Shown one piece after another: positions 1 to 64,000 of a DNA stretch of 64,000 nucleotides; position 1 is the stretch's first letter, and every line of letters begins with the position of its first letter. The position numbers were made by a program, and so were the translations under genes. A model generated the notes under the pieces. That model was not told where the DNA came from, did not search any database, and saw only the letters and a list, made by a program, of their open reading frames with translations. The stretch is from Selaginella tamariscina (Eukaryota > Streptophyta > Lycopodiopsida > Selaginellales > Selaginellaceae). The DNA is taken from the NCBI GenBank assembly GCA_003024785.1, contig PUQB01000087.1, positions 460,654 to 524,653 on the forward strand. Direction: 5' to 3'.

Positions 1-65
1 GTCCGGCTGGATTGCCATGGAACACTCATGTTCCTCAAGGCTCTTCACTCAAAACATCTTCCCTT

Positions 66-383
66 CCTCATCTTGGATCCATTCCATCCACAAAGGTGTG
101 CAAGCCATTCCATGTTCCGGTGCAACTGAAGACGCCAGAGGTAGAGTTCTCTGGTAAAGCTTTGGTGGATAGTGGAGCGAACGCAATTTTCATCGACAAG
201 AATTTTGCTATCAAGCACGAGATTTGTCTACATCCTTTGAAGACTCATGGTTCTGTACAGGTCATTGATGGACGAGATATCAAATCTGGAGCAGTAATAA
301 ATGACACAGAGTTCGTTGAGTCGTTGCTTGCGGTGCTGTGTGCAACATCTCCTTCAGTGTTGTTTCTATTCCGGACTCTATGA
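66..383 (+). pseudogene. Retropepsin-like protease remnant of gypsy element 1
   Basis: The translated stretch contains ALVDSGANAIFID, the typical DSGA active-site loop of retrotransposon aspartic proteases, preceded by a beta-strand-like PVQL segment. It runs into stops after about 100 residues. In an intact element it would process the Gag-Pol polyprotein. Here it is a fragment. Confidence 0.75.
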
Positions 384-639
384 TTATCCTTGGTTTGTTG
401 TGGATCAAGTTGGTGGATCCTGGTTGGAGAGAACGTTTCATGAATAGTCTCCCAACTATTTCAACTCCGGCCACACTCTTTGATTCCAATCTTGTCTAGT
501 TCCTCCTCCACTTCAAGTCTTGCATATCACCTTGAAGCAGTTTAAGAAAGATAGCTGACATGACCCAGCGTCCGTGTTCACGATCAAAGTCTATCCCTGC
601 TTTGTTAAGGATGTTTTGTTCTTGTTCCTCCTACCTTAC

Positions 640-1960
640 CAAAGTAGTATGCTGATTTCACAGACGTCTTCGACAAAAAGAAAGCTTCTACCTTACCATC
701 GCACCATGAGTACGATTGTCCTATCGATCTCGTTGAGGGTAAGCAGCAATCCTCCGGTCCCATCTACGGTCTCTCACCGACAGAGTTGAGACATTGAGGA
801 GAATCTTGTCACCGGATTTATCCATCATTCGCAATCACCGGCTGCTGCCCCAATATTCTTTGTTTCCAAGAAGGATGAAAGTCTTTGGGTCGTGGTGGAC
901 TACCGGGATCTGAATAAGGTCACCATTCTAAACAAGTATCCTCTCCCGCTCATCTCCGACATGCTTGAGCGTCTTTTTGGTGCCCGGTATTTCACAAAGA
1001 TCCATTTAAGAGGAGTGTACAATCTTATCCGAATCTGAGAAGGGGACGAGTGGAAAACAGCATTCTGTACACGTTATGGAAATTTTGAGTACGTAGTAAT
1101 GCCGTTGGCCTAACAAATGCACCTGCTGTTTTTCAACACATGGCTAACGATACTTTCCGGGACTTCTTGAATTTGTTTGTCATCATGTACCTAAATGACA
1201 TCTTGATATTTCCAAGACTCAAGAAGAACACGAACGGCATGTACGGTTAGTCTTGGAGAAGCTTCGGAAGCACCACCTGTTTGCCAAGTTGGAGAAGTGC
1301 TCTTTCAGTCAGCAGTCTATCGAGTTCCTGGGATACATCGTTTCAGCTGAAGGTGTTCACATGGATCCTGCAAAAGTTCGAACTGTATTGGAGTAGAGAC
1401 CATCAAATGTTCATGACATTTGATGTTTCCTCGGGTTTGCGAACTTCTATCGACGTTTTGTTCGGGATTTCTCCAAGATTGCATTGCTATTGACAAAGGT
1501 TGACTGGCAAGGATGTTCCATTTCCTGGTCCTCTGAGGCTGAGAGGCGTTCAAAGTTCCTAAAGAAGAAGTTCACCTCAGCACCTGTTTCTTATCCATCC
1601 TGACCCTACGAAGCCATATTTCGTGGAAGCTGATGCTTCTAACTTTGCTATTGGTGGAGTGTTGTCCCAAGAAGTCTAAATCATCTTCTCCATCTCATTG
1701 TTTTCCATTCCCGAAGTTCACTGCACTGAGATCAACTACAATGTCTACAATAAGGAGCTGCTGGCGATCGTCGATGCCTTTGAGGAGTGGCGCAAATTCC
1801 TTGAAGGTTCCCCACATGTGGTTAAGATGTATTGTGATCACAAGAACCTCCAGTACTGGGCAACAACACGAGTTCTCAATCGGCGTCAGGCACGATGGGC
1901 ACAGTCTTTGTCCCGGTTCTGATACGTGATTATTCATCGTCCCGGTCGTCTAAATGGCAA
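640..1960 (+). pseudogene. Reverse transcriptase and RNase H remnant of gypsy element 1
   Basis: Frames between about 640 and 1,500 give gypsy RT landmarks: the pre-RT FTDVFDKK-type segment, [29 protein letters not shown], and a degenerate catalytic box (LNDIL where YxDD-type sequence is expected). From about 1,590 to 1,920 RNase H signatures follow (PYFVEADASNFAIGGVLSQ, then [15 protein letters not shown]). Several frameshifts and stops separate the blocks. No function can remain. Confidence 0.88.
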
Positions 1961-2419
1961 AGCAAATGTTTTATTTTGTCGTAGTTACCTAGCTCCAGTA
2001 CCAGGTGAAATCCCATTTGATCAACAAGAACAAGTCATCCTGAGCTCCGACTAGTTGTTGGTGAACACGCTTTCCCGTTCTTCTGCTCCAGTTGACACTT
2101 CGTTTTTGGATCTAATCCAAGAAAGTCTTCCTCAAAACAAGTTTGCTCGTGATGTCCTTGCACATGTTCAACAAGTTCAACCATTGTCTTCAGGGTCATA
2201 ACTACAAGATTATCCTGCTTTCCATCTTCATAATGGGTTGCTGTACCACCACATCCAAATCTATATTCCGGATGGAGAACTGAGGTTGCAAGCTATCCAA
2301 CATTGTCATGACACATAGCTATAGGACATTTTGACATTCGAAAGACGATCAAGCTGGTACAACATGTATTCTAGTGGCCTCGGCTTCGCATGTATGTTGA
2401 GAAATTTGTGCGATCTTGT

Positions 2420-3330
2420 GACACATGCCAGCATACAAAGCTTCCTCGTCATCGACCGGTTGGACTACTATGCCTCTTCCTATTGCTCAGCAGCCATGGT
2501 CCTCCATCACTATGGATTTCCTCACTGATTTACCGCCTTCTAAAGGGTTTGATGCTGTCCTAGTCATTATTGATCGGTTTTCTAAGATGGCGCACTTTGT
2601 TCTTTGCAACAAAACATGTTCGGGTCCTGATGTTGCAGAGCTGGTGTACCGGGAGGTGTTCCGTCTTCATGGTCTTCCTGATGAACTTGTCACTGATCAA
2701 GGTTCCCAGTTCACTTCGACATTCTAGCAGAGATTCCTAGATCGGCTACATATCACCAGGAAGCTGTCTACTACACATCATCATGAAACAGATGGCCAAA
2801 CGGAGCGCACGATTCAGACTCTAGAATAATATCTCCGGTGTTTCATTTCTCATTTACAAGATGATTGGGTCGATCTCCTTCCTGCTATTGAGTTCGCGTA
2901 CAACAACACGGCACACTCATCCATAGGTGTGTCGTCATTTTCACATTCTCTAGTGTTCATCCTCGCTAGTCCTACAGCTTGCCTGTGGTTCCTGGCCTTA
3001 CCACTGCTGCCGATGATCGTGTTGAGCATCTCCAACAGGTCCATGAAGAAGTGCAGCATCATCTTCAACGTGCTCGGGATTTGCAACAACAAGCTGCTGA
3101 TTGTTCCCGTTCCTCTCCTCTAGCATTCACAATTGGTGACCAAGTGTGGCTTCTCCGGCGTCATTGGCCAACCACACATCCTATAACAAGCTAGACTATC
3201 AATGCTTGGGCCCATTTCGCATCATTGAGAGACTCTCTGATGTGATGTTTCGTCTCGAGCTTCCACCAACCATCTGGATCCATCCCGTGTTCCATATTTC
3301 TTTGTTGGAGCCTTATCATGCATATGGTTG
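2420..3330 (+). pseudogene. Integrase remnant of gypsy element 1
   Basis: The integrase core is visible as WSSITMDFLTDLPPS, VIIDRFSKMAHF and LVTDQGSQFTS, giving the first two acidic residues of the DDE triad. The C-terminal GPFRIIERL and [13 protein letters not shown] segments follow. Stops and shifts at about 2,730, 2,830 and 3,100 break the frame. A chromodomain is not evident after the last segment. Confidence 0.88.
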
Positions 3331-3420
3331 ACGGTGGTTTGTCCACCATCATTCGACCAACAGACAATGAATGAGCGGCGATCCAAAATGGAGGCCAAAC
3401 AGTGGAGTAGACGACTTACA

Positions 3421-4039
3421 ACAGGTACAGACTGATAATGATGCATGTCAAGCAGCGCTGACAGCATGCTAAATCTGATCATCCAAAGCAACCACCAAGG
3501 TATTGAGGATAGCACACATGGGGGAAGCACATTAAGTCAATAGACCAAGACCCAATCATAGGGAGGAGGTTCAATGGGGGAGCGCCACCTGGGCCTATGT
3601 CCTAGCACCACCTGACCCACTGTATAAGCAGGCAGGCAAGTAGTGGATCAAGTCCTTCTAGTTCACCTTCTTTATGTATCTTACTCTGACTAGGGATATA
3701 AATTTAAATCTGGGTCTCAGAGAGAGGGGCCACCTTGTACCTCTAAGAGGCAATATATATATCTTTTGCCTACCATTGCCACTTCCTCCCCCCCCCCTCT
3801 CCTTCCCCCTTCCTCATCAACGGGAGCCCGCACACCAAAAGGAGGGGAGCTCCAATCCACAATTACATGGACCCTTGTGGCGTTTGGGTAAAGGCCACCA
3901 CTACACATCTCCATACATCTCGAAGTAATAGTCGGACCCTCGATTCAGAACCTTGGGATTGGGCGTTGGCAACATCGTCTTAGCGATCACCAAGACCACC
4001 CGAAGTCACCCCACATCTAGCTTGCGAAGTCCCTGACAA
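3421..4039 (+). other. Unresolved 3' tail, possibly the 3' LTR of gypsy element 1
   Basis: Purine-rich runs near 3,560 (gggaggagg, tgggggag) sit where a polypurine tract would be expected, followed by several hundred bases that could be a 3' LTR. No second copy is available in the window to prove it. No gene is seen. Confidence 0.3.
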
Positions 4040-4262
4040 CCAAGGTGGCACTTACCTATTAAAAAACTCTTGCCTTCGTTTTCTTTGGGTTACTAGTTAG
4101 TTTGGTGAGTTTAGCATGTCGGATATAAGTAAAAACACCCCTAGGATTGACCAAACCCTAGGGTTGCCCTAGCCCCACACCCTAAACCCCTCAGGTTATG
4201 GTTGATGGGTTGATGGGTTGTTAAGTTAAACTCACCAAATATATTTCTATTAGGAATGATAT
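4040..4262 (+). repeat. Diverged LTR fragment upstream of gypsy element 2
   Basis: The stretch with acccctaggattgacc and the following taccctagggttg-like text matches, with divergence, the interior of the LTRs at about 4,680-4,860 and 8,630-8,810. It appears to be an older fragment of a related LTR family next to the element 2 insertion. Confidence 0.5.
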
Positions 4263-5266
4263 TGTCATAATTTTTACTATGACTTGACTCTTTATTTTGG
4301 GGTTTGACTATTTTTACCTACCGACGAGATGTGTGACGAGTCCTAGTTGTAGTGTTTTGTTATACATAAGTTAAACATGAAATGTCTATGTTTAAAAGAT
4401 ATGTTTATGTTTTGTTATATATGTGTGTAATGTTTATTATATTAATTAACATTTACTAGCCTATAAACAGCATGTATGCATGTGTAGGATATATATTATT
4501 TGATTATGCTCCACCACTTTAGGCTTTAATATAAACACAAACGCACATGCGTGTGTGTGCATATGTATTTGTGTTTTAAATTTGTTATATGTGTATAGCC
4601 CTGCTTAGTGCACTTAAATGTTTAGGGGTAGTCCGGTCGACTGTCACTAGGTACCTCAAGAAACTCTAGGCGAAGGTAATACTTACCTTCTAGAAAACTC
4701 TCCCTCGATTTGACGTTACAAAATAGGTTTTTCGTTAAATATAGCTTGTCAAAAAAGGGTTAGGGACACCCCTAGGGTTGACCTAACCCCACGCCCTAAT
4801 ACCCCCTAGGGGTTAAGTTTAGGGTTAGGCTAGGACATCTCAATTTCATTAAGGGCTGGCATTTCCGTGCCAACCCTTACTCATTTAAGAAAACGAGGGG
4901 GGCGGGCGGGCGAGGGGGCTCCGTCACATAATTAAGGTAAAGTATATGTAGTGAGGCTTCCTAAGTTCAAAAGAGAGCTCGTTAACCTCCTATTGGTATG
5001 AGTTAAGCTTGTGTCGTCAAGGCAAAACCCTCTATTGTGCTGCCCTAACTTTCACATGACAGGGGTACATCCCACCTTTGGGTTAGACTATCCTTATCGT
5101 TGGTAGGATCTCACATTTGTGACCAGGTACATCACTTCCAAGGAGTTAGTCAAATTCCTTGGTCTGAAAACTTGTTCGCAAGCTCAAAGGCATAGCCCGA
5201 GTTCCCGTTCCACAGAACTAGTGGTTGAGGCCTTGCTCCGGCTGCGTCAACCATGCCAAGCTAGAA
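4263..5266 (+). repeat. 5' LTR of gypsy element 2, truncated at its 3' side
   Basis: It begins TGTCATAATTTTTACTATG, paralleling the 3' LTR start at 8,451. It shares blocks such as gcttagtgcactta, the ctaggcgaag segment and gtcccacctttgggtta. It contains an extra AT-rich stretch at about 4,340-4,590 not found in the 3' LTR, and stops near 5,266, about 200 bp before the family terminus. Confidence 0.82.
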
Positions 5267-8070
5267 ACAGAATTTATTCCCGAACCTATTTTGGAAGTCT
5301 TGAACATGTTTAAGGATGTGAAGACTTACCGCCTAAGTTACCTCCACATCGAAGTGTGGACCACAGAATAGAGATTTTACCAGGTTCATCGATGACACAT
5401 TCGACCTAATTGATTGCCATATGGTGCACCAATCCTGTTTGTAATGAAAAAGGATGGTACAATGCGAACGTGCGTGAACTATCGAGCATTAAACACAATA
5501 ACTATAAAAATAGTATTCTCTTCCGCGAGTGGATGACTTATTTGATAGGCTATCAAAAGCAAAGTATTTTTCAAGAATAAACTTGCGATCTGGGTACCAT
5601 TAGATTCGGGTAGTAAAGAATAACATTGAGAAGACCGCTTTTCGAATGCGTTATGAATAATTTGAGTTTCTAGTCTTGCCATTCGGGTTGTGCAATGCTC
5701 TAGCAACTTTTTGCATAATGATGGATGATGTGTTTAGAAACTATCTAGACGAGTTCGTAGTGGTGTATATTGATGACATTTTGGTTTTCAGTTCGACAAT
5801 TGAAGAACATGTGGAACACTTGGAAAGAGTGTTTCAAAGGTTGAGAGAGAACTAATTGTATGCTAAGGAAAATAAATGCGCATTTGATCAAATCAAGATA
5901 GATTTCTTGGGACACTTGATCTCATGTGAGAAGGTTGCCATGGATCCAAAGAAAATTCAAGCTATTACGAGTGGACGACTTTGAAAGACATGCATGAAGT
6001 TAGATCATTTCTTAGTCTAACAGGGTATAATTACTAAAGATTCATAAAGGGCTACTCGGAGATAGCAGCCCGTTGATAGATCTCATAAAGAACATTCCAT
6101 GGCATTGGACTCCAAAGCGCCAATGTGCATTCGTCAAATTCAAAGAAGCTATCTCTTCTGAGCTAGTTTTGCAATTGCCCATCTTTGAAAATCCCTTTAA
6201 AATAGAATGTGACGCTTTTGACTTTACAATTGGTGGTGTATTGCAACAAAAAGGACATCCAGTGTCCTTTCGATGGCCTACTCATGAAAAGAAGATGTAT
6301 GCTATTGTTGCTTCCTTGGAGTATTGGCGTCATTATCTTTCAGGTCATGGCACTATGGTTTAAACAAATAGTGTAACTCTAAGGTACTTTGAAATGCAGC
6401 CAAAGTTATCACCAAAGTATGCCAGATGGCAGCAGAAGTTAGCTCAATTTCAACCTGCAATCAAACATAAAGCTGGAAAAGATAATGTGGAAGCAAATGC
6501 ACTCAATAGGAAGGGTCAACTTCATATTATGTCAGCACCAGTGTCAACTTTGGTGGATGAATTTGTGATGGCGTATCTACAAGACAAATTTGCTAAGGAG
6601 GCTCTAAACTTGGTAGCAAAGAGGAAAACAGGTTCATCAATTACGAAAAGATGGTAATATTTCAACAGGAATAAAAAGTCAAATGGATGCACTTAAATGG
6701 GCACATTTTGCGGTACAAGATGGAGTTCTTTATTATAAAGAAAGGAGACTTTATGTTCCATAGAGGACATGGAGGGAAAGGCTGTTAAGAAAGCATCACA
6801 ACGTTCCTTTAACAGGACATGGTGGAAGGCATAAGACGTTGGCTTTGTTGAAATAGGATTCTATTGGTCGGGTATGATAAACGATGTTGCCAAAATATGT
6901 TAAAACATGCCCCACATGTTAACAAGTGAAGAATCAATCGCAAAAACAAGCCGGGAAGTTGTAGTGTCTACCAATTCCTAGAGCAGCCATTTCAAAGTGT
7001 TACTTAGACTTTTATGGGATTGTAAAAATCTTGTAGTTTTAACGTGTTCATGGTAGTGGTTGATCAGTTTTCAAAGGTTGTTAATTTCATTCCAACTATA
7101 GAGACAGTGAATGCAATTTAAGCAGCAAAGTTGTTCTTCCACAAAGTCGTAAAAGTACGCAAGCTACTGAAAATAATGATCTTAGATTGGGATCCTCGAT
7201 TTACAAGCAAGTTTTGGGGAATGTTATTTAAGCAGTTTGGTACGATGTTGAAGTTCAGTACGGCTTACCATCTGTAAACAGATGGTCAAATGGAAAGGGT
7301 GAACCGGCAAGTCGAGGACTATCTTAGGTGCTATGTTTAAAGTGATCAACTTGATTGAGCTGAACACTTGGATATAGCTAAAATATGTTATAATAACTTG
7401 ACACACACTGCGATCGGTTGTAGCCCGATGGAAGTGTTAACTGGGAATAAGGGTGGTATTCCTCAGAATATGGTGTTACCAAAAGATGATGTCAATCGAG
7501 TTCCCTCTATAGTAGAGTTTACTGGGCAGTTGTATCGGACATGGAGCAATGGCTGCAGCACAATAAAGGTATTGTCAACAATACAATAAGCATTGACGGG
7601 ATGTAAAGTATTAGGTTGGGGATATGGTATGTTGAGTACTAGAAACTTGAATGTTCCAACGACTCTTTCGAGGAAGTTTCTATCGCACTACATAGGTCCA
7701 TACAAAGTGGTGAAGCGAGTAGGAAAGTGGCTTATGGGTTATATCTTCCTCCGGAGTTGGGAGCGATACACAATGTGTTTCATGTCAATTTGCTCTAACC
7801 ATTCCACAAGGATGAAAACATCCACAGAGATATGAAAACTTACGTCTGCTTCCTAAGCTGGTCGGCAATGCGAAGGAGTTCAATGTTGAGTCAATTTTGG
7901 AGGCAAAAGATATTAAACGCCGAGGGTCGCGGAGATGTAAACAAGAATATCTTGTTAAGTGAAAAAGGTTACCCAGCATGCGAGTCGACATAGGAATCAT
8001 TAGAGAATTTACAGAATGCGATGGAGGTAGTGAATGAGTTTGAGGCGAGGTCTCAAACTATTGAATGATA
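5267..8070 (+). pseudogene. Decayed pol (RT-RNase H-integrase-chromodomain) of gypsy element 2
   Basis: The order is RT (about 5,430-6,000; [20 protein letters not shown] with the YxDD-type box retained, FLGHLIS), RNase H (6,073-6,363; IECDAFDFTIGGVLQQ, YAIVASLEYWRHYL), integrase (about 7,140-7,790; WDPRFTSKFWG, YNNLTHTAIGCSPMEVLTG, HYIGPYKVVKRVGK) and a chromodomain-like tail at about 7,875-8,030 (FNVESILEAKDIKRRG, then YLVKWK). The last element suggests a chromovirus, whose chromodomain guides integration into chromatin. Many stops and shifts are present. Confidence 0.88.
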
Positions 8071-8450
8071 ATGATAAATAAAGTGAACTTTATTAACCTA
8101 GGAGCCGACTGGTTTATTCTTATTAACCTAGGGGCCGACAGACAACCTTAACTCCAATATAAATTTTAGTTAACTTAAAAAAATTAACTAACTTGTTATC
8201 TGTGTCGGGTGATAGACTTTCCAGACGTAAGGTCTCTAAGTGACTTCTTATCGCAAGTGGTGCCTCCGGCAGCTGGGTAGTTGCTCAGTGAATGATGGCT
8301 CTAAAGTACTTGGCTTCACATAATGCAAGGGGGGTAATAAAACTTGTGAACTTTTTGTTGACTCTACATAGAGTGATTAGCATTAGTTTTCAGTTAGTTT
8401 TTCCTAACCTGAGTTAGATGTCAATGAGGACGTTGACATTTTCAAAGGCG

Positions 8451-9529
8451 TGTCACAGTTTTTACTATGACTCGACCCTTTACTTTGGGGTTTGACTGTT
8501 TTACCTACCGAGATGTGTGACGAACCCTAGTTGTAGTGAGAACAGCCTTGCTTAGTGCACTTAGATGTTAGGGGTAGTCTGACCGACTCTCACTAAGTAC
8601 CTCGAGAAACTCTAGGCGAAGATAGTACTTACCTTTTAGAAAACTCTCCCGGTTTGATGTTACAAGATAGGTTTTTCGTTAAATATAGCTTGTCAAAAAA
8701 GGATTAGGGAAACCCCTAGGGTTGACCTAACCCTAAGGTTGCCTTAACCCCATGCCCTAATACCCCCTAGGGGTTAGGTTTAGGGTTAAGCTAGGACATC
8801 TCAATTTCATTATGTGTTGACATTTCCGTGCCTGTCGGCTATTTCCGTTCCACTAGCAAACATTCATCAAGGGAGGAGAACAACCTTGATAGGCAGACAT
8901 CGAGTCTTGAGAGGGGGATGATGTAAGGTTCCATGGTATATATGCCACATAGACTCCTAGCCACTTACTCATTTAAGAAACAAGGGGGGGCTCTGTCACA
9001 TAATTAAGGTAGAGTGTATGTAGTGAGGCTTCCTGGGTTCAAAAAAGAGCTCGTTAACCTCCTACCGGTGCAAGCTAAGTTTGTGTTGTCAAGGCGCAAC
9101 CCTCTGTTGTGAGGTCCTAACTTCTACACGACATGGGTACGTCCCACCTTTGGGTTATATTGTTGTCAGGATCTCGCCTTTGTGACCGGGTACGTCACTT
9201 CCAATGAGTTAGTCAAATTCCTTTGTCTGAAAACTTGCTCGCAAGCTCAAAAGCATAGCATGAGTTCCCGTTCCACAAACTAGTGGTTTAGGCCTTGCTC
9301 CAGCTGCCTCAACCATGCTAAACTAGGAACAATACCTGTAGCTCGGCTGGTCTGCGTATCCTAATTCACAAGGTGAGCCTCGTTCGTAGACTTGATCAGC
9401 TAGGGGCTTAAGTTCCTAAGGGTTGAGTTCCTAATAAGGGTTACTTTACCAGATTCCATGGGGTTTCCAGAGAGGTTCCAGGTTGGCACCTAACAAGCAC
9501 CTTTGTGGCACTAGGTAAAAACTCTGACA
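8451..9529 (+). repeat. 3' LTR of gypsy element 2
   Basis: It starts TGTCACAGTTTTTACTATG and ends AACTCTGACA. It aligns in blocks with 4,263-5,266. It holds a segment of about 120 bp near 8,840-8,960 (ggttccatggtatatatgcc) absent from the 5' LTR, so one LTR has gained or the other lost sequence. Related LTR remnants recur near 33.3 and 41.3 kb. Confidence 0.85.
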
Positions 9530-9544
9530 AATATTTCATGCTAG

Positions 9545-9770
9545 TCCACTTTACAAGACAAGAAAACAGGGAGGGGTCCTCTATCACATATATTAAGTAG
9601 GATATGTAGTGAGAGTTCTAGTCATGACTAAGCTCTAACTCTTTTATTAGTCTAAGCTCTAGCTTGTGTGTCAAGGCACAACCCTTTATTGTGCCACCTT
9701 AACTTTCAAAGGATAAAGGTACGTCCCACCTTTAAGTAACTTACCCTTAACGTTGGTGAATCTGTGCATG
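9545..9770 (+). repeat. Diverged LTR fragment of the same superfamily
   Basis: Blocks such as atatgtagtgag, gtgtgtcaaggcacaaccc, tattgtgccacc and ggtacgtcccacctt match the central part of the element 2 LTRs. It is a separate fragment directly behind the element 2 target duplication. Confidence 0.6.
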
Positions 9771-12374
9771 GAAGGTTCAAAGGTTGAGGCATGTCTCCAA
9801 CCTCCTCCTCCACTTCAAGCTAATAATAGAGTTAACAGAGGGGTTGTAAAGGTGACATATGTGAGCCATGTTCGTGACACCATGTGTAATTCTTGAATCT
9901 AAGAGGCGCTCACATCTTGGAAAATAGTGTCACATGAAGATGTGACATTAGGCTAGAGGCATATGGTATAATGCCCAAGGCATGCCTTTTGAGGTTGTCT
10001 CATGAGCTTAATGTCGAGATATTGGATACTCTAATAAGTAAGCATGCTTGTGCTTATATAAGGGTGCTAAGCCTTAGGCATCCACTCAAGAGGTTAGGTC
10101 TTGTAATTGGATATGTTATTAGCACACTCAACTATGTGGGGTGTTTTCTTATGGGGTTGAACAATCTAAGCTCATTAACAAGAGCTCATTCATGAGGCAC
10201 TCGTAAGATTGTGTACTTAGTCTAACCTTAAGGAGTTTATTTAGCAAAACACTCATGTTTGCCTACAATGCACACTCGTGTCCTCACTAAGTATTAACCT
10301 TAAGTTTAAAGTATGACTTGGCCACTCAAACCCTTAAGTATTAATTATGATTCAAGGTACCCTTGTTGCTCAAAAGGGATTGTACTTTTGAACAAGGGTA
10401 ATATCTCAAGGGATAAGTGACAATGCCTTAGCTCTGTCACGGGGGTATGTGCAAGACACGTCTCCTTACTAGCGTTAGGACATAAACTTATCTAGGTCTA
10501 CTAGGGTAGAATCATAAATTCTACTCAGGTTATCCTTTAGGGTTTGAAAAGTAGTCATTCTAGGAGACTTAAGGTAGAACCCTAAGTCTCATGCCTATTT
10601 TGAGCATATGAGTCTGACTCTCAGGGTTATCTTGAAAGATTTAGTGTTGCTCACATAGGGTGTTAACATTAAATAGCCACTTGGTAACCATGTGTTGCCA
10701 CATGTTATTCATTTGGGTTAAAACTCTAACAGGATCGTTGAGGATGTCAAACATGATTTGCAAATCAACGCTAATGAGAACACAAACAAACTAGCCGACC
10801 ATGTGATCGTTAAGACCGGCCAATTTTAGGTTCTTGGAACATCTTTGTGATGGGCAATGATTTTGACAATTTGATGGAACAATAGGCCGACTAACATGTG
10901 CTTCAAGGCGAGCATGAACCTCATCGGATTTTTTATCTTGATCAAATAAGAACCATCTAGTTATGGCTTGAACAATTTCATCACATTCTTTTTGGTGATT
11001 GGTTCACTATCATCATCCTCCTTGTTGTTTTGCGGGTGGAAGAACATGTCACTGAGGACCTACTTGACATCGACATTGAGATGGTGAAGTTGAGCTCCTT
11101 GCCCTCACCAACATTAGCTAAGCAAGTTATGTTAATTTACTTAACTATTATTACACTATAAATAATATAAGGAAAATTTCTAACTCATTTAACCCTCCCT
11201 TTTAATATTATTTAATTACAATTAATTTGCTTAATTAAGGTTCTCTAAAACATAGATGCAACATTAGTGTTTTATAGATTTGTAGTTGGGTACCGATGCA
11301 CACACTCTTCTTATCAAGAATTGATAAGTATTTCATCATAAATTTACTTGAGTTTAGCATTATTAATTCATTCACAATCAATTTCAATAGAAGGATAGGA
11401 TTTACAAATGCAGATTCATTTTTTATTACTGAAAGGGACTCCATGAGACCCATAAAATCTTAAAATTAAGTAGTGCATACGTATTATTAATTATGTATTT
11501 ATATTGCTTAAATAAATTAACTTTAAATTGGCCAAATTGAATTTAATATTCTTAATTCATTTAACTATTTTCTGATGCGGCCTCAATTTTTTTAAGATAC
11601 ATAAATGTATGAATAGTGATTAAAATAGTTAATTGTTGGTATAGTAATTCTCATTATTTAAACTATAAGATAATTTTATAGATAAATATTTAAAAGATCA
11701 TTTTTTAGATAGATATTAACTATAGATTATTCATTATTCAGAACTCCACAAAATAAATAAATAAATAAAATCTCTATTGGTTATAGTACATAGTAAATGT
11801 AAAAAAACATAAAACCATCGTCTTGAAATTGTAAGGTATGCTAATAATGAATTATTTTAAATAATAACTAAAAATTTTAAACTCAAAATTATTTCAATTG
11901 TGGAAAATATCCATTTTGCCATACATAGCCAATTATATATAAAGTTTATGGAATTATTTTTAAATGATTTAGCTCTTAAGTTAAAATTATAAATTTTTAT
12001 TATACATTATTATTCATAATCGTAATGACTAAGTTGTTATAATTTATATACATAAACATCTTAATGAATATGGTTGTTAGATTCAATTTATAGTTATAAA
12101 TTGTTAAATTACATATTTAATAATTTATAATTGTAGATAGTACATTATCCTTAAAGGTTTTAATATATTCTTTAATGACCAATAATTTTATGAATGTTTA
12201 ACATGTTAAAAATAAAGAATATATTTTTAAATGTTGTTAATGACATGTATTATAAAATGTTGTCAATGATTAGTTTTCATAACCCCCTTTGTATTTACTA
12301 TACATTTTATTATTGAGTTAATTAACAAGGCCAATTTCTAAATTATTAAATAAATGGAAACAAACACAATTTAT
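9771..12374. other. Gene-poor intergenic sequence
   Basis: I recognise no conserved gene. The segment 9,771-11,100 may hold old repeat remnants that I cannot name. From 11,100 onward the sequence is very AT-rich and low in open frames. The giant transposon begins at the right border. Confidence 0.6.
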
Positions 12375-12401
12375 ATGCACGTTGTAACTAAAGTGGGCAT
12401 G
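12375..12401 (+). repeat. Left terminal inverted repeat, copy 1
   Basis: It begins ATGCACGTTGTAACTAAA and continues GTGGGCATG. It pairs with 27,172-27,197 in inverted orientation with three mismatches over 26 bp. The same left end is at 41,900. Confidence 0.88.
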
Positions 12402-12662
12402 ATACGTGAAAATGGGAATATAAAATAAATTACTAATTAATACTTAAGTTTTAATTATTAATTAATCATTTAATTAATATGTAATTAAGCCTTAAATATT
12501 AATTAATTAATTAATTAATCCTTCAATAACCTTACTTAGTAAGGAATATTCCTAAAATATCTTAGAATATTCATATTATTCTAAAAATAGTTTACAATAA
12601 TGAAGAAATACTATCAAACATAATTACAAATGAAATCATTTTCTTATCAACATGTTAATTTT

Positions 12663-13860
12663 TTATAAATACTTTCTTTCTATCATACAAAGAAATCTTT
12701 TCATTTTGTCTAAATCATCACTCTCCGGATTAATCAAATCATTTTGGTCAATATCTTGATGTTGTTGCCACCACTTAACACTCTCACGAATGCAATTGGG
12801 AGTTGCCATCCTTGTTAATACATAAGATGTGATAAGAGAAGGTCTGCATAAAGGCTCATCTAAAAACTGACGTTCCTTAAGAATAATATTATAAAGCGCC
12901 CGGTTGCTATCCTTCATTTTATAAAATTCAATATCACGAGAAAGAAAAGCTTCAGGAAATGTATGATACGGTGGATACTGCTCACAAAAATTTTCGAGAT
13001 TCTTCTTTCTGAGGCACGTATCCAAGTAGTTCACTAGCTCATCCATGATATCGGTATCAGAATATGGATCGAAAGTGATTGGATGAATACAAGCAATGTT
13101 TTGGTTGAGCATAGCCTTCTGAGGAGAGTCGTCTACTACTAACATCTGTGCGTTCTTCATTATCCTTAAGCGACTGATCTCCCCATGAGTCCCAATTATT
13201 CTTTCATTCTTGAAGAAGTATGGCTTGCTTTTTCCTTTCTTATATTGTGAAATTCGAGAGGTTTATGACACATTCGCTGGTCAAAAATCCAATCTTTACG
13301 AATCACCTCTTCTGCAACACTACAATGTTTCTTAAGTAAATTCAACAGCGGTGTTAAGTTATGAATCTGCATGCATGACCAAATCCCCACAAGCGCACCC
13401 ATCTCCTTAAGCTTTTGAAAGAGACGATCCAACCCTGGACGAAAAATAATATCATATCGAAATTTACCATGACAAGGAATGAAATCTCCTTGTTTGATTT
13501 CTTTTTTCTATCCTGGGCCTTTGTCGATGAAGCAGAACACCATTGACATCCAACAACACAATATGGCCATGAGTAACATGAGATAGCGTTGCCTCTTGAA
13601 TACTTTGCAAATCACTTGTTTGCTCCCACATTTATCCGTTGCCACTATCTCGTTGCCTATCCCTTCATCATTTAATTGTACATCATCCTTACAAGATTCA
13701 GATATTGCATGCGCTGAAGAAATTGATTTCGGAATGAAGCCAATAAAAATGATGATGAAGTGGCCCCCATGGTAACGATGTTTTGAGCTGCATTATTATC
13801 CATTTCCTGCATGAACTCTGTCATTCTGACATGTGGCACAAGAAATTGTCGCCAAACCCC
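12663..13860 (-). pseudogene. FCP1/NIF-type HAD phosphatase-like cargo gene, copy 1 (frameshifted)
   Basis: This is the same gene as 42,189-43,378, in a worse state. The C-terminal half is open from 13,160 to 12,663 and includes the HAD motif IV-like LVVDDSPQKAMLNQNIACIHP. The middle is open from 13,432 to 13,196 (LFQKLKEMGALVGIWSCM). Compared with copy 2 it has a 2-bp insertion near 13,230, single-base losses near 13,507-13,515 and 13,733, and losses of 4 bp (near 13,628) and about 11 bp (near 13,758). It cannot make the full domain. It lies downstream of the ParB/methyltransferase gene on the same strand. Confidence 0.8.
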
Positions 13861-14096
13861 TCTCTTACCTCATGGCAATGCTGAAAATCCATGTTCTCAA
13901 TTATTTCATTACATCTGCAAAATGATAATTAGCTGACCTTAAAATTATCAAGGTATATTATTTACCTTGTTAATGTGTGACCCATGTTTGAACTAAAAGC
14001 TTCATTAATCCTTGAGAATTTATTTTCTGTACAAATATAAAAGAAATATACAAAAATGCCTTATGTTACACTCATTTACAACTATTCATCACTCTA

Positions 14097-17000
14097 TCAA
14101 TTCATTATCAATTCTTCTTCGCTATTACCTTCTGAGTGAGGCGAAGAAGGTCTAAGCCGCTTGTGAGATGGTTCAAGATCTTCTGCATCTTCTATTGATG
14201 TTTCCATGGGTCCTGGAGTGTGCGAATGTTCTGTACTCCTCGAGATAACTTCCGGTCTAATATCTGATTGAAGTTCGTTCTCAGACTCCGAGATTGAACC
14301 AGATTCACCTTCAGAGCTATCGCACTTATCTGGAGGGAACTTTCTCAAATACGCCTTTATGGATTCGTTGGGGTACTCAGTTGAGACCCAATCTATCCAC
14401 TTGTTCAGGTCCTCAACCATGGTCTTATCCTTTTCAACGGCAAACACACATGTATGCCGAAGGTAACACTCCTTCAAGACGGACCCCCTAGTGCAGTAGT
14501 CAAAAACCCACGCATCACTGTGAGGACCCCTAATCAAGTTGACGATGCTCCGTGCCGCTTGACTTGTAATGTTTGGATAACGTACATTGCCGAATACGTC
14601 ACTCATACCTATCGGTGTATCGGATGGAGGTTCAGGGCCGTTGGAGTGCAAACAGATGCCTGGCCAGTCATTTGGAAGCTTGAAATTGTTTGGCGCATTC
14701 CTAACAACCAAGTGAACAACGGTATCAATGCACTTGGGATTAGCATCGTTCATATAAAATCCTGTCCAACGATGTCTATTCTTCTTGGCGAAGGCGAAGG
14801 CAAAAGTATCGGTGACATGAGCAAGAATCAAGAAATAAATACCTGAAAAAGTAGGTATCAGTGAAGAGCGCAAGCATGAATTCAATAATAAATACCTTCT
14901 ATGTATATGCTTGCACGGCTAAGTTTCTCCACCAGATCCTCTAGTGCCCTATCTGTCGAAAGATTTTTTGACACCCGCCGATCCATCACGAACAATTGAA
15001 ACGGTTTCCTACAAGCAGTGATGTTACCCCATAAAGTCTCCGAATCTAACAACAAACATCTGTAGGGCTTGTCGTGATTCGTAGCATCCTCCTTTATAAG
15101 GTTCAATTCGGTTCTCCGCTGCTGAAGGACTGCCATAAGAGAAGGCGTCATCCCAATGTTCTCCTTTTTGGCGTTGGCGTGCAATAGATTCTTGCCTAGA
15201 TCTTCCGATTGGTTCACCCATTCGACAAGCATATCATCGTTCGTCACATGCAAATATTTGCTGACCTCTTCATATGTTGAAGTCGAGGTCCAACCCAGTT
15301 TGTGGCAGTGTATTCCCAACCACTCCTTGAAATGCCTGACCGTCTTCAACTCCATTGCCTTGAGATGAAAAGGAGAGGTTGGGCTGCTGTTATTAATTTG
15401 TAGTTTGCCATCGATCACCAAATCAGCCAAGACTTCCATCTCCTCCATCGTTGTTCCATTTAAAGGCTTCAACCATGTGAGCTTGAAATCGTTGTCTACA
15501 TCCTTTGTAGATTGAACAGACTTAGCCTTCGGCGTCTTACTGGGTTTCTTTGCAGACTTTTCTGAGGGCTCCCCTTCACTTGTCTGCTTCTTCTTCAGTG
15601 TTCCTTTTGAAAAGGATTCCATAATCCCCAACCATTTGGCAAAGATCCTATCTTCGGGGCAAGAAATCAACATCATCAGAAAGGATGTTTCCTTCCCGCC
15701 CACCTGGGCAAAATCAACTGCTGCAATTTCTTCAACTCTCTGAGGAAAAAGACAGATTAATATACCGGCGAGATAAATCCCGCCCAAACAATTTGCTTAC
15801 CCGGTATTCCGCAGATTGTGTATTCCCTGCGGTAGCTCTTTGTGGTCGCTGAAGAGATTCCCACACGGCTCGCGTGTGTTTAAACTTCTCCCATATTTTG
15901 CTGTTGTAGTGGTTGGTGTCGGCAGCGTCCCATTCCGCCGATAACTTATGGTACTGCTCGATTGTGAGATTCGGCTTAGCTAAAAACGCCGATCTTTTTG
16001 TCAGCTTCTCACGGGTATGCTCGGAAAGTTTTGTTGCCATCGTTCCTTTGTTGTGTTCATCGAGAAGTCGTTGGGCTGCCGTTATTGTGTGCTGGCCACT
16101 AATGATGTAGTACTTGATAGATTTTTATTCTCCGTCTGAATCTTCATGAGTTGTTCTGGTGTTGTGATCCAGACTTTGTCAGCGCCCTTCCTTCTTTCAT
16201 AGTATGGACACAAAACAGCATTATGTGGAACGGTATAAGAATTGTCGTCCTTCATCTTCTCCATGAGCTCAGCTACACGTTCCTGGTTGAGTGGCCTGTA
16301 ATTGAAGTTTGGAAATCCCTACAAGGATAAATCTTATCATCCAACATCATTTCCTTGTGACTTATTGCAGCATGAGATGCCACAGGTGCAGCTGACAAAA
16401 CGATTGATGATTTTCTTTTGCGATCCGAATCAACATGTGTGATCCCCGACTGCAGCTGTTCTAGTGTTCTCGGTACACTCTTCCAGCTCCCAAAGCTCCC
16501 TAAGCAAATTGAACGTGATCTGTAGAGAACCTGAGACCGAGCCACCCTCTCAATCTCCATTATGATGTCGCTGTGTTCTTCTTCAATGTGAAGAGGGAAG
16601 ATTGCTCCACTTGCTGATTTTCTGTATTGTGAAGCAATATCTCCTGACAATACACCTACTCGATGAGTCTGAAGATTTCGAAGTAGACATCCAGATGGAT
16701 CCCCTCCATAGATGGGCTTTCGTTGAGTTGAAGAAGAACTCCAAGGTCAACATCATTAGTGAACACGTGAACGTCATTATCCACAAGTCGACAAAACCAC
16801 CCGAAATTAATGTTGTAACTGACGACCTCTGGATCCGAGAACGTGACATTGGATGGAACAAGGCATATGTGTCGAGATCGTCCAATCTGGGTTCGCAGCC
16901 TGCTTTCGGGTGCTTGACTAGCGAATCTACTTTCCATTGTTTTGCTTGTCCATGAGATGTGACAGAGGTTAATTTGACAGCAGCCATGGTTGCTCCAATG

Positions 17001-17222
17001 CGCTTCCCATTTATCTTAAAATATGGCCAAGTTGATTCCAGAATCCCCCTGCCCATCTCTTCTCCTGCTCTTGTCTTTAATGTCACCTCAATTCCACATC
17101 TGAATACAAAAATGATTAGTTCAAGTATCCGAGTATAACAGATTTTATTTTAATTCTTACCCAGAATTTGACGACGACTCCATACTAATGACTCGATCTC
17201 CTTGTTTGATCAAATCGTCCTT
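14097..17222 (-). pseudogene. ParB-like plus N4/N6 DNA-methyltransferase-like cargo gene, copy 1 (frameshifted)
   Basis: Reading from 17,222 leftwards, a first coding exon (in-frame ATG at 17,183; donor at 17,160) is followed by an unrecognised N-terminal domain, a ParB/sulfiredoxin-like domain (RPLNQERVAELMEKMKD), a Lys-rich linker (about 15,620-15,500), and a methyltransferase-like C-terminal region (NITSQAARSIVNLI, then AWVFDYCTRGSVLKECYL) with an acidic tail carrying a KRLRP nuclear-signal-like patch. Predicted introns are 15,740-15,800 (61 bp) and 14,843-14,895 (53 bp), both GT-AG and keeping frame. Against copy 2 it has a deletion of about 16 bp near 16,312, a 1-bp deletion near 16,123 and a frame break near 16,880. 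The enzymatic motifs look degenerate. The fold assignment is by motif pattern only. Confidence 0.72.
15767..15784. repeat. Single palindrome unit inside the cargo-gene intron, copy 1
   Basis: GGCGAGATAAATCCCGCC differs at two positions from the array palindrome GGCGGGATTAATCCCGCC and is identical to a degenerate unit at about 18,861. It lies wholly in the predicted 61-bp intron of the ParB/methyltransferase-like gene. Confidence 0.85.
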
Positions 17223-17522
17223 CTGCAAAATAATACACTATAATAAAATTATATAAAAACGCACACACACTTGTATAAACCCGAATATACAAAAATAATA
17301 CACAGAGAGAAGTAGACGTAATTAACTGTCCGAAGCTCACATTTGTGTTAGTGCAAAAGAAAGATAACATTTCGTTTTAGAACCACCACAAATGTGAGCT
17401 CTGGACAGTTTTACATAGATTCCTAGCTTTTACTCGAAATATTATGATAAGATGATAAAAGTAAATAAAATGAGATATGCAACTTATATATACTAATACA
17501 CATATATATTCACATGGAAGGT

Positions 17523-19140
17523 GCGGCGGGATTAATCTCGCCACCCCTTCAATGCCTCCTGAAAGAGTGGGCGGGATTAATCTCGCCACCTTTCTGGAGG
17601 CCTTGAACGGGAGTGCGGAATTAATCTTGCCACCCTTCTCGGTCTCAGAGAGAACTGGGCAGGATTTATTTCTCACACCCCTTCAGTGACTCCAGAAAGG
17701 GGCGGGATTAATCTCGCCCACCATGTAAGGATGGTTAAATGAATTTCCCCACCCTTCCCAATTCTCTCCATTGGTATGTTGAAAACCTTCTACGTCTCAG
17801 ACAGAAACGTTTGGGATTGGTCCGACTCACCAATGGAGAAAAAAGGAAGGGTGGCGGGATTCATTCCTCCAACAGGCATTGAAGACTCGGCGGGATTAAT
17901 CCCGCCGCCCAGGGCCTTCACTCGGTCCCTATGCGGCGGGATTAATCCCGCCGGACGCCAATTCCCTGCGCGGAATCGGGCGGGATTAATCCCGCCGCCT
18001 AGGCACTTCAGGCAGGCCAATGGCGGCGGGATAAATCCCGCCCGATTCCGCGCAGGGAATTGGCGTCGCGGGAGATTAATCCCGCCTCCCAGGCCCTTCA
18101 CTCGGGCCTTAGTCGGCGGGATTAATCCCGCCGAACGCCAATGCCCTGTGCGAAATCTTGCGGGATTAATCCCGCCGCCTAGGCCCTTCAGGCAGGCCAA
18201 TGGCGGCGGGATAAATCCCGCCCGATTCCGCGCAGGGCATGCGTACGCGGCGGGATTAATCCCGCCCACCATGTAAGGGATGGTGAAATTAATCCCACCA
18301 CCCTTCTCAGTTCCCTCCATTGGTATTTTGTAAACCTTCTCCGTCTCAGACAGAGTTAGTCGGGATTGATTCAACATACCAATGGAGGAAAAAAGAAGGG
18401 TGGCGGGATTAATCCCGCCACCGGGTAATGAAGGTTCGGAGAGACTAATCCCGCCGCCCTCTCGTAAATCATGCGCTCACACATATATATTGGCTGCGGC
18501 ATTTTGAACAGGGATGGGTGGGGGCGGGATTAATCCCGCCGCTTATATCCTGCGGAAGTGCCTGAGCGGCGGGATTAATCCCGCCGCCCTCCGCGAAGGG
18601 CATGAGCGTGGGGCCGGATTAATCCCGCCGTTCATGTCCTGCGTGAATTCCCTGGGCGGCGGGATTAATCCCGCCGCCTTACGCGCAGGACATGTCATGC
18701 AGGCTCTTCGGTTAGCCTTCCGTGCAGGATCTTTCATGCAGGCTCTTCGGTTAGCCTCATGAGCGGCGGGATTAATCCCGCGCCCATCCCCTGTAAATGC
18801 CCTGCGCGGAATCCGGCGGGATTAATCCCGCCCATTAGGGCCTTCACACAGGCCATTGCCGGCGAGATAAATCCCGCCGCATTCCGCGCAGGGCATGGGT
18901 GAGCGGCGGGATTAATCCCGCCGCCGAGGCCCCTCACGCAGGCCATGGGCGGCGGGATTAATCCCGCCGCTCTTCGGTTTGTCGTAGAGCGGCGGGATTA
19001 ATCCCGCCGCCCATAGCCTGCGTGAAGGGCCTCGGCGGCGGGATTAATCCCGCCATGGCCCAACCATAGGCCCCACCATATAGCGGCGGGATTAATCCCG
19101 CCGAGGCCATAAACCTATAGCGGCGGGATTAATCCCGCCG
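17523..19140. repeat. Palindrome array A, copy 1 (about 31 units)
   Basis: The unit GGCGGGATTAATCCCGCC equals its own reverse complement. About 31 exact or near copies occur. The centres (ATTAAT) at 17,895, 17,941, 17,985, 18,031, 18,075, 18,121, 18,165, 18,211 and 18,255 are spaced alternately 46 and 44 bp, so the true period is about 90 bp with two units. Spacers recur in both orientations (for example CCGATTCCGCGCAGGG and its complement). Left-end units carry C-to-T type changes (attaatctcgcc). Each unit has two CpGs in an otherwise AT-rich element. Confidence 0.95.
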
Positions 19141-19149
19141 CTCGAGGGG

Positions 19150-19218
19150 CTTAGCGTGTGTGCGAGAGATAAAATTAATAAATAAAAAAATTATACAGAT
19201 AAAACACACACATATATA

Positions 19219-19265
<47 letters not shown>

Positions 19266-19900
19266 GTATGTATAGGAGTGTACGTGTGTGTGCAAGAGAT
19301 AGATAAATAAATAAAATTATACAGTACTGGTACACATAATATATGTGTGTACATAGGTATATATATGTGTGTATATGTATATCGTGTGTATGCGTGTGAG
19401 CGAAACAAATAAAATCATACAGATAAACAAACACACACACACACATATATATACACAGGAGTGTGCGTGTGTGTGCGAAAGATAAAACTAATAAATAAAT
19501 AAAATTATACAGATAAACACACACATATATATGTGTATATAGATATATAATCCATAGAGAAAGAGAGAGAGTCTGTGAATATATAAGCATATATATAAAC
19601 TAGTGTTGTATGTATGTATATATGTATATAGGTATATATATATGTGTATATGTATATTGTGTGTATGCGTGTGTGAGCGAAACAAATAAAATCATACAGA
19701 TAAACAAACACACACACACACACACATATACATACACAGGAGTGTGCGTGTGTGTGCGAGAGATAAAACTAATAAATAAATAAAATTATACAGATAAACA
19801 CACACATATATATATGTGTGTATATAGATATATAACCCATATGAATATATAAGCATATATATAAACTAGTGTTGTATACTATTTGTTAATATGCATTGAT

Positions 19901-19962
<62 letters not shown>

Positions 19963-20226
19963 GCAGTGTGCGTGTGTGTGGGAGAGATAGATCAATAAAA
20001 AAAATTTACAGATACTGGTACACATAATATATGTATGTATATATGTATATAGGTATATATATATGTGTATATGTATATCGTGTGTATGCGTGTGTGAGCG
20101 AAACAAATAAAATCATACAGATAAACAAACACACACCCACACACACATATACATACACAGGAGTGTGCGTGTGTGTGCGAGAGATAAAACTAATAAATAA
20201 ATTTATACGCACACTCCTATACATAT

Positions 20227-20259
<33 letters not shown>

Positions 20260-20265
20260 CAGATC
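19150..20265. repeat. Microsatellite field (CA/TG, TATA, GTAT), copy 1
   Basis: Long runs of TG/CA, TA and GTAT alternate with a recurring segment of about 250-300 bp marked by gagcgaaacaaataaaatcatacag and gataaacaaacacac. The field is therefore a higher-order tandem duplication of a microsatellite-rich unit. No gene is present. Confidence 0.9.
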
Positions 20266-21484
20266 TCACCTGTGTGCACAGCCGCCGCCCGATTTCACAG
20301 CCGCCGCCTCTTGAAACCCTAAGAATATACCTAAACCCTAAAGGAATTAAATATATATATTAACCCTAATAGAATATTCCTTCTGAGAATATACTTAAAC
20401 CCTAAAAAGAATAAAATATAGATTCGCCCTAAACGAATATTCTTTCATTATATTATTAGCGCGTGCGTGTGCGTGGGTGTATCACATACACCCCAAAAAT
20501 ATAAATCATGCAGGGATTTAACATGTGTGTGTCCATGAGAGTGTTAAAGTTTCATGTGTATCAATACATACATACACATTGCATATATTAATACACATAA
20601 TATATACATACACACGTGTATACACACAGACATACATACATATTACATGGGTTTAGGGTTTAGGGTTTAGGGTTTTGGATTTAGGATGGATCATGCATGG
20701 TGTGTATGTATGAGAGAAGAGAGAGTGTTGAAAAATTATTTTTGTACACATTGCATATATTAGTACACATATATACTTACACATATTATACACAGATATA
20801 CATACATAGTATATGAGAGAAGAGAGACAGTACATATTATGGATCATGCATGGTGTGTATTATACACACAGACATACATACATATTAGTACATAATATTA
20901 GAGAGACCGAGTACATATTATAGATCATGCATGGTGTGTATGTTTGAGAGAAGAGAGACAGTACATATTAACATGGATCATGCATGGTGTGTATGTATGA
21001 GAGAAGACAGAAAGTACACATATATACATACAGAGTACACATATATACATGCACACGTGTATACACACAGACATACATACATATTACATGAGTAAATTCA
21101 TTGTGTTACATATTAGGGTTTAGGGTTTAGGGTTTAGGATGGATCATGCATGGTGTGAAGAGAGAGTGTTGAAAAATTATTTTTGTACACACATGTATAC
21201 ACAGGGTTTAGGGTTTAGGGTTTAGGGTTTGCTCCCAACAAGCTTAATATAAATATTACACATGTAAATTCAATGTGTTACATACACACAGATTGAGTAC
21301 ATATATCATACATGCGTTGAACATGATGTTTTCAATAAAGAAGCAACATATTTCTTCAGTTTGGTTTAGGGTTGTGCATGTGTGTGCATATGTGTTTTTA
21401 AGTTCTTGTAATGCGTGTGTAAATTTATGATTGTGTTTATATATGTGTGCAAAACAAACATCGAATAATTAAGAAAATAATATT
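20266..21484. repeat. Telomere-like tracts and GGATCATGCATGG repeats, copy 1
   Basis: TTTAGGG tracts of three to four units lie at 20,649-20,676, 21,114-21,138 and 21,203-21,230. Between them ggatcatgcatggtgtgtat with a following gagagaagagag tract recurs five or six times from about 20,690 to 21,150, and cccta-type motifs occur near 20,330-20,430. No open frame of interest is seen. Confidence 0.85.
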
Positions 21485-21905
21485 AATAAACACACTATGA
21501 ACATATTTTAAATTATACATAATAATATATGATTTTATCTAATATATAGCCATATATAGTTTTAATAATATATATTAATTTAATATTGATAAAAAGGTTT
21601 AACATTGAAATATTCTTGAAATAATAAGAAATTAATTGAGAAAATCCCATTAATATATACAAATGTAAATTAAGTACTCAAATAATTAACTAAATTAATT
21701 ATCATAATCATGTTTAATATTGGAATATTCTTGGAATAATAAGAAAATAATAAAGAATATCCCATTAATATAAAGAAGATTAATTACTCAAGTAATTAAG
21801 GAAATGATATTAATATATATTTATTAAAACTATATATGACTATATATTAGATAAAATGATGTATTATTATGTATAATTTAAAATATGTTCATAGTGTGTA
21901 TTAAT
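21485..21905. repeat. AT-rich inverted repeat, about 95-bp arms
   Basis: The arm at about 21,485-21,580 (cactatgaacatattttaaa, then tatatagccatatatag) is the near-exact reverse complement of about 21,812-21,905 (tttaaaatatgttcatagtg). The loop is about 230 bp. The structure is kept in copy 2 near 50,870-51,290. It could form a large hairpin in single-stranded DNA. Confidence 0.75.
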
Positions 21906-22140
21906 TTAATATTGATAATAAGGTTTAACACATGAATATTCTTGAAATAATAACAAATTAATTGAGAAAATCCCATTAATATATACAAATGTAGAATAAT
22001 TACTGCAATAATTAAGAACAAGACTAATTTAATTATGATAATCAGGTTTAATATTAGAATATTCTTCAAATATTAATAAAATATTAAAGAATATCCCATT
22101 GATACTAGGAAATGAAAACTAAATACTCGAGTAATTAAGA
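21597..22140. repeat. Four diverged tandem AT-rich units
   Basis: Four blocks of about 95-100 bp begin near 21,597, 21,711, 21,923 and 22,042. Each contains gtttaa, a nattcttgaaataataa-like segment, a tcccattaatat block, and ends aataattaag or similar. They interleave with the inverted repeat. Confidence 0.7.
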
Positions 22141-22472
22141 AAATAATAATAATAAACAGACTATGAATATATTTTAAATGATACATAATAATATATCAAT
22201 TTATTTATTGTATAAGTATATATTTATATATATATATAATATAAAATATACTTGAATACTAAGAATGTAGAATATAGTCTAAAATTTCGTAATATTAAAC
22301 AGCTTGAATCACTTGAATAACATTAAATGCAATTTTAAAATACTCATTGGAACTGGAGAGTATATATGTCAGAGTGTCGGATATTTGTGTCAACTCATCT
22401 TAAATTTTATTTTCTGTTCTTTTTAAAAAATTTGAATTTCTGACATATGTATTGTCGGTCTGACATGTAAAT
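22141..22472. other. AT-rich region before the transposase leader
   Basis: A third partial copy of the 21,485 arm (gactatgaatatattttaaatg) lies at about 22,160. The rest is AT-rich with no gene. It presumably contains the transposase promoter, but no clear TATA box can be singled out. Confidence 0.4.
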
Positions 22473-23565
22473 TTGAAAATGCATTTAATTTCCCACTCAA
22501 ATTCAGATCTGGTTCTTTCTCCGGCAAGGGTTTCTTCATTTCTGTATTTTTCACTCTTTAGATCTTCTTTTTTCTTCATAGTGATCATCTCAGGAGCGAG
22601 ATTAAATTGGGTGCTATTCTTTATAGGAAAGCACGGCGCCTTCAGTGCTGTTTACAAGTAAGTATTATAAACAAATTTAAAAATACTTATAAAGATTCAC
22701 TCTCTTACATTCTCTCTTAAAATTACAATTTAGGGGTTTAGGAATGCATTAGGATTATAATATATTCCGTTAGGGATTTATCCCGTTTAAATATCCTTTT
22801 AACTTAATATTCTAGGTTAACCGGGCGGCGGGATTAATCCGGCCATTTCTTTTTCGCCTCTTCGAAGAGGTGGCGGGATTAATCCCGCCACCATCTCTCG
22901 GGCAATGCTTCTCCGCCACTGAAAAAGAGTGGCGGGATTAATCCCGCCGATAACCTTCTCAACTGATGAAGAGTTACCAGAATTTATTAGAAAGAGTTGT
23001 CGGCGGGATTAATCCCGCCAACCATTTTAGGAGGCAGGGAAGGGGTGGCGGGATTAATCTCGCCACCACATCCCTGTTTTAAGGATTTGGGGACAGGATT
23101 TATCCCGAGATCTCTTTGAAATCATAGTTTTGGAGAGAGTTATGTGCGGGTTTAATCCCGCCACCCATTCCCCGTCGTAAGAATTGTGGGCGGGATTAAT
23201 CCCGCCGACTCCTCCGAAGGGGAGTCGCGGCGGGATTAATCCCGCCGCCTTTCCTCGTCGGAGGAGTCGGCGGGATTAATCCCGCCGGACTCCCCCCGAG
23301 GAGGAAGAGGCGGCGGGATTAATCCCGCCGGCTCTTCCTTGTCGGAGGAGTCCAAGGCGGGATTAATCCCGCCAACTCTCTCCGAAGGGGTTGAGTCGAC
23401 GGCGGGATTAATCCCGCCCATCAGTTGTATTAATCAAACATGAGATATTATCTCTAAACATAATTATGTATTATTGCATATGCATATTATTAAGTAACCG
23501 TAATTCAGATTTCTTAGAAATATTGCATAAAAGATATCATAAATAATACAATTATTTATGTGCAG
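22473..23565 (+). other. Predicted 5' leader exon and intron of the transposase, copy 1
   Basis: A strong donor (ACAA|GTAAGTATT) at 22,658 and acceptor (TTATTTATGTGCAG) ending at 23,565 define an intron of 908 bp. The sequence before the donor is pyrimidine-rich like a 5' UTR. The open frame there does not join in frame to the transposase, so the leader is read as non-coding. Palindrome array B lies inside this intron. The same sites exist in copy 2 (52,035-53,313). There is no transcript evidence. Confidence 0.5.
22825..23418. repeat. Palindrome array B, copy 1 (13 units)
   Basis: Thirteen exact or near copies of GGCGGGATTAATCCCGCC occur, at 40-45 bp centre to centre in the best part (23,195, 23,235, 23,275, 23,318, 23,362, 23,407). 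Several spacers are themselves inverted repeats (GACTCCTCCGAAGGGGAGTC), so hairpins alternate with palindromes. Spacer sequences differ from those of array A. Confidence 0.95.
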
Positions 23566-23571
23566 GACAAT

Positions 23572-26500
23572 ATGTTTAATACTGGAGATAAAGTATGTCT
23601 TCTTCGGAACAACGAGATAGTTGGCACTGGAACTGTGGAAGTTCGAGATAATAATGCATCATGTCACAATATTGCCCAAGGATCTTGTGTATACGTATGG
23701 GTGAACACCATTTACAAGTATGTTGAGGTTCTGGGAATAGAATTTGAGGAGGGTTCTCCTGTATTGTGGAATTTGGATGAAGTCAAGGCTGACACAGAAT
23801 ATGCAGAGTCACAAACAAATAGTAGCACGAGTTTACCAGATGATGGCTTGCCTGCTGTGATGGATGAGGTGATTCTCTTTCTTTGTGAGATTGAAGTCGG
23901 AAGAGGCATCATCACAGCTATAAATCCAATGGAAGCAGTGTCAGAAGAGAAACTAGGGTCCGACTTCGTGGGTGTAGTTGTGACAGAGGTTTCACCTAAT
24001 GGCACATTGTATCCTGGATCCCTCGTGAGGTGGCGAACATCTGAATTAAGACGGCAAGATGGTTCAACATATTCTGGGTTGGATTTCAATAATAACAACC
24101 CGGAAGAACAACTCATATTTGAAGAGGTTCCTTGCATTGGTCTTATTGTAAGAAAAAGGCAATTCATGGGTTGTAGATCTTCCCCTGCAAGTTTCAGCAA
24201 GAGGGTAAAGATGGATCCTACATCTTCCGAAAGTGTTACGAGCATTTCCACGATTGATTGTTGCAAGAAGAAGTGTTGTCAGATGGCAGACCGGAATGAA
24301 ATTACCCAATGTAGACATGTCTTTCGTATGCTCACCCAAAAGCAAAGGCATGAGTTTGTATATGCTGCACTAACTGGGTGTATTGATGGAATGGCCTCGG
24401 ACACAGGTTATCAGAGTACATCCATGGTATTTAATAAGGTGGCCATCTGCTTCAAAGCTTGGTATAGTATATACGGGATCCCAAAGACCACGTTCTAACC
24501 GTCGGAGGGATGAGTGGCTAGATGGAGCGCGAACCTCAGTTCATGGGAACACTCGCTTGGTCAAAACCCGCTCTCACATCATAGCAGCCATAGAGATACT
24601 CAAGGCTTTTGTAGAAGCAAATGCAGACAGGATGCCTCACAAATGCCGAACCACAAATGCAGGGGTCAGGGAAAATCTCAAGGTTTTACCTTCAATCTAC
24701 ACTCAATTGAAACTGTGTGAACATGTGAACAAGTGCCTCAGTTTGATGGGGCTCCAAGCTGATCTGCACTTGTACCTTCAACAACATATGGAATACTCAT
24801 TTTAAGGATGTGGAAATTGCAAAACACTCTAGCTTTTCTAAGTGTGACACTTGTACATCATTGAAGGCTGCAGAGGCTTGTGCAAAAACCTTGGTGGAGA
24901 TCACTACCATTCAAAGGAAGATGGAGGCCCACATGATTGCACAACAAACTTGCCGGTCTCAGTACTATGCACACCGCATGCTTTCTGTGTCACGCCCATC
25001 AGAGTACCTGTGCTTGATCCATGACAAGATGGATCATTCAAAGACCAGCATTCCAAAGCTCTTTGCAACACCAAAGTGCCTTGGAAATGTCATGAAACTT
25101 CCGATTTCATTGACAGGTGTGCTAACACATGGACACGGTTGTGAGTCATATGGACACTTTTCACTTCCACATTGGTCTAGCAACTCCAATTTCACTATTG
25201 GGTCGTTAGCCATGTGTTTCAGAAACCTTGAAGCCCACTCACAGACAAGTCCTATCAGTGATCTCAAAGTGAAGAAACAACACCTTCAACCTTTACATAA
25301 TGCTCTCATGAACACATCTGCACTTGAGGCTACTTGGGAATATGAGAGGCATTGTCAGCAACCTGCACAAAAAACAGATGGCCCTGTTGAGAGTTCAGGT
25401 TCAGTGAAGGGATCTAGCTCAAATAGTGTACATGTGTCCTCAACATCAAATAAGCTTCCTCGTCATTTGCTTTTACAGATGGATAATTGTGCAGGCGAGA
25501 ACAAAAATAGGTAAATCATTTTGCTTAAGGGTTTCTCAAGCTCATACTTACTTTTATTTTCTAGATATGTGCTAGCATACTTGTCAATGCTTGTTGCCAA
25601 AGGTGTGTTTGAAACAATCACGCTCAGTTTCCTTATGGTTGGTCACACTCATGAAGATATTGATGCGTTCTTCAGCAAGGTCTCCAACTCTACAAAAAGG
25701 ACAAGTGCACTTACCTTACCGCATATGATGAATCTTTTTGAAAATTGCATCTCCCAAAAAAGTTGTGCTTTGCTTATGACTGAGGTGCCAGACTTCAAAA
25801 AATTTCTCAAGGAGTATATAAAAGAAGGGAGTGATTCTTTAGTTGGTCACCTTGTGCCGCTACAATTCTTTTTCTCCATACGAGATGGTATACCTATTAT
25901 GCAGTACAAGTTACGGCCATCAGAGCAGGAGTGGTTACCGAAAGAGGGCTTAATGCTCTTCAAAAGTGGAGAGGATGGAAAGCCACTTTCCCAGAAGGAC
26001 AACCAGACCCTATTCCATTGAGTGCCCAACTCAAGGAACAAGAGGTTATTATTGATGGCATCAAAAAATATGTGGCATGGGTTTAAAAATCGATACCAAA
26101 GAATTCTGATAAGGCAACTGGTTACTCAGAACTATATAAGCATGTGGTCAACTATTGGGAGACTATTGTTCGAGAGTTGGAAGGGCCTACTGTCACAAGT
26201 ACAGAATTGCAACACCCTTTCTGGCCTAAAACAAGGTGGCGAGAGGAGATTGAAATGACATCACTGAGCATAGACGACATAGAAGCCAGTAGTGATGTGG
26301 AAGTGCAAACCCCACACTTTGTTGGACAAAGGAACCAAAAACCTAAAGCATACTTTGATTGCTGCAAGGATCTTCAAAAACTAATGATGGTTCTCATTAC
26401 TCCAGATGCGTCATATAATCAGCCTATTTGGATGGGTCAAATTATCGACACACCTGAAGTAATCACAAAAAATAGTATTGTTAAGGTTGCATGGTTCAAA

Positions 26501-26692
26501 CCACAAAAAAGGCGACACGAGAAGGAGAGCGAAAGATATAATGGATGCCTAGAGAAAACATGGTCTCCCAATTAAAAAGACCCAGCATGTTTTATAAATG
26601 TTAAATCCATTCGATATGGGTGGATGTTAAGAAGCGTTGATAAAGTCACGATTAACAAAACTGCAAGGGAATGTATGTTTTCTGAAGCTTAA
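23572..26692 (+). pseudogene. Putative DDE/RNase H-fold transposase (DUF7869-like), copy 1, frameshifted
   Basis: The first ATG after the leader acceptor gives MFNTGDKVCLLRNNEIVGTG, a small beta-rich N-terminal domain. The central region has a CDTC zinc-knuckle-like pair (about 24,843). The C-terminal catalytic-type region holds three acidic clusters: LIHDKMDHSKTS (about 25,015), LLQMDNCAGENKNR (about 25,470) and FLMVGHTHEDIDAFF (about 25,630). DNCxxENKN followed by VGHTHEDID is the hallmark I associate with DUF7869 proteins, taken here as RNase H-like transposases. A 54-bp intron (25,511-25,564) splits the N-R codon and keeps frame. The last part (PIWMGQIIDTPE) ends at TAA 26,692. An extra base at about 24,498 creates a stop, and the frame shifts again near 26,010 and 26,570. 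Confidence 0.78.
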
Positions 26693-27171
26693 AGCAATTA
26701 CAAAATTATAAATATCATATATTTAATATTCATAATTATTATAAACTCTTTAATAATAGTACCAAATTGTATACTTAACTATATAAATTTAAAAAATGAT
26801 ATGGAAGATTGACTATATTATTATAGGATTTTATATATATATTATTACTACTACAAATTTTTAATTAATAATGTTATATTTAAATATTAATATTTTAATA
26901 ACAACATCAATATTTATATAATGTACCTCTTATGCTCTTCCTTAATTGTTATATTAGGCAATATATTATATAATTTAATACATTCTACTTTTATAATGTT
27001 ATTAATTTTTGTTCAATGAATGTTATAATTTATTAAAAGGTAGAATACAAAATAGAATATTTTAAAGAATATTCTCTTTTTAAACATATATTCTAAAGAA
27101 TATTCCTTTAATATTAGAAAATGCTAATTAAATAACTAAAATTGCTAATTATTAGGAAATGGGACTATAGC
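26693..27171. other. 3' flank of the transposase up to the right TIR
   Basis: This is AT-rich and without a gene. Near 27,050-27,110 the palindrome AGAATATTCT-like motif recurs three times (aaagaatattc), mirrored by ggaatattcc and agaatattc near the left end (12,542-12,575). These may be subterminal repeats. Confidence 0.5.
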
Positions 27172-27197
27172 CATGCCTATTTTAGTTACAACTTGCA
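27172..27197 (-). repeat. Right terminal inverted repeat, copy 1
   Basis: It ends CATGCCTATTTTAG followed by TTACAACTTGCA, the inverted counterpart of the left end. TTTAT follows directly as the target duplication. Confidence 0.88.
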
Positions 27198-28463
27198 TTT
27201 ATGAAAATAAATTATGATTGTAATTCATTTGAATATAATAATTAACTTTGCATTTAAATATAAATTAATTATAATTTATTAACTCTTTATCTTACATACA
27301 CAAATGAAAAACTAGGTACATATAATGAATCCAATGGACATTTGTAAAATAAATCGAATATGTATAAAGAGTTAAACGAAATTAATATTTATTTATTTTA
27401 ACTAAAGGGTTATTCTTTTAGGATTTTTAAATTCTATGAACATATAAATCATAAAATTTTATAAAATATATTTTTATTATTTTTATAACTTTTTTATGTC
27501 ACATACAAAAGGTCAATTATTTTCAAGAGGATATTTATCAAATAAAACTTAATAAGTTTATTAACTATGATTCTTATCTTATAAATGAATATGAAAATTT
27601 CTGTGAAAATAAATAATAATTAAAAAAGAAATATAAAAGAAAAAAGTAACACAAACAAATAAAAGAAAAACAGATATGACGCATACTAAAACTATAATAT
27701 ATACACCTAAAATGAGATGTGTTCACACAATGAATTCATGTTTTTTTTACTTTGTTTTAACTTATATTTTCACATGGAAAATTATAAAAACAAATAACTT
27801 TATATGATAAAAGAAATTAACACAAAGAATTCATATTATTTTTAATAATTTCTTTCATTAAAATTTTTTTGATGTTGTAATAAATAGGCATCCTAAATCC
27901 TTTCGAAAAGTATTAAAAATTTTGCAATCAAATTCAATTGTATTAAATGGATAACATAAGGCATAAAATGTTATACTGCATAACTATTAAATATATAACC
28001 ACTATAGTTTTACTTGTGTAAGCAATAAAGATCAACCTTTTACATGTGAAAAGAAGCCTCTTTTAATTTTTGCATTAAAAGTTAAGAGTTTTTTATTTAC
28101 TTAATTATTATTTGTATACTATATTTAAGTGTATTTTAATTTAGCTTATGAATATGTTAATGTGTTTTTTTGGTTCGCATTTAAATAAATATGTTATATA
28201 CGATTTGTTTTATGAATAATATATTTTATCATACTTTATCATTAAAATCTTTATGTTTGAATTATATATAAATATAATATCTTAAAACCAAATTACTATT
28301 AGTATATTCTGATTTCATATGATTATTATTTCTTTAATAAAATTTAAACATGAGTTTCAATATACATGATATAATGTTAACGAATATAAGAAGACTACTT
28401 ACTACATCAACAGTTTAATGTAGTTTTAGAACTTACGTAAAGTTTCATGAGCAATTTTTATTC
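27198..28463. other. AT-rich intergenic DNA
   Basis: No gene, RNA gene or clear repeat is recognised between the transposon and the 3' end of the PHIP1-like gene. The last 100 bases presumably contain the 3' UTR of that gene (- strand). Confidence 0.6.
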
Positions 28464-29400
28464 TCAGGTTTGTTGCTTAATAGGACAATGGAAAGACAAA
28501 TGACCTTCCTCGCCACAAACAAAGCATCCCGTCTTCTTCCTCGGCTTCCTGTGCACCTCCTTAGCGCTTTTCCTCGGTGGAACTGCATATGCAATCTTAA
28601 TAGGCCTCCCAAGAAGCTCATTCTGGTCCATCTTCACTGCCTTCTCAACAGACTCATCATCCTCAAAATCTACATGACCATATCCCCTAAACTCCCCTGT
28701 TTCGCTGTCCCGTCCCAACCTAATCCCCTTAACCTTGCAGTCTTTGAAAAACTGCCTCAAATCCTTCTCGGTTATGTCCCATGAGAGGTTTCCTATGTAT
28801 ACCGAGGTACACCCCTCTGTCTTTGCTGGTGCCTCTGCATAAACAGGCTTCTCTTGCGCTGGCTTCACTCTGCATTTCTGAATCGTCAAAAACCGTCCAA
28901 CCCTGTATACCAAAGTACTACAACATCAGTATGTATGCGTGTGCGTGTAGAGAGAGAGTACATGTCAGCTCCATTGAGTTCCAAGGCATTCTTTGCTCCA
29001 GCTTCAGTCTGTTTAGTAGAATCAAATCGTTAGTATATAAAACTTATACTATTAGCACACACACACAAGTTACAAAGGATACTGATAATCAGATTTTACA
29101 ACACATACAAATTTTAAACAGTGGGTGTGTATGCTATGACAACCTTGAAAGTTATGAAAGCAAGGCCTCGGAATTTTCCTGTGTCCGGAAACGTGGTGTA
29201 ATCAATCTCATCAATAGCTCCACATTCAGCAAAGAAATTGTAGATCTCATCCTCAGTACAGCTATACGGCATCCCTCCACAATATATCCTCTTTGGGTCA
29301 TACTCTACTTCCTCCCTACAAGAAGATATTCACAGATAAGATGTGTACTTGCGACACATAAGTTCATACACATATGCTATATAGTCTATAGATGTATATC

Positions 29401-29447
<47 letters not shown>

Positions 29448-30268
29448 AGACACACCATCGTACATTAAACTTACGTTTTCTCGTTGGCATTATCTTCTTC
29501 TATCATTCCCGCTGCTTCTGGAGTTTCTTCAGTTAAGGGAGCACCCCAACGATCAACCTTCCTGTTCCTTTTGTTTTTTTTCATCTGACTGCCTTTGTCA
29601 ACATTCCCTTTTTCGGATTTCTTCCGTTTCTCCTCATCATTTGAATCCCTCTCTACATCAGCATTAACATCTTCATGTTTCTCTGCAGAAACATCTTCAA
29701 GTTCCCCCTTTGTTGCATTCCCAGCAGCCTCACCTTGGACTTGTACAGTCTTCCTCTTCTTCCTCTCTTCCCTCTTGAGCCGATTGGCCCTCTTACGCTC
29801 CTCGAGTGCCAATGCGTTCTCAGCATCCTGTACCCCAAATTTTGCATTCTCACCTTGGCTCTGTACAGCATTCTCGAGTGTCTTCTTCTCCTTTAGTGGA
29901 GACGCATTATCAGCAGCCTCCAGCCCAATTTGTGTAGCGAGCTTCCTCTTCTTCCTCTCTTCCCTTTTGATCCGATTGGCCTTCTTACGCTCCTCAAGAG
30001 CCAATGCATTAGCAGCAGCGTCTTCTCCACTCTGTGCAGCATTCTCGAGCTTCTTCTCCTTCCTCTCTTCCCTCTTCATCCGCTTGGCCTTCTTGCGCTC
30101 CTCGAGTGCCAATGCCTCACCCAGAGCATCGGAATCCAGGGATTTCTTCTGCTTCTTCTTCTCCTTCCGCTTCTGTACCTTGAGCTTGCGCTCCTTACTC
30201 AGCCGCTCCTCCGCCGCCGCATCCCCAGCCGAAGTCTGCTCCTTGAGCTTCTTCCGCCGCGCTACCAT
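28464..30268 (-). CDS. PHIP1: PHIP1-like protein: two RRMs and a CCHC zinc knuckle
   Basis: Four exons (30,268-29,475; 29,315-29,144; 29,008-28,962; 28,902-28,464) join with GT-AG introns in frame to a protein of 483 residues. Residues 1-265 are Lys/Arg/Glu-rich, with the segment ALALEERKKAKRMKREERK repeated three times (about 52-73, 88-109, 152-173), coiled-coil-like and nuclear-signal-like. RRM1 (about 273-345) has RIYCGGMPYSC and GKFRGLAFITF as RNP2 and RNP1. RRM2 (about 371-444) has VYIGNLSW and GEFRGYGHVDF. A CX2CX4HX4C knuckle (464-477) is near the end. This architecture matches plant PHIP1, an RNA-binding protein linked to the cell plate and polarised mRNA transport. It is the only intact ordinary host gene here. 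Intron 1 contains a (CT)n run (+ strand 29,405-29,447). Confidence 0.88.
29405..29447. repeat. (CT)n microsatellite in PHIP1-like intron 1
   Basis: An uninterrupted CT run of about 20 units lies between exons 1 and 2 of the PHIP1-like gene. Confidence 0.95.
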
Positions 30269-31255
30269 AGCTATGACCCCTGACCTAACCCTAAAGATTC
30301 TATTTGTAAATCTAAGAACGACACATCTCTCTCATTAGCTTGTTGAATTTAAATACCACTAATAATTAAGTTAGAACAGCTTGTCGAATTTAAATATTAA
30401 AGTGAGCTTTTGAGTAATTCATTATTTTAAATAATAACAATATCATTTTTAATATTTATACATGTTTTTCAAAAAAGTTTTAGTATAAAGTTATGTGATA
30501 AATTTAAATAATTATATAATTTGAACCTATTAAAATTTTCAATGTCATCTCACTAACGAAATTCTTATGATTTTAATTATATTCTATGTTTGATGTCTTA
30601 TATATAATAAAAATAATAAATTTAATTTTGAATAATTAAGTTTTAATATTATGAAAGGAGTTATAAAACACATTCAATAAAACACTGGTGTGAATGTGTT
30701 CATTTTTTATATACGTACACATGTAATGAATAAACGCCGAAAGAATATACCTCTCCAACGTCTAGCTGGCTGACGTGGTGAAAACGTGGCATTTTAGGAT
30801 CATTAGGTGAAGTTTTCAAATAAAAGAATGTCCACTGTTGGTCCACGTGTTATTTATCAAACCAGAGCCCTAATAATAGAGGAATAAAGTGTTTTAAAGA
30901 GACGGGATTCTGAGTGGATTAAAAGGACTATGCCTTCCCAACGTGGCATTTACACGAGTTATTTTGCCGTGGAAGAAATATATACATGGACTTTTATTAA
31001 AATGAGCTAGAAGATAAACACTGTGCGTTGGCACATTAAGACTTTATAAATTACAACTGCTTTTAGGGTGATATATTCACAAATGTGCATTGAATTCATT
31101 TAAAAATACACACTTGTTTCGTTTCTTTTCTTTTATTGAAAATAGCATACTTTTATCTTCTTTTTTTTTTTTAAATTCTCAACATGCGGGCAATTAGGTT
31201 AAAATGATTAAATTACATATATGATATATGACAGGATGATAAACTAAAAGAGCAC
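30269..31255. other. Upstream region of the PHIP1-like gene
   Basis: No gene is seen. The - strand 5' UTR and promoter of the PHIP1-like gene should lie in the first few hundred bases. The CACGTG-like and ACGTGG motifs near 30,780-30,960 (gacgtggtg, cacgtgtt, acgtggcat) resemble plant G-box-type sites, but they are distant and unproven. Confidence 0.4.
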
Positions 31256-31480
31256 CTGGAAAACAGCCTCTTTACATTGGGAAGCACTGGCACAATATTA
31301 AGCATTGGTGGTTCCACAGAAACCAGCGTTACTACAGCATTGACCTTTTTGACATGGGCAGCGACCATCTTCTGCACTACAATAAACAAATAAAGCAATA
31401 ATACTTGAAATCAATACGAAATAACCGCAAATCACACTTGTTAAGTGCACCGTGGCATGCACGTCGTAGGGACAATTACT
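31256..31480 (-). pseudogene. Stray hevein-domain exon of the hevein-Hog family
   Basis: On the - strand a hydrophobic leader (SSIIALFVYCSAEDG) is followed by CPCQKGQCCSNAGFCG, the hevein cysteine pattern of the gene at 38,332. The exon ends with the same splice donor (TTCCAG|GTGCTC) at 31,256. The region that should hold the ATG is deleted, and TAA interrupts after CGTTNA. No Hog exons follow on its downstream side. The flanking 31,480-31,880 is the inverted counterpart of 37,920-38,310. This is a pseudogene fragment. Confidence 0.82.
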
Positions 31481-33280
31481 CAAAGCTGATGATCATATAC
31501 CTGTACACGACGGGGATTGCATACAAATTCAAGTGAATCTCTATAACTGGAGTGTGTCTGGTAGTGCGCGTGTGAGATTGCATATAATCAAGTGATTTTT
31601 ATATAACTCTATAGTGATATCACCATTCACACAAGTAAAATATATCGCTTATATGTCATAAGGGAGCCCACGACATGGAACTTTTGATACAGACTGCAGA
31701 CAAAGTCAAGTCAAGCAAAACAATACATATAAGATATGGACATGTACTATACAAGGTCAAGTAAAGTGAAATATCCTTCTTTCTTATGTTAAATCTGAAG
31801 GTTAAGAAAAGATTTTCATTCATAAAATTATATTGATGATGTAGACTTCGTTGAATAAAAAAGACACACAATATGGGTATTCACTACTTAGAGACTTCCC
31901 ACCCACCGTTAACCTAATGTTACTTTATTACATAACTTAAGTTCCCACTAGAATACATTAATTGCTCTTTAAATTAATTTTAAAATGGCTAACTTAAAAT
32001 GCTAATTTAAATGAAATTTGTTTCCACCAAAGTTATTTTAAATTATACTAATTTAATGAAGCCTGTGGATCTTTCTAATTTTAATTATAAGAATTTTCAC
32101 AATTAAATTTTATTAATGAAAACATAAGTCACTCCTTTGCATCCAAGTTTTTCTTTTTATTACTTGGGAATCATGGGAAAAGTTATCCCAAAGACAATGT
32201 GTGACAATAGTAAAAAAAAGTTATCAAATTGGAGCTGCAATAATGTTAGAATAAAAGCATAATGGTATGGAAATGCCATAGATTAGAGAAAATACAAAGT
32301 GTAAAAGAGAAATTGATAAAGATATCTCATAAGTTGGAATAAGATGGTTATAAATGAAATCACAAATCTTGCAGAAACAAATAGCATAAAAAAAAAATTA
32401 AAAAAATCATGTAAACATGATGTGTAGAGTACCTTGAAATGACAAAGCAAGACAAGGCATAATTTGGTCTAAGTCTTCCGACTAAAGACTTGTTTGAAGA
32501 GATTTAAAGAATTTCATTTCTTAAAGGCCAACATATCACATGTGAATATTCATGATAGTGGTGTATATGAACTTGAGGGTGGCAACCATTCATATTCCTA
32601 ATAAGTTCTAATTATTATGTAAAATCAATTGACTATCCAAAAGAACATGTTGTTAAAGATAAGGAACCAAAGAACATGTTGTTAAAGATAAGGAACTTGG
32701 TCAAGTAAATATTTAAAGAAAAAACTCAAAAGTTTGAGTTAAGCAAGTTAGTTACAATCCAAGTAGAGGCTCTAAAACTTGTTGCAAATGTAGAAAAGAA
32801 CAAGATGGAGAGACATAATGATTTTATGGAATTTGAGACAAAATGACTTGCAATGAGTTAGACTTGAAGTGAAGAGGGAGTCAAGTGCATCTATGAACAA
32901 CATACTTGCAAGTCTAGTTGCAGCACTACTTTAGCAGTGTACCAAGTAGCTAGCTCCACATACACTGGGGTATGCGGTGAATGGGTGGGGTATTGTGTCA
33001 TTTGAGCTAGTTCCACATGATGGGGTATGTGCAATATGGGCAAGGTTGTGTTTTTTTTATTATTTATTGACTAATAATAAAATTCACAAATAGATTTTTA
33101 ATCATCTCTCCCTTTTTTGAATTTGTTTGACAATGTTTATCTTCCTTATTCAATTCTTTAATATCATTTTGAATTTATTTGACAATGTTTATCTTTCTTA
33201 TTCAATTCTTTAATATCATTTAAACCAAGATCAAGGAGCTCGTTTTCAACATTTCTACTTTTTATTGATGAAGTAGTTTT
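31481..33280. other. Intergenic, with short direct repeats
   Basis: After the inverted-duplicate segment (to about 31,880) no gene is recognised. Two tandem direct repeats are visible: aagaacatgttgttaaagat (32,641 and 32,669) and gacaatgtttatctt with its following 40 bases (about 33,130 and 33,181). Confidence 0.6.
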
Positions 33281-34008
33281 TGTCATAGTTTTTACTATAA
33301 CTCTTGGAGGCTAATTATTATCCCATATTGTATTATGCTAACTGGTAGTAAATGTGTAGTTGAGTATATGGTGATGATCCGACTAAGTGTCATTGGATAT
33401 TTATAAAAAAATTTAAAATTTACCTTTTATAAACTTTCCCTGATTTTGAAACGTCCTAATTTTAACATTCCAATGAGATAGATGAGTTCAATGGTTAGTA
33501 ACACCCCTAATGACCTAACCTAGTAGGGTTTAAGGATAGGAATTAAGTTAGGCTAAACTCATTTTATTAATAATTTTTTGTGTTAGCCCACTTACATAAA
33601 TATCAAAAAGGGTAGGCTCCATCACAAGTATATATAGTGAGCATTTTAAGTTAAAAAAGAGTTTCGTTATTTTTCTTATCGATGCAAGCTTAGATTGTGC
33701 TGTTAAGACACAACTCTTTATTGTGCTGCCACTTTTAAACAATATGAGTACGTCCCATGTTGGTAGGATTATGCCTTTATAATTAAGTATGTCGCATCCA
33801 AGGAGTTAATTAATTCTTCTTATTTAATAATTTACTTGCAATCCTAAAAGGCATTGCACGAATTCATATTTCACAAGAATAGTGGCTATCTCATCCATCT
33901 TGCAACTCGGCTAATACACACATCCCGACTCACGAGGTGAGCATTGACTGTGGACTTGGCCAATTGGGCGTGTGAATTCCTAAAAGACAAGTTCTTAATA
34001 GTTGTGGA
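33281..34008 (+). repeat. Solo LTR remnant related to gypsy element 2
   Basis: It begins TGTCATAGTTTTTACTATAA like the element 2 LTRs and contains gtacgtcccat, the gcattg and gtgagcattgactgtggac blocks in the same order. Its 3' end is deleted compared with the copy at 41,331-41,880. It lies directly before the uninterrupted paralogue of the copy 2 insertion site. Confidence 0.8.
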
Positions 34009-36284
34009 GCAAGCAAAATACAAATACGATATCTAAAACAATCTTAAGACTCATTTTCATCTTCATTCCTAAATGAAGATGAAAATGAGTTACAAAACAA
34101 TATAAAAAGGACAAAACTAATAAACTTAATAATTTTTAGAAGCCCAAAAAGCTTGTTTAATGATCACTCAAACTTTTCAAAGGTTTTTGTTGTAGACTTG
34201 TTTTATGAGAGTCAAACAAAAAGGTGTCATTATTACGGGATGCAGGAATAACCTTTGTCTTCCAAGAGGTATAGTCTTAGAGCATGGCAACAATCCATGG
34301 TTCATAGCTCTACATAATAAGTTATTACTTGAAGAAATACACATGTATGTTAGTTGAAAGTGGTTCAATCTCAACTTGTGAATAGTTGATACAATATGCA
34401 ATGTTTAACAACCTAGTGTGATCCTTAAAACTATCAATTACTATTTGCATTTTTTTTGTGAAGTTAGAAATTTAATGCTAGACTTTAAAATTTGAATTAC
34501 AACTTCATAAGTATCTTGAATGACTTAATTTGCTAAACTCTTATCAATACTAGAACGCTTAAATAGTTCTAAATATTTGCAATCGTGCGTTAGTTTATAA
34601 AGCACAGATTAAACATGTTCAACAAATCTAATAAATCAGACTTATTACTAAATTTAACTCACCATTACACTGATTTGAATTGGCCATGCAAGTACCTAAT
34701 CTACAATAATGTTCTTTAAATCCCTTTGGCATCTAAATATTTCTTCTTGTTCTATATCAAGCCATATTTAAGAATGTTTGCACTAGGTTGTGTTCCAATA
34801 ATATAGCAAAATCAAAATTAGAATAAGGTAAAGTACATGCATGGAGTTGAGAACACAAAAAAGTCGTGAGAACACAAGCAACTGAGAGCCTAAAATTATT
34901 CTTGTCAATTGAATGTGAAAATTATTTTCCATTATATTAATGTAATGGATTAAAATAACCTTGTTAAATTAGTTACAAGCTAATGTAATTTTAAAGTTTA
35001 AAGTAATGGTTTGTGGGAAAACATAACCCATTAGTCTAAACTACTGGAGATTAAAAGAAGTCACTAATTGAATGATTGGTAGGAACCACCCATTCAAAAA
35101 AATATAGTCTATAACGTTGTAGTGAATACTATTTTAATTACATAATGAATATACAGATTTAAATTTAAACATAGATTTTAATAAATATATATTTAAGTAT
35201 AGTGAATATTAAATAGATTAATAAATTGAACTTAGAAATACACATACTTAAATAAAAGGTATTCTTTAGTTGAGATTTGAAAAATATAAATTTAAAACAT
35301 AGATCAATGAAGAATGGTATAATTGCCCTTCTTTAATGTAAAAAAAATAATTAATCTTTTATAAAATGATTTACTAATATGTAAAAACATCAACATATTT
35401 AAGCTTTGAGTCATTGTTAAGCATAAGTTTTCCTTTTAATAAGTCTAATCAACAATTTGATATGTCGTAAATAATCATTATTATTTAATTTAAAATATGC
35501 TTTTGAATATCTGTCCTAAACCACAAAAATGTAATAAACATTTTACTAAATATAGAAGTATAGTGAATATTACATATATTAATAAATTAAATATACTTAA
35601 ATAAAAAGCATTCTTTAGTTGAGATTTGAAATATATAAATTAAAACATAGATAAATGAAGAATGATATAATTGCCCTTCTTTAATATAAAATAAATTAAC
35701 TTTTGATTAGGTGATTTACTAATATGTAAAACCATTAACATATTTAAACTTTTGAGTCATAGTTAAGCATAAGTTTTCCTTTTAATAAGTCTAATCAACT
35801 ATTCAATTTGTTGTAAATAATAAAATCTTTCATTGTTATTTAAGTTAAAATATGCTTTTGAATATCTGTTTTAAACCACTAAAATGTAATAAGCAAAGCC
35901 ACACTTTCCCATAATTTACTGTCCACACTTTCCCATAATTTAAAGATTAAGTAAACACTTTTAATGAATAAACACTATTAATAAAACTTTAAAGTATCTT
36001 TATAATAATTTATTTTATACACCAACATGAATATCTAAATTTAAGGTTTAGGGTGAACATAAATATGCATACTTCTTATTTCATTGAATATAACACTACA
36101 CAAAAGAGATTAAATAAAAATAATTCAAGTTCATAATTATAAGTATCTCAATGGTAAGGCTACAATAGTGTCGATTTAAAAATAGAATAAGAGTTCATGC
36201 ATGGGTATGTTCTTAGAAACCTGTTATACAATTGAGAAATCTAAAATATCTTAATAATATTTAATTACATTCATAGGCTGTTCA
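34009..36284 (+). repeat. Duplicated block, paralogous to 56,981-60,724
   Basis: The sequence from ggagcaagcaaaatac through actcattttcatcttcattc onward is repeated in direct orientation at 56,981-58,087 and 59,397-60,724. The part 34,930-36,284 is also present inverted at about 39,512-41,330. There is no gene besides the Hog exons at its right end. Internally 35,100-35,400 and 35,560-35,780 are a diverged direct repeat (agttgagatttgaaa). Confidence 0.85.
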
Positions 36285-36961
36285 TCATGCATACTTGGCG
36301 GAAACCTTGTAGAGCCCATACATGGCAGCCATGGCTGCAGTGACGGCAATCTTACCACCATACATAGTACCAAACACTGCAATGTCCATATTTGAATCCA
36401 GCTTGTTGTAAGCTGCAGCATACAGATCTTTTCCAAGTGTCTTGTACAGTAACCGAGCTGGAAGCAAAACAACTTGTAAGCAGCGGGTAACATGTGCGTT
36501 ATCTTTAATGCGTCGAATGTTCCCTCCAGGAACCACTTGCTGTGACATGAAACTGTAACATCGTTAACGATTATGTTTCCGCTCGTTGTGTATGGTTTGT
36601 AGAGTCCATCCTTGTCCACCTTAGAGATTCCTGCACATTTAAATAATTAAGACCAAATCTCACAATATATAAAACTCCCATTACCACTGATAATGTAAGG
36701 AATAGTGGTGTGCAGGGAAGCATTTGAAGCCGTAAGAATATCACCAGCTTTGACATCTCTTGCCCGTCTGTGGATAAACTCTCCGTCGCCTGAAGAATGT
36801 ATGTAATGTAATAAATACCAATCAGTGATCGCTCACACTTACTTGACATGACTGGGACAAAATGTTCACTGGGTTTTAGTATTGTCGTCACCCACCATCT
36901 CGAGAATCTTTGTGGCCAAAGCATAGATTTCCTCATGTGTGATGTGCTTCCCGTATGAAAC
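36285..36961 (-). pseudogene. Broken Hog/Hint gene copy, inverted relative to 38,332-39,511
   Basis: The last exon (36,630-36,285) and remnants of the two preceding Hint exons (about 36,790-36,688 and 36,961-36,842) align with the + strand gene. Differences that disable it: no hevein exon upstream, a loss of about 27 bp in the first remnant, a 10-bp loss just before the TSEH-equivalent segment, and a 1-base loss near 36,478 that splits the C-terminal frame. Where the + copy has a frameshift (near 39,094), this copy keeps the frame, so the two copies are damaged at different places. Confidence 0.85.
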
Positions 36962-38280
36962 TGCCAAGGGAGAAGAAATAGTGATTCGGACGAAAATAAC
37001 ATCACCAATCCCTCAAGTTACTGTAGACAACATCGTTAAGACACGAACTCATACACATTGGGGACACGGTGGAGTCACTAATTCAACAGTTGGAGACTCA
37101 TCGAGCAATAGAACTCAAATAAAACACCGTTTTATGAACATGTGAATTCTATTGCTTGGAACACAGGATCACCTACGAGCATACATTAGATATATGAGGA
37201 GCACCTTTTTATGAACAGGTGAATTCCATCCTTCAGAATACCCGTAAGCATAATGAATTATAGGCAATTGAGGATCACTTACACGCATACATTAGAAATT
37301 TAGCAGAGGACGGATGTTTTGCTTATAATTTGAAATGTAGTAATAATTTCAAAATACGGACACTTGCAGAATGGGGCCCTTTTTAGATTAGAACATATAT
37401 AAGAAATTGAGGAGAAATTAATAATTCTCTTTATTTTAAAAGGTTTTCCAAGTGTTTATTAAGTATAATTTTTTAAATTTTTTAATTAATATGCATTAAA
37501 ACCCATTCACATATGCATTTAAATAAAAAACATATTAATTAAAAAATGCGTTAATCTTAAATAAATTTACATTTTAATTTGTAAGGAATTCACATTTAAT
37601 TTTTATTTTCCTTCTTTTGTCATAATAATAATGCATGTTAAATCCCTCTTAAAAAATATTGTAATTAAGGAGGCCATTGTGCAAACTAACCCAAAATATA
37701 CTATATAAATTGATGTGTATTTATAAGTTTTAATTAAAGAATGCAAATGTGAATGTCAACATCTCAATTATTAATCTATGTAATATTCACTATATTTTCG
37801 CTTAAATCTATATTATGTAAAATCTATGTTTAAGTATGTAATTTCTAAGTTTCATTTAAAAATATGCATAATCTGTATTTTTTAAGTCTCAACTAGTGAA
37901 TACCAATATCTAGAGTAATTACTGATAGTGTGTGTCTTTTTATTCAACAAAGTCTAGATCATCAATATAATTTTATGTTTGGAAATCTTTTCTTAAACCC
38001 TCAGATTTGGCACATTTCCACCAAAGGCGTATAGTATATGACAATTTCTCATATGTATTATTTTGCTCGACTTGACTGTCAATATCTCATATTATTTTGC
38101 TTGACTTGACTTTGTATGCACCATACACACCAGCTATAGAGATAGATAGGAAAAACGCACACTACCAGACACACTCCAGTTATAGAGATTCACTTGAGTT
38201 TGTATGCAATCCCCTCATGTACAGGTATATAATACATATCCAGCTTTGAATAAATTGTCTCTACGACGTGCTCGCCACGG
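36962..38280. other. Spacer between the inverted Hog gene arms
   Basis: Two direct repeats of about 88 bp (about 37,118-37,205 and 37,206-37,300) share tttttatgaaca-ggtgaattc and gcatacattaga. The segment 37,920-38,280 is the 5' flank of the hevein-Hog gene and the inverted counterpart of 31,480-31,880. No other gene is seen. Confidence 0.6.
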
Positions 38281-38291
38281 TGCACTTGTAC

Positions 38292-38300
38292 TATATATAA
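38292..38300 (+). promoter_or_regulatory. Possible TATA box of the hevein-Hog gene
   Basis: TATATATAA lies 32-40 bases before the ATG at 38,332. The spacing would give a very short leader, so this is only a weak candidate. Confidence 0.3.
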
Positions 38301-38331
38301 CAAGTGCCATTTGCAGTTGTTTCATATCGAT

Positions 38332-39511
38332 ATGGCTGCTTTCAAGTTTCAATTTTTTCTTCTTGCTTTTGCTGTGTTAGCCACTTTTTTATTTGCTTAT
38401 TGTAGTGCGCAAGATGGTAAATGTCCATGTCCAAAGGGTCAATGCTGTAGCAAGTATGGTTATTGTGGAAAAGGCACGGATTACTGTGGCAAAAATAACT
38501 GTGCTTCCCAATGTAACAACGGCTGTTTCCCAGGTGCTCTTTATCATCTTATTATATAGCATATATGTAATTAAATCATTTAATCTAAGTTAATTACAGT
38601 TAAAGATATTAAAGATCCAGCGAATTAAAATTTATAATAAGTTTGATTCAATTGCAGGCGATGCTTTGGTGTACTTATCAACTGGAAAAACCAAGCCTAT
38701 GAATGAGTTGAGTGTGGGTGACAAGGTATAATTTGTTGTACATCTTCTCAAATTAATCACGTGTGCATCTCATTTAATGCCTGCATACAGGTGGCAGTTT
38801 CAGACGGGAAGTACATCACACATGAGGAAATCTATGCTTTTGGCCACAAAGATTCCCAAGCTGTGTCCGAGGTCATAAAGCTCGAGATGGTGGGTGACGA
38901 CAATACTAAAACCCTAGAACTTACCAGTGAACATTTTGTCCCAATCATGTCAAGTAAGTGTGAGCGATCACTGATTGGTATTTATTACATTACATACATT
39001 CTTCAGGCGACGGAGAGTTTATCCACAAACGCGCAAGAGATGTCAAAACTGGTGATATTCTTACGGCTTCAAATGCTTCCCTGCATACCACTATTCTTAC
39101 ATTATCAGTGGTAATGGGATTTTTATATATTGTAAGATTTGGTCTTAATTATTTAAATGTGCAGGAATCTCTAAGGTGGACAAGGATGGACTCTACAAAC
39201 CATACACAACGAGCGGAAACTTAATCGTTAACGATGTTACAGTTTCATGTCACAGCGAGTGGTTCCTCGATGGGATATTTGACGCATTGAAGATAACGCA
39301 CATGTTACCCGCTGCTTACCAAGTTGTTTTGCTTCCAGCTCGGTTACTGTACAAGACACTTGGAAAAGATATGTTTGCTGCAGTTTACAACAAACTTGAT
39401 TCAAATCTGGACATTGCAGTGTTTGGTACTATGTATGGTGGTAAGATTGCCGTCACTGCAGCCATGGCTGCCATGTATGGGCTCTACAAGGTTTCCACCA
39501 AGTATGCATGA
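38332..39511 (+). CDS. Secreted hevein domain fused to a Hog (Hedgehog-type Hint) autoprocessing domain, one apparent frameshift
   Basis: Five exons are predicted: 38,332-38,533; 38,658-38,725; 38,791-38,953; 39,007-39,110; 39,174-39,511 (GT-AG, the first three junctions in frame). A signal peptide ([20 protein letters not shown]) precedes a compact hevein-type chitin-binding domain with eight Cys ([27 protein letters not shown]). Immediately after comes [19 protein letters not shown], the start of a Hint domain with the nucleophilic Cys in GCF. The Hint TxxH motif is TSEH, and [10 protein letters not shown] carries the C-terminal Cys. In Hedgehog this domain cleaves before GCF and releases the N-terminal part, so a small secreted chitin-binding peptide would be freed. 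The C-terminal tail has hydrophobic stretches ([20 protein letters not shown]). A 1-base deletion near 39,094 puts exon 5 out of frame; it may be real or a consensus error. The start is chosen at the first ATG giving a signal peptide. Confidence 0.8.
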
Positions 39512-40279
39512 TGGACCTTGTGTCTAGCAGCATCAGGCACCTAAAAGCCTATGCATGTAAATATAATCCTATGCTAAAATAAAAAATAAATAAATCGTTA
39601 TTGTAATTGTGAAACAGTATTTTTTACATAGTATATATAATAAAGTACAGTTACTTTAATTAACCACTCAAATAAAAGTTTGAAACAAATAAGGTAAATA
39701 AGATTCAAGAGAATATATTGTACCTAAAAAATCTAAAATTTGTAAGTCGACATGTACAACTTTATCATGTTATTTATTAATATTATTAATATATAATTTA
39801 TATATTAATTTAAATCTAAGCTATTCAATTATATCTTATAGCATATTAAAAAGAATTATTTTTTTTGCAAAGGCTACAATTATGTAAACAGAGTTTAAGA
39901 ATGTAAACCATCTCAATTAAAACATACTATTAGCACATTGCAGAAAAAATTATGTATGAAACAATATTTTAGTATCTTAATTAAACTTTTCAAAGTTTAA
40001 TAATTAGGGAATATTTAAGGCATATTCTTTATCATAAGATATTATTAGGTTTATACAAAAAAGAATATCTTTAAGATAATATAGTACCTTAATTAAATAT
40101 AAAATATTATTAAGATATTTTAAATTTCTCAGTTGTATAACAGGTTTCTAATACCCATGCATGAACTCTTATTCTATTTTTAAGTTGACTCATATCACAC
40201 ACTGTTGTAGCCTTACCATTGAGATATTTATAATTATGAATTTGAATTATTTTTATTTAATCTCTTTTGTGTATGTATA

Positions 40280-40331
<52 letters not shown>

Positions 40332-41330
40332 ACAATGAAATAAGAAGTATGCATATTTATGTTCACCCCAAACCTTAAATTTAAATATTCATACCCAATA
40401 CTAAACAAAGACTTTCCATATATTATTAGTTTGGTGTATAAAATAAATTATTATAAAGATACTTTAAAGTTTTATTAATAGTGTTTAACCACAGTTTATT
40501 CACTAGAAATGTTTACTTAATCTTTAAATCATAGGAAAATGTGGATAGTAATGTGGTCTGGCTTTGCTTATTACATTTTCTTGGTTAACGATAGATATTC
40601 AAAAGTATATTTTAAATTAAACAGCAATGAAAGATTTTATTATTTACAACAAATCCAATAGTTGATTAGACTTACTAAAAAGAAAATTTATGCTTAACAT
40701 GACTCAAAAGTTTAAATGTTAATGTTTTTACATATTAGTAAATCACCTAATCAAAAGTTAACTTATTTTCTATTAAAGAAGGACAAATATACCATTCTTC
40801 ATTGATCTATGTTTTAATTTATTTTTTTTCAAATCTCACCTAAAGAATGCTTTTTATTTAAGTATGTGTATTTCTAAGTTTAATTTATTAATCTATGTAA
40901 TATTCACTATACTTAAATCTATATTTAGTAAAATGCTTATTACATTTTTGTGGTTTTAGGACAGATATTCAAAAGCATATTTTAAATTAAATAATAATGA
41001 TTATTTACGACAAATCAAATTGTTATTTAGACTTATTAAAAGGAAAACTTATGCTTAATGATAACTCAAAAGCTTAAATATATTGATGTTTTTACGTATT
41101 AGTAAATCACCTAATAAAACATTAACTTTTTTTTTTATATTAAAGAAGGGCAATTATACCATACTTCATTGATCTATGCTTTAAATTTATAGTTTTCAAA
41201 TCTCAATTAAAGAATACCTTTTATTTAAGTATGTATATTTCCAAGTTCAATTTATTAATCTATTTAATATTCACTATACTTAAATCTATATTTATTAAAA
41301 TATATATTTAAATTTAAAGAGTCAGTATTT
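39512..41330 (-). repeat. Inverted arm of the 34.9-36.3 kb block
   Basis: The sequence downstream of the + strand Hog gene is the reverse complement of about 34,930-36,284 (for example catgcatgaactcttattct against agaataagagttcatgcatg). An extra segment at 39,520-40,080 separates the gene from the conserved arm. No gene is present. Confidence 0.85.
40283..40328. repeat. (TG)n microsatellite
   Basis: About 22 TG units lie within the inverted arm. The corresponding place in the other arm (about 36,105) lacks them, so this is an expansion private to this copy. Confidence 0.95.
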
Positions 41331-41899
41331 AAAGGTAGGAATTGCTAAACTCATTTTATTAATAAATTTTTGTGCTAACCCACTTACATAAATATCAAAA
41401 GAGGAGGCTCCATCACAAGTATATGTAATGAGAATTTTAAGTTCAAAAAGAGTATCCGTTATTTATCGATGCAAGCTTAGATTGTGCTGTCAAGGCACAG
41501 CTCTGTTGTGTTGCCACTTTTAAACAATATGGATACGTCCCATGATGGTAAGATTATGCCTTTGTGATTAAATATGTCGCATATAAGAAGTTAACTCCTC
41601 TTGTTTAATAATCTGCTTGCAAGCCTATAAGGCATTGCATGAGTTCATGATCCACAAGAATAGTGTTTGAGACCTTGCTCCGATTATTTCATTCGTCTTG
41701 TAGCTCGGCTAGCACACACATCCTAACTCATAAGGTGAGCATTGACTGTGGACTTGGCCAATTGAGCGTGTGAATTTTTAAAAGACAAGTTCTTAATGAT
41801 TTTTTTTAGGGTTTCCAAAAAGGGTTTTTAGGGTTGGCATCTGGTGAGTTACATATTTGACACCAAATGAAAACTCTGATAATTGTGGAGCAAGCAAAA
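41331..41899 (+). repeat. Solo LTR remnant (5'-truncated) and target flank of transposon copy 2
   Basis: It shares gtgctaacccacttacataa, ggatacgtcccat and gtgagcattgactgtggac with 33,281-34,008 and ends gaaaactctgata, matching the element 2 LTR end. The flank ggagcaagcaaaa then meets the left TIR of transposon copy 2. Confidence 0.8.
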
Positions 41900-41926
41900 A
41901 TGCACGTTGTAACTAAAGTGGGCATG
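41900..41926 (+). repeat. Left terminal inverted repeat, copy 2
   Basis: It is identical to the left end of copy 1 (ATGCACGTTGTAACTAAA, GTGGGCATG). It pairs with 56,955-56,980 with two mismatches over 26 bp. Confidence 0.88.
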
Positions 41927-42188
41927 ATACGTGAAAATGGGAATATAAAATAAATTACTAATTAATACTTAAGTTTTAATTATTAATTAATCATTTAATT
42001 AATATGTAATTAAGCCTTAAATATTAATTAATTAATTAATTAATCCTTCAATAACCTTACTTAGTAAGGAATATTCCTAAAATATCTTAGAATATTCATA
42101 TTATTCTAAAAATAGTTTACAATAATGAAGAAATACTATCAAACATAATTACAAATGAAATCATTTTCTTATCAACATGTTAATTTTT

Positions 42189-43378
42189 TTATAAATACTT
42201 TCTTTCTATCATACAAAGAAATCTTTTCATTTTGTCTAAATCATCACTCTCCGGATTAATCAAATCATTTTGGTCAATATCTTGATGTTGTTGCCACCAC
42301 TTAACACTCTCACGAATGCAATTGGGAGTTGCCATCCTTGTTAATACATAAGATGTGATAAGAGAAGGTCTGCATAAAGGCTCATCTAAAAACTGACGTT
42401 CCTTAAGAATAATATTATAAAGCGCCCGGTTGCTATCCTTCATTTTATAAAATTCAATATCACGAGAAAGAAAAGCTTCAGGAAATGTATGATACGGTGG
42501 ATACTGCTCACAAAAATTTTCGAGATTCTTCTTTCTGAGGCACGTATCCAAGTAGTTCACTAGCTCATCCATGATATCGTATCAGAATATGGATCGAAAG
42601 TGATTGGATGAATACAAGCAATGTTTTGGTTGAGCATAGCCTTCTGAGGAGAGTCGTCTACTACTAAGATATGTGCATTCTTCGTTATCCTTAAGCGACT
42701 GATCTCCCCATGAGTCCCAATTATTCTTTCATTCTTGAAGAAGTATGGCTTGCTTTCCTTTCTTATATTGTGAAATTCGAGAGGTTTATGACACATTCGC
42801 TGGTCAAAAATCCAATCTTTACGAATCACCTCTTCTGCAACACTACAATGTTTCTTAAGTAAACTCAACAGCGGTGTTAAGTTATGAATCTGCATGCATG
42901 ACCAAATCCCCACAAGCGCACCCATCTCCTTAAGCTTTTGAAAGAGACGATCCAACCCTGGACGAAAAATAATATCATATCGAAATTTACCATGACAAGG
43001 AATGAAATCTCCTTGTTTGATTTCTGTTTTTCTATCCTCGGGCCTTTGTCGATGAAGCAGAACACCATTGACATCCAACAACACAATATGGCCATGAGTA
43101 ACGTGAGATAGCGTTGCCTCTTGAATACTTTGCAAATCACTTGTTTGCTCCCTTTCACATTTATCCGTTGCCACTATTTCGTTGCCTATCCCTTCATCAT
43201 TTAATTGTACATCATCCTTACAAGATTCAGATATTGCATGCGCTGAAGAAATTGATTTCGGAACTGAAGCCAATAAAAATGATGATGCAAAAACTGAAGT
43301 GGCCCCCATGGTAACGATGTTTTGAGCTGCATTATTATCCATTTCCTGCATGAACTCTGTCATTCTGACATGTGGCAC
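42189..43378 (-). pseudogene. FCP1/NIF-type HAD phosphatase-like cargo gene, copy 2 (one frameshift)
   Basis: The long frame 43,378-42,560 contains an FCP1-homology domain: IVLLDVNGVLL (motif I, about residues 98-108), GALVGIWSCM (motif II region), the IRKDWIFDQRMCHKP segment and ILVVDDSPQKAM (motif IV, about 237-247). In active FCP1/SCP phosphatases motif I is DxDx(T/V). Here the second Asp is Asn (DVNGV), a variant also known in plant FCP1-domain proteins, so catalysis is uncertain. A 1-base deletion near 42,575 separates the C-terminal 127 residues (42,572-42,189). The likely start is the ATG at 43,363, after a possible intron acceptor TGTCAG. It lies downstream of the ParB/methyltransferase gene, same strand. 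Confidence 0.8.
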
Positions 43379-43635
43379 AAGAAATTGTCGCCAAACCCCT
43401 CTCTTACCTCATGGCAATGCTGAAAATCCATGTTCTCAATTATTTCATTACATCTGCAAAATGATAATTAGCTGACCTTAAAATTATCAAGGTATATTAT
43501 TTACCTTGTTAATGTGTGACCCATGTTTGAACTAAAAGCTTCATTAATCCTTGAGAATTTATTTTCTGTACAAATATAAAAGAAATATACAAAAATGCCT
43601 TATGTTACACTCATTTACAACTATTCATCACTCTA

Positions 43636-46600
43636 TCAATTCATTATCAATTCTTCTTCGCTATTACCTTCTGAATGAGGCGAAGAAGGTCTAAGCCGCT
43701 TGTGAGATGGTTCAAGATCTTCTGCATCTTCTATTGATGTTTCCATGGGTCCTGGAGTGTGCGAATGTTCTGTACTCCTCGAGATAACTTCCGGTCTAAT
43801 ATCTGATTGATGTTCGTTCTCAGACTCCGAGATTGAACCAGATTCACCTTCAGAGCTATCGCACTTATCTGGAGGGAACTTTCTCAAATACGCCTTTATG
43901 GATTCGTTGGGGTACTCAGTTGAGACCCAATCTATCCACTTGTTCAGGTCCTCAACCATGGTCTTATCCTTCTCAACGGCAAACACACATGTATGCCGAA
44001 GGTAACACTCCTTCAAGACGGACCCCCTAGTGCAGTAGTCAAAAACCCACGCATCACTGTGAGGACCCCTGATCAAGTTGACGATGCTCCGTGCCGCTTG
44101 ACTTGTAATGTTTGGATAACGTACATTGCCGAATACGTCACTCATACCTATCGGTGTATCGGATGGAGGTTCAGGGCCGTTGGAGTGCAAACAGATGCCT
44201 GGCCAGTCATTTGGAAGCTTGAAATTGTTTGGCGCATTCCTAACAACCAAGTGAACAACAGTATCAATGCACTTGGGATTAGCATCGTTCATATAAAATC
44301 CTGTCCAACGATGTCTATTCTTCTTGGCGAAGGCGAAGGCAAAAGTATCGGTGACATGAGCAAGAATCAAGAAATAAATACCTGAAAAAGTAGGTATCAG
44401 TGAAGAGCGCAAGCATGAATTCAATAATAAATACCTTCTATGTATATGCTTGCACGGCTAAGTTTCTCCACCAGATCCTCTAGTGCCCTATCTGTCGAAA
44501 GATTTTTTGACACCCGCCGATCCATCACGAACAATTGAAACGGTTTCCTACAAGCAGTGATGTTACCCCATAAAGTCTCCGAATCTAACAACAAACATCT
44601 GTAGGGCTTGTCGTGATTCGTAGCATCCTCCTTTATAAGGTTCAATTCGGTTCTCCGCTGCTGAAGGACTGCCATAAGAGAAGGCGTCATCCCAATGTTC
44701 TCCTTTTTGGCGTTGGCGTGCAATAGATTCTTGCCTAGATCTTCCGATTGGTTCACCCATTCGACAAGCATATCATCGTTCGTCACATGCAAATATTTGC
44801 TAACCTCTTCATATGTTGAAGTCGAGGTCCAACCCAGTTTGTGGCAGTGTATTCCCAACCACTCCTTGAAATGCCTGACCGTCTTCAACTCCATTGCCTT
44901 GAGATGAAAAGGAGAGGTTGGGCTGCTGTTATTAATTTGTAGTTTGCCATCGATCACCAAATCAGCCAAGACTTCCATCTCCTCCATCGTTGTTCCATTT
45001 AAAGGCTTCAACCATGTGAGCTTGAAATCGTTGTCTACATCCTTTGTAGATTGAACAGACTTAGCCTTCGGCGTCTTACTGGGTTTCTTTGCAGACTTTT
45101 CTGAGGGCTCCCCTTCACTTGTCTGCTTCTTCTTCAGTGTTCCTTTTGAAAAGGATTCCATAATCCCCAACCATTTGGCAAAGATCCTATCTTCGGGGCA
45201 AGAAATCAACATCATCAGAAATGATGTTTCCTTCCCGCCCACCTGGGCAAAATCAACTGCTGCAATTTCTTCAACTCTCTGAGGAAAAAGACAGATTAAT
45301 ATACCGGCGAGATAAATCCCGCCCAAACAATTTGCTTACCCGGTATTCCGCAGATTGTGTATTCCCTGCGGTAGCTCTTTGTGGTCGCTGAAGAGATTCC
45401 CACACGGCTCGCGTGTGTTTAAACTTCTCCCATATTTTGCTGTTGTAGTGGTTGGTGTCGGCAGCGTCCCATTCCGCCGATAACTTATGGTACTGCTCGA
45501 TTGTGAGATTCGGCTTAGCTAAAAACGCCGATCTTTTTGTCAGCTTCTCACGGGTATGCTCGGAAAGTTTTGTTGCCATCGTTCCTTTGTTGTGTTCATC
45601 GAGAAGTCGTTGGGCTGCCGTTATTGTGTGCTGGCCACTAATGATGTAGTACTTGATAGATCTTTTATTCTCCGTCTGAATCTTCATGAGTTGTTCTGGT
45701 GTTGTGATCCAGACTTTGTCAGCACCCTTCCTTCTTTCATAGTATGGACACAAAACAGCATTATGTGGAACGGTATAAGAATTGTCGTCCTTCATCTTCT
45801 CCATGAGCTCAGCTACACGTTCCTGGTTGAGTGGCCTGTAATTGAAGTTTGGGTTGACGCTGCAATATTTAACCCTACAAGGATAAATCTTATCATCCAA
45901 CATCATTTCCTTGTGACTTATTGCAGCATGAGATGCCACAGGTGCAGCTGACAAAACGATTGATGATTTTCTTTTGCGATCCGAATCAACATGTGTGATC
46001 CCCGACTGCAGCTGTTCTAGTGTTCTCGGCACACTCTCCAGCTCCCGAAGCTTCCTAAGCAAATTGAACGTGATCTGTAGAGAACCTGAGACCGAGCCAC
46101 CTTCTCAATCTCCCTTATGATGTCGCTGTGTTCTTCTTCAATGTCAAGAGGGAAGATTGCTCCACTTGCTGATTTTCTGTATTGTGAAGCAATATCTCCT
46201 GACAATACACCTACTCGATGAGTCTGAAGATCTTCGAAGTAGACATCCAGATGGATCCCCTCCATAGATGGGCTTTCGTTGAGTTGAAGAAGAACTCCAA
46301 GGTCAACATCATTAGTGAACACGTGAACGTCATTATCCACAAGTCGACAAAACCACCCGAGATTAATGTTGTAACTGACGACCTCTGGATCCGAGAACGT
46401 GACATTGGATGGAACAAGGCATATCTGTCGAGCATCGTCCAATCTGGGTTCGCAGCCTGCTTTCGGGTGCTTGACTAGCGAATCTACTTTCCATTGTTTT
46501 GCTTGTCCATGAGATGTGACAGAGGTTAATTTGACAGCAACCATGGTTGCTCCAATGCGCTTCCCATTTATCTTAAAATATGGCCAAGTTGATTCCAAAT

Positions 46601-46777
46601 CCCCCTGCCCATCTCTTCTCCTGCTCTTGTCTTTAATGTCACTCAATTCCACATCTGAATACAAAAATGATTAGTTCAAGTATCCGAGTATAACAGATTT
46701 TATTTTAATTCTTACCCAGAATTTGACGACGACTCCATACTAATGACTCGATCTCCTTGTTTGATCAAATCGTCCTT
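43636..46777 (-). pseudogene. ParB-like plus N4/N6 DNA-methyltransferase-like cargo gene, copy 2 (frameshifted)
   Basis: This is the better copy. A first exon (46,777-46,716 region, ATG at 46,738) leads to an unrecognised N-terminal domain (46,664-46,017). After a 1-base loss near 46,040 the frame continues through a ParB/Srx-like domain: KYCSVNPNFNYRPLNQERVAELMEKMKD is its first strand-helix region and YYIISGQHTITAAQRLL resembles the ParB GExR box. Then come a Lys/Ser-rich linker (about 45,160-45,050) and a methyltransferase-like region: CLLLDSETLWG in the place of motif IV, GIYFLILAHV, and NITSQAARSIVNLI with VFDYCTRGSVLKECYL in the place of motifs X and I. Introns are 45,279-45,339 and 44,382-44,434. 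ParB-methylase fusions are known in bacteria and phages. Catalytic motifs are degenerate, so a binding role is as likely as methylation. Confidence 0.72.
45306..45323. repeat. Single palindrome unit inside the cargo-gene intron, copy 2
   Basis: GGCGAGATAAATCCCGCC lies in the 61-bp intron, as in copy 1. Confidence 0.85.
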
Positions 46778-46799
46778 CTGCAAAATAATACACTATAAA

Positions 46800-47075
46800 T
46801 ATAAATTATATAAAAACGCACACACACTTGTATAAACCCGAATATACAAAAATAATACACAGAGAGAAGTAGACGTAATTAACTGTCCGAAGCTCACATT
46901 TGTGTTAGTGCAAAAGAAAGATAACATTTCGTTTTAGAACCACCACAAATGTGAGCTCTGGACAGTTTTACATAGATTCCTAGCTTTTACTCGAAATATT
47001 ATGATAAGATGATAAAAGTAAATAAAATGAGATATGCAACTTATATATACTAATACACATATATATTCACATGGA
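46800..47075. promoter_or_regulatory. Putative 5' region of the ParB/methyltransferase-like gene, copy 2
   Basis: About 275 bases separate the first recognised coding exon from array A. They include an inverted pair, aagctcacatttgtg and cacaaatgtgagct, around 46,890-46,960 (also in copy 1, 17,335-17,400), able to form a hairpin near the expected promoter. No TATA box is assigned. Confidence 0.35.
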
Positions 47076-48572
47076 AATTAATCTCGCCACCCCTTCAATG
47101 CCTCCTGAAAGAGTGGGCGGGATTAATCTCGCCACCTTTCTGGAGGCCTTGAACGGGAGTGCGGAATTAATCTTGCCACCCTTCTCGGTCTCAGAGAGAA
47201 CTGGGCAGGATTTATTTCTCACACCCCTTCAGTGACTCCAGAAAGGAGGCGGGATTAATCTCGCCCACCATGTAAGGATGGTTAAATGAATTCCCACCCT
47301 TCCCAGTCCTCCATTGGTATGTTGTAAACCTTCTACGTCTAGACAGAAACGTTTGGGATTGGTCCAACTCACCAATGGAGAAAAAGGAAGGGTGGCGGGA
47401 GATTCATTCTCCAACAGGCATTGAAGACTCGGCGGGATTAATCCCGCCGCCCAGGGCCTTCACTCGTCCCTATGCGGCGGGATTAATCCCGCCGGACGCC
47501 AATTCCCTCGCGGAATCGGGCGGGATTAATCCCGCCGCCTAGGCACTTCACAGGCCAATGGCGGCGGGATTAATCCCGCCCGATTCGCAGGGAATTGGCG
47601 TCGGCGGGATTAATCCCGCCGAACGCCAATGCCCTGTGCGAAATCTTGCGGGATTAATCCCGCCGCCTAGGCCCTTCAGGCAGGCCAATGGCGGCGGGAT
47701 AAATCCCGCCCGATTCCGCGCAGGGCATGCGTACGCGGCGGGATTAATCCCGCCCACCATGTAAGGGATGGTGAAATTAATCCCACCACCCTTCTCGGTT
47801 CCCTCCATTGGTATTTTGTAAACCTTCTCCGTCTCAGACAGAGTTAGTCGGGATTGATTCAACATACCAATGGGGTAATGAAGGTTCGGAGATTAATCTC
47901 GCCACCGGGTAATGAAGGTTCGGAGGCTAATCCCGCCGCCCTCTCGTAAATCATGCGCTCACACATATATATTGGCTGCGGCATTTTTGAACAGGGATGG
48001 GTGGGGGCGGGATTAATCCCGCCGCCCAGGGAATTCACGCAGGACATGAACGGCGGGATTAATCCCGCCGCCCTCCGCGAAGGGCATGAGCGTGGGGCCG
48101 GATTAATCCGCCGTTCTCGCAACCTGGGCGGCGGGATTAATCCGCCGCCATGGCCTGCGTGAGGGGCCTCGGCGGCGGGATTAATCCGCCGCCCATTCCC
48201 TGTAAATGCCCTGCGCGGAATCCGGCGGGATTAATCCCGCCCATTAGAACCTTCACACAGGCCATTGCCGGCGAGATAAATCCCGCCGCATTCGCGCAGG
48301 GCATGGATGAGCGGCGGGATTAATCCCGCCGCCGAGGCCCCTCACGCAGGCATGGGCGGCGGGATTAATCCCGCCGCTCTTCGGTTTGTCGTAGAGCGGC
48401 GGGATTAATCCCACCGCCCATGCCTGCGTGAAGGCCTGGCGGCGGGATTAATCCCGCCGCTCACCCATGCCTGAAGGGCCTCGGCGGTGGGATTAATCCG
48501 CCGCCATGGCCATAGCCGGGATTAATCCCGCCGCCGAGGCTATAACTATAGCGGCGGGATTAATCCCGCCGC
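47076..48572. repeat. Palindrome array A, copy 2
   Basis: The same array as 17,523-19,140, with several units and spacers lost: for example one 90-bp dimer near 47,600 is missing. Many units lack one C (aatccgccg), which may reflect homopolymer consensus errors. Confidence 0.95.
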
Positions 48573-48589
48573 TCGAGGGGCTTAGCGAG

Positions 48590-49276
48590 ATAAAAAACAC
48601 ACACATATATATATGTGTGGTGTATATATATATATATGTATGTATGTATGTATGTATAGGAGTGTACGTGTGTGTGCAAGAGATAGATAAATAAATAAAA
48701 TTATACAGTACTGGTACACCTAATATATGTGTGTACATAGGTATATATATGTGTATATGTATATCGTGTGTATGCGTGTGAGCGAAACAAATAAAATCAT
48801 ACAGATAAACAAACACACACACACATATATATATACACAGGAGTGTGCGTGTGTGTGCGAAAGATAAAACTAATAAATAAATAAAATTATACAGATAAAC
48901 ACACATATATATGTGTGTATATAGATATATAATCTATAGAGAAAGAGAGAGAGTCTGTGAATATATAAGCATATATAAACTAGTGTTGTATGTATGTATA
49001 TATGTATATAGGTATATATATATGTGTATATGTATATTGTGTGTATGCGTGTGTGAGCGAAACAAATAAAATCATACAGATAAACAAACACACACACACA
49101 CACATATACATACACAGGAGTGTGCGTGTGTGTGCGAGAGATAAAACTAATAAATAAATAAAATTATACAGAAAAACACACACATATATATGTGTGTGTA
49201 TATAGATATATAACCCATATGAATATATAAGCATATATATAAACTAGTGTTGTATACTATTTGTTAATATGCATTG

Positions 49277-49337
<61 letters not shown>

Positions 49338-49408
49338 AAAGCAGTGCGCGTGTGTGTGGGAGAGATAGATCAATAAAAAAATTTTACAGATACTGGTACA
49401 CATAATAT

Positions 49409-49470
<62 letters not shown>

Positions 49471-49745
49471 GCAAGATCAATAAAAAAAAATTTACAGATA
49501 CTGGTACACATAATATATGTATGTATATATGTATATAGGTATATATATATATATTGTATATGTATATCGTGTGTATGCGTGTGTGAGCGAAACAAATAAA
49601 ATCATACAGATAAACAAACACACACCCACACACACATATACATACACAGGAGTGTGCGTGTGTGTGCGAGAGATAAAACTAATAAATAAAATTATACGCA
49701 CACTCCTATACATATATACATACATACATACACACACACACACAG
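48590..49745. repeat. Microsatellite field, copy 2
   Basis: CA/TG, TA and GTAT tracts with the same recurring gagcgaaacaaataaaatca unit as copy 1. Tract lengths differ, and one segment near 49,380-49,480 is duplicated. Confidence 0.9.
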
Positions 49746-50860
49746 ATCTCACCTATGTGCACAGCCGCCGCCGCCGATTTCACAGCCGCCGCCTCTTGAA
49801 ACCCTAAGAATATACCTAAACCCTAAAGGAATTAAATATATATCAACCCTAATAGAATATTCCTTCTGAGAATATACTTAAACCCTAAAAAGAATAAAAT
49901 ATAGATTCGCCCTAAACGAATATTCTTTCATTATATTATTAGCGCGTGCGTGTGCGTGGGTGTATCACATACACCTCAAAAATATAAATCATGCAGGGAT
50001 TTAACATGTGTGTGTCCATGAGAGTGTTAAAGTTTCATGTGTATCAATACATACATACACATTGCATATATTAATACACATAATATACATACACACGTGT
50101 ATACACACAGACATACACACATATTACATGGGTTTAGGGTTTTGGATTTAGGATGGATCATGCATGGTGTGTATGTATGAGAGAAGAGAGAGTGTTGAAA
50201 AATTATTTTTGTACACATTGCATATATTAGTACACATATATACTTACACATATTATACACAGATATACATACATAGTATATGAGAGAAGAGAGACAGTAC
50301 ATATTATGGATCATGCATGGTGTGTATTATACACACAGACATACATACATATTAGTACATAATATTAGAGAGACCGAGTACATATTATAGATCATGCATG
50401 GTGTGTATGTTTGAGAGAAGAGAGACAGTACATTTAACATGGATCATGCATGGTGTGTATGTATGAGAGAAGACAGAAAGTACACATATATATATACAGA
50501 GTACACATATATACATGCACACGTGTATACACACAGACATACATACATATTACATGAGTAAATTCATTGTGTTACATATTAGGGTTTAGGGTTTAGGGTT
50601 TAGGGTTTGCTCCCAACAAGCTTAATATAAATATTACACATGTAAATTCAATGTGTTACATACAGTCACACAGATTGAGTACATATATCATACATGCGTT
50701 GAACATGATGTTTTCAATAAAGAAGCAACCTATTTCTTCAGTTTGGTTTAGGGTTGTGCATGTGTGTGCATATGTGTTTTTGTAAGTTCTTGTAATGCGT
50801 GTGTAAATTTATGATTGTGTTTATATATGTGTGCAAAACAAACATCGAATAATTAAGAAA
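49746..50860. repeat. Telomere-like tracts and GGATCATGCATGG repeats, copy 2
   Basis: It corresponds to 20,266-21,484. A TTTAGGG tract lies at 50,578-50,608. About 90 bp present in copy 1 between two such tracts (21,114-21,230) is missing, as expected from recombination between the tracts. Confidence 0.85.
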
Positions 50861-52034
50861 ATAAAATTAATAAACACACTAGGAACATATTTTAAATTAT
50901 ACTATAATATATGATTTTATCTAATATATAGCCATATATAGTTTTAATAATATATATTAATTTAATATTGATAAAAAGGTTTAACATTGAAATATTCTTG
51001 AAATAATAAGAAATTAATTGAGAAAATCCCATTAATATATACAAATGTAAATTAAGTACTCAAATAATTAACTAAATTAATTATCATAATCATGTTTAAT
51101 ATTGGAATATTCTTGGAATAATAAGAAATAATAAAGAATATCCCATTAATATAAAGAAGATTAATTACTCAAGTAATTAAGGAAATGATATTAATATATA
51201 TATTATTAAAACTATATATGACTATAATATTAGATAAAATGATGTATTATTATGTATAATTTAAAATATGTTCATAGTGTGTATTAATTTAATATTGATA
51301 ATAAGGTTTAACACATGAATATTCTTGAATAATAACAAATTAATTGAGAAAATCCATTAATATATACAAATGTAGAATAATTACTGCAATAATTAAGAAC
51401 AAGACTAATTTAATTATGATAATCAGGTTTAATATTAGAATATTCTTCAAATATTAATAAAATATTAAAGAATATCCCATTGATACTAGGAAATGAAAAC
51501 TAAATACTCGAGTAATTAAGAAAATAATAATAATAACAGACTATGAATATTTTAAATGATACATAATAATATATCAATTTATTTATTGTATAAGTATATA
51601 TTTATATATATATATAATATAAATATACTTGAATACTAAGAATGTAGAATATAGTCTAAAATTTTGTAATATTAAACAGCTTGAATCACTTGAATAACAT
51701 TAAATGCAATTTTAAAATACTCATTGGAACTGGAGAGTATATATGTCAGAGTGTCGGATATTTGTGTCAACTCATTTAAATTTTATTTTCTGTTCTTTTT
51801 AAAAAAATTTGAATTTCTGACATATGTATTGTCGGTCTGACATGTAAATTTGAAAATGCATTCAATTTCCTACTCAAATTCAGATCTGGTTCTTTCTCTG
51901 GCAAGGGTTTCTTCATTTCTGTATTTTTCACTCTTTAGATCTTCTTTTTTCTTCATAGTGATCATCTCAGGAGCGAGATTAAATTGGGTGCTATTCTTTA
52001 TAGGAAAGCACGGCGCCTTCAGTGCTGTTTACAA
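50861..52034. repeat. AT-rich inverted and tandem repeats and transposase leader, copy 2
   Basis: It is the counterpart of 21,485-22,657 with scattered small indels. The leader ends at the donor ACAA|GTAAGT (52,035). Confidence 0.75.
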
Positions 52035-52202
52035 GTAAGTATTATAAACAAATTTAAAAATACTTATTAAGATTCACTCTCTTACATTCTCTCTTAAAAT
52101 TACAATTTAGGGGTTTAGAAATGCATTAGGATTATAATATATTCCGTTAGGGATTTATCACGTTTAAATATCCTTTGAACTTAATATTCTAGGTTAACCG
52201 GG

Positions 52203-53165
52203 GCGGCGGGATTAATCCGGCCATTTCTTTTTCGCCTCTTTGAAGAAGTGGCGGGATTAATCCCGCCACCATCTCCCGGGCAATGCTTCTCCGCCACTGA
52301 AAAAGAGTGGCGGGATTAATCCCGTCGATAACCTTCTCAACTGATGAAGAGTTACCAGAATTTATTAAAAGAGTTGTCGGCGGGATTAATCCCGCCAACC
52401 ATTTTAGGAGGCAGGGAAGGGGTGGCGGGATTAATCTCGCCACCAGTTCCCTGTTTTAAAGATTTGGAGACAGGATTTATCCCGAGATCTCTTTGAAATC
52501 ATAGTTTTGGAGAGAGTTATGTGCGGGTTTAATCCCGCCACCCATTCCCCGTCGTAAGAATTGTGGGCGGGATTAATCCCGCCTTGGACTCTCTCCAACA
52601 AGGAAGAGCCGGCAGGATTAATCCCGCCGCCTCTTCCTCCGACGAGGAAGGGAGTCCGGCGGGATTAATCCCGCCGACTCTTCCTCCGACGAGGAAGGGA
52701 GTCCGGCGGGATTAATCCCGCCGACTCTTCCTCCGACGGGAAGGGAGTCGGCGGGATTAATCCCGCCGGACTCCCTCCGGCGAGGATGAGTCGGCGGGAT
52801 TAATCTCGCCGGACTCCCTTCCTCGTCGGAGAGAGTTGGCGGGATTAATCCGCCGGCTCTTCCTTGTCGGAGGGAGTCCAAGGCGGGATTAATCCCGCCG
52901 ACTCTCTCCGAAGGGGTTGAGTCGGCGGCGGGATTAATCCCGCCGGACTCCCTTCCTCGTCGGAGAGAGTCGGCGGGATTAATCCCGCCGGACTCCCCCG
53001 AGGAGGAAGAGGCGGCGGGATTAATCCCGCCGGCTCTTCTTGTCGAAGGGAGTTCAACGCGGGATTAATCCCGCCGACTCTCTCCGAAGGGGTTGAGTCG
53101 GCGGCGGGATTAATCCCGCCGACCGTTCCTCGTCGGAGGGATTCGTGGGCGGGATTAATCCCGCC
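52203..53165. repeat. Palindrome array B, copy 2 (about 21 units)
   Basis: About 21 units of GGCGGGATTAATCCCGCC or variants, against 13 in copy 1. The expansion lies at about 52,590-53,060, where units alternate with spacers built from gactcttcctccgacgagg and related inverted-repeat text. Several spacer-unit blocks recur almost identically, indicating recent tandem amplification. Confidence 0.95.
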
Positions 53166-53319
53166 CATCAGTTGTATTAATCAAACATGAGATATTATCT
53201 CTAAACATAATTATGTATTATTGCATATGCATATTATTAAGTAACCATAATTCAGATTTCTTAGAAATATTGCATAAACAGATATCATAAATAATACAAT
53301 TATTTATGTGCAGGACAAT

Positions 53320-56300
53320 ATGTTTAATACTGGAGATAAAGTATGTCTTCTTCGGAACAACGAGATAGTTGGCACTGGAACTGTGGAAGTTCGAGATAAT
53401 AATGCATCATGTCACAATATTTCCAAGGATCTTGTGTGTACGTATGGGTGAACACCATTTACAAGCATGTTGAGGTTCTGGGAATGGAATTTGAGGAGGG
53501 TTCTCCTGTATTGTGGAATTTGGATGAAGTCAAGGCTGACACAGAATATGCAGAGTCACAAACAAATAGTAGCACGAGTTTACCAGATGATGGCTTGCCT
53601 GCTGTAATGGATGAGGTGATTCTCTTTCTTCGTGAGATTGAAGTCGGAAGAGGCATCATCACAACTATAAATCCAATGGAAGCAGTGTCAGAAGAGAAAC
53701 TAGGGTCCGACTTCGTGGGTGTAGTTGTGACAGAGGTTTCACCTAATGGCACATTGTATCCTGGATCCCTCGTGAGGTGGCGAACATCTGAATTAAGACG
53801 GCAAGATGGTTCAACATATTCTGGGTTGGATTTCAATAATAACAACCCGGAAGAACAACTCATATTTGAAGAGGTTCCTTGCATTGGTCCTATTGTAAGA
53901 AAAGGCGATTCATGGGTTGTAGATCTTCCCCTGCAAGTTTCAGCAAGAGGGTAAAGATGGATCCTACATCTTCCGAAAGTGTTACGAGCATTTCCACGAT
54001 TGACTGTTGCAAGAAGAAGTGTTGTTAGATGGCAGACCGGAATGAAATTACCCAATGTAGACATGTCTTTCGTATGCTCACCCAAAAGCAAAGGCATGAG
54101 TTTGTATATGCTGCACTAACTGGGTGTATTGATGGAATGGCCTCGGACACAGGTTATCAGAGTACATCCATGGTATTTAATAAGGTGGCCATCTGCTTCA
54201 AAGCTTGGTACAGTATATACGGGATCCCAAAGACCACGTTCTACCGTCGGAGGATGAGTGGCTAGATGGAGCGCGAACCTCAGTTCATGGGAACACTGGC
54301 TTGGTCAAAACCCGCTCTCACATCATGGCAGCCATAGAGATACTCAAGGCTTTTGTGGAAGCAAATGCAGACAGGATGCCTCACAAATGCCGAACCACAA
54401 ATGCAGGGGTCAGGGAAAATCTCAAGGTTTTACCTTCAATCTACACTCAATTGAAACTGTGTGAACATGTGAACAAGTGCCTCAGTTTGATGGGGCTCCA
54501 AGCAATCTGCACTGGTACTTTCAACAACATATGGAATACTCATTTTAAGGATGTGGAGATTGCAAAACACTCTAGCTTTTCTAAGTGTGACACTTGTACA
54601 TCATTGAAGGCTGCAGAGGCTTGTGCAAAAACCTTGGTGGAGATCACTACCATTCAAAGGAAGATGGAGGCCCACATGATTGCACAACAAACTTGTTGGT
54701 CTCAGTACTATGCACACCGCATGCTTTCTGTGTCACGCCCATTAGAGTACCTGTGCTTGATCCATGACAAGATGGATCATTCAAAGACCAGCATTCCAAA
54801 GCTCTTTGTAACACCAAAGTGCCTTGGAAATGTCATGAAACTTCCGATTTCTTTAACAGGTGTGCTAACACATGGACACGGTTGTGAGTCATATGGACAC
54901 TTTTCACTTCCACATTGGTCTAGCGACTCCAATTTCATTATTGGGTCGTTAGCCATGTGTTTCAGAAACCTTGAAGCCCACTCACAGACAAGTCCTATCA
55001 GTGATCTCAAAGTGAAGAAACAACACCTTCAACCTTTACATAATGCTCTCATGAACACGTCTGCATTTGAGGCTACTTGGGAATATGAGAGGCATTGTCA
55101 GCAACCTGCACAAAAAACAGATGGCCCTGTTGAGAGTTCAGGTTCAGTGGAGGGATCTAGCTCAAATAGTGTACATGTGTCCTCAACATCAAATAAGCTT
55201 CCTCGTCATTTGCTTTTACAGATGGATAATTGTGCAGGCGAGAACAAAAATAGGTAAATCATTTTACTTAAGGGTTTCTCAAGCTCATACTTACTTTTAT
55301 TTTCTAGATATGTGCTAGCATACTTGTCAATGCTTGTTGCCAAAGGTGTGTTTGAAACAATCACGCTCAGTTTCCTTATGGTTGGTCACACTCATGAAGA
55401 TATTGATGCGTTCTTCAGCAAGGTCTCCAACTCTACAAAAAGGACAAGTGCACTTACCTTACCGCATATGATGAATCTTTTTGAAAATTGCATCTCCAAA
55501 AAAAGTTGTGCTTTGCTTGTGACTGAGGTGCCAGACTTCAAAAATTTCTCAAGGAGTATATAAAAGAAGGGAGTGATTCTTTAGTTGGTCACCTTGTGCC
55601 GCTACAATTCTTTTTCTCTATACGAGATGGTATACCTATTATGCAGTACAAGTTACGGCCATCAGAGCAGGAGTGGTTACCGAAAGAGGGCTTAATGCTC
55701 TTCAAAAGTGGAGAGGATGGAAAGCCACTTCTCCCATAAGGACAACCAGACCCTATTCCATTGAGTGCCCAACTCAAGGAACAAGAGGTTATTATTGATG
55801 GCATCAAAAAAATGTGGCATGGGTTCAAAAATCGATGCCAAAGAATTCTGATAAGGCAACTGGTTACTCAGAACTATATAAGCATGTGGTCAACTATTGG
55901 GAGACTGTGTTCGAGAGTTGGAAGGGCCTACTGTCACAAGTACAGAATTGCAACACCCTTTCTGGCCTAAAACAAGGTGGCGAGAGGAGATTGAAATGAC
56001 ATCACTGAGCATAGACGACATAGAAGCCAGTAGTGATGTGGAAGTGCAAACCCCACACTTTGTTGCACAAAGGAACCAAAAACCTAAAGCATACTTTGAT
56101 TGCTGCAAGGATCTTCAAAAACTAATGATGGTTCTCATTACTCCAGATGCGTCATATAATCAGCCTATTTGGATGGGTCAAATTATCGACACACCTGAAG
56201 TAATCAAAAAAATAGTATTGTTAAGGTTGCATGGTTCAAACCACAAAAAGGCGACACGAGAAGAAGAGCGAAAGATATAATGGATGCCTAGAGAAAACAT

Positions 56301-56431
56301 GGTCTCCCAATCAAAAAGACCCAGCATGTTTTATAAATGTTAAATCCATTCGATATGGGTGGATGTCAAGAAGCGTTGATAAAGTCACGATTAACAAAAC
56401 TGCAAGGGAATGTATGTTTTCTGAAGCTTAA
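53320..56431 (+). pseudogene. Putative DUF7869-like transposase, copy 2, frameshifted
   Basis: It has the same domain order as 23,572-26,692: GDKVCLLRNNEIVGTG N-terminus, CDTC pair, LIHDKMDHSKTS, QMDNCAGENKNR, 54-bp intron (55,254-55,307), VGHTHEDIDAFF, and a C-terminal WMGQIIDTPE module. The central frame 54,205-55,257 is longer than in copy 1 and stays open through the region where copy 1 has a shift near 24,770. Losses near 53,420 (1 base), about 54,250 (1 base), a stop after CKKKCC (54,026), and shifts near 55,550 and 55,735 disable it. The damage sites differ from those of copy 1 in most cases. Confidence 0.78.
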
Positions 56432-56485
56432 AGCAATTACAAAACTGCAAGGGAATGTATGTTTTCTGAAGCTTAAAGCAATTAC
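56396..56485 (+). repeat. 45-bp tandem duplication across the transposase stop codon
   Basis: The segment aaaactgcaagggaatgtat and the rest of the 45-bp unit up to aagcaattac occurs twice in a row in copy 2 and once in copy 1. Confidence 0.9.
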
Positions 56486-56954
56486 AAAATTATAAAATAT
56501 CATATATTTAATATTCATAATTATTATAAACTCTTTATAATAGTACCAAATTGTATACTTAACTATATAAATTTAAAAAATGATATGGAAGATTGACTAT
56601 ATTATTATATGAATTTATATATATATTTTACTACTACAAATTTTTAATTAATAATGTTATATTTAAATATTAATATTTTAATAACAACATCAATATTTAT
56701 ATAATGTACCTCTTATGCTCTTCCTTAATTGTTATATTAGGCAATATATTATATAATTTAATACATTCTACTTTTATAATGTTATTAATTTTTGTTCAAT
56801 GAATGCTATAATTTATTAAAGGGTAGAATACAAAATAGAATATTCTAAAGAATATTCTCTTTTCAAACATATATTCTAAAGAATATTCCTTTAATATTAG
56901 AAAATACTAATTAAATAGCTAAAATTGCTAATTATTAGGAAATGGGATTATAGC

Positions 56955-56980
56955 CATGCCCATTTTAGTTACAACTTGCA
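56955..56980 (-). repeat. Right terminal inverted repeat, copy 2
   Basis: CATGCCCATTTTAG followed by TTACAACTTGCA is the inverted counterpart of the left end at 41,900. Confidence 0.88.
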
Positions 56981-58087
56981 TAAAATGCATATACGATATC
57001 TAAGACTCATTTTCATCTTTATTCCTAAATGAAGATGAAAATGAGCTACAAAATAATATCAAAAAGGACAAAACTAATAAACTTAATACTTTTTAGAAGC
57101 CCAAAAAGCTTGTTTAATGATCACTCAAGCTTTTCAAAAGTTTTTGTTGTAGACTCGTTTTATGAGAGTCAAGCAAAAAGGTGTCATTATCTATGAGATG
57201 CATGGATAACCTTTGTCTTCCAAGTGGTATAGTTTTAGAGCATGGCAACAATTCATGGTTCATAGCTCTACATAATACGCTACTACTTGAAGAACAATGC
57301 TATGTTTGTGGTATTTATAATACATATATCAATTGAAAGTGGTTCAATCTTAACTTGTGAATAATTGATACAATATACAATGTTTACCAACCTAGTGTGA
57401 TCCTTAAAACTATCAATTACTCTTTACATTTTTTTTGTCGAAGTTAAAAACTTAATGTTAGACTTCAAATTTTGAATTATAACTTGATAAGTATCTTAAA
57501 TGACTTAATGTGCTAAACTCTTATCAATACCAGAACGCTCAAATAGTTTTAAATATTTGCAATTGTGCGTTACATTATAGAGTGTACAACCTACATGCAC
57601 ACGGACTAAAATAACTTTATTGTATTGTGTATCTTTTCTGACCACTAATTCATATATATAACTTGTTACATAACTCGTAAAAAAATGCTACTTTTATTTA
57701 TCATCTTTATACATGTTCAACAAATCCAATAAATCAGACATTACTACTTGATTTAACCCACCACACCTATTCTCTACACTGATTTGAATTGGTCATGCAA
57801 GTACCTAATCTACAATAATGTTATCTAATTTCCTTTGACATTTAAATATTTTTTTATGTTCTATATCAAGCCATATTTAAGGATGTTTGCACTAGGTTGT
57901 GTTTTAGTAATGTATCAAAATCAAAATTACAATAAGGTAAAGTACATGCATGGAGTTGAGAACACAAGGAAGTCATGATAACACAAGCAATTGAGAGCCT
58001 AAAATTATTCTTGTTAATTGAAATTGTTTTCCATTATATTAATGTAATGGATTAAAATAAACTTGTTAAATTAGTTACAAGATAATA
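56981..58087 (+). repeat. Direct duplicate of 34,010-34,985
   Basis: It continues the target locus on the right of transposon copy 2 (actcattttcatctttattc; ttttatgagagtcaagcaaa). A few hundred bases carry small insertions, for example near 57,570-57,710. No gene is seen. Confidence 0.85.
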
Positions 58088-59396
58088 GGGGCCTCCGCAC
58101 CTGTCTCTTGCTTAAAAGTCTCTTTTAAGCATTTAAAAGAAATGTCTTAAAACCCAAACCGCACTACCTTTTAATATGAACTTTAAGGTTAAGGAATATT
58201 CGCTTAAAAGGATTGTAAAAAGAGTCTTAAAAGTGACGCTTCTGCACATATCTTTTTAGTAATTTCCGTTTATCATTTTCAAACATAGAGCACCTGATGA
58301 TCACCTCTGCCAACGGCACTTGGAGGATGTGCAAAACACGACGAGCACCTCTGCCAACAACACCTGGAAGATGTGCAAAACACTCGTAAGCTGTTTTGAA
58401 AACTTAGAAAGTATTTCAAGTACTGGTTTCAAGTATTTCAGCGTCTTCATCCTCCTTCGAACTCCTTCAACGCTTGGCTCGACACCGCTCCACTTTAGCA
58501 TCTATTTGAGATGCCATCGTGCGTGCATACTCAGCACCTCCACCACTAGGATGGACACCAGCTGCTGGGTGAGCAGCAGCGAAAGAAGAGCTCCCGACTG
58601 AGTAGTTGAAAGAAAGAGTTGCCCACTGAGCAGTAGTAAAAGTTGAGCTTCCCGGATGTAGCAACAAATGGAGATTTGTCTGGTTGAGTAAAAAACGCCG
58701 GGCTGCTCTATTGAGTTCCAAACATTGGGCTACTTGAATACACTAGGGAGCTTTGATGAGCATAGACTAAGCCAGGAATCCCCATAGGGTGTCTCGCTCC
58801 GTGAATCCCGTTGTGTATCCCCTGGCCATGGACCTGGGCAGGTCCATGGACCCTCCAGCTCCTTGGCCAACTCCTTGATCACCTGTTGGAAACGATCGCA
58901 ACGATGGATTGCTAAATCCACCCAGGTCTACCCGACTCCTGAGAAAATGCACCGGTGGCGCGAAAAGCTTCACCACTTGCACCCTATATTAAATGTTGTT
59001 GTGCTGTCGTTGACGTGGTGGCGCGAAAAGCTTCACCACTTGCACCCTATATTAAATGTTGTTGTGCTGTCGTTGACGTGGTGGCGCGAAAAGCTTCACC
59101 ACTTGCACCCTATATTAAATGTTGTTGTGCTGTCGTTGACGTGGCACTTAGAAGAGCTTAAAGATCCTCTTGAGGATCTTTAGGCTCCTCTAAATTTCTG
59201 TCAAAAATGAGTGGATATTCCCCTATTATTCCTCTTAAAAGAATTTTTAAAGAATGGTGCGGTTCTGACTTTTTTAAGAAGATCCCTTGCTTAAAAGAAC
59301 CAATTTTAACACTTTTAGCGCAAGAAGTAGGTGCGGTTGCGATTTGTTCACTTTTAAGGAGATAAAAGTAGTTTTAAAAGCAAGTGCGGAGGCCCC
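58088..59396. mobile_element. 1.3-kb non-autonomous TIR element
   Basis: It starts GGGGCCTCCGCAC and ends GTGCGGAGGCCCC, a perfect 13-bp inverted terminus followed by looser complementarity (cttgcttaaaag against cttttaaaagcaag). The paralogous position near 34,985 (acaagctaatgtaatt) lacks it. TAAT adjoins the right end and TAATA the left, so the target duplication is TA, TAA or TAAT. No transposase is recognised. It contains a 3 x 63-bp tandem repeat and a region of higher GC than its surroundings. Confidence 0.82.
58955..59143 (+). repeat. Three 63-bp tandem repeats in the 1.3-kb element
   Basis: Units begin gtggcgcgaaaagcttcacc at 58,955, 59,018 and 59,081 and are essentially identical. 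As 63 is divisible by three, an open frame runs through them, but this looks like a by-product. Confidence 0.95.
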
Positions 59397-60724
59397 TAAT
59401 GTAATTTTAAAGTTTAAAGTAATGGTTTGTGGGAAAATAACCCATTAGTGTAAACTATCGGAGATTAAAAGAAGTCACTAATTGGATGATTGGTGAGAAC
59501 CACCCATTCAAAAAATATAGTCTATGATGTTGTAGTGAATACTATTTTTAATTACATAATGAATATTATTTTTAGTTGAAAATTAGAAAATACAGACTTA
59601 AATTTAAACATAGATTTTAATAAATATATATTTAAGTATAGTGAATATTAAATAGATTAATAAATTGAACTTAGAAATACACATACTTAAATAAAAGGTA
59701 TTCTTAGTTGAGATTTGAAAAATATAAATTTAAAACATAGATCAATGAATAATGGTATAATTGCCCTTCTTTAATGTAAAAAAAAAAATTAATTTTTATA
59801 AAATGATTTACTAATATGTAAAAACATCAACATATTTAAGCTTTGAGTCATTGTTAAGCATAAGTTTTCCTTTTAATAAGTCTAATCAACAATTTGATAT
59901 GTCGTAAATAATCATTATTATTTAATTTAAAATATGCTTTTGAATATCTGTCCTAAACCACAAAAATGTAATAAGCATTTTACTAAATATAGAAGTATAG
60001 TGAATATTACATATATTAATAAATTAAATATACTTAAATAAAAAGCATTCTTTAGTTGAGATTTGAAAAATATAAATTAAAACATAGATCAATGAAGAAT
60101 GATATAATTGCCCTTCTTTAATATAAAATAAGTTAACTTTTGATTAGGTGATTTACTAATATGTAAAAACATTAACATATTTAAACTTTTGAGTCATCGT
60201 TAAGCATAAGTTTTCCTTTTAATAAGTCTAATCACTATTCAATTTGTTGTAAATAATAAAATCTTTCATTGTTATTTAAGTTAAAATATGCTTATGAATA
60301 TTTGTTTTAAACCACGAAAATGTAATAAGCAAAGCCAGACCACATTACTATTCACACTTTCCCATAATTTAAAGATTAAGTGAACACTTTTAATGAATAA
60401 ACACTATTAATAAAACTTTAAAGTATCTTTATAATAATTTATTTTATACACCAACATGAATATTTAAATTTAAGGTTTAGGGTGAACATAAATATGCATA
60501 CTTCTTATTTCATTGTATATAACACTATACAAAAGAGATTAAATAAAAATAATTCAAGTTCATAATTATAAGTATCTCAATGGTAAGGCTACAATAGTGT
60601 GTGATATGAGTCGATTTAAAAATAGAATAAGAGTTCATGCATGGGTATGTTCTTAGAAACATGTTATACAATTGAGAAATTTAAAATATCTTAATAATAT
60701 TTAATTACATTCATAGGCTGTTCA
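59397..60724 (+). repeat. Direct duplicate of 34,985-36,284
   Basis: From gtaattttaaagtttaaagt onward it follows 34,985-36,284 closely to the end of the Hog exon. No other gene. Confidence 0.85.
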
Positions 60725-60876
60725 TCATGCATACCTGGCGGAAACCTTGTAGAGCCCATACATGGCAGCCATGGCTGCAGTGAGGCAATCTTACCACCAT
60801 ACATAGTACCAAACACTGCAATGTCCATATTTGAATCCAGTTTGTTGTTAGCTGCAGCATACAGATCTTTTCCAAG
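60725..60876 (-). pseudogene. Third Hog/Hint gene remnant (3' exon end only)
   Basis: The last residues of the Hog tail ([20 protein letters not shown], then GGKI) are recognisable on the - strand with the same stop region. One base is lost near 60,783. Similarity stops abruptly after ttttccaag (60,876), where unrelated GC-rich sequence begins. Confidence 0.85.
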
Positions 60877-61071
60877 AGTGTCGCCATTTTGGAGGCTTGG
60901 GGCCCAGGAGGCCTGGGCTCGAATATTCAAGAATATTCTAGAATATTTTGGAATATTCTTTCTGGTCGGCAGTATTGGCCTCAGTCGGCAAAAAAGAATT
61001 CTATTAAAACTGTTGTATTTCTTTTTAATTTTTTTTTATATTAGCTTAATTTATTACTCAATATACATTAG
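60877..61071. other. Junction with clustered GAATATTC palindromes
   Basis: After the breakpoint come ggcttggggcccaggaggcc and then four closely spaced GAATATTC-type palindromes (60,930-60,960). Similar motifs occur in the subterminal zones of the giant transposon. This may be the end of another element carrying the next gene, but its other end is outside the window. Confidence 0.4.
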
Positions 61072-64000
61072 CTAAAGTTTCTTCTTCATCTTAAGTAAAG
61101 CTGCAGTTCTCGAACCACCAGATACGCTTGGACGTGGAGGTGTTTGAGTAGGTAACTCTTCTGGTCTAATGTTCTCTGCAAGCTTGTTTGTTGCCAACCT
61201 AGAGAGTTCGAAACTCTTCTCGGTTCCTATAATATTCCTTCCGAGCTCGACGGCAGCTAACAATGATGACCCGGTTCCGGAACCAATATCCCAGACTAGG
61301 TCGTCAGGTCTACTGAGACGCTCGATCAAAAGCTGCATGAGTCGAACACTCTTCGGTTGAATCATAATCCTGCACAATCTTCCATTAGGATAAACATAGC
61401 AAAGCACTTCCTTACCAAGCCTCCTGATAACAGTCGGCAGTGTCGACGAGGATCGTGTTCGTCAACGCCAGAGGGTTTGGCCTCTTGGACTTCTTCTCAG
61501 AGCTTTGCAGCACCAAGAGAACTAACAAGTTATCCTGCCACATAGACCAAGTTAAACTTGAACTTGAATAGCTAGCTTACCTTAATTTTGTCACGGTATC
61601 CCGCCTCGTGCACGGTAAACGCTGTAAGTCCCTGCAACCTCCAAGTTGATTACTGCAGCCGCCTGAATCACCGCCGAAACAGAAGGAGAACTCGCGAAGA
61701 CGACCATGAAACCACTCGCTGCCAAGTGCATTCCACTGAACTGCAAGGCCTCCTCAAACTTCACCGGATCTAGCTGCACAATGTCCTTGTTGATGCTAGC
61801 ACCTCCATATACAAGCTCATTGGGCAAGTCGAGGATGATGAGGTTGAAGCCGTATTCACCTACCACTTCCTGGAACAACGTTTGTGACTCAACCGTATGT
61901 AGTCTGTCAACCTGTTCTCGGAGCTTGGTGTACACCTCTGTCTGGGAAGCACCTGGCTCGAAGAAAGACCTGCTCATCTCCTCCATGTCGCACACAGCTA
62001 GGTCGTAGGATCCACGGGATGCAGCCAGGGTCGGGATGAAGGTCATCAGGTCGTCCTTGATGTCCAAACTAGCTACAAGTGGCTGTACCTCATTGATTGT
62101 AAAGTCGAATGCTGGCGGAGGTGCTGTAGAAGAGCTTGGTCCCGCTCCCGATCCCTTTGCAGGTGTAGTTGTCTTCCGCACCGTCTTCTTCATCTTGCTC
62201 TTCTTGATAGCCTCTACTTCTTCTGGCTCCCAAAGAATCGCTGGTAGATCATTGGCGTGCATGTCGAATAGTGTGCTCTCCCAAGCTGGTGGCTGTTGCG
62301 ACGGACAGTCTAGCCAGAATGGAACATGCTCCCGTTCGAACGGTGTTAGAGCTCCTCTGCTCTTCGACCACATGTGAGGCTCGCTTGTATGATCTGTCCA
62401 CAACTTCATCGTATGGGACGGTGTCATTTGCTTCGCCAGTATGAACCTGCAACACAAAGTCAGACAGTAACAATGCTAGATTGAAAGCTTACCTCCATAT
62501 CATCCGACGCGCAGATTCCTCACGCTCCAGAAACTCATTCGGCTCCATCGAATAAGTGAACCGTATGCAGTCATGGAAGGGCTGAAAGACCAGGCACTTG
62601 CTCCGAATTCTCATCTCGTCAAACCAGCTCATGAAGTCGACATCCGTTCCAACTTCTTCACCATCCTCTCGCAACCCCTTAAGGATCTGAATGGCTTCCT
62701 CGCGCACAGCCTTCCAATATAAGTCCAAGGTGAACCACTTGATCCACTCTTTGTCCTGCATGCCCGGTAGCCCAAGTGTCTGTTGTTCTGCCTTGGATTC
62801 GAGACGGGTGAGCTTGTTGAGGTATCGGAGTCGCAGCATGTTTGGAATCTTCGCCCTTGACATCGCATACAGCTTCTCAATGCCCATCCAGCGACACTGC
62901 TTATGGGAGATGTTTGTCACCTTCTGGAACCACTCCTCCCCCAAGTCTGGGTCTATGATGGAGAGGAACTTGTGCATACGCTTGTCATGCTTCTTGTATA
63001 CTAACTGCTTGAGGTTCACCTCAACCTGTGGATTGCCCTTAGCACTAGTGACTGCTCTGTCGAGATCATCGTCGATCTCGTTCTGCACATAGAACAAGTT
63101 AAAAATTTCTTTCCTATAAATTAAATCGGAGGTTACCTTGAAAAGTATCTTTGCGCAGATCAGGTTCGGAAGAGGATGCCAAGCCGTCTTTCCTGATGAA
63201 CTCTCCTTCCACTTCCGCACCTCAAGACGATCAACCTCCGTGAGTGACTCGAGGATTTTCTGAGTTCCTTCTGTACTAGTGCAGACCGCCTTTACAGCGA
63301 GGAGAATATGTGGTAGCGTTGTTTCCACAGATGTTGCTGAAGATCTGTTCAACGAAACTGTAAGTCTAAACTCTTAACAAAAAGAAAAGAAAATACTCAC
63401 ATGTTAATCGATTGGAACATCGAAACCAATTGAAGAATGTCGAGGTTCTCCGTGGAGATGAAACTCGATCGAACGCGAATAGCCCATCGCTGGTTGTCCT
63501 CTGCATCCTCTCGGTACAGCTTCTGCAAAGCCTGTAGCCTATGGTTCCCGTCCCAGCAGCTAAACTTCCTGTTTGAGAGCCTTGAAGCCCACTGTTTGTA
63601 CTCCGGCTGAGTAAGAGCTTGCTCGAAAGACCGGTGCTGCTCATACTGAACCGTGTCCTTCGACAGCTCCGATAGCTCCTCAGCAGTGAGTCGATCTCCC
63701 CGTGTTGCGTAGATAACCAGCCTTCTTCAACGATGACACCAGCCTGTCCAAGTCCCTGGGTTCACTCGTCGAACCACCTCGTTGGAATGTATTCTGCAGA
63801 TGGGCACATCAGGAGGATCACCAAGTCCCTTGATAGTAATTTTGTCGAGCAGGTTTGCTGAGCTCTCCAAATGCAGGCTCGCCGGTATGCTGTATAACTC
63901 CTTCGGCTCCTTATCGCTCTTCGCCTTCTTGCCTTTTGAATCAGCTTTCCCGCGGCCTCTCTTTTTGCTGACTGCCTCCTCAAAGTCGTCCTCGCTAGCT
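61072..64000 (-). CDS. Second ParB-like plus N4/N6 methyltransferase-like gene, 5' end outside the window
   Basis: Predicted exons from the right: 64,000-63,401; 63,357-63,137; 63,082-62,493; 62,446-61,581; 61,534-61,416; 61,369-61,072, with introns of 43-54 bp, GT-AG. The N-terminal part has a ParB-like pattern: DVPICRIHSNEVV, DLDRLVSSLKKAGYL, and FSCWDGNHRLQALQKLY, which matches the ParB (D/E)GxHR box better than the transposon gene does. The C-terminal part has FNLIILDLPNELVYGG in the place of motif IV (DPPY), GFMVVFASSP, and QPKSVRLMQLLI with LVWDIGSGTGSSLLAAVELG, a good motif X plus AdoMet-binding motif I of beta-class amino-methyltransferases. A KKSKMKK patch may be a nuclear signal. 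The frame changes near 61,640, and twice near 63,700-63,760, so it is either decayed or carries consensus errors. Confidence 0.72.

Follow-up and report, generated by a model that had tools for sequence, protein, structure and literature searches.

Two copies of a giant DNA transposon with terminal inverted repeats (TIRs) and cargo genes are present in a 64,000-nucleotide stretch of Selaginella tamariscina DNA (contig PUQB01000087.1; the whole stretch is referred to here as the window), and both almost certainly moved by transposition with a 4-bp target site duplication (TSD). As an overall explanation we favor, with reasonable confidence, a giant cut-and-paste TIR transposon of the Sola kind that carries passenger genes as well as arrays proposed to serve self-recognition. 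The coordinates of all features are listed in Table 1.

Table 1. Features of the two element copies and of the related empty site, in window positions
Feature	Copy	Position	Strand	Remarks
Element	1	12375-27198		14,824 bp; bounded by TIRs and 4-bp TSD
Element	2	41900-56981		15,082 bp; bounded by TIRs and 4-bp TSD
TSD, left	1	12371-12374		TTAT
TSD, right	1	27199-27202		TTAT
TSD, left	2	41896-41899		AAAA
TSD, right	2	56982-56985		AAAA
TIR (27 bp), left	1	12375-12401	+
TIR (27 bp), right	1	27172-27198	-	3 mismatches to left end (24/27 matching)
TIR (27 bp), left	2	41900-41926	+
TIR (27 bp), right	2	56955-56981	-	2 mismatches to left end (25/27 matching)
FCP1-like phosphatase gene, part	1	12663-13262	-	weak NIF match, E 0.004, under Pfam's cut-off
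FCP1-like (NIF domain) phosphatase gene	2	42189-43408	-	PF03031, 5.8e-10
ParB/MTase-like gene (by motif)	1	14097-17183	-	first modelled ATG 17183
ParB/MTase-like gene (by motif)	2	43636-46738	-	first modelled ATG 46738
Lone palindrome site	1	15767-15784		2 mismatches; at modelled intron of ParB/MTase-like gene
Lone palindrome site	2	45306-45323		2 mismatches; within modelled intron of ParB/MTase-like gene
Left palindrome array	1	17525-19139		28 sites, 16 exact; upstream of ParB/MTase-like gene
Left palindrome array	2	47116-48570		22 sites, 13 exact
Right palindrome array	1	22827-23418		12 sites, 9 exact; ends 154 bp before DUF7869 ATG
Right palindrome array	2	52205-53165		20 sites, 12 exact; ends 155 bp before DUF7869 ATG
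DUF7869 putative DDD transposase gene	1	23572-26580	+	end approximate
DUF7869 putative transposase gene	2	53320-56309	+	approximate end; early frame break (first stop 53449)
Paralogous empty site of copy 2 locus		33529-34602	+	single AAAA at 34015-34018

The initial annotation had described a giant element with cargo, present twice, and both copies are indeed bounded by inverted repeats; its left ends stand, while the right ends had to be corrected to those of Table 1. The window contains exactly two occurrences of TGCACGTTGTAACTAAA, at 12376 and 41901; one base more makes this the 27-bp TIR ATGCACGTTGTAACTAAAGTGGGCATG, and the element termini read ATGCAC...TTGCAT. A TIR scan of the window allowing up to 8 mismatches returned the four element ends and nothing else (the window also gave no hits with Rfam or in a tRNA scan using the bacterial code). 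The 5-bp TSDs proposed earlier (TTTAT; CAAAA/TAAAA) reflected a mis-set boundary: only 2 of the 49 boundary choices tested yielded TSDs of at least 4 bp in both copies, and ATGCAC...TTGCAT gives 4 bp in each, TTAT/TTAT and AAAA/AAAA, where the chance of a random 4-bp match in the window's DNA is 0.0057. An alternative boundary (start +3, end +1; TSDs of 4 and 5 bp) was rejected as asymmetric and at odds with the TIR.

The two copies are recent, being 94-96% identical by BLAST with gaps counted, and 97.6-99.6% identical over the aligned columns of four segments. The flanks, on the other hand, are unrelated as originally claimed: the left 500-bp flanks align with a score of 20, which 180 of 200 shuffles attain, and the right ones with a score of 29, which comes from a single AT-rich match of 17 bp and is attained by 20 of 200. 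A related locus without the element is also present in the window, agreeing with the copy 2 flanks at 394 of 453 aligned bases on one side and 509 of 561 on the other, and because this empty site has one AAAA, copy 2 must have arrived by insertion, which strengthens the earlier case for transposition. Segmental duplication as the source of both copies is very improbable: they do lie 30 kb apart in one window, where local duplication has also affected further segments (around 33-41 kb and 57-61 kb), but identity stops at the TIRs, a separate TSD marks each copy, the flanks differ, and the empty site already contradicts it.

The right-hand gene of the element, annotated beforehand as DUF7869-like, matches that family in Pfam at 1.4e-27, and its product is very probably the element's transposase. 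Of 8000 candidates that were scored, 386 proved to be relatives at E<=1e-3, and the best 120 of these include two named Physcomitrium proteins and one Ceratodon protein. These moss DUF7869 proteins (Physcomitrium patens and Ceratodon purpureus; P0026, P0046, P0033) share the Pfam domain with the element protein, but were placed in a different clade in a quick tree that carries a long-branch warning. Three of the DUF7869 relatives carry a precomputed PF26133 assignment. In a 51-row alignment the columns of D515, D518, D676, D716 and D718 are at least 90% conserved and the D..D..D pattern is near-invariant, which is consistent with a catalytic role for these aspartates. All three D motifs occur together in 49 of 121 proteins, with a fixed distance between motifs 2 and 3 in 49 of 49, and singly in 109, 68 and 89 of the 121, counts obtained with strict patterns on a set in which many proteins are short. 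The copy 1 gene was hand-modelled with one intron (25511-25564) and has a broken frame with its first stop at 24496. With the frame broken in both copies, they would depend on enzyme from a further copy, unless assembly errors account for the breaks. The element would also tie a concrete TIR, TSD and empty site to DUF7869, a functionally uncharacterised domain found in hundreds of related proteins.

Two passenger genes accompany the transposase gene. The FCP1-like gene of the initial annotation was confirmed by Pfam through its NIF domain; in copy 2 it comprises an open reading frame at 42560-43408 followed by a frame break. The second, long and on the strand opposite the transposase gene (in copy 2 with hand-modelled introns plus a frame break), had been called ParB/methyltransferase-like. 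Its motifs do bear this resemblance, but profile tests lent the name no support. For the ParB part, searches of Pfam (E up to 10), PHROGs and NCBIfam and a tblastn search against phages gave weak chance-level matches to unrelated families but none to ParB, and the methylase part had no match in Pfam or PHROGs. In hhalign profile comparisons the methylase part scored 0.1% against four phage methylases and 0.05% against a methylase gene at 61-64 kb, outside the element, to which the accessory gene also had no BLASTP match at 1e-4. That outside gene is a methyltransferase, scoring 98% in the same test, so the test can work, although its sensitivity is limited, with single sequences compared to a profile of four rows. 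No relatives were found among 7999 scored candidates, and two scans of viral contigs for relatives gave 1 and 48 pattern matches, none of them confirmed. The label as used here denotes a resemblance of motifs.

The earlier reading, which recognised no named superfamily for the element, is doubtful. Sola elements are described in the available text of PMC10741241 as having a DDD transposase, 4-bp TSDs and TIRs of 11-1124 bp, with some exceeding 15 kb, and as occurring in Physcomitrella. The present element has 4-bp TSDs at both copies, together with an empty site, conserved D columns suggestive of a DDD transposase, a 27-bp TIR and sizes of 14.8 and 15.1 kb. We consider Sola membership somewhat more probable than its opposite, the likeness being drawn from described features and not from transposase sequence. 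The closest parallel is Sola1-1_Ec32 of Ectocarpus, a 21.5-kb giant Sola1 element with a ParB plus DNA methyltransferase gene opposite the transposase (PMC12477816). Both are giant TIR elements with an accessory gene opposite the transposase; that of Ectocarpus was reported as ParB plus DNA methyltransferase, whereas ours is so named by motif, and the FCP1-like gene and 18-bp palindrome arrays seen here find no mention for Sola1-1_Ec32 in the accessible portion of that report. Among the titles and abstracts listed it was the only report of ParB-methyltransferase genes in transposons (which is no proof of absence), and it cites two earlier ones. No mention of Sola was found in the parts of PMC6431247 and PMC8226300 that were available.

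It is also conceivable, if rather unlikely, that DUF7869 elements constitute a separate superfamily, distinct from Sola, that likewise makes 4-bp TSDs. The likeness to Sola lies in described features, Pfam scans of the transposase reading frames and relatives gave only DUF7869 above cut-off, and a single literature search found no mention of DUF7869 as a term. Set against this, the testable Sola features fit, and the arrangement of accessory gene and transposase on opposite strands is that of Sola1-1_Ec32. The initial annotation had suggested comparison with KDZ-type transposases (Kyakuja-Dileera-Zisupton), which include giant elements with accessory genes (PMC12477816, in the text available), but Pfam scans of the transposase reading frames and seven relatives returned no KDZ match, and the TSD is 4 bp as opposed to the 8 bp given for Zisupton in the text seen of PMC12730594. 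EnSpm/CACTA was rejected on its 3-bp TSD and CAC...GTG ends (PMC12730594) versus 4 bp and ATGCA...TGCAT here, and Ginger on its TG...CA ends, TIRs of 40-270 bp and Gypsy-like integrase (PMC10741241) versus ATGCA...TGCAT ends and a 27-bp TIR; no rve match was found among the eight element reading frames scanned with Pfam.

The palindrome arrays, already noted in the first description of both copies, are the most unusual part of the element. The 18-bp palindrome GGCGGGATTAATCCCGCC has 84 sites in the window (50 exact), 41 in copy 1, 43 in copy 2 and none in the remaining 34,094 bases, and three mononucleotide shuffles contained none; viral contigs yielded one site in one contig, which we take as chance. 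Four arrays hold 82 of the 84 sites, including all 50 exact ones. Within them the 18-mers are 96-98% like the majority and the 20-bp flanks 43-50%, in a single-orientation alignment that understates spacer similarity; recent tandem expansion alone could keep the units alike. An array CpG observed/expected ratio of 1.0-1.15 was dropped as a sign of methylation protection, the spacers alone being an ordinary 0.59-0.69. Changes within the palindromes broke the dyad at 52 pair positions and were compensated at 0, across 34 variant sites that are not independent, many being common to both copies. Dyad-breaking changes with no compensation in any case point to a protein-binding site, and we lean towards the arrays having that role. 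That the ParB/MTase-like protein is what binds them is a more tentative proposal, less likely than not.

Should the arrays instead be structural, they would form RNA hairpins or DNA cruciforms with an effect on replication, or with a role in feeding or blocking silencing by small RNAs. The 18-mer is perfectly dyad-symmetric, and the fold computed for RNA of positions 52566-53165, in the right array of copy 2, has an energy of -533.6 kcal/mol, whereas 100 shuffled versions average -282.2 (z -36). This reading is nonetheless improbable, given that the dyad is lost, with no compensation, at every one of the 52 changed pair positions and that its extension into the flanks does not exceed chance (for the four arrays, 1815, 196, 1565 and 384 shuffles out of 2000 pair at least as well). 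Less probable again is that the arrays are internal binding sites for the transposase, like repeats of other DNA transposons. They are present in both copies and bracket a gene-poor middle, but their distance from the ends is about 5.2 kb and 3.8 kb, while subterminal repeats of known elements sit close to the ends; the array hexamers GGCGGG and CCCGCC are moreover absent within 1500 bp of any element end.

Under the favored reading of a Sola-kind transposon, the DUF7869 enzyme, with a presumed D-D-D active site in an RNase H fold, would cut at the TIRs and join the element to staggered target cuts 4 bp apart, with the FCP1-like phosphatase and the ParB/methyltransferase-like protein (named by motif) carried as passengers. 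The array palindromes would be bound by an element-encoded protein, most simply the ParB/MTase-like one, and the bound protein may mark or open the element's own promoters, a form of self-recognition serving anti-silencing or autoregulation that would operate in the manner of VANC/VANDAL. Although speculative and on balance unlikely, it is tempting to think of a complete, sequence-specific self-recognition system of a kind other than VANC, in which an element-encoded ParB/MTase-derived protein, possibly non-catalytic, reads the promoter arrays and shields the element from host silencing. If true, this would be a convergent answer to the problem solved by VANC in VANDAL elements, and would name DNA target sites for transposon-borne ParB-methyltransferase proteins. 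In giant algal transposons such proteins were suggested both to bind and to modify the element that encodes them, and the available text names no target (PMC12477816). The 84 near-identical palindromes, 82 of them fronting two element genes, offer a candidate target with which the idea can be put to a direct test, and would extend it to a land plant.

The Arabidopsis VANDAL elements differ in being MuDR elements (PMC12730594) with the motif YAGTATTAY in place of an 18-bp palindrome. A VANC-like anti-silencing system would require an element protein that binds the arrayed motif and takes away silencing marks; here, such binding is proposed from sequence. As far as the accessible text of PMC5735166 and PMC10398659 goes, the two systems are alike in having a short motif that is dense in noncoding parts, lies upstream of genes and in introns, and varies in number between copies.

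The clearest evidence that this giant terminal inverted repeat (TIR) transposon inserted into pre-existing DNA, and for its target site duplication (TSD), is a related empty site within the same window. When the flanks of copy 2 are joined they align to this site on either side of the insertion point, where a single AAAA is found (34015-34018; the automatic alignment placed gaps beside the junction, and the AAAA was taken from the letters). The two flanks are 87.0% (394/453) and 90.7% (509/561) identical to the empty locus, and as these values are lower than the identity between the element copies, the local duplication probably predates the arrival of copy 2. The 5-bp duplication of the initial annotation proved to be an artefact of setting the element start at TGCA; with the element taken as ATGCA...TGCAT the TSD is 4 bp, TTAT/TTAT in copy 1 and AAAA/AAAA in copy 2, and the chance probability of a 4-bp match in the surrounding DNA is 0.0057. 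Only 2 of 49 boundary choices yield at least 4 bp in both copies; the choice made here gives 4 and 4, and the alternative, which gives 4 and 5, is asymmetric and incompatible with the TIR. The flanks of copies 1 and 2 are unrelated, as initially described, the left score being reached by 180 of 200 shuffles and the right by 20 of 200. Direct and inverted local duplications (82-94% identical) were also seen at 33.5-36.9, 38.8-41.8 and 57-61 kb, and a Hint-like ORF lies in them (PF01079, with E 0.0035 short of the cut-off).

Features of the element and its surroundings
Feature	Position	Strand	Basis or remark
Copy 1	12375-27198		14,824 bp
Copy 2	41900-56981		15,082 bp
FCP1-like phosphatase gene	left side of element	-	PF03031, 5.8e-10, copy 2
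Longer gene, ParB/METHYLTRANSFERASE-like label	left side of element	-	motif by eye
DUF7869 gene	right side of element	+	Pfam 1.4e-27, exon 2 in copy 1
Related empty site	33529-33999 and 34015-34602		the two parts match, in turn, the left and the right flank of copy 2
Second ParB/methyltransferase-type gene	61075-63999	-	outside elements, truncated by window end

The inverted repeat spans 27 bp and begins one base before the 17-bp terminal word noted initially, which indeed occurs twice in the window (12376 and 41901). Left and right ends agree at 24/27 positions in copy 1 and 25/27 in copy 2, and a scan of the window allowing up to 8 mismatches returned no further TIR ends. Resting on two copies, both within one window, the comparison gave 94-96% identity by BLAST with gaps counted, and over aligned columns 99.6% for the left end including the FCP1-like gene, 99.4% for the ParB/methyltransferase-like gene, 98.6% for the DUF7869 gene and 97.6% for the right end. 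In the gene-poor middle of both copies the plant telomere-type word TTTAGGG recurs in short runs (20652-21227 and 50133-50605).

Pfam bore out the DUF7869 identity proposed for the right-hand gene. An initial search found two relatives (5811 candidates), and searching with a profile gave 386 at E<=1e-3 (8000 candidates scored); among the 120 matches listed of these 386 were two named proteins of Physcomitrium patens and one of Ceratodon purpureus. Aspartates 515, 518, 676, 716 and 718, numbered in the relative P0025, occupy columns at least 90% conserved in a 51-row alignment, and we infer from them the D-D-D signature that a transposase with an RNase H fold should show. A quick tree was built from 56 rows (those of at least 600 aa out of 121 proteins, plus the relative P0002 and the window protein), in which the window protein clusters with P0002, P0021, P0025, P0039 and P0042 (SH-aLRT 100) and the three named moss proteins stand apart from it; the program flagged a long branch on the window row. 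As sequenced, the reading frame is broken in both copies: the first stop codon falls at residue 309 (copy 1) or 44 (copy 2), and the breaks may stem either from mutation or from assembly error. For the close relatives P0021, P0025 and P0042 a second domain, PF26133, is precomputed; our Pfam scan did not report it in P0021 and P0025.

According to a plant review, Sola elements encode a DDD transposase, make 4-bp TSDs, bear TIRs of 11-1124 bp, sometimes exceed 15 kb and occur in Physcomitrella (PMC10741241). Every one of the described features that can be checked in the present element is found there, and on these features it is a candidate Sola element. Most likely, the element was inserted with a 4-bp stagger by the DUF7869 transposase, which, we infer, would also excise it at the 27-bp ends and would now be provided in trans.

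On the left side, the FCP1-like identity initially given to one gene was confirmed by Pfam. FCP1 proteins in general are transcription-related, through the RNA polymerase II tail, and by analogy one might guess at a similar role for the element phosphatase. The longer gene fared differently. By eye it contains a stretch, NPNFNYRPLNQERV...YYIISGQHTITAAQRLL, that we take to be ParB-like, and a C-terminal stretch, FDYCTRGS, presumably positioned like methylase motif I, yet profile tests of both parts were negative and gave no support to the ParB/methyltransferase likeness first assigned to it. The ParB part had no ParB match in Pfam and PHROGs (E up to 10), NCBIfam or tblastn against phages; the methylase part had none in Pfam or PHROGs, or when it was compared by profile with four methylases of phages; and no relatives of the protein were found among 7999 candidates scored. 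If it does belong to the methyltransferase family, it has a degenerate catalytic motif. The second gene of this type, at 61-64 kb, matches N6_N4_Mtase (3e-9) and, in profile comparison, the same four phage methylases (98%), and has a ParB-like motif stretch with ddrB-ParB no better than E 0.18. It does not match the element's ParB/methyltransferase-like gene, and may be part of another giant element beyond the window.

The DUF7869 and ParB/methyltransferase-like genes differ in CpG ratio and in the kinds of change between copies. In copy 1 the CpG observed/expected ratio is 0.40 for the former (23560-26650) versus 0.76 for the latter (14000-17200), and copy-to-copy changes number 36 transitions and 6 transversions versus 13 and 7. 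The two genes may have had differing methylation histories.

Within the window the 18-bp palindrome GGCGGGATTAATCCCGCC is confined to the element, with 41 sites in copy 1, 43 in copy 2 and 0 in the rest of the window at up to 3 mismatches, and 0 in three mononucleotide shuffles. Exact sites account for 50 of the 84, and 82 lie within four arrays (28 + 12 in copy 1, 22 + 20 in copy 2), the remaining two being at a modelled intron of the ParB/methyltransferase-like gene. Start-to-start spacing within arrays is 44-46 bp in 42 of 78 cases and otherwise ranges from 36 to 269 bp. One array lies directly upstream of the ParB/methyltransferase-like gene, 342 bp (copy 1) and 378 bp (copy 2) from a first ATG that is modelled and could be preceded by an additional exon, and another directly upstream of the DUF7869 gene, whose modelled ATG is 154 bp (copy 1) and 155 bp (copy 2) away. 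Agreement with the majority sequence is 96-98% for the 18-mer, versus 43-50% for the 20-bp flanks, a figure lowered by single-orientation alignment. All 52 changed pair positions (34 variant sites, many common to both copies) disrupt the dyad, without a single compensating change, and pairing of the site flanks was not above that of shuffled flanks; the letters of the palindrome and not its pairing therefore appear to be conserved, as in a protein-binding site, for which it is a candidate. Less probably, the arrays have a structural role, given the very stable RNA fold of the array. Binding of the transposase is spoken against by the lack of GGCGGG or CCCGCC within 1500 bp of any element end.

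Most likely, a protein encoded by the element would dock on the arrays at the ParB/methyltransferase-like and transposase promoters, giving the element a means of self-recognition for anti-silencing or autoregulation. The closest known parallel is the VANC/VANDAL system, in which a TE-encoded protein recognises the short motif YAGTATTAY, found at high density where tandem repeats precede genes or lie within introns (PMC5735166; PMC10398659).

Elsewhere, the window contains a chitin-binding domain gene (38254-38556; PF00187, 2.7e-8) and a gene for an RRM protein (9.1e-17), for which a zinc-knuckle match falls slightly below cut-off; together with the introns and the TTTAGGG runs, these are suggestive of a land plant as host. 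Retrotransposon remains were seen at 2422-2724 and 6031-6360, with matches to an integrase core (2.3e-9) and a reverse-transcriptase RNase H (1e-18).
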